This document shows positions 1 to 39,765 of a stretch of 39,765 nucleotides of DNA, piece after piece. Every line of letters starts with the position of its first letter. Position 1 is the first letter of the stretch. Origin of the DNA: Candidatus Woesearchaeota archaeon (GTDB lineage: Archaea > Nanobdellota > Nanobdellia > Woesearchaeales > SKIA01); the NCBI GenBank assembly GCA_007117065.1, contig SKHI01000044.1, forward strand, positions 1 through 39,765, written 5' to 3'. The notes below the pieces were generated by a model that saw only the letters and a program-made list of their open reading frames with translations, did no database searches and had not been told where the DNA came from. Made by a program: the position numbers and the translations under genes.

Positions 1-559
1 TTAATTCTTCAATATATTCTTCTTCAAGGTTTTGTTCTTGTGCTTTTTTACCCAGGGCTGTGATATGAACAGTGTATATAATTTCGTTTTTTATTTCTAG
101 CAATCCTCTCTTAACAAATTCTTTGTGTTTGTTGGGTTCTGTTAATTCGGGAAATACTGGCTTTTTTGTTGTTTTTCGTATGAGTCCGTTCTCTATTTCT
201 ATGCTTTCTTGTTTTTTTAGTGCGCCTAGACTCGCGTGTATTTCTGATCGATCTAGCGAGGTTGCTTGTTCAATGTTTTTTAGTTCGATTTCTTTTGGTA
301 TGGTGTTATAAAGTATTTGTTCTGGCAATCCTTGTTTTCTTGCGTGTTCTCCTCGTGCTGTAAGAATGTATTCTTCCTTTTCCGTTTTCTCAAGAGTAAC
401 AAGTTGTTTATTTTCTAGGAATTGACAGGCGCGAAGTGCTTCTATAATTGGTATGGATAATTTTTTTGCAAGTGCTTGTATGGTGGTATTTCCAGCGATA
501 TGGGGAAGTATTTTTTTCTCTATGGGTGAGAGTTGTGAAATAATTTTTTTCATATCCAT
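1..559 (-). CDS. pheS: Phenylalanyl-tRNA synthetase alpha subunit, N-terminal part (3' end off the window)
   Basis: The reverse strand is open from an ATG at 559 to the window edge, giving about 186 residues without a stop. It begins MDMKKIISQLSPIEKKILP and continues through tandem winged-helix-like segments. The pattern LTxxGxxxxxxGLPE and a later RGLLEIKNEIIYTVHITALG stretch (cut here) match the N-terminal region of archaeal/eukaryotic PheS. That region precedes the class II catalytic core, which is missing here. The full enzyme charges tRNA-Phe as an alpha2-beta2 tetramer in the cytoplasm, and pheT may follow beyond the edge. A second in-frame ATG lies two codons downstream at 553. The identification rests on the N-terminal domain alone, so a related winged-helix protein cannot be fully excluded. 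Confidence 0.72.
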   Translation of the reverse strand, partial: MDMKKIISQLSPIEKKILPHIAGNTTIQALAKKLSIPIIEALRACQFLENKQLVTLEKTEKEEYILTARGEHARKQGLPEQILYNTIPKEIELKNIEQATSLDRSEIHASLGALKKQESIEIENGLIRKTTKKPVFPELTEPNKHKEFVKRGLLEIKNEIIYTVHITALGKKAQEQNLEEEYIEEL

Positions 560-613
560 TTTATTTTAGCATTACTTATAAAAGTGTAGTAAAAAATATT
601 TTTTTATGCATAT

Positions 614-1417
614 CTATGCGGTTTTTTTCATTTGCTTCCAGGCGAGCTCAAAGTATTCTTCGAGTGCTGAAGCAAAGAAAGGTGTATTAATCCATATTCC
701 CACATCATAGGTTGGATGTATTTCGGAGTCGTCCATAACCATAAAGATCATTTCTTCTCCATCAACTATGGTAAATCGTGCTTTTACATGCGCATCCCTG
801 ATTTCTGCCACTCCTTCTAGCTCTTTTACTATTGGTTCGGTTTCTTTTGTAAGTGGTGCTACAATTCGTATTTTTACTCCTCTTTTTACGAGTTGTTCAA
901 AGACGGGCTTGAATCCTTCTCCTTTTCTCATGAGCCCTTGAGTTGTTGTACTCATAGTAACTGTTTTTTGTGCACCTCTTATGGTAAGTTCGAGATGATT
1001 GTACAAGTTATGTCTTCCTCTAATACTTCCTGATAAGTCTGCTGGTTCTACGAGCTCAACTCCTTGTGTGTGCAAATTATTTAATTCTTGTATGATATCA
1101 GTGGATTTTAAGTTCTCTAATTTTTTTACATTTTCTTCTGCTTGTTGCTTCACGTTTTTTTTGACGCGCTCGAGCACTTCTTCTGGACTAACTGCGATGT
1201 ACTTTATTGGCTTTCCAAGTTTCATTACTACAAAACCTTTTTTCTCAAGGCTTTCTAGTACGTCGTAACTTCTACTTCTTGGAACGTTTGCTATATCGCT
1301 TAATTCTCCTGCTGTACTCACTCCTCTAGATAATAATCCGGTCCATATTTTTACTTCGTATAAGTTTAAATCGAAATATCGTCGTAGCTTTCCTAAAAAT
1401 TCTTCTTTTACTATCAT
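614..1417 (-). CDS. TrmB-family transcriptional regulator
   Basis: This 267-aa protein is a likely DNA-binding regulator. Residues about 15-80 form a winged helix with the TrmB pattern (LNLYEVKIWTGLL, then PRSRSYDVLESLEKKGFV). A short helical linker follows (about 85-110). The C-terminal part (about 125-265) resembles the PLD-like effector domain of TrmB proteins, with GRHNLYNHLELTIRGA and a closing ALEEYFELAWKQMKK. Family members sense sugars or other small ligands, but the effector here cannot be read from sequence. The gene stands alone on the minus strand between pheS and the rRNA methyltransferase gene. A short 4-bp-arm inverted repeat lies 13 nt before the start, too weak to call an operator. 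A second TrmB-like gene lies at 17183. Confidence 0.8.
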   Translation of the reverse strand: MIVKEEFLGKLRRYFDLNLYEVKIWTGLLSRGVSTAGELSDIANVPRSRSYDVLESLEKKGFVVMKLGKPIKYIAVSPEEVLERVKKNVKQQAEENVKKLENLKSTDIIQELNNLHTQGVELVEPADLSGSIRGRHNLYNHLELTIRGAQKTVTMSTTTQGLMRKGEGFKPVFEQLVKRGVKIRIVAPLTKETEPIVKELEGVAEIRDAHVKARFTIVDGEEMIFMVMDDSEIHPTYDVGIWINTPFFASALEEYFELAWKQMKKTA

Positions 1418-1524
1418 TTTTATTTTAATCCTGCGAACAGGTCATACCCACCCCTTTTATTTGAGTACAAGGGTAAAAAATACGTTCAGGTATAAATATG
1501 TTACTGTTCTTTTTGAGTAAATAT

Positions 1525-2340
1525 TCATTCTTTCTTAAGAGTAATGATATAGAACTCTTCGTTCTCTAAGGATATTGTATCTATTATGTGTTCGTTTACT
1601 AATCGTAAAAACCATTCTCGCCTAGGTATTGTTTTTTTCTTACCAATACTTTTTGTAGGAAAGCTTGCTATGAGGTAGTTTGCCTGTAAGGCTTGTATGA
1701 TTTTTTTTGTTATGCCTTTTTGTATCGTTTCAAGACTGTCAAAGACTTTGAACGCGAACACAATATCTGTTTTGACAAATGGTTTGTCATATGTAGTTAA
1801 ATCAGCGCATGTTATTGTGTGTGGCACTTTTTTATGTGTGAAATATGCAGTAATAAGACGTAAATCTGCACATGCTAAGTCCATACAATGATATGAAGGC
1901 GTACAGGAAAGATAGGTGTATGCAAAGGGATTAAATCCACATCCTATATCTAATATGCTCTCAGGTTTTCCTGTCTTTTCAAAAAGGAGGGTGTAGAGGT
2001 AATCGTATGCTTCTCTTCTTTCATTTGTGCTTCGGTGTATCTGTAATAATTGTTGCACTGTTTCTTCATTCTCATTAACGATAAGTTCTTGTACGTACTT
2101 GTCTTTTTTTGAAGAATATTTCTTTTCGAAAAATACTCCGTACACTTCTCTTATCTGTGCACGTACCTCTTTCTTTATTTTTTGAAATATTTTCTTTTTC
2201 ATGTAGCGCTCTGGTTCTGCAGTAAAGTCTTGTTCTATTGTTGTATTCGCTATTATCTTTTGGATGATGCGTTCGGCAAATGGCCTGTGAATCCCCTGCA
2301 GCTCTCTTTTTTCAAGTAGTGCTTCAATTAAGGTTACCAT
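1525..2340 (-). CDS. FmrO/Rmt-type 16S rRNA (guanine-N7) methyltransferase homologue
   Basis: This 271-aa protein resembles the family that methylates G1405 (E. coli numbering) in the decoding centre of 16S rRNA, best known as aminoglycoside-resistance enzymes of producers and pathogens (FmrO, ArmA, RmtB). Visible hallmarks are an N-terminal helical domain, the motif HRSTNERREAYDYLY (residues about 102-116), the SAM-binding motif ILDIGCGFNPFAY (about 129-141) and the late motif ASFPTKSIGKKK (about 224-235). Family members carry HxSTxER, LDxxCGLNP and SxPTxSLxG at the same places. The gene overlaps the end of pelA by 7 nt, so the two are probably one transcript and translationally coupled. The exact target base in this organism is inferred. 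Confidence 0.75.
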   Translation of the reverse strand: MVTLIEALLEKRELQGIHRPFAERIIQKIIANTTIEQDFTAEPERYMKKKIFQKIKKEVRAQIREVYGVFFEKKYSSKKDKYVQELIVNENEETVQQLLQIHRSTNERREAYDYLYTLLFEKTGKPESILDIGCGFNPFAYTYLSCTPSYHCMDLACADLRLITAYFTHKKVPHTITCADLTTYDKPFVKTDIVFAFKVFDSLETIQKGITKKIIQALQANYLIASFPTKSIGKKKTIPRREWFLRLVNEHIIDTISLENEEFYIITLKKE

Positions 2341-3353
2341 CGTAAGATACCTGCCACTCCGCCTAATGCGTTTAGTTGTTGTGTTTGTTGTTCAAAAAAG
2401 TGTACTGTTGCTTGAGTGTTTTTTGTCTGTTCTATGAGTGCGTGTAGTTCTTCATACCAGCCTTCTTCTTTAGCTTTTTGAATGAGTGTGTGCGATACTA
2501 TGAGTTCTTTTATTCTTCCTTCATTGCTTGCTTGCATACAATCATTTCTCCCGTAGCAAGCATTGTCTTGGTGTATTGCCTTGAGTATGCGCTCTAGTGT
2601 CTGCTCTTCTTGTGCTTGCTTTTGTTTTTCTAGACTCTGTTTTAATTCTGGGCGTTTCAGTACTTCCTGTATTGCTTGTTTACCTACTGCATTGCACGTG
2701 GCAAGGGTTACTTTTTTTTGTTTTTCCTCAGGGAGAAGTGCATATACATATTCTGTCCAAAATGCTGGGCTTGCAAGGATTATTTGCGGATACGTTTTTC
2801 TTGTATCTATTTCTGTAATATGTTTTGCAAGTGTCGAGAAAAAGTTTTCTTTACCTCCTTCATACGTTTTTTTACTCACATCCCCTTTCAGATATGCTAT
2901 TTCTTGTACTCCTCGTTTTGTCAGCTCTGCGATGTGTCCTTCTTCTCTGTCAAACGTTACGATGAGTGTTTCTGCAGTTTTTTCTTGTATTGCTCTGCGC
3001 AACCTGTCTTGCGTGTACGCATCCCAATCTTTTTTAATGCGAATTTTTGTTCCCTTTTGTACGCTAAATCCGTGATGGTCTCCTTTACTTATCATATCAT
3101 CAGGCGTTTCTTCGAGTACTGTTTGTATGCGTAAAACTTCTGTTTCTAGTTCTGTATGGAGGACTTTTCCTGTGAGAAAAAATGTTTTTCTCACTTGTTT
3201 TGTTCTGTCTGTTCCAAAGGTAATTTTTCTTTCTGTTTTTGCTGATACGTAATCGCCTTCTTCAATAATTTGATTTAGTTCGTATAAATCGTCCAGGGTA
3301 TCGATGTATAGTTCTATTTCTCCTGTTGACGCATTTTCATGAAGTTTTTTCAT
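2334..3353 (-). CDS. pelA: Pelota (aPelota), ribosome rescue factor
   Basis: Pelota works with aEF1A or ABCE1 to release ribosomes stalled on mRNA lacking a usable stop codon. The 339-aa protein shows the family layout: an N-terminal Sm-like domain (GEIELYIDTLDDLYELNQII, AKTERKITF), a central eRF1_2-like domain and a C-terminal eRF1_3-like domain ending in LGGVAGILRW. The GGQ loop of true eRF1 is absent, as expected. I choose the ATG at 3353 over one at 3371. The AT tract at 3371-3386 would place the transcription start near 3353, and homologues begin at about this point. The longer reading adds only six residues. The gene is followed by the methyltransferase gene with a 7-nt overlap. Confidence 0.9.
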   Translation of the reverse strand: MKKLHENASTGEIELYIDTLDDLYELNQIIEEGDYVSAKTERKITFGTDRTKQVRKTFFLTGKVLHTELETEVLRIQTVLEETPDDMISKGDHHGFSVQKGTKIRIKKDWDAYTQDRLRRAIQEKTAETLIVTFDREEGHIAELTKRGVQEIAYLKGDVSKKTYEGGKENFFSTLAKHITEIDTRKTYPQIILASPAFWTEYVYALLPEEKQKKVTLATCNAVGKQAIQEVLKRPELKQSLEKQKQAQEEQTLERILKAIHQDNACYGRNDCMQASNEGRIKELIVSHTLIQKAKEEGWYEELHALIEQTKNTQATVHFFEQQTQQLNALGGVAGILRW

Positions 3354-3370
3354 ATTTGCTAAAGAGAACA

Positions 3371-3386
3371 TTTATATATATATTTT
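3371..3386. promoter_or_regulatory. Shared divergent TATA tract between pelA and the surface-protein locus
   Basis: A run of alternating T and A (TTTATATATATATTTT) lies between two divergent genes. It is about 26 nt from the plus-strand ATG at 3401 and about 26 nt from the minus-strand ATG at 3353, the normal archaeal distance from TATA box to transcription start. One element could therefore serve both genes as leaderless transcripts. Confidence 0.6.
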
Positions 3387-3400
3387 TGTCCTTTTAGGGT

Positions 3401-4567
3401 ATGTTTTCTAATATTCGTGCTCAAGCGTCAAAAAGCGCTGCTGGTGCAGCTGTTTTGGTCGTAATTATTGGTTTACTTATTGTTTTGTATATGCTTCTTA
3501 TTCCTCCTGATTTACGTGCACAAATTTTAGGCGATGCTCCTCCGTCCACTCCTGGTGTTCCTGGTGTTCCTGGTGTTCCTGATTCTTCTCGTCAAGTTCT
3601 TCTATCGTATGTTCCTCCTCCTTCGGTTGAACAGTTAGTTGAGCGTAGACCGCTTCCGTTATTTACCTTGCGAACAGAAACTTCTGGAAATGTATTCTTT
3701 GAGCGTTCTGGTCTTGTCGTTGAAAGAAGTGTGTTTCACTCTCAGGACGATCGTATAACTTTTTTACGTCCTGAAAATGTGCAGAATGTTCTTCTTTCCT
3801 TTTCTGTTTCTGAAGCAGTTGGTCGTTTGCGTATCACACTTAATGGCAATGTGATCTCAGACTCATTCATTAATCAACGACAGCCTGCTCCTATCGTTCT
3901 TCCTGCTAATCTTCTTTCTTCACAAAACGAGCTGGTATTTTCTGTTTCTCCGGTAGGATTCTCCTTTTGGCGCACGAATACGTATTCTTTACAGGACATT
4001 CGCATTACTGGAGATGTTGTATCCTTTTCTCGTGCGGAGCAAACGCAGCGATTTGTTGTAACTGATGTTGTTGATGTCCGGTCTGCTTTTTTGGAGTTCT
4101 ACACAGACTGTGTGCGCTCTTCAGGGCGATTGAACATTATGCATAACGGAAATCTTTTGTACAGCGGGTTTCCTGAATGTGGTGTTCCTTTTTCATTTGA
4201 ATTGGCCGTGAATAGGCTTTCTGAGGGGGAGAACTCTTTGACGTGGTCTCTTTCTGAAGGTGAATTACTTATTGATCAACCTGAAGTTATTGTTTCTCGT
4301 CGATCGACTCCTCAGCAAGGTGTGTTTTCTCTTTCTTCTCAGCATATTGAAGCAATTCACCGAGGAGCGTCAATTCAGCTTTCCCTACGTTTTGCTCAAC
4401 CTGGAGCGTCAGGTGTTGTTCTTCTCAACGATCAGCCGCTAACGTTTAGAACCCAACAACAAGAATTTTCTGGTTCAGTTAATCAGTTCATTCGTCAGGG
4501 AGCAAACACTATTCGTATTCGCGAGTCTTCTGTTCCTGTTGTATTAGTTGAGGTGTACGTCGGGTAG
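3401..4567 (+). CDS. Membrane-anchored extracellular beta-rich protein, unknown function
   Basis: I do not recognise a named family for this 388-aa protein. It starts with a short basic segment (MFSNIRAQASKSAAG) and one hydrophobic helix (about residues 15-36). A Pro/Gly/Val stretch follows, with PGVPGVPGVP near 50, and then about 320 residues predicted to be mostly beta strands. These read like two or three consecutive sandwich domains with recurring LNGNV/HNGNL/LNDQP strand-loop units. A single N-terminal anchor with the bulk outside fits a surface or pilus-like component. The AT tract at 3371-3386 gives a leaderless start at the ATG. It is the first gene of a co-oriented run to 10227 and is followed after 11 nt by a polytopic membrane gene. 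Confidence 0.75.
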   Translation: MFSNIRAQASKSAAGAAVLVVIIGLLIVLYMLLIPPDLRAQILGDAPPSTPGVPGVPGVPDSSRQVLLSYVPPPSVEQLVERRPLPLFTLRTETSGNVFFERSGLVVERSVFHSQDDRITFLRPENVQNVLLSFSVSEAVGRLRITLNGNVISDSFINQRQPAPIVLPANLLSSQNELVFSVSPVGFSFWRTNTYSLQDIRITGDVVSFSRAEQTQRFVVTDVVDVRSAFLEFYTDCVRSSGRLNIMHNGNLLYSGFPECGVPFSFELAVNRLSEGENSLTWSLSEGELLIDQPEVIVSRRSTPQQGVFSLSSQHIEAIHRGASIQLSLRFAQPGASGVVLLNDQPLTFRTQQQEFSGSVNQFIRQGANTIRIRESSVPVVLVEVYVG

Positions 4568-4578
4568 GTGGTTTTTAG

Positions 4579-6222
4579 GTGAGTTCGGTAATTAGAAGTG
4601 GTTACGTATTAATTTTGTTGCTTGCATCCCTATTTTTGTTATGGTTTGACATGTTTCGTCTTGGTTTTGATAGGATAGGAAACATCATGTTTCCCCTCTT
4701 ATTATATGGCATATTTGCTATTTTGGTATTTGCATTCTCTTATGATCATAGCAAGGATAATCGTCCGTTACTTCGTCTTGTTCTTATAAAAACAATTCTT
4801 GTCTTAGGCATTCCGTATGCTCTGCAACTTGTTGCTAGTGGCGCGTATTCTGCCTTGATTTCTCACAGTGTTTTTGGTGCTGTTTTCCTCTCCCTTATCT
4901 CTCACATGTACGCTTCATTAATTGTGGTGTACTTATTTGGTTGGGTGCAATATCTTTTAAGCGAGTTTGCAGCTGCAGGAGGAACTCTTGGCCACATAGC
5001 AGATATCGTCAATAAAATTTGTCTTGTTCTTATTTTGTTTGCTATTTTCATACCGTTATTTTCTGCTTTAGAACAGGAGCGAGCGGCTTCTGCAACTCCT
5101 ATGAGCCCTATTTATGAACCTGTTAGTTTTTCAACCCTTTTAGGTGATGCGTGGGCTTTGCTTCTTCGCACATGGGAAATGGTTCGCACTGGTGCATCTG
5201 AGCGTGCAGAGACTGTTATGAATGCCACCCTTCCACGTCATCATGGGGTAGTTGAAAATTCTCAGGGCCAGTTATTAGGTGTGCGTGTTATTGAGAATCG
5301 TGCCTTACAAAGCGTGTACGAAATTCATGTTGATGAGAATAATGTGCCTCTTCCAAATCAGGAGGGTTCAATTATCTGGACGGGTATGATTGAGTCACGG
5401 ACCTTTTCTGATGTAATGGATATTTCTTTATCTTGTGTATATGAGTCTGGAGATTTTAGTATCTCAGTTCCTGCTCGACCAGACACCATGTCTGTTTTCT
5501 TTACTGGATCTCAAGCGGAACGATTCCCATATGATTGTTCTATTCCTCTCTCTCTAATAGCTGATAACTACGACTTTAGTGGTCGATTTTCTACAGTTGT
5601 ATCATTTGATTTTCCCACTTGGGGTCATGCTACTATGGTGTTTGCTGATCGCACTCAACTAACTTCTCTTCGACAACAAAATAGGGATGTTGCTTCGTTT
5701 TACGGTATTGATAGTTTCGTTACTGCGCGGTACACTCCAGGTCCTGTGAGTTTAGGTATGTTTGAGCGGATTAGTCTTCCTATTGGTATTGATATTGACT
5801 CTCCTGAACGAAACGTTCTTCCTGCGTTTGGTGTAACTATTAGTAATGTATGGGCGGGACAAGGAAAGATTTCTTCTCTTCACAGTCTTATCTTTCAAGT
5901 TCCAGAACCATTTATGCTTGATGTAGATTCGTGTTTAGGTATCGATTCCCACCAACGACCTCACATTCACCAGGCGGGTTTGTTCGAGAACGAGGAGATT
6001 CCTGATGGGTATCGGTGGTATGTCTTCTCTTCAATAGAATTTCCTCAGCAAACGCAATTACGCACCATTCGATGTCCACTTCGTGTACAGAATAATAATT
6101 TTGCTAACCTTCTTGGTCCTGACTTGTCTGCACGTCAAGCCACGTTTGTTGCAATGGCTGATTATCGATACGAGTCAAGAATTATTGTTCCTATTCAAGT
6201 TCGCAGGGTGAGGTATTCATGA
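4579..6222 (+). CDS. Polytopic membrane protein with large extracellular beta domain
   Basis: This 547-aa protein begins with a GTG codon. Its N-terminal third contains about five membrane helices (about residues 8-25, 33-52, 66-88, 94-122, 145-165). The remaining ~380 residues look exported and beta-rich, with scattered cysteines (LSCVYESG, PYDCSIPLSL, IRCPLRV). The last ~40 residues (ATFVAMADYRYESR, then a V-I-V strand) resemble the C-termini of the three lipoproteins downstream, so the extracellular part seems related to them. The stop overlaps the next start as ATGA. No enzyme motif is visible. A role as membrane platform of a surface assembly is inferred from neighbours. Confidence 0.75.
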   Translation: MSSVIRSGYVLILLLASLFLLWFDMFRLGFDRIGNIMFPLLLYGIFAILVFAFSYDHSKDNRPLLRLVLIKTILVLGIPYALQLVASGAYSALISHSVFGAVFLSLISHMYASLIVVYLFGWVQYLLSEFAAAGGTLGHIADIVNKICLVLILFAIFIPLFSALEQERAASATPMSPIYEPVSFSTLLGDAWALLLRTWEMVRTGASERAETVMNATLPRHHGVVENSQGQLLGVRVIENRALQSVYEIHVDENNVPLPNQEGSIIWTGMIESRTFSDVMDISLSCVYESGDFSISVPARPDTMSVFFTGSQAERFPYDCSIPLSLIADNYDFSGRFSTVVSFDFPTWGHATMVFADRTQLTSLRQQNRDVASFYGIDSFVTARYTPGPVSLGMFERISLPIGIDIDSPERNVLPAFGVTISNVWAGQGKISSLHSLIFQVPEPFMLDVDSCLGIDSHQRPHIHQAGLFENEEIPDGYRWYVFSSIEFPQQTQLRTIRCPLRVQNNNFANLLGPDLSARQATFVAMADYRYESRIIVPIQVRRVRYS

Positions 6223-7133
6223 GAGTTGTTTTTTTGTGTTTGTTGGTATTAGTTTTAGCTTCCTGTTCTACTCCATCACAGTCACAAACTGCAATTACTG
6301 GAACTGATGGCGTGGTTCTTACCCCTGTATATGTTCCTTCATCTGTATTTGAAGGCGAGGACTTTTCTATCACGTATCGTTTAGAAAACAGAGGTTCTGT
6401 TCCCATAACGCAAGATAATCCTGGAAGTCTCATTGTCAATGTTGATCCTTTATATCTTTCTTTCATAGATAGTTCTTCTCGTTTTCCCAACCAGTATTTT
6501 TGGCTTTCTCCTCGTACGAGATTTTCACAAGGTGAATCTGCATTTGTAAATCTTCATTTACGCGCAAATTCCATTGATCGTTTTTCTCAAGAAATCCGGA
6601 CCCGCATCCTCACTACCGTTTGTTATCCCTATGAGTCCATAATTACCTCTGAGGTGTGTATTGAGCGCGATAGACAAACAGACCCTGGTTCAGTAGTGTG
6701 TCGCGCAGGCCCTGTCAGTCCAGCTTCCGTAGGTTCTCCTCTCGTAGTTAATTCTGTCCAGACTCGAACTGGTCGAGTAGGTGAGGGTTCTGATGCACGT
6801 CTAGTTCCTCAATTTCGTATTGAGTTAGTTAACAGAGGTTCTGGTATTCCCTCTGCAGGTACCTGCGATTCACAGGGTGGTTTAAACAGTGCGTTAGTTC
6901 AGGTCTCTGTATTAAATGAGCTCTTGGATTGTCAAGGGATGACCGATCCTGATTTTGATGGTTTTGGTGAAGTTCGTTTTATCAATAATCGTGCTTCTCT
7001 TTCTTGTACTATTCCGATTTTTTCATCTTCTCTATTCCCTGCCACTCAGGGAAATTTTTTGAGTTTAGTAACTGTTCACATGAAATATTCATACAGGGAG
7101 TCTGACCAGTCGGAGGTTCGAATTGTCCGATAA
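6219..7133 (+). CDS. Lipoprotein, member 1 of a paralogous surface family
   Basis: The 304-aa product has a lipoprotein signal (MRVVFLCLLVLVLASC) with the lipobox Cys at residue 16. The mature part resembles beta-sandwich 'enhanced intracellular-loop-free' surface domains: a strand unit ITYRLENRGSVPI, a Cys-paired segment with CYPYES and EVCIERD, a further VVCRAG, a PLVVNSVQTRTGR strand, and a C-terminal C-x-IPI plus YSYRES. These units recur in order in the lipoproteins at 7165 and 9199. The gene overlaps the upstream membrane-protein gene by 4 nt, which suggests coupled translation. The function is unknown. The family likeness was judged by eye and not by a computed alignment. Confidence 0.8.
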   Translation: MRVVFLCLLVLVLASCSTPSQSQTAITGTDGVVLTPVYVPSSVFEGEDFSITYRLENRGSVPITQDNPGSLIVNVDPLYLSFIDSSSRFPNQYFWLSPRTRFSQGESAFVNLHLRANSIDRFSQEIRTRILTTVCYPYESIITSEVCIERDRQTDPGSVVCRAGPVSPASVGSPLVVNSVQTRTGRVGEGSDARLVPQFRIELVNRGSGIPSAGTCDSQGGLNSALVQVSVLNELLDCQGMTDPDFDGFGEVRFINNRASLSCTIPIFSSSLFPATQGNFLSLVTVHMKYSYRESDQSEVRIVR

Positions 7134-7164
7134 GTATTTTAATATCTCAAAGAATACTGTGTTT

Positions 7165-8559
7165 ATGCGTACGTTTCTTTATGTCGGGTTATGTTTGCTG
7201 TTGGTCTTTTCAGGATGCATGGCTGACTCTCCCTCTTCGTCTCGTTCTTCAGGTGTTGATTTGCGTGTAATTAATGCTGCTGAAATCGCACACGTATACG
7301 CTCCTTTTTCTCAATTGCTTCAGGAGCCTCTTGTTCGCCAGGGAGAAGATTTTGTTCGGATATTTGACCTAAATGTTCTTGTTCATAATAGAGGGTATGC
7401 AGACTCTCTTGTCGCGCTTTACATTACTGGTTTTGATCCTAATTTATTTGAGGTTGTTCCTTTAGGTCCGTATGTACAAAATATTGATACTCGTTTTTGT
7501 TACAAGGACATTTCCATTCGAGATAGTGGTACGTATTCTGTGTATGCGTTATGCACTGCTTTTGATGATCTTTTGCTTGGAGGTGGTGTTTCAGTCGATC
7601 CTTCTAGTACGCGTTTCTCTGTTGAAGGATATAGGTTGAATATTGGCAATTGGTTGGCTGCTCTTACTGAGCGCGTCACAGGTATTGAGAATAACTTTTT
7701 TACTTGGTTTGGCGATTTATTTAATGGCATTAATTTTAACTGTAATTTTGAGACCAATCCTCGTGATGAGAATACGCGTAGGGGTACGTGCTCAATTTCA
7801 TCTAGTTTCCTTGATTTTGTCTCTGGTTCGCATTCCCGTGGAGCCCTTCTTCTTGCTTTGTACGGCGGTGATGTGCGTGCATGCGGTAATGGATGCATTC
7901 TTGTTCCGTCTCCACGTGTGCCTCGTCCGTTTTTAGCAGGGAATACGGCGCGGTATCCGGGTGGCGAAATGCAATACATAGATTTTGGCGTATTCCTTAA
8001 TAGGGGTCGTTGGCCCATTAATCTGGAAGAACATTCTCAATTGTTTCAAATTAGTGCGTGTTACCTCTATACTACATATGTAACTCCTACTGTGTGTATC
8101 GATCCTGCTCCTGGAAGGAATACTGATGGTGTTTGTCGTTCTGGTGTTCAGGCGCTTTCTCAAAATCAGCAAGCTCCTCTGCGCGTAACGCATATTGAGC
8201 AGTCTAATCAGGGTCCGCGCATCATGTTTACCATTCATGTTCAAGATACGCGCGGTGGACGCGTGTTTCATCCTGGCGCTATTGACTTTTGCGCTCCTTC
8301 AGCACCTGAAACATTTACGCGTGAATTAAGAGATATGGCTAAGGTTATTGATGCACGCATTCTTGGTTCGTTAGAGTCTCTTTCTTGTCAGCAGGAAGGA
8401 AATATTCGTTTAACAAATGGGCGTGGAAGTATTAATTGTTTCTATGATATACCTGCTTCTGCCTTTGCTTCAGGTCCGTATCAGACCACCTTAAATATTG
8501 AGATTGGATATTTATATCGTGAGATACAGACTGTTCGTTCTGTAATTACGCGAATTTAA
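7165..8559 (+). CDS. Lipoprotein, member 2 of a paralogous surface family
   Basis: I place the start at the ATG at 7165 because it puts a lipoprotein signal (MRTFLYVGLCLLLVFSGC) directly at the N-terminus. An upstream TTG at 7123 would add 14 residues and bury the signal. The mature ~445 residues contain an N-terminal NVLVHNRGYADSL unit, an extra cysteine-bearing middle region, and the shared order CYLYTTYVTPTVCID, GVCRSG, APLRVTHIEQ, GGRVFHP, SLSCQQ and YLYREI. It is the longest of the three lipoproteins, with an insertion between the first strand unit and the Cys segment. Its first ATG lies 31 nt after the previous stop, so cotranscription is likely. No catalytic motif is seen. Confidence 0.8.
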   Translation: MRTFLYVGLCLLLVFSGCMADSPSSSRSSGVDLRVINAAEIAHVYAPFSQLLQEPLVRQGEDFVRIFDLNVLVHNRGYADSLVALYITGFDPNLFEVVPLGPYVQNIDTRFCYKDISIRDSGTYSVYALCTAFDDLLLGGGVSVDPSSTRFSVEGYRLNIGNWLAALTERVTGIENNFFTWFGDLFNGINFNCNFETNPRDENTRRGTCSISSSFLDFVSGSHSRGALLLALYGGDVRACGNGCILVPSPRVPRPFLAGNTARYPGGEMQYIDFGVFLNRGRWPINLEEHSQLFQISACYLYTTYVTPTVCIDPAPGRNTDGVCRSGVQALSQNQQAPLRVTHIEQSNQGPRIMFTIHVQDTRGGRVFHPGAIDFCAPSAPETFTRELRDMAKVIDARILGSLESLSCQQEGNIRLTNGRGSINCFYDIPASAFASGPYQTTLNIEIGYLYREIQTVRSVITRI

Positions 8560-8596
8560 TGCAGTTTTTTCTTGTATGCGTACTAAATACATAACA

Positions 8597-8627
8597 TTTA
8601 AATAGTAGTTACTACATAGTAGTTATA
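8597..8627 (+). promoter_or_regulatory. TATA box plus direct/inverted repeat ahead of the secreted-protein gene
   Basis: TTTAAATA at 8597-8604 sits about 27 nt before the ATG at 8627. Between them the 10-mer ATAGTAGTTA occurs twice (8602-8611 and 8616-8625), and GTAGTTACTAC at 8606-8616 is an inverted repeat with 5-bp arms. The repeats overlap the TATA box and the expected start site, so they could be an operator. This is inference. Confidence 0.45.
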
Positions 8628-9160
8628 TGAAATACTTGTTTGCCATACTTTTTATGGGTTTGCTCTTTGCAATCCCGCCAGCAGATGCAGCGTTCCATTT
8701 TCAAGGCTACAGTAGTGGCCTTGTTCGTTTTGATGGCCCAATGCAAGTCTCTCTCTCAGGTTCTGACTATCGCATTGCTTTCGCTCAAGATCAGCACAAT
8801 ATGCGCTTTTCACATCAAACGCCAACATCTCAATCGGGACTTGCTTTCTCGCGTCCAATAACTGTACAAAATCACTGGCATGAAAATCCCAATCTTAATT
8901 TTAGAACTGTGGAAACAGGTCCTTGGCAACTAGATCGTGCGGGAGCTCACTTTGGTCAATCCCAGTTTGCAGTCAATAGAAATCCTATGGGTGAATTAGG
9001 CTGGTCTGCGAACATAAATAATAATAGGGGGCCTCTTGTCTCGCCAGTTGCGGGCAGAAATGCATTTGCACCACCTGGTAGTCATCCGTTCGCATTCCAA
9101 CCGCGCTCTTCAGTACCGTTTCCATCCACTGGTTCGGCAACTGTGAATACGTGGCGCTAA
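8627..9160 (+). CDS. Small secreted protein, unknown function
   Basis: The 177-aa product carries a Sec signal peptide (MKYLFAILFMGLLFAIPPADA) with a likely cleavage after Ala21. The mature ~155 residues are rich in Phe, Asn, Gln, Gly and Pro, with recurring short FxxxQ/HFxQSQF-type strands and no cysteine. No lipobox is present, so the protein should be released or held by partners. It has its own TATA box at 8597-8604 and lies between two members of the lipoprotein family, which suggests a surface role. I do not recognise the family. Confidence 0.72.
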   Translation: MKYLFAILFMGLLFAIPPADAAFHFQGYSSGLVRFDGPMQVSLSGSDYRIAFAQDQHNMRFSHQTPTSQSGLAFSRPITVQNHWHENPNLNFRTVETGPWQLDRAGAHFGQSQFAVNRNPMGELGWSANINNNRGPLVSPVAGRNAFAPPGSHPFAFQPRSSVPFPSTGSATVNTWR

Positions 9161-9198
9161 AGCAAACATTTAAAAATACTTTTTAACCATATTTGTAT

Positions 9199-10227
9199 AT
9201 GAAATATTACGTAGCTATTGCGTGTACGCTCCTTTTTTTAGCAGCAGGATGTGCTTCCTCTGACGGTAACGATTCAACTTCAGGTCCTTTTGTAGGGGGA
9301 TCTGGTGGCCTTGCAGCAAGTTTTGCTGAGGCAATGCCCCCTCCTGTTGTCTTTGATGACGCTCAAGGCGAGTTTGGAATTGGTATTGTTTTACAAAATA
9401 TTGGTGAAAGTTCTATTGGTCCAGGAACGCTTAATCCCTATGGGCACATAGAGATCATTGGTATAACGCCACAAAATTATGGGTTATTTAGTCAAAGAGA
9501 CTTATTTGTGACTTTTGCGGAAGCCGATGTTGTACTAGAACCTACAAGACGTATTGACGGACGTATAATTCCAGGAGAATCGACTCTTGTATCTTTTGAA
9601 GGTCTGACGTATGTCCCAAACATCTTTGGTGATAAAACTGAGACTATTCGTGCAAATATCTGTTATGAATACAGAACATATGCACAGGGTTCTGTTTGTA
9701 TTAAGGATAATCTTCTTGAGCTTGCAACTGATGATTCGATTTGTTCTTTGTCTGGTGCAAAGCAAGTATCGTCCAGTGCAGCACCTATTCAAGTAAGAAA
9801 CCTGGTCCAGACTCCTGTTGGACGTGATAGAATTCAAGTTACGTTTAATGTTGTTAATGTTGGTGGAGGAAATGTTTACCAGCCCTACAGTTTATCAGGT
9901 CCAGCAGACAGAAGTGCTATTTGTTCACCGTCTGCAGGCGTAAATAGAGCAAGAGATATCATTCATGCTCGCGTAACTCTTGGTGCGTCTAATCTTGGTT
10001 TTGACATATCTTGTCAAGGATTTACTGGTGGAAACGAAGGGTTTGTACGGATGCCACAAGGCAGCGCCACAGTGACATGTACAGTAAACACAAGAGATGT
10101 TGATGCTGGACGTGTTGCTATTGAAAACTTCAATATTGAGTTATTCTACACATACATGCAGTTTATTCAGACACCAATCGTAATTCGTGATACAGAGCTT
10201 GGCTTTGTCGAACCTGGTTTACAATAA
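9199..10227 (+). CDS. Lipoprotein, member 3 of a paralogous surface family
   Basis: The start is the ATG at 9199. A TTG two codons upstream is unlikely, because TTTAAAAATA at 9169-9178 places transcription start near 9199. The 342-aa product has the lipoprotein signal MKYYVAIACTLLFLAAGC. Its mature part repeats the family plan: GIGIVLQNIGESSI, then CYEYRTYAQGSVCIKD, SICSLSG, APIQVRNLVQTPVG, VVNVGGGNVYQP, ISCQGF, VTCTVN and FYTYMQ. It extends about 15 residues past the last shared strand. It has its own promoter and is the last gene of the surface locus. Confidence 0.82.
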   Translation: MKYYVAIACTLLFLAAGCASSDGNDSTSGPFVGGSGGLAASFAEAMPPPVVFDDAQGEFGIGIVLQNIGESSIGPGTLNPYGHIEIIGITPQNYGLFSQRDLFVTFAEADVVLEPTRRIDGRIIPGESTLVSFEGLTYVPNIFGDKTETIRANICYEYRTYAQGSVCIKDNLLELATDDSICSLSGAKQVSSSAAPIQVRNLVQTPVGRDRIQVTFNVVNVGGGNVYQPYSLSGPADRSAICSPSAGVNRARDIIHARVTLGASNLGFDISCQGFTGGNEGFVRMPQGSATVTCTVNTRDVDAGRVAIENFNIELFYTYMQFIQTPIVIRDTELGFVEPGLQ

Positions 10228-10254
10228 TTTCTTTAAAATAAATTTTTTTCTTTA

Positions 10255-11205
10255 TTATTTATGTAGCATAAACTGTGCGAGAAGTGCTTCAAGTTGCACA
10301 AATTCGTCACTACCTTCCACAATTCTAAATTCTGCCTCTCCACATGCGCGCACGAGAACAAGTTTTTGCTCATCACTTGCTTCAACATCCCATATGATTG
10401 ATTGTAATTGAGTGATCACATCTATTCCGCTCATACCATAGGAGAGCATTGTTTTAAGAAGGAGGTCTCTTGCTTGAATAAACATGTTTTGTTGTGCAAG
10501 TTGTAATACTTGTTTTAATTCTTCAGGTTTAGCAAGGGATGCCATTTGATGAATTGCTTCAACAGTAAATGTTTGTTGATGTGTAGCAACTGCTTGCATA
10601 ATGTTTTCTAGTCTTCGCACATCTCCTTTGCTTACGGTGAATAGTGCTTCTTTTACCTCCTCCGAGATAGCTATTTGTTCCTGCGAGGCAATACCTTCTA
10701 TTATGGCGTATACATCTTCTTTTTGTAATGGTTTAAATTTAAAAACAGCACATCTACTCTGTATAGGGTCTATTATTTTTGATGCATAATTGCAACTGAG
10801 GATAAAACGACAGCTAGAAGTATATTTTTCCATCGTTCTTCTCAGTGCTTGCTGAGCTTCTTTTGTCAGTGCATCTGCTTCATCAAGATAAATTATTTTA
10901 AAAGGTACCGTAGATATGCTTTTTGTTCGTGCAAAGTCTTTTATGGTGTTTCGTACAATATCAATTCCTCGTTCATCAGAGGCGTTTAATTCAAGCGTAT
11001 TCTCTTTCCAGACTGTTCCAAACAATGTCTTTGCGATTACCACTGAAAGTGTTGTTTTTCCCACTCCTGCTGGTCCGGTAAACAACAGGTGCGGAAGATT
11101 TTTGGCTTCAACAAACCCTCGGACAACGCGTACGATTTCTTGCTGTCCTGATATCTCATCAAAGGTTTGAGGGCGATATTTTTCAGTCCAGATAGTCGTA
11201 TTCAT
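10255..11205 (-). CDS. rfcS: Replication factor C small subunit (clamp loader)
   Basis: This 316-aa AAA+ ATPase loads PCNA at primer-template junctions, as several copies with one RFC large subunit (not in this window). Visible motifs are the N-terminal RFC box WTEKYRP, Walker A GPAGVGKT (residues 44-51), Walker B IIYLDEADAL, and sensor 1/SRC around FILSCNYASKIIDPIQSRC. The C-terminal collar helices end at FMLHK. The length is typical. It follows a PRC-barrel gene by 17 nt on the same strand and probably shares its transcript. The partner clamp gene is at 30775. Confidence 0.95.
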   Translation of the reverse strand: MNTTIWTEKYRPQTFDEISGQQEIVRVVRGFVEAKNLPHLLFTGPAGVGKTTLSVVIAKTLFGTVWKENTLELNASDERGIDIVRNTIKDFARTKSISTVPFKIIYLDEADALTKEAQQALRRTMEKYTSSCRFILSCNYASKIIDPIQSRCAVFKFKPLQKEDVYAIIEGIASQEQIAISEEVKEALFTVSKGDVRRLENIMQAVATHQQTFTVEAIHQMASLAKPEELKQVLQLAQQNMFIQARDLLLKTMLSYGMSGIDVITQLQSIIWDVEASDEQKLVLVRACGEAEFRIVEGSDEFVQLEALLAQFMLHK

Positions 11206-11222
11206 AGAATGTGCTGATAGTA

Positions 11223-11510
11223 TTAAATGATGTCTTCTTCAGCAATTACCATGAAATCTCCCATTGCAATAACTGCAGAAAAGGGGATGAGAAGTTGTCC
11301 TTCTTTACTTCTTTCAAGGTCTAATTTTTCAGTATATGTAGTAGGATTTGAAAGTACCAGGTGTATGAGTTCTCCTGTTCTTGATTCAAAAATAATATCT
11401 CCTGCTTCACCAAAACGTTTTCCAGTTTTTGAAACAACTGTTTTTCCTATGAGCTGCTTAGAAAATCTTTTTTCATCGTTTTTAATTTCTTTGCGTGAAT
11501 CTAATGACAT
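11223..11510 (-). CDS. PRC-barrel domain protein
   Basis: Starting at the ATG at 11510, the 95-aa protein has a PRC-barrel signature: LIGKTVVSKTGKRFGEAGDI, a middle ELIHLVLS strand, and a C-terminal LLIPFSAVIAMGDFMVI. The open frame extends 48 codons further upstream, but TTTAAATA at about 11533-11541 puts the transcription start at this ATG. PRC-barrels are small beta-barrel adaptors found in photosynthetic reaction centres, RimM-type RNA-processing proteins and many archaeal small proteins. A specific partner cannot be deduced. It precedes rfcS in the same direction and diverges from the PAN gene. A second PRC-barrel gene lies at 23598. Confidence 0.82.
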   Translation of the reverse strand: MSLDSRKEIKNDEKRFSKQLIGKTVVSKTGKRFGEAGDIIFESRTGELIHLVLSNPTTYTEKLDLERSKEGQLLIPFSAVIAMGDFMVIAEEDII

Positions 11511-11616
11511 GTACTGTATCAATATGTTTAGGTATTTAAAGGTTATTATTTGTTTTTTTATGTCTATAGTTGTTTTGTAGCTAATGTTTTTAAATGACGC
11601 TTTATTATCGGCATAT

Positions 11617-12777
11617 ATGGGAGATGTTAATAAAGAAGATCTTGAAAAAGTCATGTATGATTATACAGTAAACACTGCAGAGCTGGAAGAAGAAAATCAA
11701 TTGTTACGTCAAACAATAAAGCAACTTCGCTCCGAGGTTGAACGCTATAGGGTTCCTCCACTAATGGTGTGTGAGTTGTGCGAACAATCAAGTGAAGGTT
11801 GGATCATAAAAATTCCTAATGGAAATAAATTTTTTACTCTTGCAGCTCCTGAATGTACCGATCTTGTCTCAGGAGATACGGTTTTGTGTGAGCAAAAAAA
11901 TTTGACTATTCTGAAGAAAATTAATGCGGACAAGAAGTTTAATGTTGAGCAGTTTACTATTATCACAAAACCTTCAATCACCTTTGCAGATATCGGAGGT
12001 TTAAGTGAGCAAATTACGGAGATCCAAGAAGTTGTCGAGCTTCCTCTCAAAAAGCCTGAATTATTTAACAAATTAGGTATACAGCCTCCCAAAGGTGTTT
12101 TATTGTATGGTGAGCCAGGTACAGGAAAAACGCTACTTGCAAAAGCTGTTGCGAATGCTTCAGATGCTACATTTATCGAAGTTGTTGGCAGTGAGCTTGT
12201 ACAAAAATTTATTGGCGAAGGAGCAAAACAAATAAAAGAAATTTTTCAACTTGCTCGAGAACGCGCGCCTGCAATAGTGTTCATTGATGAGATTGATGCA
12301 CTAGCTAGTAAACGTATTGAGATCGGTACCAGTGGTGAACGCGAAGTTCAGCGAACATTTATGCAGTTACTTGCTGAGTTAGATGGATTTAAACCCCTGG
12401 GTAATATTAAAATTATTGCTGCGACGAATAGAAAGGACATTCTTGATCCTGCTATCGTTCGACCAGGGAGATTCGACAGACTTATACACATACCTAAACC
12501 CGATATTAACGGCATAAAAACCATTTTTGGCATCCATACAGCATCTATGTCCTTAGATAAAGATGTTGATGTTGCAGTGCTTGCTGAGCGCATTTCTAAA
12601 GAAAAGTTCTCTGGTGCAAGTATTCGTAATGTATGTACCGAGGCAGGATATCTTGCTATTCGTGAGGACAGAGTAACGGTTTCTCAACAAGATTTCGAGA
12701 CTGCTATAACAAAGATAATTAAGTCTCAACAGGAATCAGAAGAGGATGCTGCTGATTTCTTACCGATGTTTGGTTAA
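11617..12777 (+). CDS. pan: Proteasome-activating nucleotidase (PAN), AAA ATPase
   Basis: PAN is the hexameric ATPase that unfolds substrates and feeds them to the archaeal 20S proteasome. From the N-terminus the protein (386 aa from this start) has a coiled coil (about 10-45), an OB domain (about 48-105) beginning RVPPLMV, and an AAA domain. The AAA domain has Walker A GEPGTGKT (165-172), pore loop KFIGEGA, Walker B IVFIDEIDAL and the arginine-finger segment RPGRFDR. I prefer this ATG because TTTTTAAAT at 11587-11595 lies about 26 nt upstream. An in-frame ATG at 11584 would add 11 residues. The last three residues are Met-Phe-Gly where PAN usually ends hydrophobic-Tyr-X. The 3' end overlaps the convergent trm5 gene by 18 nt. 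Confidence 0.93.
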   Translation: MGDVNKEDLEKVMYDYTVNTAELEEENQLLRQTIKQLRSEVERYRVPPLMVCELCEQSSEGWIIKIPNGNKFFTLAAPECTDLVSGDTVLCEQKNLTILKKINADKKFNVEQFTIITKPSITFADIGGLSEQITEIQEVVELPLKKPELFNKLGIQPPKGVLLYGEPGTGKTLLAKAVANASDATFIEVVGSELVQKFIGEGAKQIKEIFQLARERAPAIVFIDEIDALASKRIEIGTSGEREVQRTFMQLLAELDGFKPLGNIKIIAATNRKDILDPAIVRPGRFDRLIHIPKPDINGIKTIFGIHTASMSLDKDVDVAVLAERISKEKFSGASIRNVCTEAGYLAIREDRVTVSQQDFETAITKIIKSQQESEEDAADFLPMFG

Positions 12778-13563
12778 GTCTATGCAATACCTATGAACTG
12801 CAGGGTTATAACTTCCACATCTGTGTATGCTGTAGGTGCATGAATACGTTTTTGCGATGTGTTTAGCTTTTTCTTCAATCTCTTCTTCTGTGCTAAAGCA
12901 GTACAGATGTATTGTAGCTTGCTCTGTTGTTGCACTATATGCGATATCTAAAAATTCTTCTGCAGTATGTGGGAGTGGCATAATTATTCTTGTAAACAAT
13001 CCAAGTGTCGGCAGTAGTACTCGGGCATCGCCTGTAAAGGAGTGTGCGTTTGTAAGTTTATTTCGATGAATATTTTTTTGCTCATACGCAGAAGCGTCTT
13101 TATTGAGTTCTATTCCGATAACTTCCCGTGCTGGTGTATGTTTTGCAAGCAGTATGGTATATGGTCCCACTCCACTAAACAGTACAGCTATTCGTTCTTC
13201 TGTATCTACGAGCCGAGCTATGCGTAATCGTTCATTTTGACTGCGTATAGAATAGTATGTCTTATTTATATCTAAAAAGAGTTCTATGCCGTTTTCTTTT
13301 GCTATTGTTTCAGTTCTGTTTTCTCCCGCAAGCCATTCGTATGTTTGTATACGCAGTTCTCCCTCGTGCTGACTTGCTTTCCGTACTACAACTGCTATTG
13401 GTTTGTGCGCAGCGAGTAGTTGTTGAGCTATTTGTTGCATATATGGTCGTATTTCTTCTTCCAACTCGAGTATTGCAATGTCGCCTACTATGTCAAAACT
13501 GCTTTTTATTCTTCCTCTTTTCTCTGCAGGTACTATGCTGTATATAATGTCTTTAAGTTTCAT
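12760..13563 (-). CDS. trm5: tRNA (guanine37-N1)-methyltransferase Trm5-like
   Basis: The 267-aa protein matches archaeal Trm5/Taw2-type enzymes, which use S-adenosylmethionine to modify G37 next to the anticodon. Features are a beta-rich N-terminal part with SFDIVGDIAILEL (about residues 22-34), then a Rossmann methyltransferase with LFSGVGPYTILLA and EVIGIELNKDA. The motif RIIMPLPHTAEEFLDIA lies in the region where Trm5 has its N/M-x-L-P segment. A Taw2-like wyosine enzyme is a possible alternative, but the short length favours Trm5. I choose the ATG at 13563; a longer frame starts at 13587 inside fen1. It follows fen1 by 7 nt in one operon. Confidence 0.82.
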   Translation of the reverse strand: MKLKDIIYSIVPAEKRGRIKSSFDIVGDIAILELEEEIRPYMQQIAQQLLAAHKPIAVVVRKASQHEGELRIQTYEWLAGENRTETIAKENGIELFLDINKTYYSIRSQNERLRIARLVDTEERIAVLFSGVGPYTILLAKHTPAREVIGIELNKDASAYEQKNIHRNKLTNAHSFTGDARVLLPTLGLFTRIIMPLPHTAEEFLDIAYSATTEQATIHLYCFSTEEEIEEKAKHIAKTYSCTYSIHRCGSYNPAVHRYCIDLTKHR

Positions 13564-13570
13564 TTTTTTA

Positions 13571-14590
13571 TTAAAAAAATTCCGCAAGTCCTTTTTGGCT
13601 ACTTCGTGTTTGTATTCGTTCTATAGATTGTTGCACTCTTTGTGGATTAAATTCAAATCGTTTGACAAGCAGGTCGTGTATGTATTGCTCGTCAATATTT
13701 TTTTGTGTTGTTGTATATGTTTCTGTTACTGGCATGTCTGCTAAGGTATTGTACACGTCTTGATATGTATATTCGCTTTTCCAACCAATGTCTGCAAAAA
13801 GTGCGTCCATATCTTCGCCGTGTTCTTTTATTTTCATAAGTCCTTTTTTTGGACCTAGACCTTGAATGCCTCCAATGTTAAAGTCTGTTCCTATGATCAT
13901 GCCAAGCAGAATGAGCTGTTTTTGCGTGATGTGTAAGCGTTTTAATTCTTCTTCTAGCACTATTATTTCTGGTTCTATTTGTATATATCCATAACTTCCA
14001 GGTCTTTTTCTTTTTCCACTAATTCCCAGGTTGCGTATGAGTTTTGGCGTCCCAAAGAGAAGAGAGTCATAATCTTGACTTGCGCTATAATCTGCATCTC
14101 CTCTTTGTACGATGTATGCTGCTTGTGCTTCTGCCTCTGAGGGTGCTTGTATCCACGGTATTCCTAATGCTGTAAGAAGCTCTTTACTTTCTGATATGAT
14201 GTCTGCTGTTAATTGTACTGTTCTTCCAGCATATTTTTTCATTTGTTCGCCGTCTTGTTCTTGTATGGCTTGGGCATATTTTTTTTGTGCTTCTTCTTTT
14301 AGTTCTTTTCTTCGTTCTCGTTCAGCTCTTTTTAATTCAGGCGGTGTACCATCATAGATGAATATAGGTTTAATATTATGTTCAAGCATGTTTGTGCAGC
14401 GAGCAAGTAAGCCTACAAGATGGCTGGTGATGTTTCCTTTACTGTTCTTTAGCGGCGTTCCATCTTGCATACGTATGGTAGTAAGAAATTGATATAACAT
14501 GTTGAATGCATCAATAGCTATTCTTTTGTGGGCGAGTTGTTCATAACTTGTTTTTTTTGTTTCAAACAAGTCTTTTAGTTTAACTCCCAA
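13571..14590 (-). CDS. fen1: Flap endonuclease FEN1
   Basis: FEN1 removes 5' flaps during Okazaki-fragment maturation and repair. The 339-aa protein starts with a TTG codon (MGVKLKDL) and shows the N- and I-domain acidic active-site residues: IAIDAFN, IFIYDGTPP, APSEAEAQAAY, SASQDYDSLLF and GTDFN. The helix-hairpin-helix IQGLGPKKGL contacts DNA. The C-terminus ends QKGLAEFF, a PCNA-interacting PIP box of the form QxxLxxFF, matching the PCNA gene at 30775. The start overlaps the upstream gene by 11 nt and trm5 follows by 7 nt, so all three are probably cotranscribed. Confidence 0.95.
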   Translation of the reverse strand: MGVKLKDLFETKKTSYEQLAHKRIAIDAFNMLYQFLTTIRMQDGTPLKNSKGNITSHLVGLLARCTNMLEHNIKPIFIYDGTPPELKRAERERRKELKEEAQKKYAQAIQEQDGEQMKKYAGRTVQLTADIISESKELLTALGIPWIQAPSEAEAQAAYIVQRGDADYSASQDYDSLLFGTPKLIRNLGISGKRKRPGSYGYIQIEPEIIVLEEELKRLHITQKQLILLGMIIGTDFNIGGIQGLGPKKGLMKIKEHGEDMDALFADIGWKSEYTYQDVYNTLADMPVTETYTTTQKNIDEQYIHDLLVKRFEFNPQRVQQSIERIQTRSSQKGLAEFF

Positions 14591-15530
14591 TTTCTTTCAC
14601 CGTTATTTCTTGTAATTCTTCTGCTTCTTGTGCTTTTTGAGTTACTTTTCCTGTCGTAAGATATATTGCGGGAAGGAAGTGTTTTTTTGCTTGTAATATG
14701 GCGCTTGCAAGGTCTCCATCATTACTTTGTTTTTTATTTTTTGCTTTGATAAAAAAAGTTACTAATCCAATGGCTGTAGGTATTAATCCTATGATATCTA
14801 ATTCGCTATTTCTTCGCACCTCAGTTATTTTTTGTATGCGTATATTGTTTTCTTTACAATACGTCTTTATTTCTGAACTAAATTCTGAATCTGGTTGCGT
14901 TTCAAGACGTGCTTGGTCTGTTACAAGAGCGGGTTTCTCTTTAGTTTCCTGTTTTTTCGTATGTTTGTTATTTTCTGAAATTGTTTGCGTTACGTCTTTT
15001 TCTCCTTCTGTTTCTTGTGCTGATTTTTGTATTTCCGCCAGTTCTTGTTGTCTCATCGGACGAATCTGCTCTTCTGTTGTTTTTCCAGTGAGTATTTCGC
15101 GTATTTTTTTTTGTGCTTCTTCTGGGCTTACCAGATAGTATTTGTAGAAGAGTTCTTCTCCTTGTTTTGTTTCTACGCGCAGGGGTGTTGCGAAGTCTTT
15201 TATTTGTGAGAGGCTTACTCGTGTGAGTGGATCTTGCTCCTGTGCGCGCAGTATTCTTTTTTCTTGTAAGAGTTGGGCTGTCCTTCTATCTTTTTCATTC
15301 AGATGTTGTATCAACTGTTCTAGCTTTTCGCGTTGTTCTATAGTATATGCAAACATGCTTGTTCCCAGTTGCAGGTGTGTAAAGCGTATTTTTTGTTCGT
15401 GTTTTAATGTAGACAGATAGACGTTTATCATTGTCGCATCTGGTTGCTGGAGTAATTGTTTTATTTTATTTGCAATGATTGGTCCATGCCTTTTCACTAT
15501 ATCAAAGACTTCTTCTGCTGTTATGTTCAT
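14580..15530 (-). CDS. Winged-helix protein with C-terminal restriction-nuclease-like domain
   Basis: I do not recognise a named family for this 316-aa protein. The first ~70 residues look like a winged helix (AEEVFDIVKRHG, then IKQLLQQPDATMINVYLSTL), followed by a second DNA-binding-like segment and a charged linker (about 165-215). The last ~90 residues have the outline of a PD-(D/E)xK fold: RRNSELDIIGLIPTAIG, then FFIKAKNKK, then IYLTTGKVT. The usual E-x-K is K-A-K here, so the domain may be non-catalytic or my placement may be off. The ATG at 15530 has a GAGG Shine-Dalgarno site about 7 nt ahead. It is the first gene of an operon with fen1 and trm5, which suggests a DNA repair or replication role. 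Confidence 0.75.
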   Translation of the reverse strand: MNITAEEVFDIVKRHGPIIANKIKQLLQQPDATMINVYLSTLKHEQKIRFTHLQLGTSMFAYTIEQREKLEQLIQHLNEKDRRTAQLLQEKRILRAQEQDPLTRVSLSQIKDFATPLRVETKQGEELFYKYYLVSPEEAQKKIREILTGKTTEEQIRPMRQQELAEIQKSAQETEGEKDVTQTISENNKHTKKQETKEKPALVTDQARLETQPDSEFSSEIKTYCKENNIRIQKITEVRRNSELDIIGLIPTAIGLVTFFIKAKNKKQSNDGDLASAILQAKKHFLPAIYLTTGKVTQKAQEAEELQEITVKEIGS

Positions 15531-15566
15531 AGTTCCTCAAATGCGCTATAGGTTGTTTGTTCGTAA

Positions 15567-15580
15567 TCCTTATATATGTT
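15567..15580. promoter_or_regulatory. TATA box between divergent genes
   Basis: CTTATATATG at 15569-15578 is about 25 nt before the GTG at 15598 on the plus strand. Read the other way, it gives a ~17-nt leader carrying a GAGG site for the minus-strand gene starting at 15530. This position is the reason for preferring GTG 15598 over the upstream ATG at 15541, which lies before the box. Confidence 0.5.
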
Positions 15581-15597
15581 TGTATATCAGTCATGTA

Positions 15598-16026
15598 GTG
15601 AATACAAAGGTACTTCTTGTTGTTGTAGGTTCTTTTCTTGCAGTGTTATTTTTCTTCATCCTCGTATTGCCCTTATTCTCGTTTACTTCTATTTCACCCA
15701 TAAACATGGTTCCTGAGCACTGTAGTGTATCGTCTGAATTTGTATGTGTTCACACGTATGGCTCCGATTCCCTATTGTTAATCGAACTACGTTCTCGATT
15801 ACAGGATACTGCGTCTTTAGAATCGTTTTCTTTATCTGTTGACGATAATTTTGTCTCTTGTGATTTCGAGTCCAGTTCACTTACTTCACACCAAAGCATT
15901 CTTATTTCTTGTAACTTGACTTTGTTTTCATTTGAGTATGCTCGTTTGCCCTTTACGTTTACGTATACTTTGGAGGGTGGTTCGTTTCTGCGCGAAGCAT
16001 CAGGAGAAGTATTTATTCGTGTATAG
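15598..16026 (+). CDS. Single-pass secreted/pilin-like protein, unknown function
   Basis: With the GTG start at 15598, the 142-aa product has a two-residue polar start (MNTK), a hydrophobic helix of about 24 residues, and an exported domain. That domain has four cysteines in two pairs (PEHC...FVC and VSC...ISC) and a beta-rich C-terminus ending FTYTLEGGSFLREASG-EVFIRV. This layout resembles small pilin-like or surface proteins common in DPANN genomes, but no prepilin peptidase motif is clear. An ATG at 15541 would add a 19-residue basic extension, which the TATA box position argues against. Nothing nearby gives a function. Confidence 0.65.
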   Translation: MNTKVLLVVVGSFLAVLFFFILVLPLFSFTSISPINMVPEHCSVSSEFVCVHTYGSDSLLLIELRSRLQDTASLESFSLSVDDNFVSCDFESSSLTSHQSILISCNLTLFSFEYARLPFTFTYTLEGGSFLREASGEVFIRV

Positions 16027-16148
16027 TTGCACAGAATTTTTTTATGTTTCGTTCAGAAAGTATTTTGCATTTCTTTATGGTATGGATGAAAAAGCACCTT
16101 CATAATTCATAAAGTTTATATTCTGATTGTTAGCTTATGTGCGCGTAT

Positions 16149-16172
16149 ATTGTACGGTTTATTCCATACAAT
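16149..16172 (+). promoter_or_regulatory. Inverted repeat/hairpin in the leader of the 22-aa peptide gene
   Basis: ATTGTACGG (16149-16157) and CCATACAAT (16164-16172) pair with one C-A mismatch around a 6-nt loop. The hairpin ends 4 nt before the GGAG ribosome-binding site at 16177-16180. It could be an operator or an mRNA structure controlling ribosome access. A TATA-like TTTATATTC lies upstream near 16112. Confidence 0.45.
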
Positions 16173-16187
16173 ATTTGGAGAATACCT

Positions 16188-16256
16188 ATGCCGGCAAAAA
16201 AAGCGGCTGCAGCAAAAAAACCTGCAGCAAAAGCACCTGCTAAGAAGAAAAAATAA
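16188..16256 (+). CDS. 22-residue Lys/Ala/Pro basic peptide, histone-H1-tail-like
   Basis: This short gene encodes a 22-aa peptide composed only of Met, Pro, Ala and Lys, starting MPAKKAAAAKK and ending APAKKKK. A GGAG Shine-Dalgarno site at 16177-16180 is 7 nt before the ATG. Such Ala/Lys peptides resemble the tails of histone H1-like or HU-extension proteins and could bind nucleic acid, but this is composition, not homology. The clean stop and well-spaced ribosome site argue for a real gene. A similar Lys-rich tail closes the protein encoded at 23975. Confidence 0.55.
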   Translation: MPAKKAAAAKKPAAKAPAKKKK

Positions 16257-16287
16257 ACTTGTTCTTAGAAAATATTTTTTTAGTTTG

Positions 16288-16370
16288 TTTTATGGTCTCG
16301 TCCACTTAATCTCATAGTATGTTACGCTTCCTTCATCGTCTACTATTCCCATCATTAGGCGCTTTTTTGT
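16288..16370 (-). pseudogene. 83-bp duplicated copy of the endA 3' end (remnant)
   Basis: This segment is base-for-base identical to 17922-18004, the last 26 codons and stop of endA. It is in the same orientation, offset by 1634 bp. Outside the 83 bp the two flanks differ, so no start or further coding sequence is present. It lies downstream of the transporter gene stop. It is a direct repeat that could be a recombination or integration scar. Confidence 0.9.
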
Positions 16371-16422
16371 TTCTTTTGGCTATTTATGTCTTGTGGTTGG
16401 AAAAATTATTTTTTTGTTTTGT

Positions 16423-17100
16423 TCATATTTTTTTCATCATCCATCTTGTTGCGTATAGGAATGGTGTTTCTGCTATTGCGATGATTATTTTTATTATCCA
16501 TTGCCCTAGTATGAGTGGCCAGATAGGGAGTATTCCGTAAAATGCTATTGTGATAAAGAGTACAGAATCTATGAATTGGCTTATTATTGTTGATGCGTTG
16601 TTTCGTAGCCAGAGGTGTTTTCCTTTTGTTTTTTGTTTCCAGAAGTGATATGCCCATACGTCGTGACTTTGTGATATAAGGTATGTTATGAGTCCTGCTA
16701 CTGTAATTCTCCAGGTAAGTCCTATTGCTTGATTAAATATTTCTGCTGCTTCTTGCATATAGATTGGTGCTTGCCAGTGTGTTACGATGAGTACTGATAT
16801 GACGAGTACTATGTTTGCGTAAAAGCCTGTCCATACTGCGTTTTGTGCTGCTTGTTTTCCCCATGTTTCTGCTATGATGTCTGTTATAAGAAATGTCATT
16901 GAAAATACGATTACTCCTGCTGGTACGGTAAATGCTCCTACTTCTACTATTTTGTTTGCGAAGATGCTTGCCATTACTGTGAGTGCTGCGAGTATTGCTA
17001 TGGTGTGTTCTTTGCCGTATTTTTTTCCGAGTATTCCTGCAAAGGATACTATTGTTATTGTTGCGAGTATCCATGTGCCAATAAGAAAAATTGATGTCAT
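16423..17100 (-). CDS. YhhQ/VUT_1-family queuosine/archaeosine precursor transporter
   Basis: This 225-aa integral membrane protein has about six hydrophobic helices. Family signatures are VPAGVIVFSMTFLITDIIAE (about residues 58-77), SQSHDVWAYHFWK and RNNASTIISQFIDSVLFI. YhhQ-type proteins take up preQ0/preQ1, so in archaea this would supply preQ0 for archaeosine in tRNA. The promoter AATATATAAT (17121-17130) is 26 nt before the ATG. A perfect palindrome at 17137-17154 and a divergent TrmB-type regulator gene follow, suggesting local control of uptake. The gene lies within the segment bounded by the 83-bp direct repeats. Confidence 0.85.
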   Translation of the reverse strand: MTSIFLIGTWILATITIVSFAGILGKKYGKEHTIAILAALTVMASIFANKIVEVGAFTVPAGVIVFSMTFLITDIIAETWGKQAAQNAVWTGFYANIVLVISVLIVTHWQAPIYMQEAAEIFNQAIGLTWRITVAGLITYLISQSHDVWAYHFWKQKTKGKHLWLRNNASTIISQFIDSVLFITIAFYGILPIWPLILGQWIIKIIIAIAETPFLYATRWMMKKI

Positions 17101-17136
17101 AGTTACTATTTGGTGCTAACAATATATAATTTGTTG

Positions 17137-17154
17137 TTCTTCCAAACGGAAGAA
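17137..17154. promoter_or_regulatory. Perfect palindromic operator candidate between transporter and TrmB-like gene
   Basis: TTCTTCC-AAAC-GGAAGAA has perfect 7-bp arms and a 4-nt spacer. It lies directly upstream of the transporter TATA box (17121-17130). On the other side it abuts the AATAATAAAT element (17153-17162), which is 27 nt before the regulator ATG at 17183. It is well placed for a TrmB-type dimer to control both genes. Confidence 0.65.
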
Positions 17155-17182
17155 TAATAAATGGCTTCTTCTCACACAGTGC

Positions 17183-17920
17183 ATGGATCTTCTTAAGCAG
17201 CTCGGACTTACTGATAACGAAATAAAACTGTATACAGAACTTCTTAGACGTGGAGAGTCAAAAACAGGTCCGCTCATAAAAACGCTTGGTATCTCTAGCT
17301 CGCGCGCGTACGCTTCGTTACACGAGCTCGTAAAGAAAGGCCTTGTTACGTATTACGAAAAAAATGCTGTTCGCCACTACCAGGCACAAAGCCCAGAACT
17401 ACTTATTGAATACACAAAAAACCTGCAACAACAAGCACAAAAAGCAGTTAAAGAACTCTCACAACTCGCCTTACCTGAGACAAGCGCAAACAAAAGCGCG
17501 TTGTTCGAAGGCTTTAACGGGTACAAGCAAGCATTTGAAATACTTCTTGAACAAACAGCAGATAAAACAGAGTTACTCACTCTGGGGTTTAGCCCGCGCA
17601 CATACGCATTTGAAACGTTAAGAAATTATTTGCGCACAGTAGATGCAAAACGAATAGAAAACAAGACTCCTATGCGCATCCTCCTTCCTACCGAAACAAA
17701 ATCAACTATAGGAAAAGATCGCGAGCAAGAAGCGTTTACGCGTGTACGATACCTTCCTCAAGGATATATTAGTCCTGTTGCGCTAAGTATATTTAAAGAC
17801 TACGTCATTCATTGGGCGTGGTCTGAACTTGATGTTACTGCGTTTCTCGTAAAAAACAGGGAAGTAGCTGAGGGGTTTAGAAATCACTTTGAGTTTCTTT
17901 GGAAACAGGCGAAGAAATAG
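17183..17920 (+). CDS. TrmB-family transcriptional regulator, divergent to the transporter
   Basis: The 245-aa protein has an N-terminal winged helix (LLKQLGLTDNEIKLYTELL, SSSRAYASLHELVKKGLV) and a short helical linker. Its C-terminal domain resembles the TrmB effector region (ALFEGFNGYKQAFEILLEQ, ending FRNHFEFLWKQAKK). It is shorter than classical sugar-sensing TrmB proteins and resembles the protein at 614-1417 in layout. Divergent placement with the preQ0-type transporter and the palindrome between them suggests it represses the transporter and itself. The ligand is unknown; a queuosine/archaeosine precursor is a guess from context. Its stop is 3 nt from the endA stop, converging. Confidence 0.82.
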   Translation: MDLLKQLGLTDNEIKLYTELLRRGESKTGPLIKTLGISSSRAYASLHELVKKGLVTYYEKNAVRHYQAQSPELLIEYTKNLQQQAQKAVKELSQLALPETSANKSALFEGFNGYKQAFEILLEQTADKTELLTLGFSPRTYAFETLRNYLRTVDAKRIENKTPMRILLPTETKSTIGKDREQEAFTRVRYLPQGYISPVALSIFKDYVIHWAWSELDVTAFLVKNREVAEGFRNHFEFLWKQAKK

Positions 17921-17921
17921 T

Positions 17922-18004
17922 TTTTATGGTCTCGTCCACTTAATCTCATAGTATGTTACGCTTCCTTCATCGTCTACTATTCCCATCATTAGGCGCTTTT
18001 TTGT
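17922..18004 (-). repeat. Second copy of the 83-bp direct repeat, within intact endA
   Basis: This is the functional copy: it encodes residues about 165-190 of EndA, including the catalytic-lysine neighbourhood, and the stop codon. It is identical to 16288-16370. The pair brackets the transporter and regulator genes. Confidence 0.9.
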
Positions 18005-18496
18005 ACTGTGCGCAACCCTATTTTTTGCTGCAAAATCATACCAAGTAAGTTGTTCGCCTTCATGGACGGGGTAAACTATCCATCGTGCGTGATCTTGACC
18101 TGGTTTTATTCCTCGGTCGTATACTCTAAAGTCTGCTCCAAATTTTAATGCTGTTTTTACGATATATCCTCTTGAACGAAGATCTTTAAACACGCAGTAC
18201 CTTGTCCAGAAGTTTGGCTCTATTTCTTGTGCGTGTTTAATGTATTGTTTAAAGTCGAGTTCTTTATCTTGAAAATATATGCGTATTTTTCCCTTCTCTT
18301 CTAGATATAATCCTTCTAATAGGGATAATTGTACGCGTTGTTCGTCATTTATTACTCCGTACCCTCCTTGGGTGTGTAGTTCCTTTGCTTCATCGCTTGA
18401 TGGTAATAGGACTCTTTCTCTGGCAAACAGTGCTGCTATTGGTTGTTTTTTTTCTTCCACACAGCCCGTATTCTTGCCTTGTTTATAATTGTTCAT
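17924..18496 (-). CDS. endA: tRNA-splicing endonuclease EndA
   Basis: EndA cuts pre-tRNA introns at bulge-helix-bulge motifs. The 190-aa length fits the homotetrameric archaeal type with one catalytic repeat. The catalytic triad is visible: Tyr126 in FRVYDRG, His136 in GQDHARWIVYPV and Lys166 in AHSTKKRLMMGIVD. The C-terminus YYEIKWTRP is typical. The gene diverges from rnz; a TTTATAG box near 18516-18523 fits a leaderless start at 18496. A substrate is encoded in the same window, the intron-bearing tRNA-Leu at 28054. Its 3' end is duplicated at 16288. Confidence 0.93.
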   Translation of the reverse strand: MNNYKQGKNTGCVEEKKQPIAALFARERVLLPSSDEAKELHTQGGYGVINDEQRVQLSLLEGLYLEEKGKIRIYFQDKELDFKQYIKHAQEIEPNFWTRYCVFKDLRSRGYIVKTALKFGADFRVYDRGIKPGQDHARWIVYPVHEGEQLTWYDFAAKNRVAHSTKKRLMMGIVDDEGSVTYYEIKWTRP

Positions 18497-18562
18497 GCCA
18501 AATGAGTTATCTTCTATAAAGAAAATAAATACTCTGTTAAATAAGTTCTTGTTTTATACTGC

Positions 18563-19477
18563 ATGCAAGTAGTTTTTCTCGGTACAGGCGCTATGGTTCC
18601 AACTAAGCAGAGAAACGTATCTTCTGTTCTTTTAGAGTACGCGGGAGAGTTTATCTTGTTTGATTGTGGCGAAGGTACCCAGCGTCAGATGAATCTAGCA
18701 GGATGCAACAGGATAAAAACGCGCATAATTCTTCTTACGCACTGGCACGGGGACCATGTAAGCGGCCTTATTGGGCTGATTCAAACCATGGGTAACATTC
18801 CCGAGCCTCGTTTAGTGACTATAATTGGGCCTTTAGGGACTAAAAAACATATGCAGCATTTATTACAAAGCGCTCTTTTTGATAAGCGCTTGCCTTTAGA
18901 AATCATTGAGGTGTATCCTGAAGTGCCAACTGCCGTGTTAGAACGTGAAGCATTCATTGTTCGTGCGGTTCGTGTAGAGCATAGTGTTCCTACGATTGCG
19001 TTTCGATTCCAAGAAAAATCCAAGCGGCGCATCAATCTTTCTGCCGCGCACGCTCTTGGTCTTAAACAAGGTCCTCTTCTTGGCGCACTTTCTCGCGGAG
19101 AGTCTGTCCTGTTTGATGATAAACATATTTCTCCTGAGCAAGTAACTTACATCCAGGAGGGGCGTTCTGTAACATACGTTATGGACACTGGGTATACGCA
19201 ATCAGCCATTGCTCTCGCTGAGAACTCAGATATGCTTATCTGTGAATCGACCTTTTGTGCAAAGACGCATCAAGATAAAGCCGAAGAATATGGTCATTTA
19301 AGTGCATTTCAAGCTGCAACGATTGCAAAATCTGCTCATGCGAGACAATTAGTTCTTACGCATTTTAGTCAGCGTTATCCTGTCATCGACGCTTTACTTG
19401 ACGAGGCAAAAGAGGTATTTCCACAAACAATTGCGGCCTATGACTTTCTTTCTTTGTCCATAGATCGCAAGGAATGA
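18563..19477 (+). CDS. rnz: Ribonuclease Z, tRNA 3'-end processing
   Basis: This 304-aa metallo-beta-lactamase-fold nuclease removes 3' trailers from pre-tRNA. Visible motifs are the N-terminal FLGTGAMVPTKQRNVSS, the metal-binding THWHGDHVSG (residues about 60-69), VMDTGYT with metal-ligand Asp, and the late LVLTHFSQRY. The length is normal for the short form. Its promoter TTAAATAAG at about 18538-18546 lies 25 nt upstream, and the gene diverges from endA, so two tRNA maturation genes share one intergenic region. tRNA genes here lack an encoded CCA (see tRNA-Leu), so RNase Z cleavage plus a CCA-adding enzyme is needed. Confidence 0.94.
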   Translation: MQVVFLGTGAMVPTKQRNVSSVLLEYAGEFILFDCGEGTQRQMNLAGCNRIKTRIILLTHWHGDHVSGLIGLIQTMGNIPEPRLVTIIGPLGTKKHMQHLLQSALFDKRLPLEIIEVYPEVPTAVLEREAFIVRAVRVEHSVPTIAFRFQEKSKRRINLSAAHALGLKQGPLLGALSRGESVLFDDKHISPEQVTYIQEGRSVTYVMDTGYTQSAIALAENSDMLICESTFCAKTHQDKAEEYGHLSAFQAATIAKSAHARQLVLTHFSQRYPVIDALLDEAKEVFPQTIAAYDFLSLSIDRKE

Positions 19478-19534
19478 CTGTCACTGGACATTTGCACGCG
19501 TATGCTTTATAGTGTACTATGACAAAGAAAAAAT

Positions 19535-19693
19535 ATGTATCTTGTTCAATGTTCTTCTTGTGGAGGAAAACAAAAAACGAATCCTGTAAAATCGATTATA
19601 AAAAGTAAAAAACGTTGTGTGTTTTGCGGCTATTCGTTTCGAATATATAGGAATTGTAATGATTTCTGTATTGTTAAAAAATTGTCTTCCTAA
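19535..19693 (+). CDS. 52-aa zinc-ribbon protein
   Basis: A short gene reads MYLVQCSSCGGKQKT, then KKRCVFCGYSFRI, then CNDFCIVKKLSS and a stop. Two CxxC knuckles about 20 residues apart (Cys6/Cys9 and Cys28/Cys31) form a zinc ribbon, and two more cysteines follow (41, 45). TTTATA at 19506-19511 is about 27 nt before the ATG, as for leaderless genes elsewhere in the window. Small zinc ribbons like this often bind RNA, ribosomes or polymerase, but the role here is unknown. It sits between rnz and gyrA on the same strand. A competing 29-codon frame from 19519 lacks such motifs. Confidence 0.62.
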   Translation: MYLVQCSSCGGKQKTNPVKSIIKSKKRCVFCGYSFRIYRNCNDFCIVKKLSS

Positions 19694-19739
19694 TGGATAA
19701 AAGACCAAAGTTTATAAAGACCTCTTCCTCTTTATTTTT

Positions 19740-22154
19740 ATGACTCGCGATGTCGTTTCTGTACGCGTAATAGAAGACGAAATGAAAGATGCATATATGG
19801 CATATGCTATGAGTGTTATCGTAGGAAGAGCTCTTCCTGACGTCCGTGATGGTCTTAAACCAGTGCATAGACGAATTCTTTATGCCATGCACGATCTTGG
19901 TATGCGTCACAACACACCATACAAGAAAAGTGCACGTATCGTCGGTGAAGTTTTGGGTAAGTATCACCCACATGGCGATTCTGCAGTATATGATGCACTT
20001 GTCCGTCTTGCTCAGGAGTGGAATATGTCCTCTCCTTTGATTGATGGTCAAGGAAATTTTGGGAGTCAGGATGGCGACTCAGCTGCTGCGATGCGTTATA
20101 CGGAAGCGCGTCTTGCAAAGATATCTCAAGAACTTCTTCTTGATCTAGAAAAGGATACTGTTGATTGGAGTGATAATTTTGACGGTTCATTAAGGGAGCC
20201 TTCTGTTTTACCTTCTATTCTTCCAAATTTATTGGTTAATGGCAGTGCTGGTATTGCAGTTGGTATGGCAACAAATATGCCTCCGCACAATATTTCCGAA
20301 GTGGTTCAAGCCCTCATCGCTTACATTAAGAATTCTGATATCTCTCTTACAGAAATACTTTCTCTTCTTCCAGGACCTGATTTTCCAACCGGCGGAACCA
20401 TTTGTGGGCGCTCAGGAATATATGATGCATATTCTACTGGTAGGGGAAAGATTAAATTACGAGGGGTTATTCAACGAGAAGGCGATCAACGTTTAGTAAT
20501 AACTGAAATCCCGTATCAAGTTGTAAAAGCAGATTTAGTCACACAAATTGCTGAACTTGTTTCTGAAAAACGCATTGAAGGAATTCGTGATTTACGTGAT
20601 GAAAGTAATAGAAAAGGAATGCGTATTGTTGTTGAGCTGAAGCGTGATGCGCAGCCAGAAATAGTTGAGAATGCATTATTTAAGTATACGCGTCTCCAAC
20701 AAACATTTGGAGTAATTAACCTTGCTCTTGTTAACGGACAGCCTAAGGTTCTTGCTATAAAAGAGTTATTTTTTCAATATGTGTCGCATAGAAGAGAGGT
20801 CATTACGCGAAGAACAGTATATGACCTAAATAAAGCAGAGCAAAGAGCGCACATTCTTGAAGGGCTTCTTATTGCTCTGGAATCAATTGATTCTATCGTT
20901 GCCTTAATCAAGCAAAGTGCTTCTTCAGAAATTGCTCGTGAGCAGTTAATCGCTTCGTTTTCGCTCTCTGAAGAACAAGCAAAAGCCATACTCGATATGC
21001 GTCTTTCTAAACTAACAGGCTTAGAGCAAGAAGGGATAAAAAAAGAACACGCACAGCTTCTTGTTGCAATTGCTGATTACAAGGACATCCTTGCAAATCC
21101 TGTACGCATAGATGCTATTATTGTTGACGAATTATCTCATTTACAGCAAACATATCCTGTTGCTCGACGAACACAAATATCAGATGATTTTGAAGATATT
21201 GATATCGAGGATTTAATAGAATCTGAAGACATGGTGGTTACTATTAGCAATTCTGGTTATGTAAAACGTCTGCCTGTGGATACATATCACGCACAGCACA
21301 GAGGTGGTAAAGGAATTATTGGCGCAACTACCAAAGAAGATGATTTTATCGAACATCTCTTTGTTGCAAACACGCATGCATACCTTCTCTTTTTTTCAAA
21401 CAGGGGTCAGGTCTATTGGAAAAAAGTATATCATATTCCTGAGTCAAGTAGAACTGCTAAAGGAACTGCAATAATCAATCTTTTAGGGATAGAAAAAGGC
21501 GAGTCAATTAGCAGTATTATTGCAGTTGACTCTTTTGATTCTATACGTAACCTTGTTTTTTGTACCAAAAATGGTATTGTAAAGAAGACGAGTTTAGAAG
21601 AGTATAGTAGGCCGCGTTCAGGAGGAATTCATGCGATTAAATTGGATTCTGATGATGATCTTGTCAACGTAGTTCTTACCTCTGGTTCTGATAAGCTTAT
21701 CTTTAGTAGCTCGCAAGGATACTCTTTAGTCTGTGAAGAGTCTGATATTCGCTCTATGGGTCGTTTTACCAGAGGGGTTATTGCCATGAAGTTGCGTTCA
21801 AAAGATGTACTCGTAAATGTCAGTGTTCTTCAAGAGGGTGCCGAGTTACTTACTGTTACGGAAAACGGATATGGTAAACGTACTGCGTTAACTGAGTACC
21901 CTCTACAGAGAAGAGGGGGTCTTGGCGTAAAAAATATACAGACCTCTTCGCGTAACGGATTAGTTGTTGCTTCAAGAGTTGTTTCTCAAACAGATGACTT
22001 GCTCTTAATTACGCAAAAAGGTATTATTATTCGTACAAAAGCAAGTGAGATTACTGTTATTGGAAGGAATACGCAAGGTGTTCGTATTATGCGTCTTAAT
22101 GCTGATGATTCTCTGCAGGCTCTCGCACGAATTATTGTTGAAGAAAACGAATGA
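19740..22154 (+). CDS. gyrA: DNA gyrase subunit A
   Basis: The 804-aa protein is the breakage-reunion subunit of a type IIA topoisomerase that introduces negative supercoils with GyrB (not in this window). It shows [37 protein letters not shown], the catalytic Tyr120 in [10 protein letters not shown], and a C-terminal beta-pinwheel of repeated blades ([53 protein letters not shown]). The GyrA box reads QHRGGKG against the usual QRRGGKG. TTTATAAA near 19709-19716 is 27 nt before the ATG. Archaea that have gyrase acquired it from bacteria, so this gene records an old transfer. Confidence 0.95.
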
Positions 22155-22193
22155 TTTTTAAGGCGATGCTATTGTATATAGTTGAGGTGTTGT

Positions 22194-22775
22194 ATGGCTG
22201 AATCAACAGAAATAATTCAAGAGTTAATTGGTGTTTGCGAACTTCTTGATGCTCTCTATTTTGATATTGACAATCTCTTTAGAGATTTTTATTCTTTATC
22301 TCAAGACGCTGCGCAAGAACATTTATTCACGTATGCAAACACTCTTGCATATATCCCTCGTTCCCTTCAACTTTTGCAAGATTTCAGAAGACACTTTCCT
22401 GATTTGATTGCAAAGTCTTCTGTTGTTCAAGATCAAATGATTTCTGTACGAGGCGATAGTCAGGCTTTATCCTCTGAAGAAATGCGTATATTTGTACGCG
22501 TTGCTGACGTAAAGAAGGTTATTCTGTATGCTATTGAATTACTAGAAAATATTTTATTGTTTATTCGATTTTCAACGAATGCATTATTGGAGGCGATATG
22601 GTATGATAAGGATGATTTTTTTGAACAAATGGATCGCTGGTATCAAATTATTAGACCAGATTTATTACATAAAAAAGTCTATGAGGTAACTTCTTTATTG
22701 TTATTATTTTCTCAGGACTTAATGGAATTTTCTTTTTTTGAAGAACGAATGAGGGCTGTTTTTAATGATCGATAA
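22194..22775 (+). CDS. Helical protein of unknown function, first of three overlapping genes after gyrA
   Basis: The 193-aa product starts at the ATG at 22194, which has a GAGGTG Shine-Dalgarno site at 22184-22189. An in-frame upstream start at 22182 lies before this site and is rejected. The protein is almost all alpha-helical and acidic, with aromatic-rich amphipathic helices (LDALYFDIDNLFRDFY, FFEQMDRWYQIIRP). It has no signal peptide and no clear membrane span. No family recognised. Its end overlaps the next gene by 11 nt. Confidence 0.72.
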   Translation: MAESTEIIQELIGVCELLDALYFDIDNLFRDFYSLSQDAAQEHLFTYANTLAYIPRSLQLLQDFRRHFPDLIAKSSVVQDQMISVRGDSQALSSEEMRIFVRVADVKKVILYAIELLENILLFIRFSTNALLEAIWYDKDDFFEQMDRWYQIIRPDLLHKKVYEVTSLLLLFSQDLMEFSFFEERMRAVFNDR

Positions 22776-23241
22776 ATTGCGTTCGCAAGGTTGGTCGGAA
22801 CAAGAGTTAATTCATTTACAAAGACATTATTCTCCCGTAAAAGAAAGTGCTTTTTTATTGATTCTTGTTATTTTTCTCTTATTTTTTTCTGCTTTTGTGA
22901 TATCATATGCATACGCTCTGTTAAGTCTTCTTTTGCGTCCTGAGTTATTTTATGCTGTTATAGCTCTTACAGGAATCTCCTTAGGAGCGGTATTTGGAGT
23001 TCTTCTAGTTGATATCGACCGTCTCGATCGTTATCATCACATCATATTGCTTATTTCAATTCCTTTAATTTCTGGTTTTGGCATGTATCTGGCTTTTCTG
23101 GATATTCATTCTTCTCTTATTCCAGGCAGTTTTATTCATGATGCAGTAAAGTCTTCTCTCATTTATTCTTTTTCTTTTCTTTTACCATATATGTTTTGGG
23201 TGATCTATCAATGGAACTTAAAGATTGTGTATTCGAATTAG
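22765..23241 (+). CDS. Four-helix membrane protein, unknown function
   Basis: The 158-aa product has a short soluble N-terminus (MIDKLRSQGWSEQELIHL), reminiscent of short membrane proteins that begin with a small helical hook. Four hydrophobic helices follow at about residues 28-52, 62-83, 92-112 and 127-150. No transport or enzymatic motif is seen. It overlaps the genes on both sides (11 nt and 31 nt), so the three are probably made as a unit. Confidence 0.72.
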   Translation: MIDKLRSQGWSEQELIHLQRHYSPVKESAFLLILVIFLLFFSAFVISYAYALLSLLLRPELFYAVIALTGISLGAVFGVLLVDIDRLDRYHHIILLISIPLISGFGMYLAFLDIHSSLIPGSFIHDAVKSSLIYSFSFLLPYMFWVIYQWNLKIVYSN

Positions 23242-23591
23242 TACGGTTTAGGCTTGCTCATAAAAGAGTTTCTGTCCCTTTGAAAGAAACAAATTCTTCT
23301 TTCTCATACGACCTTAAGGGAGTCTCTTATCAGTATTTTTTTTCAGATGTATTATCCATTCCATCTTGTACTGGCGTGTGTTTTTATGCTTGTCTAAATA
23401 CTCCAGAAAACATTGCTTTTTTAGTGGAGAATTGGGACGCGTTTCTTCAGGATAGATTAACTATATTATTCATGAATCCTTCAGTGAACATGTTTTGGAA
23501 AATCGCTCCTAAGTCTCATGCGCTTATTTCAGATGCAGAAACATTAGAACAAGGAATTCGTTCTCTAGCTGAACAGGTTCCTTTTGTTTAG
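23211..23591 (+). CDS. Small soluble protein, unknown function
   Basis: The ATG at 23211 gives 126 residues; a GGGTGAT site just upstream lies inside the previous gene. The protein looks mixed alpha/beta (CVFELVRFRLAH, FFSDVLSIPSCTGVCFYACL) with four cysteines, three of them in one short stretch. No family recognised. It is the third gene of the gyrA-distal group and converges on a PRC-barrel gene 6 nt away. Confidence 0.65.
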   Translation: MELKDCVFELVRFRLAHKRVSVPLKETNSSFSYDLKGVSYQYFFSDVLSIPSCTGVCFYACLNTPENIAFLVENWDAFLQDRLTILFMNPSVNMFWKIAPKSHALISDAETLEQGIRSLAEQVPFV

Positions 23592-23597
23592 TTGTGC

Positions 23598-23876
23598 TTA
23601 GAATTCGTCGTCGTCATCATTTGCACTATGACTTGGTATTGCGTTTTTACTGATGATTACGATATCTCCTATAGCTTTACAGAGTTGATGTGGCACGATT
23701 ACTCCTTTTGCATTTCCAAGAACTTTTTGTAGGTAGCTTCCTCTTGTAGCTTTTACTCTCCATCCAAAAATCTTGTTTTGCGTAATGATGCTTTCTTCCA
23801 CATCTCCAAAATAATCTCCTTCATCAGTGAACACTCTCATGTCATACGTTTCCGAGACTTTTTTCATCTTTAACAT
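23598..23876 (-). CDS. PRC-barrel domain protein with acidic tail
   Basis: The 92-aa protein carries a PRC-barrel pattern: VSETYDMRVFTDEGDYFGDV, then FGWRVKATRGSYLQ, then GVIVPHQLCKAIGDIVII. It ends in a short acidic tail (NDDDDEF). TTTAAAT near 23900-23906 is about 27 nt before the ATG, giving a leaderless transcript. It is distinct from the PRC-barrel protein at 11223, which lacks the acidic tail. Small stand-alone PRC-barrels are common in archaea and their roles are mostly unknown; an adaptor function is inferred from the fold. Confidence 0.8.
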   Translation of the reverse strand: MLKMKKVSETYDMRVFTDEGDYFGDVEESIITQNKIFGWRVKATRGSYLQKVLGNAKGVIVPHQLCKAIGDIVIISKNAIPSHSANDDDDEF

Positions 23877-23974
23877 ACAGTTTTTACTTTCTTTCGATTA
23901 TTTAAATGTTTGCTCTGAAATTGGTAACGTTTATATACTCTTTATGTCTTTATGTTTATAAGAGGGAGTTTCTA

Positions 23975-24358
23975 ATGACAACTGAAATACAAACGGTCAC
24001 ACTTGCAATTATTCTTGGAACTTTAGTTGCGATTGTGTATGCTTTACGGATACTCGTCCTCTTAGAAAGACGCATTGCTCGTGTTGATCATCATGTTGAA
24101 CTGATGGCCATGGGCATTTTAAAAGATGAGAAGCGGATCCTTTCCGAAGAAAATCGTCTTGAAGAGATGATTAAACAATTACTTCCTGCACCCGCTGCTA
24201 AGAAGTCTGTTTCTAAGCCTGCTGCTAAGAAGTCTGTTTCTAAGCCTGTTGCTAAGAAGTCTGTTTCTAAGCCTGTTGCTAAGAAGTCTGTTTCTAAGCC
24301 TGTTGCTAAGAAGTCTGTTAAATCTGCGTCTTCTAAGAAGAAGTCTGTGAAGAAATAA
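23975..24358 (+). CDS. Membrane-anchored coiled-coil protein with Lys-rich nonapeptide repeat tail
   Basis: The start is the ATG at 23975, with a GAGGGAG Shine-Dalgarno site at 23962-23968 and TTTATATA near 23930. The 127-aa product has one membrane helix (about residues 8-28), a basic-acidic coiled coil (about 30-65), and then tandem copies of the nonapeptide AAKKSVSKP with V/A variation. It ends SKKKSVKK. One face would be membrane-bound while the tail, strongly positive and histone-H1-like, could bind DNA or RNA. This is inferred from composition. The last 26 nt overlap the convergent hjc gene. Confidence 0.75.
   Translation: MTTEIQTVTLAIILGTLVAIVYALRILVLLERRIARVDHHVELMAMGILKDEKRILSEENRLEEMIKQLLPAPAAKKSVSKPAAKKSVSKPVAKKSVSKPVAKKSVSKPVAKKSVKSASSKKKSVKK
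24194..24319 (+). repeat. 27-bp tandem repeats coding for AAKKSVSKP
   Basis: Four complete 27-bp units (24194, 24221, 24248, 24275) and an 18-bp partial fifth are nearly identical; units differ mainly in the first codon, GCT or GTT. Near-identity at synonymous sites implies recent expansion by slippage or unequal exchange, and copy number may vary between strains. Confidence 0.93.
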
Positions 24359-24755
24359 TTTTTTCTTTTTTTTCTAATAATTCCTCAAAAGATATTCCGT
24401 GTTCTCCTCGCACTATGACGTAGTTTTTTCCACTACTCTGTAATTCTGCTGCTTTAACAAAAGTCCAACCTTTACGTATATATCGCACCGCAATCCATGC
24501 TTCGCAGCTGGCTCTTGTCGCAAACTCGATTAGATCTATTATTTCTTCATAACGAAGGTACTGTCTTTCTTTACTACAGTATTTTATTTCAATCGCAAGG
24601 AACATTCCTTTTTTGCCTGCAATGACGTCAGGTGCTTCTACTGAGGTTGATCCTGATCCGGCTGCACGAACAACAGCCCATCCACAGTCGTGTAATTTGT
24701 GTAGTAATTCGCGCTCGGCTGCCGACCCTCTTGCTTTAGCGGTGCGTTTACTCAT
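24333..24755 (-). CDS. hjc: Holliday junction resolvase Hjc
   Basis: Hjc cuts four-way recombination junctions. The 140-aa protein has the family core: GSAAERELLHKL with Glu14, GWAVVRAAGSGS, then the PD-(D/E)xK active site with Asp43 in APDVIAGKKG and Glu56/Lys58 in AIEIKYC. The length is typical. A possible phage-type resolvase is less likely because the N-terminal K/R-G-x-x-x-E-R-E motif is canonical. It lies 40 nt after scpB on the same strand, linking junction resolution with chromosome organisation. Confidence 0.93.
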   Translation of the reverse strand: MSKRTAKARGSAAERELLHKLHDCGWAVVRAAGSGSTSVEAPDVIAGKKGMFLAIEIKYCSKERQYLRYEEIIDLIEFATRASCEAWIAVRYIRKGWTFVKAAELQSSGKNYVIVRGEHGISFEELLEKKEKIISSQTSS

Positions 24756-24795
24756 GTTTTTTTCGTTTTTTCAGAATAATAGAACTGGTGCCTAA

Positions 24796-25569
24796 TTATT
24801 TTATGTCTTCTATTTGTTTTTCTACTTTTTCTCGAACAGTTTGTGCTTCATCTAATTGTATTTCTTTTTCTTCGGCTACTATTTTCTTTTGCGTTTGTAT
24901 TTCTTTTTCGATTTCTTCTCTTTTTTGTCTTGAACGTTCTAGTACTGCGTCAAGATCTTCAAGATTTTTACTTTCTTTTGGTTCATGAATTTCTTTCTTT
25001 TGCTGCGCTTTAGTTATCGCCTGTTTAACTCTTTTTTGAGCAATATCTACATCTACTTTCTTTTCTTGGTAGGCGTGTTCTACTTCTGCAAATACTTTAC
25101 GTATATCTTCTCTCCCCTCTATATCGAAGTAATCAAAGAATTTCTCCGTGATACGCAGTCTATAGGATCGTCCCTCTGGTTCTTTGATGATAAAATTTCT
25201 TTCCACTAATTCTTTAACGTGCTCATATGCGTTGCTTCCACGAATCTCAATAACCTCTGATTGAAGAACTGGGCTTCTCCACGCAATTACTGCAAGCGTT
25301 TCTGTTACCGGGCCTGAGATTTCAGTATCGGAAATGACTTTGCTTATGAGTTCTAAAAATTCGTTGCGAACATGTAGTTTCCATGCTTCATCTTCTTCAA
25401 GAATATGTAGCGCGCTCTGTGAGAAATTGTATTCATCTTGTAATTCTCTAAGGGCAATAACTGCTTCTTTTTCACTTACTGAGATAAATGATGCTATTTT
25501 TTTTGCATCAATGAATCTTCCCGAAGCAAATAAAATGGCTTCTATTTTTCTTTTCGTTGTAGAATCCAA
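24796..25569 (-). CDS. scpB: Segregation and condensation protein B
   Basis: ScpB is the winged-helix dimer subunit of SMC-ScpAB condensin. The 257-aa protein shows the two winged helices: KRKIEAILFASGRFIDAKKI and ETLAVIAWRSPVLQSEVIEI followed by RGSNAYEHVKELVERNFI. After about residue 175 comes a ~80-residue Lys/Glu-rich coiled-coil extension not present in short ScpB proteins. It overlaps the upstream gene by 28 nt, so expression is coupled. No classical ScpA is present next to it; the upstream gene may take that place. Confidence 0.88.
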   Translation of the reverse strand: MDSTTKRKIEAILFASGRFIDAKKIASFISVSEKEAVIALRELQDEYNFSQSALHILEEDEAWKLHVRNEFLELISKVISDTEISGPVTETLAVIAWRSPVLQSEVIEIRGSNAYEHVKELVERNFIIKEPEGRSYRLRITEKFFDYFDIEGREDIRKVFAEVEHAYQEKKVDVDIAQKRVKQAITKAQQKKEIHEPKESKNLEDLDAVLERSRQKREEIEKEIQTQKKIVAEEKEIQLDEAQTVREKVEKQIEDIK

Positions 25570-26162
25570 TTTTCTCCCTCTTTTAGAACATGTCCTTTTT
25601 CTTTCATATCAGAAAGGATTTCTTCCACTTTTTTTTCTTCGATTCCTGTTAGTTTTGATAATTCTATTGCTTTTTTAGGTCCTGTTCCAAGGAGTACAAC
25701 AACAAAGTTCTCTATTAAGGAAAAAAGTGTTTTCTGAACGTACGTCGATTTTTGTTTTTCGTTTCGTACTTGCTGTGCTATTTCGTGTAGTCTACTTAGC
25801 AGGTCGTTTGACCAGTTTTGTAAGTCTAGTCCAGAAAAACTAAATTCACTTGGCTCAAGTATTTCTATTGATGCTGGCATAAGATTTATGGATAGATGCA
25901 TTATTGATTCTACATTTTTTAGGAGCATTTCAATTTCACAGAACGCAGAAAAAAATCCTTCGTTTTCATCTTCTAATTCTGTCGCTTCTTCTTTATGGGT
26001 ATCGATTACATGTATAGCTTTATCTTCAAGGATTTTTTGAATATACAATTCTATCGTTTGTTCAACGTGTTCTTTTGGTTTTCCAACGATTTCAAATGTT
26101 ACAAGACAACGGATCCATCCTTCTTCGATTTTTTCATTAATTTCAGCTTTACTAATACTCAT
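25542..26162 (-). CDS. Unknown protein coupled to ScpB, C-terminal winged-helix-like
   Basis: I cannot assign a family to this 206-aa protein. It starts with a compact alpha/beta part (GWIRCLVTFEIVGKPKEHVE, then AIHVIDTHKEEA, MHLSINLMPASIEIL) and ends with a helical and winged-helix-like segment (KKAIELSKLTGIEEKKVEEI, GHVLKEGENWIL). It overlaps the scpB start by 28 nt, the position ScpA normally occupies. It is shorter than ScpA and lacks a recognisable SMC-binding N-terminal helix set. It could be a divergent kleisin-like partner or a ScpB-associated factor. The placement is strong evidence for association; the function is inference. Confidence 0.72.
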   Translation of the reverse strand: MSISKAEINEKIEEGWIRCLVTFEIVGKPKEHVEQTIELYIQKILEDKAIHVIDTHKEEATELEDENEGFFSAFCEIEMLLKNVESIMHLSINLMPASIEILEPSEFSFSGLDLQNWSNDLLSRLHEIAQQVRNEKQKSTYVQKTLFSLIENFVVVLLGTGPKKAIELSKLTGIEEKKVEEILSDMKEKGHVLKEGENWILQRKEK

Positions 26163-26256
26163 AAATTGTTCTAAATCCCTTCTAAAATATAAATATATCT
26201 TCCACGCTCTGGAAACATTTAAATAGGGTTGCGTGTTAATATGTTTAGGTGAGTAT

Positions 26257-27240
26257 ATGAGTTTTCTAAAAAAGCTAGGTTTAAAAAAATCTTCTGAGGT
26301 AGATTTACCTCCTCCTCCGCTTTCCGAGCTTAACGCTGATTTTAATACACAAAAGAGTGCGCCTTCTTCCTCTGCTGATTTACCTCCTCCTTCTCCTTCA
26401 CTTCCTCCGCTCCCAGATTTTGATTCTGTTCCCTCGCCTCAACAAAGCTCTATTCGCGATCTTCCACAAAAAAAGACGCTGCCTGAGCTGTCTGAAGACT
26501 CTGAAAACAGTTCGGAATCACAAAAACCTTCTCATGTGCATTCTGACATTTCTCGCGAAAAAATAAGAGAAGTTTTTTCAGATGTTCCGCCTGTCGAGGG
26601 GAGCCAGGTAGTCGATCAGAACATCCCTGATACTGCGATTAACAAATTTGATATCGATAAATTTGTTTTGCCTACCAATCAAAATAATTCTTTTAAAAAA
26701 TCCTCTGAAGCCATTGAGCAGAACACAGGGGCTTCCGAATCACCCTCGCAGAAAAATTCTTCGGTTCAGCCTAAGCCAATTGTTGATTCATCTCAATCAG
26801 AGGCCTCTCCTTTTTCGTCTACCTCTGTTTCACAAACAAAAATAGCTCGAGCTAGTGTTGAAGAAACGTATCAAAAACCTCTTGCTGTTACTCAGACTCC
26901 AAAAATTGAAATAGATATTGATGATTCGGTTTTCTCGTCTCATCAAAAGGCAAAAAACTCTGCCCAGAAAGAAACTGTTTCTGCGCAAGAAGAAGTCGTT
27001 TCTACCAAGATGCCAGCAAATGCTGTTTCTGATTCGCTATACATAGATATACAGACATATGAGGATGTTCAAAAACGTTTGGTAGATTTACAGGCACAAC
27101 TTACAGCTGCAGGTTCTAATTTGGATAAAATATTGTCTGAGAGAAAGAGTGAAGATAAGAATTTCGGCTTATTAATTAAAGAGATTGAACAAGTTCAAAA
27201 TGATTTAATTAAAATAGACGGAGATATTTTCCAGCGATGA
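26257..27240 (+). CDS. Disordered Pro/Ser-rich protein with C-terminal coiled coil (operon gene 1)
   Basis: The ATG at 26257 has a GGTG site 9 nt upstream, and TTTAAATAG at 26218-26226 supplies a promoter. The 327-aa product begins MSFLKKLGLKK, a short basic helix that may touch membrane or nucleic acid. A long low-complexity stretch rich in Pro, Ser, Gln and Lys follows (PPPPLSEL, SPSLPPLPD). A coiled-coil end of ~65 residues closes it (about 263-327; VQKRLVDLQAQLTAAGSNLD, then IEQVQNDLIKIDGDIF). No enzyme motif. It overlaps the next gene as ATGA. The C-terminal coil resembles the whole of the next, 70-aa gene, suggesting hetero-oligomers. Confidence 0.78.
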   Translation: MSFLKKLGLKKSSEVDLPPPPLSELNADFNTQKSAPSSSADLPPPSPSLPPLPDFDSVPSPQQSSIRDLPQKKTLPELSEDSENSSESQKPSHVHSDISREKIREVFSDVPPVEGSQVVDQNIPDTAINKFDIDKFVLPTNQNNSFKKSSEAIEQNTGASESPSQKNSSVQPKPIVDSSQSEASPFSSTSVSQTKIARASVEETYQKPLAVTQTPKIEIDIDDSVFSSHQKAKNSAQKETVSAQEEVVSTKMPANAVSDSLYIDIQTYEDVQKRLVDLQAQLTAAGSNLDKILSERKSEDKNFGLLIKEIEQVQNDLIKIDGDIFQR

Positions 27241-27449
27241 CCATACCTGTATTTATTAAAATAGCAAATGAAGCAAAGATATTGCATTTATTAGATGAAC
27301 TTCATAATTCTTTTTCCGATATTGAACTTATCTTAAAGGATTTACACGTTCTTCGCACTGAAGAACATAAACTATTTTTTGATTTAAAAAATCTTTTACA
27401 GCAATCAAGTACGCATATTAAGCGAGTAAATGAGGATATATTAATATGA
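27237..27449 (+). CDS. 70-aa coiled-coil protein (operon gene 2)
   Basis: This small protein is one continuous helix with heptad-like leucines (HLLDELHNSFSDIELILKDL, LFFDLKNLLQQSS), ending RVNEDILI. It overlaps both neighbours by ATGA, so translation is tightly coupled in the order 1-2-3. Its sequence plan parallels the C-terminal coil of gene 1 (both end in an E/G-D-I-x motif), consistent with paired coils. No family recognised. Confidence 0.75.
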   Translation: MTIPVFIKIANEAKILHLLDELHNSFSDIELILKDLHVLRTEEHKLFFDLKNLLQQSSTHIKRVNEDILI

Positions 27450-28036
27450 ACCAGGAAACGCCGTATTTTGTAGGCATAAAGAATCCTTCTGATCTGAGAC
27501 GACATCTATTAAATGGTGCTAAAGATGGACTTCATGTATTGCAATTGTCTGAAGAAATAAAAACGGTGCGCGAAAAGCAAAAACAATTATTGCTGGATTT
27601 TCAAAAGAACATTTTTTCGATGAATAAAAATCTTTTATTGTTACAAAAATATCTTCCAGAGCATAATAAACATTCAGTAAGAAAACATCTTTCTAAGTAT
27701 ATGACTTCTTCACACAAACAGCAGGTTGCAGATGTACCAAAGACTGCTGTCAAACAGTTTGATTTATCTGCTTATCCTGGTTTAGGTCCTGCTCGCATAA
27801 AAAAATTACATGAAGCTGGAATACATTCAGAAGAAGATATTAAAAAAATAGATATTTCTGTGCTTTCTGAGAGAACTTCTATTCCTGAATCTGTTCTTAT
27901 TCACGCATTTAAGTCTGTTATTGTAAAAAAAGAGCTTCCTTTGAAGAAAGAGTCAATCGCAAAAAAGCTTCCTTCTGAGATTCATATTCTTGAAGCAAAA
28001 CTTGCTGACATTGAGAAAAAGCTTAATAACCTATAG
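27446..28036 (+). CDS. Coiled-coil plus helix-hairpin-helix protein (operon gene 3)
   Basis: The 196-aa product has an N-terminal YFVGIKNPSDLRRHLLNGAK element and a coiled coil (about residues 30-70). A Gly-hinged helix-hairpin-helix unit follows (LSAYPGLGPARIKKLHEAGI at about 106-125, then SEEDIKKIDISVLSERTSIP). A C-terminal coil ends EAKLADIEKKLNNL. HhH units of the form GLGPARIKKL bind DNA non-specifically in polymerases and repair proteins. It is the only recognisable domain in the operon and hints at nucleic-acid contact. The last bases carry the promoter of the tRNA-Leu gene. Confidence 0.77.
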   Translation: MNQETPYFVGIKNPSDLRRHLLNGAKDGLHVLQLSEEIKTVREKQKQLLLDFQKNIFSMNKNLLLLQKYLPEHNKHSVRKHLSKYMTSSHKQQVADVPKTAVKQFDLSAYPGLGPARIKKLHEAGIHSEEDIKKIDISVLSERTSIPESVLIHAFKSVIVKKELPLKKESIAKKLPSEIHILEAKLADIEKKLNNL

Positions 28037-28053
28037 TCTTTCTTCTTATTTTC

Positions 28054-28178
28054 GAGGGGATTCCCGAGCGGTCAAAGGGGCGGGGCTCAAGTGTTTTTTT
28101 TGAGTGCCGAGGTGTGCAACTGATGACGGAGAAATCCCGTGACGTAGGTCTTCGAGGGTTCGAATCCCTCTCCCCTCA
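28054..28178 (+). tRNA. tRNA-Leu (anticodon CAA) with a 42-nt intron
   Basis: The exons fold into a class II tRNA: acceptor GAGGGGA/TCCCCTC with discriminator A178, D arm CCC/GGG (28063-28079), anticodon stem CGGGG/TCCCG, loop CTCAAG+A with anticodon CAA (28088-28090), variable arm GAC-GTAG-GTC (28141-28150), and T arm GAGGG-TTCGAAT-CCCTC. The mature length is 83 nt without CCA, which is not encoded. A TATA-like TTAATAA at 28023-28029 lies 27 nt upstream, within the end of the previous gene. A run of ten T follows as terminator. It reads UUG codons. Confidence 0.93.
28092..28133 (+). other. tRNA-Leu intron at canonical position 37/38, bulge-helix-bulge
   Basis: The intron follows G37 (28091) and precedes A38 (28134). 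Exon bases 28086-28089 face 28128-28131 as the central helix (three good pairs and one A-G mismatch). 28090-28092 and 28132-28134 form the two 3-nt bulges cut between their second and third bases. Outside lie G93-C127, U94-A126 and U95-G125. This is a relaxed BHB of the kind EndA cleaves; endA is at 17924. Confidence 0.85.
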
Positions 28179-28188
28179 TTTTTTTTTT
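28179..28188 (+). terminator. Oligo-T terminator of tRNA-Leu
   Basis: Ten consecutive T follow the discriminator base directly. Archaeal RNA polymerase terminates at such T runs without a hairpin. Confidence 0.75.
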
Positions 28189-28245
28189 CAGTTTATTCGA
28201 ACTAGTTTGAAAAAACTATTTCTATAGTGCTTTTGTATACTGCGT

Positions 28246-29357
28246 TTATACGCATTCTCAGTGCTGTTTAATTCATTGATCAAAAAAGCGTATATTTAGC
28301 TTAGAACGCGTATAAAGTAATAATTATTAATATAAACTACTGTTTCATCTAGCCTTAAATGACCATGGATTGCCTCGTTGAGTGGTTTTGTGAGTGTTTA
28401 AGCAACTGTTTTGTGTCAAATAGTGCGCACATATTCTTTATAATGCCTTTAGAAGCGTTCTAATCAATGTTTTAAATTAATTTAGAAAGTTGAATTATGG
28501 CTTATTAAGGTCTGGAGATTGATTATTATTGATTTAAGGTATTGTTTAATTCAAGTTTTTTCACAGTGCTTTCTAGGTGTTTTCTAGTTTTGATATATTT
28601 AAATTGTTTATTTTCTTGATTTTTCCTTGTTAAGCGACTATTTTTTGGTATTATTTTATCGTAAAATGTGTTTTAAAGCATTCTGAGTGGTGTTTGAATG
28701 AGCTACTATTTTTTCTTAAAATGGCTTTATAGGCTCTAAAGATTAATAATTGTTGATTTAAACTGCTCTTACATTCGTATTTTTTTTGATGCTAACGGTC
28801 TGTTTGGTGTTATATTTTGCTGATTTTAGGGCTCTTTTTTGTATTCTTATGTATTATTTCGTCTATTTTTCTTTGTTTGTGTGTAAAAAATGGTCTTAAA
28901 ATGGCTGTAAATGGTTTTTAAAAAATTTTTTTGAAATCAAATTATCTTGTTTAAAGCTCTGAAAATCGATAATAATTGATTTAAGGCAGTCTATTTTTTT
29001 ATTCTTTTAGAGCATCTTTCTAAAATCTTATTCTTTTATTTTGTTTCTTTTTGTTGAAAAATTGCTTTTTAATTACTAAAATCATCTTAATTATGCATTT
29101 AGAATCGTTCTGTGTATTGTTTTATGCGTTTTTTTATTTTAAGATTATGCGTTTATACGGCTTTGAGATTAATAATTCTTGATTTTAATAACTCTTATTA
29201 GTCGGTCAAAATTTGTTTATGCATGTAGTTTTTTAGCTGAGACTGGTGCTTGTTTTCTTAAATTATCGGTTTAGAATTGTTCTAAATGCTTTTTAGCATA
29301 CATACTTGATCTTTGTATGTTGATTATTTTTAGGGCTCTTAGGTAATTTAATAAACT
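28246..29357. repeat. Array of degenerate ~203-224 bp tandem units in non-coding DNA
   Basis: The gene-free stretch between tRNA-Leu and RNase J is built from about six diverged units. Each begins with a B box, consensus TTTAGAA-NNG-TTCTAAA, at 28246, 28449, 28673, 28896, 29099 and 29271; copies at 28449 and 29270 are perfect inverted repeats. About 67 bp later comes an A box, consensus AGATTAATAATTNTTGATTT, at 28314, 28516, 28740, 28965, 29166 and, partially, at about 29338. A GGCTTTATAAGGCTCT-like segment often precedes the A box. Unit lengths are 203, 224, 223, 203 and 172 bp. No reading frame of note is present. Function unknown; see findings. Confidence 0.8.
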
Positions 29358-29376
29358 TTGTTCTCTTAGATGGTTC

Positions 29377-30702
29377 ATGAGCTTAGAAATAACTGCGGTA
29401 GGCGGGTTTAACGAGATTGGCAGACAATCGACTGCTATAAAAATCGATGAACAAGTATTTATTATAGATCTTGGATTGCACCTTGATCATTATATTCGAT
29501 ATAATGAGGATTGCGCTGAAGACTTGCAGAAAAAAAGCGTTTCTGGTCTTCGAAAAGCAGGAGCAATTCCAGATTGGAGCTCTATTCGAGATTGGAAGAA
29601 AAACGTATCAGGCATAATTCTTACGCATGCGCATCTTGATCATATCGGGGCCGTTCCATATTTGGCGCATCTTTTTGATTGTCCCATTTACGGTACGCCA
29701 TTCACAATTGCGTTACTGAAACAGATATTGCTTGACAACAATATGGACTTGCCAAACGAATTAGTTTCGTTTCGAGGTTCGTTAGATGTCGGTGCTGTGA
29801 AGGTTGAATTTATTCGTAGTACGCACAGCACGCTTGATACTGCCATGGTGGCACTACATACGCGCCATGGCATAGTTGTAATTGATAATGACTATAAGTT
29901 GGATAATAATCCTACTCTTGGGCTGCCGCCTGATGTAGCGAGGCTTAAAGAGTTGCAAGGAAAGGTTATTTGTCACATCGGTGAATGCCTCTATGCGCCT
30001 GCTCCTGCAAAGACACCTTCTGAGCAAGTTGCACGTCAACTTCTCGAAGAAGTCCTTCTAGAAACGAATACAGCAAACAGAGCAGTGTTTGTAAGTGCCT
30101 TTTCGAGTAATGTTGCAAGGTTGTATTCAATTATGCATTTGGGTCAGGCTATGGGTCGCAAGGTTGTTTTTCTTGGTCGCAGCATGGCAAAATATTTGTT
30201 AGCTGCTCAAGAAACTGGTTTAATCGATATTCCTGAATCAGTTCTTATTTTAAAATATGGTTCTGAGGCAAACTCGTTTTTTAAGAAGAATAAAGATTTG
30301 TCAGGTTTTCTTGTGGTGTGTACTGGACATATGGGTGAGCCTAAGGCAGCACTTTCTAAATTACTTGACGGTCAATATCCGTTTAAGTTTAAACAGGATG
30401 ACATCGTGGTTTTGTCTAGTAAAATAATTCCTGTTCCCCACATTATTGCTAATAGAAAAGATCTTTTACGTAGAATGCATCAAAGACGCCTTCGTGTTTT
30501 CGATGAGGTGCACGTGTCCGGTCATGCTTCAAAAGAAGATATTCGCTTCCTTTTAGAAACTCTTTCTCCCTTACATGTAATCCCTAATCACGGGGTTTCT
30601 CATATGACGCATGCTTTTATTGATTTGGCTCGTGAGATGGCAATTGAACCAAGCAATATTCATGATCTTCGTGAGGGCGATCGTGTTACATTGATAAAAT
30701 AG
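29377..30702 (+). CDS. rnj: Archaeal ribonuclease J (beta-CASP nuclease)
   Basis: The 441-aa protein is a metallo-beta-lactamase/beta-CASP ribonuclease, typically a 5'-3' exonuclease in mRNA decay and rRNA processing. It shows VGGFNEIGRQST, the metal motif THAHLDHIGAVP (residues about 83-94), FIRSTHSTLDTA, and late motifs VVCTGHMGEP and VHVSGHASKEDI followed by VIPNHGVSHMTH. The length matches archaeal RNase J, not the bacterial enzyme with its extra C-terminal domain. AATTTAATAA at about 29345-29354 is ~27 nt upstream and overlaps the last, partial unit of the repeat array. Confidence 0.93.
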   Translation: MSLEITAVGGFNEIGRQSTAIKIDEQVFIIDLGLHLDHYIRYNEDCAEDLQKKSVSGLRKAGAIPDWSSIRDWKKNVSGIILTHAHLDHIGAVPYLAHLFDCPIYGTPFTIALLKQILLDNNMDLPNELVSFRGSLDVGAVKVEFIRSTHSTLDTAMVALHTRHGIVVIDNDYKLDNNPTLGLPPDVARLKELQGKVICHIGECLYAPAPAKTPSEQVARQLLEEVLLETNTANRAVFVSAFSSNVARLYSIMHLGQAMGRKVVFLGRSMAKYLLAAQETGLIDIPESVLILKYGSEANSFFKKNKDLSGFLVVCTGHMGEPKAALSKLLDGQYPFKFKQDDIVVLSSKIIPVPHIIANRKDLLRRMHQRRLRVFDEVHVSGHASKEDIRFLLETLSPLHVIPNHGVSHMTHAFIDLAREMAIEPSNIHDLREGDRVTLIK

Positions 30703-30774
30703 TTAGGCACCAGAAAAGTTTTTTGAGTAGAGCACACATAACCTTTAAATACGCGTATATTTTCTGATACGGTA

Positions 30775-31524
30775 ATGAAATTAACTCTTTCCGAAACAAG
30801 TTTACTAAAAGATTCAATAGGCATTATATCAGAATTAGTTTCTGAAGCGCGTTTTATTGCTTCCCAAGAAAGTTTTTCTCTCATTGCTCTCGATCCTGCT
30901 ACGGTGGCAATGGTTGATTTTAAACTGCTCGCAAGTGCTTTTACAGAGTATACTGTAGATAAAACTGAAATACTTGCAATTAATTTGATGAATTTAAAGC
31001 AAGTGCTTCGCAGAGTTGGTTCGACGGATACTATTACACTAGAAACCAAAGAAGATCGCCTCGAGGTAACGATAAAAGGAAGTGTTACACGAACATTTAA
31101 TCTGCCGCTTATCGAACTTGATGGTGAACAAAAATCTGTTCCAGACATCAAGTTTTCCACAACTGTAACATTGTTTAGTCAGCAACTAAGTAATGCAATA
31201 GATGACGCACACATTGTGGCAGAGAGTATCGCACTTGTAGCACAGGAAAAATTATTATCTGTGCGCGCAGAAGGCGATTTAAGTAAAGTAACGATAGATA
31301 TTCCTCAGGATAATGATACAAAAATAGTTATCCAAGATGGAGAAGAAACGCCTGTTATTGCTCGCTACAGCATTGAATATCTTAAGAAGATGGTTTCAGC
31401 AGGAAAAATAGCTGATAAAGTAACTCTGCACTACAAAACCAATCATCCAATAAAACTCGAGTACAGAGTACTCAATAAGATACACCTGGGCTTTATACTT
31501 GCACCAAGAGTTGATAATGATTAA
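30775..31524 (+). CDS. pcn: PCNA sliding clamp
   Basis: The 249-aa protein is the trimeric DNA sliding clamp. It has two repeated alpha-beta halves, the interdomain loop region ELDGEQKSVPDIKFSTTVTL, the LDPATVAMVDFKLLAS strand pattern, and the C-terminal tail HLGFILAPRVDND, where PIP-box partners dock. FEN1 (13571) carries a matching PIP box and RfcS (10255) belongs to the loader. CTTTAAATA near 30744-30752 is about 27 nt before the ATG, giving a leaderless mRNA. The gene appears monocistronic. Confidence 0.95.
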   Translation: MKLTLSETSLLKDSIGIISELVSEARFIASQESFSLIALDPATVAMVDFKLLASAFTEYTVDKTEILAINLMNLKQVLRRVGSTDTITLETKEDRLEVTIKGSVTRTFNLPLIELDGEQKSVPDIKFSTTVTLFSQQLSNAIDDAHIVAESIALVAQEKLLSVRAEGDLSKVTIDIPQDNDTKIVIQDGEETPVIARYSIEYLKKMVSAGKIADKVTLHYKTNHPIKLEYRVLNKIHLGFILAPRVDND

Positions 31525-31563
31525 AGTAATGTTTATTGTATTTTTTAGTTTCTGAAGTATTCT

Positions 31564-31908
31564 TCAGGTGAATCCTTCTGGTCCTATTGTTATGAGAATT
31601 TCTTTAATTTCTTGTATTATTTTTTGTTGGTGTTTTTTGTGTGCTCTACGTACAAAGTGCATAAGTGTGTTTACAAGTTCTTTTTCTGTGTAAAATTTTA
31701 TTTTGTGTCCTTCTACAAGAAAGTATATTCGAAAGATTTTATATTTGAGTTCTTTGATAAGAATTCCTCCTATGGCTCCTAATGGCTTTCCTTTTTTTGG
31801 TTGCTCATGAACTGATTCTATAAGGTCAATTATGTTATTTGCTTCTTGTTTATTGAATTTTTCCTTAATTTCCTTTACTAATGAAGTTACTATCTCTATG
31901 CGCACCAT
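31564..31908 (-). CDS. RelE/ParE-like toxin of a toxin-antitoxin pair
   Basis: The 114-aa basic protein has the RelE-superfamily outline: two N-terminal helices (VTSLVKEIKEKFNKQEANNI), then KGKPLGAIGGILIKELKYKIF leading into RIYFLVEGHKIKFY, the central beta sheet. A long Lys-rich C-terminal helical extension follows (about residues 75-114). RelE-type toxins cleave mRNA on ribosomes and ParE-type toxins poison gyrase, which is encoded here; the active residues do not decide between them. Its ATG directly follows the antitoxin stop (TAAATG), the usual coupling in such pairs. Confidence 0.75.
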   Translation of the reverse strand: MVRIEIVTSLVKEIKEKFNKQEANNIIDLIESVHEQPKKGKPLGAIGGILIKELKYKIFRIYFLVEGHKIKFYTEKELVNTLMHFVRRAHKKHQQKIIQEIKEILITIGPEGFT

Positions 31909-32100
31909 TTAACTGTTTATGTATTCTCTAGCTTCTTGTAAGGTCATAGTATTCTCTGAGTTGAGAAGAAATTGTCGTAGTTGTTCTTTAACGGCAAGCG
32001 CATACATGCGTTTAATAATTTCTTCATAGGTGTCTTCCTTGGAGCCAAAACTACTGATGAGTGCCTTTGTTTCATTACTAATTTGAATGGTGGATGCCAT
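31909..32100 (-). CDS. Ribbon-helix-helix-like antitoxin
   Basis: The 63-aa protein starts ASTIQISNETKALISSFGSK, an N-terminal strand followed by a helix as in ribbon-helix-helix antitoxins. TYEEIIKRMY follows, then a C-terminal segment (TMTLQEAREYINS) that would wrap the toxin. It lies directly upstream of the toxin. Four tandem 9-bp repeats lie just before its ATG and overlap the TATA region, fitting autoregulation. Confidence 0.75.
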   Translation of the reverse strand: MASTIQISNETKALISSFGSKEDTYEEIIKRMYALAVKEQLRQFLLNSENTMTLQEAREYINS

Positions 32101-32102
32101 AC

Positions 32103-32138
32103 TATAGTTGTTATAGTTATTATAGTTTATATAGTTTG
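32103..32138. promoter_or_regulatory. Four tandem 9-bp operator repeats over the antitoxin promoter
   Basis: TATAGTT begins at 32103, 32112, 32121 and 32130, exactly every 9 bp. The element CTATATAAAC (read on the minus strand) in the distal repeat serves as a TATA box about 27 nt before the antitoxin ATG at 32100. RHH antitoxins bind such arrays as side-by-side dimers, so this is a likely autoregulatory operator. Confidence 0.7.
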
Positions 32139-32213
32139 TTGTTTAAATGCTTATGTAGATACAGTTTAGAATGTAATCCATAAGGCTTCTTTTTTTTGCG
32201 GTTGAATAAATAT

Positions 32214-32387
32214 ATGGCTGTTTTGTTTTTTGCTTGGTGGTATTTCATAAAGATAATTTTTGGTTCTCTTTGTTCATCGAATCCTAAAATACTCGATTTA
32301 AATGAATTAATTAATGATGCTGATCTTGAGTTAGAGGTTCAACTAATAAATGACGTTGCATTAAGAAAATTTATTGCAGAACTCTGA
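32214..32387 (+). CDS. Possible small membrane-anchored protein (weak)
   Basis: The gap between the antitoxin and the cyclophilin gene (32139-32530) holds one plausible short frame of 57 residues, with a hydrophobic start (MAVLFFAWWYFIKIIFG) and an acidic helical end (LDLNELINDADLELEVQ). There is no good TATA box or ribosome site at the right distance. It may be real or a remnant; otherwise the gap shows only the promoter of the next gene. Confidence 0.3.
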   Translation: MAVLFFAWWYFIKIIFGSLCSSNPKILDLNELINDADLELEVQLINDVALRKFIAEL

Positions 32388-32530
32388 ACAACATTCGAGA
32401 AATATATACAAGATTATGAAGTATTATACTATTATAAAGAATGCAAATTTGTATTCTTTCCTATTTCGCAATAACTTTTTCCTCCTAAAAATCGTCAATC
32501 ATATAAACAACCCTCGCTTCTGTTTGTGTT

Positions 32531-33082
32531 ATGAAATACTATCTTTTGTGCGCGCTTCTCGTGCTTGCAGGATGTACAGGTACTACAATGGAAAACCCTA
32601 CTATTATTATTGAAACCAATAAAGGAACTATTACCGCAGAGTTATTTGCACAGGATGCTCCTGTGACGACAGAGAATTTTCTTCGTTATGTTGACGAGCA
32701 GTTTTTTGATGGCACCGTCTTTCACAGGGTAATTCCTGATTTTATGATTCAAGGTGGAGGATTTACTCCTGATGGTACTCAGAAAGATACGCATGCACCT
32801 ATTCGTCTAGAAACAAGTCCTTCTTTACGCAATGACAGAGGAACGCTTGCTATGGCAAGAACAAATAATCCTAACAGTGCTACTGCACAATTTTTTATCA
32901 ATGTGGTTGATAATGACTTCTTGAATGCAGGCCCTGGCAATGATGGGTATGCTGTGTTTGGACGCGTTATTTCTGGTATGGATGTTGTTGATGAAATTGT
33001 TTCTGTTGATAGCTCATCTCGTGGGTTTCATCAAGACTGGCCTGTTGAAGATGTTATTATCACAAGTATTACTCGTTCATGA
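32531..33082 (+). CDS. Cyclophilin-type peptidyl-prolyl isomerase, lipoprotein
   Basis: The 183-aa protein combines a lipoprotein signal (MKYYLLCALLVLAGC, Cys15) with a complete cyclophilin domain: NKGTITAELFAQDAPVTTEN, then FFDGTVFHRVIPDFMIQGGG, NPNSATAQFFINVVDNDFLN and GYAVFGRVISGMDVV. His, Arg and Phe of the active site (FHRVIPDFMIQGG) are kept. It would catalyse proline isomerisation outside the cell at the membrane, perhaps for the secreted proteins at 3401-10227. ATATAAAC at 32501-32508 is a TATA box 27 nt upstream. It overlaps the deoxyhypusine synthase gene as ATGA. Confidence 0.92.
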   Translation: MKYYLLCALLVLAGCTGTTMENPTIIIETNKGTITAELFAQDAPVTTENFLRYVDEQFFDGTVFHRVIPDFMIQGGGFTPDGTQKDTHAPIRLETSPSLRNDRGTLAMARTNNPNSATAQFFINVVDNDFLNAGPGNDGYAVFGRVISGMDVVDEIVSVDSSSRGFHQDWPVEDVIITSITRS

Positions 33083-34062
33083 GTGATCCTGTAGATGCGT
33101 GGAGAAATAGGCCTCAAACAACCGAAGAGCTAGATTCATATCCTTCAGTGCGCGGCCTTGATGTTTCGATGGATGTTTGTATCGATCAACTGTTTTCTTC
33201 TTTTGCATCTACTGGTTTTCAGGCAACTAATCTTGCACGCTCACTCGAAGTTATTAAAGCGATGCGTCGTGAGAACGCAACAATATTTTTTTCTTGTACC
33301 AGCAATCAGATAAGTTCTGGTAATAGAGATATTATTCGTTACTTGGTACAGCATAAATTTATTGATGCGTTTGTTACTTCTGCTGGAGGTATTGAGGAAG
33401 ATATCGCAAAAACGTTTGGTGATTTTAAGATTGGTTCTTTTTCTTCTCCAGGAAAATTGTTGCGTGATTCTGGTGTTCATCGAATAGGTAATATTTTTGT
33501 TCCTACTTCTCGCTACACCAAACTTGACCAGTTTCTCTCTCCTTTTTTTGACGAAATATTTCCTGAGAAAAACGGTATTGGTGTATCTGATTTATTGCGT
33601 TTGGTTGGTGAAAAACTTGCTTCTGATGAAAGCATTCTTACCTGGGCTGCACGTAATGATATCCCTGTTTTTTGTCCTGCAATTCAAGATGGTGCCTTTG
33701 GAGATATATTGTATTTTCGCACGCACGCGCAAAAACCTATTGTTTTAGATATTGCTAATGAGAATAAAAAAATTATTTCTCTAGCTCTTAATAGCGAAAA
33801 AACTGGTGCCATTCTTCTTGGTGGTGGCGTTTCTAAGCATTATGTATTAAATGCTAATATTTTGCGTGATGGTCTTGATTATCTTGTAAATATTACTACT
33901 GCTCAAGAATTTGATGGGAGCGATTCTGGAGGGAATTCTGAAGAAGCGATTACTTGGAGTAAATTACAAGAGGACTCTTTACATGTTCGTGTTTCTTGCG
34001 ATGCGTCAATTGCGTTTCCCCTACTAGCATCTGCTTGGATGCGTTGGGAGCGTTCCCGTTAA
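33079..34062 (+). CDS. dys: Deoxyhypusine synthase
   Basis: This 327-aa enzyme transfers the aminobutyl group of spermidine to a lysine of aIF5A, the first step of hypusine formation, with NAD. Family motifs are visible: FVTSAGGIEEDI (residues about 98-109), FCPAIQDGAFGDILYF (about 198-213), ILLGGGVSKHYVLNA (about 245-259), and EFDGSDSGGNSEEAITWSKL with the catalytic lysine at about 295. Its start overlaps the cyclophilin gene by 4 nt although the two functions are unrelated. It converges on the ABC permease gene with a 4-bp overlap at the palindrome GTTAAC. Confidence 0.93.
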   Translation: MSDPVDAWRNRPQTTEELDSYPSVRGLDVSMDVCIDQLFSSFASTGFQATNLARSLEVIKAMRRENATIFFSCTSNQISSGNRDIIRYLVQHKFIDAFVTSAGGIEEDIAKTFGDFKIGSFSSPGKLLRDSGVHRIGNIFVPTSRYTKLDQFLSPFFDEIFPEKNGIGVSDLLRLVGEKLASDESILTWAARNDIPVFCPAIQDGAFGDILYFRTHAQKPIVLDIANENKKIISLALNSEKTGAILLGGGVSKHYVLNANILRDGLDYLVNITTAQEFDGSDSGGNSEEAITWSKLQEDSLHVRVSCDASIAFPLLASAWMRWERSR

Positions 34063-34814
34063 CTTCGTAGTTTCCAACCAATTTTAAATAAATATGTACA
34101 CAGAAGTATGAGCACAGTACTCAGTGCGATAAGTAAGATTGCTCCTAGCCAGATACTTGCTTCTGCTGTTCCTGTCATTGAGTACCGTAGCCCGTTTATC
34201 ATGTAAAACAATGGATTGTATAGCGTTATTTGTCTGAGTGTCTCAGGTATTACTTCCAGACTGTAAAACACCCCCCCTAAAAAAACGAGCGGTGTAATTA
34301 CAAAATTTCTTGGTATGTTAAGAGTGTCATTTCTTTCTGCATACAAACCAATCAATATTCCTAAACAAGCAAATACTACACAAGTCAATATGCTATACAG
34401 AAGGAACCATCCGAGATGGTGTATTCCTACTGTTGCAAAAAATAGTCCGGTGATCCATGTTATTATTCCCAATACTATTCCACGAATTACTCCTCCGATA
34501 ATGTATGCTGAGACTATTTCTTTATAGCTTAAACTGCTGAGTAATACATCGTTTATGTACCCAAGCAATCTGCTTACAAAGAGGCTTCCTGAAGGATTGC
34601 TAAACGCTCCGCTTATCATGTTCATCATAATAAGTCCAGGTATCAGGAATATGAGGTATTCCTCCGGGCTTCCTGTACTAATGCGTTCTCCCAATGCTAC
34701 TCCAAATATGATGAAATAGAGTGCTGTACTTACGAGTACTGGAAGTATAGTATTGTTAGGTACTTGAAAGAAACGCATTGTTTCTCTTTTTATGAGTGTC
34801 CAGAATCCTATCAT
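34059..34814 (-). CDS. ABC-2 type transporter permease
   Basis: The 251-aa membrane protein has about six helices, with a short cytoplasmic start (MIGFWTLIKRETMRFFQVPN) and the ABC-2 permease patterns FLIPGLIMMNMISGAFSNPS and RNFVITPLVFLGGVFYSLEV followed by PLFYMINGLRYSM. It would form the export pore with the ATPase encoded immediately upstream, overlapping as ATGA. Such pairs export drugs, lipids or polysaccharides; the substrate cannot be told. Confidence 0.9.
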   Translation of the reverse strand: MIGFWTLIKRETMRFFQVPNNTILPVLVSTALYFIIFGVALGERISTGSPEEYLIFLIPGLIMMNMISGAFSNPSGSLFVSRLLGYINDVLLSSLSYKEIVSAYIIGGVIRGIVLGIITWITGLFFATVGIHHLGWFLLYSILTCVVFACLGILIGLYAERNDTLNIPRNFVITPLVFLGGVFYSLEVIPETLRQITLYNPLFYMINGLRYSMTGTAEASIWLGAILLIALSTVLILLCTYLFKIGWKLRS

Positions 34815-35539
34815 TGTTTTTTCTCCGTGAGTGAAAGAAATATTTCTTCTAATTTCTTGTTTTTGTGCTGTTTTTTTAGTTCTTGTGTGTTTGCTTCAAT
34901 ATGTAGTTTTCCTTCGGTTATGATTCCTATTTTTTCACATAGCGCTTCTGCTTCTTCGAGGTAATGTGTTGTAAGTATTACGGTGAGTCCTTGTTTGTTT
35001 TGTTCTCGTATAAACTCCCACAGGTCTTTTCTTGTTTGCACGTCTAATCCTGCTGTGGGTTCGTCAAGAATGAGTATTTTTGGTTTGTGAATGAGCGCTT
35101 TTGCTATCTCCACTTTTCTTTTCATTCCTCCTGAGAGCTTTCTGTATATCTCGTTTCGTTTTTCCCATACACCAAATTGCTTGAGAAGTTTTTCAGCTCT
35201 CTTTTTTGCTTCTCCTGCAGGTATGCCAAAGTATCCTGCTTGATATACGAGGACTTGGTCCATGGTAAAATAAGGGTCTATATGAATGTCTTGTTGACTC
35301 AGTCCAACGAGTTTTCTTGCTTCTTGATAGTCTGTAACAACATCCTTGCCTAGAACTTTTATAGTTCCTTGTGTTATGTTTGCAAGTCCGGTAATGCAGT
35401 GTATGGTGCTGCTTTTTCCTGCACCGTTTGGTCCAAGTAATCCATAAAACATTCCTTTAGGTATGCTCAAAGAAAGATTGTTTACTGCAGTAAAGGAACC
35501 ATATTTTTTTGTAAGTCCCGTTATCTCTATTGCGTACAT
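34811..35539 (-). CDS. ABC transporter ATP-binding protein
   Basis: The 242-aa ATPase has Walker A GPNGAGKS (residues 36-43), a Q-loop (VGLSQQDIHIDPYFTMDQ), the signature LSGGMKRKVEIAKAL, Walker B ILILDEPTAGLD and the H-loop TTHYLEEAEALCEKI. It is of the short DrrA/CcmA-like export type and pairs with the ABC-2 permease that follows. The pair forms a two-gene operon separated by 31 nt from the upstream NUDIX gene. Confidence 0.94.
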   Translation of the reverse strand: MYAIEITGLTKKYGSFTAVNNLSLSIPKGMFYGLLGPNGAGKSSTIHCITGLANITQGTIKVLGKDVVTDYQEARKLVGLSQQDIHIDPYFTMDQVLVYQAGYFGIPAGEAKKRAEKLLKQFGVWEKRNEIYRKLSGGMKRKVEIAKALIHKPKILILDEPTAGLDVQTRKDLWEFIREQNKQGLTVILTTHYLEEAEALCEKIGIITEGKLHIEANTQELKKQHKNKKLEEIFLSLTEKKQ

Positions 35540-35570
35540 ACTATCTGGGAGGCAGTGATTATTTATAGGG

Positions 35571-36119
35571 TTACGGGTTTTTTTGTGCGAGATATCTGAG
35601 GAGTTGTATCGCTGTAGCTTCTTCTTGTATAGTTTTATTCATACACCATGCTTTGATTGTTTCATATGAGATCCATTTTGGACGTGTTTGCTCTCCTTCT
35701 TCTGTATATTGATTTTCGTGTTTCCCTTCAAATTCTGTAATGACAAAATAATACAGTATCCATTCAATTGTCGCTCCCGGACTTGTTTTGTCAAAGTATT
35801 TAGGATTGCGAACAGTAATTCCTATTTCTTCTTTACATTCTTGTATTGTCGCTTGTTCTGCATACGGCAGAATATCTTTTTCCTTGTGCAAGAGGTACTC
35901 TGTTAATGTATCAAACACTTTTCCTCCAGGAAGTCTCCAATCAAAACCTCCTAATTCGTGTCGGTATTCTTTTGAAAGAAGTATTTCTTTTCCGTTATCA
36001 ATGATTGCGCGCACACCAGGGCTTCTGAATGCTTTTTCAAAAATCTTTTTTTTGTTTTTTATCTGCACGTGTTCTTGTTCGATAGCAGTAATTTTTCCTT
36101 TGTAAACTATTTCTTTCAT
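35571..36119 (-). CDS. NUDIX hydrolase
   Basis: The 182-aa protein resembles ADP-ribose-pyrophosphatase-like NUDIX enzymes: an N-terminal beta part (EIVYKGKITAIEQEHV), FEKAFRSPGVRAII, LLSKEYRHELGGFDWRLPGG, and the NUDIX core ATIQECKEEIGI. The NUDIX box is stretched, with about 22 residues between the GG and the QECKEE helix (FDTLTEYLLHKEKDILPYAE), so metal-binding Glu positions should be checked. Substrate unknown. TTTTTATATG near 36141-36150 places the transcription start at the ATG. It may be cotranscribed with the ABC genes downstream. Confidence 0.85.
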   Translation of the reverse strand: MKEIVYKGKITAIEQEHVQIKNKKKIFEKAFRSPGVRAIIDNGKEILLSKEYRHELGGFDWRLPGGKVFDTLTEYLLHKEKDILPYAEQATIQECKEEIGITVRNPKYFDKTSPGATIEWILYYFVITEFEGKHENQYTEEGEQTRPKWISYETIKAWCMNKTIQEEATAIQLLRYLAQKNP

Positions 36120-36453
36120 ATAATGAATATTTTTTTATTCATATAAAAATGTGCTTATAGATAAATCGTTTTGTAAACTGCGTGACTTTTTTGATATGTT
36201 TCATTTTGAAGATTAATTGGTTTCGATCGAGATGTAATCATTTAGAATTACAAATATGTTATGAGGTTATTTTTTCTTATCATATTTTTTCACTTATACT
36301 GTTTGCGTAGAACTTTAGCTATTCTCTAAAACATGAGGTGTGCGTATGATTTGGTTATGTGAGAATAATAACGTGTTCAATTGCTAATTTTTCTACACGT
36401 GTAGCTAACATTTTCCGTAACGTTTATAAGAAGCCCTCTTCTTTTGCTGTGTT
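36120..36453. other. Intergenic region with two divergent promoters, no gene seen
   Basis: These 334 bp separate the NUDIX and ferredoxin genes. TATA boxes lie at each end (near 36146 for the minus strand; GTTTATAAG at 36422-36430 for the ferredoxin). ATGAAT/ATTCAT (36123-36128 and 36137-36142) is a short inverted repeat next to the NUDIX start. A 13-codon frame at 36345 is too short to support. Nothing else is recognised. Confidence 0.55.
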
Positions 36454-36735
36454 ATGGCTAAGGTTCGTTTTGAAATGGATGGTATTGAATATGATGCTGC
36501 CGATGGTGCTAAACTAGTTGATGTTTGTCGAGATGCTGGTAGCAGTATTCCTTTTGGGTGTACGAATGGTATTTGTGGAACGTGCATTGTTTCTGTGAAA
36601 AACGGATCTGAGAATCTTTCTCCAAAAGACGCTGAAGAAGGTCATACTTTAGAAATGTTTGGTGCTGAAGAGCCTGAGCACCGTCTTGCGTGTCAATGTG
36701 TTGTTCATGGCGACGTTGACTTAGATAATCCGTAA
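36454..36735 (+). CDS. 2Fe-2S ferredoxin
   Basis: The 93-aa protein is a plant/adrenodoxin-type [2Fe-2S] ferredoxin. The cluster ligands are visible as C-x4-C-x2-C in FGCTNGICGTC (residues about 35-44) and a fourth Cys in LACQC near the C-terminus. GTTTATAAG at 36422-36430 is about 27 nt before the ATG. It would carry single electrons in the cytoplasm; its reductase and partner are not in the window. The gene converges on the Mrp-like ATPase gene with a 15-nt overlap, which keeps two Fe-S-related genes side by side. Confidence 0.93.
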   Translation: MAKVRFEMDGIEYDAADGAKLVDVCRDAGSSIPFGCTNGICGTCIVSVKNGSENLSPKDAEEGHTLEMFGAEEPEHRLACQCVVHGDVDLDNP

Positions 36736-37488
36736 TAATTCTTTATTTTGTATTGCAAGTTTTCCTTGCTCTGCTTGTTCTCTTATTTCTTTGCTCAGAG
36801 GGATGCTTGTTATGAAAGGGATATTGAGTTCTTCTGCAAGCGCTTTTCCTTTCCCTTCTCCAAATACTGGTCCAGCCATGTTTTCTACAAGTCCTATAAT
36901 TGGCGTTCCTATTCGTTTTGCCATGTGTATTGCTCTGCGCGCGTCTTGTAGAGCTTCTTTTTGTGGTGTTGTGACAATAAGTATTCCTGTCAGGTTGGCT
37001 ACTTGCATTGCTGACAGTGGTACGTCGCTTGTTCCTGGTGGAAAATCAAAAAGAAGAATATCTAATTCTCCCCAAGCAGTTTTTTCTATGAAATCCGTGA
37101 GTAAACGGTGCTTTATTGGTCCGCGAATAATTAAGCTTTCATTTGGTTTTTGCATGAAGGCGGTGCTTGCTATTCGTATTTTTTCATACTGTGCGGGGAT
37201 GAGTTTTCCCTCCGCATTAACAAGCATGTCTTGTTCTAGATTGTATGTATTTGCAACGTTTGGACAGTCAACATCGGCGTCTATTATGCCTACTTGTCTT
37301 CCTTCTCGGGTGTAGAGGAGGGCGAGTTGTGTGCTCAGAAAGGTTTTTCCTACTCCCCCTTTTCCCGCGTGCACTCCAATTCTGTGCGGGATGTGTTGTA
37401 TTGCTTTGTATAATCGTTTTCTTTCTTGTGTTATTGGATCGTCAACTTCTGGTTCAGGTTTTTTTTCTTCAAATAATGGCAAGCTCAT
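36721..37488 (-). CDS. Mrp/Nbp35-like P-loop ATPase lacking the CxxC motif
   Basis: The 255-aa protein belongs to the Mrp/ApbC branch of the MinD superfamily, usually carriers of Fe-S clusters. It shows the deviant Walker A GKGGVGKT (residues about 43-50), IIDADVDCPN, LLFDFPPGTSDVPLSAMQ, and VTTPQKEALQDARRAI. The stretch after LVENM, which in Mrp holds CPxC, goes straight to AGPVFGEGKGKALAEE, so the cluster-binding cysteines are missing. It may have lost cluster transfer or act as a P-loop regulator. The start region has ~30 extra residues (PLFEEKKPEPEVDDP). It converges on the ferredoxin gene. Confidence 0.88.
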   Translation of the reverse strand: MSLPLFEEKKPEPEVDDPITQERKRLYKAIQHIPHRIGVHAGKGGVGKTFLSTQLALLYTREGRQVGIIDADVDCPNVANTYNLEQDMLVNAEGKLIPAQYEKIRIASTAFMQKPNESLIIRGPIKHRLLTDFIEKTAWGELDILLFDFPPGTSDVPLSAMQVANLTGILIVTTPQKEALQDARRAIHMAKRIGTPIIGLVENMAGPVFGEGKGKALAEELNIPFITSIPLSKEIREQAEQGKLAIQNKELLRII

Positions 37489-37535
37489 ATCTGTGTAAGT
37501 ATTTTAGTATTTATCTGTCTTTCCTTACATTTATA

Positions 37536-39440
37536 TTATTCATCTTTATTCTCCAGTACTAAGTATACTTTCGCTAGTGAATCATAGAGTGGTTGTCTAT
37601 TAAATATTCGTGTGTTCCCTTTTTTTATGTTATTTTCTAAGTATGAGAAAAATCTTTCATATTCGTGGTCCAGCATCTGTAGTATTTTTGAGTAGTCGTT
37701 TTTGACAGCGAATAGTGTTGTTTGATTTAACTCTTTTACTTTATCTTGCACATACGTTTTTATTTTACGATCACTCATTTTTTTTGTTACAATATTATAT
37801 AGTATTTCATTTTTCAGAGCAGTAGTGTTTTGTTCTTGATGTTCTTCAAGGGGTTTTAATTCCTCAGCGATTTTAAATGCTCTATCAAAAGAAATTATTT
37901 TTGTTGTTACAAGTTTTTTGAGCGTTTCATCTAAGAAGTTAAATTCAAATTCTTTTATACGATCTTTAATCCCTAATAAATTATTTTCTTCTAAAAACTG
38001 TTCTTTTGTATAATTTGGTTCCCGCTCTTTTTTGAGTTCATACAGTTGATATAGTCTAGTTGCTCGTTCCAGTTTAGTATCTGGTTTGTGAATATCTTCT
38101 GCTATTTGTAAAACATATTTTTCAAGTTCGCTTAAACCTTCATATACTTTTGCTTTAAAGTATGTTATCCTTTTTTCTTCAGATTTATTATTTTCTAGTA
38201 TTGCTTTAAATCTTCGTTGACCCGTTACTACTTCATATGTTCCATCTTCTCTACGATTAACGATTGCTGATTGTATTTGCCCGTGTTCCCGTATTGATTG
38301 ACATAATTCTTCAAGTTCTGAGGTGTTAATGGTTTTTCGTATATTTTCTCCTTCCTGAATGTGATCTATCGGTATATATTCTGTTTTTGGCGTGCTATAT
38401 TTCTTAAAAAGTTCCTTCAATCCGCTTGTTTGTGCTTGTAGGCCGCCTATTTTTTCAAACCCTTGGCGAAATTTTTCTGGTTTAAAGCCTGTGTAGGTTT
38501 GTATGCGCTCTTCTAATCGTTTGAGTGTTTTTTCCCTTATTTTTTTTACTTTTTCTTGTATTATTTGTGATTCTGGAAGAATTTCTGCAAGGTGTGCTGT
38601 TGTTTCGTATAATGATATAAATTCTCGTAATCTCCGAATAGTTTCTTGATTTTCTTTTCGTACTTTTTTCTCACGGGGAAATTCTTTCTGTATCTTCATT
38701 ACCAGTGATTCGTCATCTTGGTATGCTAGGCGCCTTACCTTTCTTTTCAACTCTGCTTGCGTAAGTTTTTTTCTTTGTTTATCTCCTATTCTCGTTTTAT
38801 TTTCTTCAGAGGCGCGTTCATAGAATGTGCGTAACTTATCTTCAGGAAGTGTTTTTTGTGCAAAAATGAGTGCGTCTAGCGGTATGTTTGCTGCTCCATC
38901 TCGATACTCTTGTTTTATAGTTTCTGGAAGTGTTTCAAATAGGAGATATTTCTCTACTGTTTTTGTTGTGAGCTTAACTAATCTTGCTATATCCTCAAGA
39001 CTTATATCGGGTTTTTTTTCTTGTAGTATGGCTATCTTTTCTGATATCTCAAAAAAGGGTATTGATTTTTTATGCGCATTACTTGATATCTGCATTCCAA
39101 GATATTCTTCTTTTGTTAGATTGATATAGACTGAAAACTGTACTTCAGATAGTTCTGCTTTTATGGCGCTGATCAGTCGATGCTCCCCATCAATTAGTGT
39201 TGTTATTCCTGTTTCGAGATTTAGACTTAGTACTGGGTCTTGCAACATCCCGGTAAGTCTCATATTTTGTGTAAGTTCTTTTTTCTCAGTTGCGAATCGA
39301 TAATTATTGGTAAGTAACTGCTTGATGAGCGTAATTGGTATAGTAACTAGCATACATTGGTACTGCTCAGTTCTAGGGCTTTTCTGATGATGGTTTTGTA
39401 AGATATATTCGTATATGTCTGACGAATCAGTATCACTCAT
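37536..39440 (-). CDS. Protein with two ParB/Spo0J-type domains
   Basis: The 634-aa protein has two ParB-type cores. The first (about residues 31-175) has PITLIKQLLTNNYRF, LIDGEHRLISAIKA (about 82-95) and a KorB-like helix-turn-helix (ISLEDIARLVKLTTKTVEKY). The second (about 353-465) has the classic YIPIDHIQEGENIRKTI, LEELCQSIREHGQIQSAIV and the GxRRxxA motif TGQRRFKA (about 405-412), followed by AEDIHKPDTKLERATRLYQL. Between lies a long charged coiled-coil region, and the C-terminus is Lys/Asn-rich. In bacteria ParB proteins bind parS and use CTP to spread. TTTAAAC at about 39462-39468 gives a leaderless start. No ParA is in the window. Confidence 0.85.
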   Translation of the reverse strand: MSDTDSSDIYEYILQNHHQKSPRTEQYQCMLVTIPITLIKQLLTNNYRFATEKKELTQNMRLTGMLQDPVLSLNLETGITTLIDGEHRLISAIKAELSEVQFSVYINLTKEEYLGMQISSNAHKKSIPFFEISEKIAILQEKKPDISLEDIARLVKLTTKTVEKYLLFETLPETIKQEYRDGAANIPLDALIFAQKTLPEDKLRTFYERASEENKTRIGDKQRKKLTQAELKRKVRRLAYQDDESLVMKIQKEFPREKKVRKENQETIRRLREFISLYETTAHLAEILPESQIIQEKVKKIREKTLKRLEERIQTYTGFKPEKFRQGFEKIGGLQAQTSGLKELFKKYSTPKTEYIPIDHIQEGENIRKTINTSELEELCQSIREHGQIQSAIVNRREDGTYEVVTGQRRFKAILENNKSEEKRITYFKAKVYEGLSELEKYVLQIAEDIHKPDTKLERATRLYQLYELKKEREPNYTKEQFLEENNLLGIKDRIKEFEFNFLDETLKKLVTTKIISFDRAFKIAEELKPLEEHQEQNTTALKNEILYNIVTKKMSDRKIKTYVQDKVKELNQTTLFAVKNDYSKILQMLDHEYERFFSYLENNIKKGNTRIFNRQPLYDSLAKVYLVLENKDE

Positions 39441-39537
39441 GAAAGGTCACAATATGTATTTGTTTAAATATTCGTTTGTTTTCCTTGTATTTTCATTACT
39501 ATTTCACTTTACTTGCTTAACTGTATGCTGAGTTTAT

Positions 39538-39765
39538 TTACTCCTCATTCAATATCCATTCTTTTGCTGTATAGAGTGTTTTAAGATACTCAATAGTTGT
39601 AGCGACTTCTATTGTGGTAAATGTTATATCTTTGTCTGCTAGTTTCTTTCCGTCTAGTGTCTGGTGTATGATTATTGTAAACTCGTTTGTCTTTGCTATT
39701 GTTGCAAGTCTACAGAAGAGTTCGTCTGTGTCTTGTGGGATAAATTCGTTTGCATCTGTGGTAAA
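39538..39765 (-). CDS. Unknown protein, C-terminal part (5' end off the window)
   Basis: The reverse frame is open from the window edge to a TAA at 39538-39540, giving 75 residues. It contains DELFCRLATIAKTNEFTIII, QTLDGKKLADKDITFTTIEV and ends AKEWILNEE. It looks like a compact alpha/beta soluble domain. No family recognised, and a start lies outside. It is upstream of the ParB-like gene in the same direction, about 100 nt away. Confidence 0.6.
   Translation of the reverse strand, partial: FTTDANEFIPQDTDELFCRLATIAKTNEFTIIIHQTLDGKKLADKDITFTTIEVATTIEYLKTLYTAKEWILNEE

Follow-up and report, generated by a model that had tools for sequence, protein, structure and literature searches.

Woesearchaeota are tiny, mostly uncultured archaea. 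Murein-like lytic transglycosylase proteins have been recorded in Woesearchaeota and Pacearchaeota, as family fam00969 of module 98 (PMC8204110), along with GH23 genes (PMC9723730). Module 98 comprises 51 mostly unknown families common to both groups and may include those of the locus described here: a cassette of five core genes – ANCH, POLY, LIPO1, LIPO2 and LIPO3 (Table 1) – within a 39,765-nucleotide stretch of a Candidatus Woesearchaeota contig, hereafter the window. Cassette and transglycosylases have in common the archaea that carry them, a catalytic family and a proposed target, the bacterial wall. Whereas we consider a gene cluster, the two sources treat genes and families one by one, and those portions of them considered here make no mention of a five-gene surface cassette or of hydrolase fusions. 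A second point of comparison is provided by the Woldo-type weaponised peptidoglycan hydrolases of archaea, for which Nanoarchaeota are named among the homologue-rich phyla (PMC12352652). Both systems involve an M23 catalytic domain in archaea that have no peptidoglycan wall, but while Woldo-type proteins are modular enzymes with peptidoglycan-binding domains, in the conserved cassette the enzyme forms a single domain within a protein anchored in the membrane. A third is the attachment organelle of the Nanobdellota archaeon YN1; the paper describing it gives its proteins as unknown and suggests that it occurs throughout the phylum (PMC11420986). Like the putative product of the cassette, the organelle is a surface contact structure, and from the same phylum.

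Profile searches of two single-contig genomes of family f105 gave no ANCH, LIPO or POLY match. We suspect that these genomes, whose identity is guessed, are those of cultured episymbionts of archaea related to YN1. Because the suspected relatives of YN1 gave no match, the cassette and the organelle are probably different structures.

No family in Pfam, NCBIfam or the PDB sequences describes the cassette proteins. Our data lead us to read the cassette, tentatively and with a confidence that stops a little short of even, as encoding a surface contact complex that is armed against bacterial walls in some lineages.

Gene order and distribution of the cassette

The cassette genes are co-stranded in all 67 loci that were read, and the complete order is present in 51. 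POLY and LIPO1 overlap in 43 of 59 loci; in 29 of these the overlap is exactly 4 bp. It is also 4 bp in the window, where the start of LIPO1 lies over the stop of POLY. Among the 41 loci compared, POLY was found at 38, and the flanking genes recur with it: pelota at 30, the replication factor C small subunit at 35 and the PRC-barrel protein at 32, with pelota divergent in 36 of 36 adjacent pairs. Order, strand and neighbours are kept throughout the order Woesearchaeales and into its sister orders, where the same block continues with two lipoproteins.

Table 1. Features of the cassette and its flanks in the window.
Feature	Position	Strand	Description
Pelota (Pfam eRF1_1, eRF1_2, eRF1_3)	2334..3371	-	Flank, divergent from cassette; syntenic marker, outside the complex
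ANCH	3401..4567	+	First cassette gene; N-terminal membrane helix (residues 13-33), then three predicted galactose-binding-like jelly rolls
POLY	4579..6222	+	About five N-terminal hydrophobic segments (hydropathy), then exported two-part beta-rich ectodomain ending C...YRYES
LIPO1	6219..7133	+	Lipoprotein, two predicted Ig-like domains; lipobox LASC; profile homology to LIPO2 and LIPO3
LIPO2	7165..8559	+	Lipoprotein; lipobox FSGC; about 230 extra N-terminal residues ahead of the shared module
Small secreted protein (177 aa)	8627..9160	+	Insertion that separates LIPO2 from LIPO3; passenger at the level of the genus
LIPO3	9199..10227	+	Lipoprotein, two predicted tandem Ig-like beta-sandwich domains
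Replication factor C small subunit (Pfam Rep_fac_C, AAA)	10255..11205	-	Flank, convergent; syntenic marker, outside the complex
PRC-barrel protein (Pfam PRC)	11223..11654	-	Flank; syntenic marker, outside the complex

The LIPO family was detected in 136 of the 145 sampled genomes of the order and in 99 of the 102 better ones, while ANCH profiles matched in 219 of 279 genomes sampled across the phylum. A narrower ANCH alignment led to records named as Woesearchaeota. A surface cassette this widespread, for which the databases offer no family, belongs to the core of the envelope in these archaea. An earlier note on this DNA, made from the sequence alone, had proposed that the genes specify a single uncharacterised cell-surface assembly and had named synteny in relatives as a check. 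All the genes lie at the positions that it gave. The conserved order, strand and neighbours, together with the constancy of ANCH, support this proposal and strongly suggest that the cassette proteins assemble with one another; the anchored protein, which the note had counted in, has proved a constant member across relatives. The small secreted protein, also counted in, has to be set aside: a similar-looking protein of 180 aa occupies the same place only in one same-genus genome (locus L032), the similarity between the two not being significant on phmmer clustering, and it is thus not part of the core.

A distribution of this kind invites a more general interpretation, namely that the products form an envelope complex that fixes or spaces a surface layer or periplasm-like zone in every cell, hydrolases being occasional lineage-specific additions. 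Near-universal presence in the order, a stable site among housekeeping genes and the mostly vertical inheritance by position seen in the lipoprotein tree all fit such a complex. In one family membrane helices take the place of the lipid anchors with the module order unchanged, which also fits a core structural role. On its own, however, this interpretation explains neither the absence of the cassette from the two f105 genomes nor the repeated gain, described below, of catalytically intact hydrolases by cells nearly devoid of Mur ligases; we regard it as a possible but less probable account than the contact complex.

Folds and relationships of the cassette proteins

Evidence that the three lipoproteins constitute one family came from position profiles. 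Compared as single sequences, the window proteins show modest BLASTP similarity (E = 6e-05, 4e-08 and 1e-05); pairwise comparison of profiles, which the earlier note had called for, gave E-values of 1.5e-64, 3.5e-36 and 9.2e-42 over about 300 aligned columns, against 0.026 for the best reversed-profile decoy. The lipoprotein tree is one of positional orthology, needing 8 label changes where 74 are expected by chance. On this combined evidence LIPO1, LIPO2 and LIPO3 are true paralogues, born by duplication as the note had supposed.

The alternative, that the likeness is a coincidence of composition such as exported beta-rich proteins may show, draws on the weakness of single-sequence BLASTP and on the lack of any BLASTP match to POLY. 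Set against profile E-values of 1e-36 to 1e-64 with much weaker decoys, the invariant cysteines and tyrosines and the ordered tree, its probability overall is close to nil, and for the lipoproteins the profiles and their reversed decoys rule out chance similarity.

The ordered set of motifs that had been noticed in the three proteins is conserved. Across 33 orthologues LIPO3 has 16 invariant columns, which include Cys18 of the lipobox, GG33-34, N67-G69-E70, Y158, C167, C182, P196, C272, C294, Y317 and Y319. An AlphaFold2 model of LIPO3 (pLDDT 90.7, pTM 0.86) places these motifs within two beta-sandwich domains: domain 1 starts with the N-x-G strand and is closed by CYxYxT...CI, a strand of 24 residues, and domain 2 is closed by the last strand, Y-x-Y. 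Extrapolating from LIPO3, the one modelled, each lipoprotein is predicted to consist of two tandem Ig-like beta-sandwiches. Foldseek matches were to generic Ig folds, and a comparison with viral structures gave no informative match. For the lipoproteins, then, neither of the outcomes that the note had named as contrary to its claim – unrelated folds, or a locus not conserved in relatives – was found.

CARDB domains (PF07705), of the COG1361 Ig-like type, share with LIPO the beta-sandwich and an N-x-G opening strand, but LIPO is a two-domain lipoprotein with a cysteine pattern of its own. The window lipoproteins had no match to CARDB at E up to 1, and six of 47 LIPO relatives matched weakly (E up to 0.1; best 6.2e-05). 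Of 120 LIPO members, 109 show the lipobox pattern; among the remaining 11, most have a cysteine past the hydrophobic stretch that escapes the pattern. The differences in length that had been remarked upon are also real: the shared module of LIPO2 starts near residue 255, and the long forms (about 430-460 aa) are common to the LIPO2 orthologues of one clade.

Whether POLY belongs with the lipoproteins is less clear. The earlier note had seen a similar module in its exported part, and the terminal signature is indeed there, a cysteine followed after about 28 residues by YRYES. The likeness beyond this is weak: position profiles of POLY against LIPO1, LIPO2 and LIPO3 gave P of 0.0033, 0.023 and 0.0015 (reversed controls at least 0.26), the POLY and LIPO3 profiles matched at E 5e-4 yet with an HHalign probability of just 32%, and hhalign on separately cut domains was too weak for use. 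These values are suggestive, not proof, of homology, and coincidence is here a possible explanation. Profile matches of POLY to Piezo, TMEM120B and the ryanodine receptor among PDB sequences sit in the membrane segments and reflect composition; we rejected all three as relatives.

An operon that combines lipoproteins and an anchored protein with a polytopic protein ending in an SLT or M23 domain calls to mind, if superficially, a remnant of a type IV secretion or conjugation system, with POLY as a VirB6- or PrgK-like protein and a VirB1-like hydrolase. No Pfam family of such systems was matched, however, and the AAA_10 (VirB4-type) ATPase had no match in the window's genome and exceeded the cut-off in two of 40 relatives. 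In the sister orders, moreover, POLY has a single predicted membrane segment in seven of 13 members, and there is therefore no conserved channel. The ATPase search and the variable topology led us to rule this reading out; we accord it very little probability.

ANCH presents a different architecture. Its AlphaFold2 model (pLDDT 86.5) gave 46 Foldseek matches with E <=0.001, to GH35 beta-galactosidases, BcsB and reelin, with GH35 and BcsB among the best, the low TM-scores being in keeping with a flexible query of several domains. The domains of the model thus resemble the carbohydrate-binding jelly rolls of BcsB and GH35, and two ANCH members have weak BcsB matches in Pfam; ANCH differs from both in being a distinct sequence family with neither catalytic partner nor cellulose synthase. 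The protein carries a class-III-like K/R-G/A-Q motif, a loose form of which precedes the hydrophobic helix in 61 of 64 members, and a juxtamembrane motif, LPPxxRxxLL.

The conjunction of such a signal motif with carbohydrate-binding-like folds recalls the bindosome of Sulfolobus. By analogy, ANCH would bind sugars or glycans for uptake with the lipoproteins as partners, and hydrolases would free peptidoglycan fragments from the environment as food. Prepilin peptidase is encoded in 39 of 40 relatives' genomes, and dead cell walls could be scavenged by hydrolases. But the pilin-type conserved Glu5 is missing from ANCH, the conserved cassette has no transporter gene, and the lipoproteins have Ig-like rather than solute-binding folds; we consider glycan capture unlikely.

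Peptidoglycan hydrolase domains and proposed contact with bacteria

Cassette proteins bear peptidoglycan hydrolase domains in at least 23 of the 145 genomes of the order. SLT domains lie C-terminally on POLY at 12 loci (L049, L056, L065, L070, L292-L295, L297-L299 and L303; below cut-off at L061 and L296) and on LIPO1 at two (L044 and L300), and M23 domains lie C-terminally on POLY at four (L052, L055, L304 and L305; below cut-off at L306). Among the matches listed, 18 SLT places fall in cassettes where 0.9 are expected, with P about 2e-18 on the assumption of independent places, an assumption that the relatedness of the genomes breaks. In alignments of the Pfam-located SLT and M23 segments, most cassette SLT domains retain the catalytic Glu and the zinc motifs of M23 are complete in L052, L304 and L305; the domains of L292 and L293 and the M23 domain of L055 look degenerate. 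The presence of the enzyme on either of two neighbouring products is what would be expected if both belong to one complex.

A Mur ligase family member is present in only three of the 145 genomes. Remodelling of the cells' own wall is therefore unlikely, and the substrate is probably the wall of foreign bacteria. The note had raised host contact by an episymbiont as a possibility; the recurrent hydrolase domains speak for contact with bacteria.

A contact complex of this kind might work as follows. The cassette products would form one membrane-anchored extracellular complex, in which ANCH extends three lectin-like jelly rolls, POLY anchors a larger ectodomain and is surrounded by a scaffold of Ig-like lipoproteins, two or three in number. 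Jelly rolls and Ig modules would together hold a partner cell by its surface; if the partner is a bacterium, a hydrolase on POLY or LIPO1 could open its wall at the place where the cells touch. Weighing against this reading is the near universality of the core when set beside in-cassette hydrolases in about one sixth of the sampled genomes; contact with bacteria may thus have evolved secondarily from some more basic role. A bolder version, in which Woesearchaeota and the sister orders share a class-wide machine for attaching to and feeding on bacteria, its wall-cutting heads exchangeable and its anchored scaffold common to all, we hold to be doubtful. If true, it would be the first molecular candidate for a parasitic or predatory interface between an archaeon and a bacterium. 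Intact hydrolase domains, recurring on cassette proteins of cells with no apparent peptidoglycan synthesis of their own, provide named genes and testable proteins for the loose idea that some DPANN archaea prey on bacteria.

The window's own POLY has neither an SLT nor an M23 domain. Genes for SLT and M23-GH108 proteins lie outside the cassette in the window's genome, and in this species the hydrolase may be supplied in trans by these separate proteins.

Layout and conservation of the cassette

The genes for an anchored protein (ANCH), a polytopic protein (POLY) and three lipoproteins (LIPO1 to LIPO3), with that for a small secreted protein, form an operon-like arrangement in a genome of 0.9 Mb; from ANCH to LIPO3 the spacings are, in order, 11, -4, 31, 67 and 38 bp. 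G+C content in this region (4001-10000) is ~0.415-0.425, above most flanking sequence (~0.35-0.39). The window's cassette proteins are without an above-cut-off match in Pfam or NCBIfam, and sequence search found no credibly related solved structure. At the sequence level, neither database has an entry for the core families.

Features of the window and of loci elsewhere
Feature	Location	Remarks
FmrO-type rRNA methyltransferase family protein	1525-2340	Pfam 3.5e-19; adjoins pelota
Pelota		cassette flank, one side; divergent
ANCH	3401-4567	same strand as rest of cassette
POLY	4579-6222	same strand as rest of cassette
LIPO1	6219-7133	same strand as rest of cassette
LIPO2	7165-8559	same strand as rest of cassette
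Small secreted protein	8627-9160	between LIPO2 and LIPO3, same strand
LIPO3	9199-10227	same strand as rest of cassette
Replication factor C (RFC) small subunit and PRC-barrel		cassette flank, other side; convergent
Small exported-looking beta-rich protein with cysteines	15475-16026	no Pfam match; start uncertain
Gyrase/topoisomerase IV subunit A-like open frame	19740-22154	804 aa; bacterial type; identified by eye
Cyclophilin-type prolyl isomerase	32531-33082	Pfam Pro_isomerase 1.2e-48
SLT protein, 401 aa	L307:1178-2383	contig C3 of the window's genome (G000); exported-looking; catalytic Glu-Ser kept
M23, GH108 muramidase and PG_binding_3 protein, 733 aa	L308:2197-4398	contig C13 of G000; M23 has HLD where HLH expected
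Three cassette modules of family f89	L334:1798-4751; L335:10080-12949	N-terminal helices carry G-Q-like motifs
Giant-protein open frames	C41:61834; C97:28412	genome G023 of the order; ~15,800 and ~9,200 codons

The earlier note had proposed a single surface assembly, and the locus proves to be conserved in relatives. Of 145 genomes sampled from the order, 136 encode a LIPO family member; among those at least 90% complete the figure is 99 of 102. Most of the sampled genomes are metagenome assemblies, and the searches covered one phylum. The window was compared with 40 further stretches, of which L057 is too short for the cassette. In this set the numbers of stretches with each gene are 40 for LIPO, 38 for POLY, 35 for RFC, 33 for ANCH, 32 for PRC and 30 for pelota; loci were picked for holding LIPO, so that its count, unlike the others, is true by construction, and many absences fall at contig ends. 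In the 67 loci holding at least three cassette genes, these are without exception co-stranded, and the complete order is kept in 51. POLY and LIPO1 overlap in 43 of 59 loci (by exactly 4 bp in 29), and pelota is divergent in all 36 adjacent pairs.

ANCH profiles also match ~60 sister-order genomes, where the block is mostly ANCH-POLY-LIPO-LIPO. In a lipoprotein tree built by a quick method, with weak deep branches, the order's LIPO1 and LIPO2 form a single group (SH-aLRT 99) and LIPO3 groups with the second lipoprotein of the sister orders; it thus looks as though two lipoproteins were ancestral and duplication gave the third. In family f89 the anchor type differs and the layout stays: ANCH and a POLY-sized protein are accompanied by three proteins in which an initial membrane helix replaces the lipobox. 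Most of the three-protein set still end in a Y-x-Y strand, and the cassette adjoins FEN1-like and methionine-aminopeptidase-like genes instead of pelota. No cassette match was found in the f106 genomes tested, nor in two single-contig genomes of family f105, which we take to be possibly cultured relatives of an archaeon bearing an attachment organelle. If they are, the cassette would be distinct from that organelle, which is described in a Nanobdellota archaeon with its component proteins given as unknown (PMC11420986).

Kinship and architecture of the products

That the three lipoproteins share a module, as had been noticed by eye, is borne out by pairwise comparison of position-specific profiles (E 1.5e-64, 3.5e-36 and 9.2e-42 over ~300 columns, against 0.026 or worse for reversed-profile controls): on this evidence they are paralogues. 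Invariant or nearly so among LIPO3 orthologues are the lipobox Cys, an N-x-G-E strand, a CYxYxT...CI strand and the final Y-x-Y. The predicted LIPO3 structure (pLDDT 90.7, pTM 0.86) has two beta-sandwiches, each ending in a closing strand of 24 residues (145-168 and 307-330), and these strands correspond to the ordered motifs first recognized; Foldseek matches to LIPO are generic Ig folds.

The extension of this kinship to the exported part of POLY is suggestive. Comparisons with LIPO1 (P 0.0033 over 246 columns), LIPO2 (P 0.023 over 26) and LIPO3 (P 0.0015 over 119) all surpass the reversed controls (P 0.26 or higher), but the unrelated pair ANCH and POLY also reaches 0.023, the value for LIPO2; a further comparison with LIPO3 gave E 5e-4 and a probability of only 32%, over the last 42 columns. 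POLY has ~5 predicted membrane segments in the window and 4-6 in most of the order; one is predicted in 7 of 13 sister-order members, which argues that its conserved part is an ectodomain and not a channel.

In the ANCH model (pLDDT 86.5), helix 13-33 leads through a short juxtamembrane helix and a flexible linker to three jelly rolls, whose nearest structural matches are the carbohydrate-binding domains found in GH35 enzymes, BcsB and reelin. Most members carry an N-terminal K/R-G/A-Q motif, and 39 of 40 relatives encode a prepilin peptidase; processing of ANCH is uncertain because the usual Glu5 is missing.

Wall-cutting domains and the possible role of the cassette

Peptidoglycan hydrolase domains occur within cassettes in at least 23 of 145 genomes, as tallied manually from domain coordinates. 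POLY ends in an SLT domain above the Pfam cut-off at L049, L056, L065, L070, L292, L293, L294, L295, L297, L298, L299 and L303 and below it at L061 and L296; it carries M23 at L052, L055, L304 and L305 and, below cut-off, at L306. SLT lies on LIPO1 instead at L044 and L300, and SLT matches fall in the truncated end of a presumed POLY at L301 and L302. Of ~154 listed SLT places, likewise tallied manually, 18 are inside cassettes, where ~0.9 would be expected by length (P 2e-18, relatedness ignored). The SLT domains mostly retain the catalytic Glu and YN motif. Among the M23 domains, L052, L304 and L305 have complete zinc motifs and L055 a broken one. Mur ligase family members occur in 3 of 145 genomes, so self-made peptidoglycan would as a rule be lacking as a substrate in these archaea. 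Neither SLT nor M23 is present on the window's POLY; the separate SLT and M23-GH108 proteins of its genome may act together with the cassette.

That one enzyme type is found fused to one or the other of two neighbouring products, together with the tight coupling and the constant order, is good evidence that the products would form one extracellular complex. The combination of a lectin-like anchor and wall-cutting heads is suggestive of a contact device that some lineages use on bacteria, a reading to which we give close to an even chance. The main rival, a general envelope complex that occasionally acquired hydrolases, draws on the near-universal presence of the cassette and is possible, if somewhat less probable. 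Surface complexes with optional wall-cutting enzymes have bacterial analogues in their working principle. Type IV secretion was rejected: the VirB4-type ATPase is missing from the window's genome and matched above cut-off in 2 of 40 relatives, and POLY topology is variable.

Lytic transglycosylases in Woesearchaeota and Pacearchaeota, some of which have been suggested to be episymbionts or predators of bacteria, are already published (PMC8204110, PMC9723730, PMC11537232), as are archaeal peptidoglycan hydrolases that kill bacteria (PMC12352652). The passages of these four articles that were covered describe neither the cassette nor its hydrolase fusions.

Other genes

The small beta-rich protein could be related to the cassette modules as a single-domain form, and the cyclophilin, because of its lipobox (LVLAGC), is possibly a surface-anchored chaperone. 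The FmrO-type methyltransferase family is present in 13 of the compared loci.
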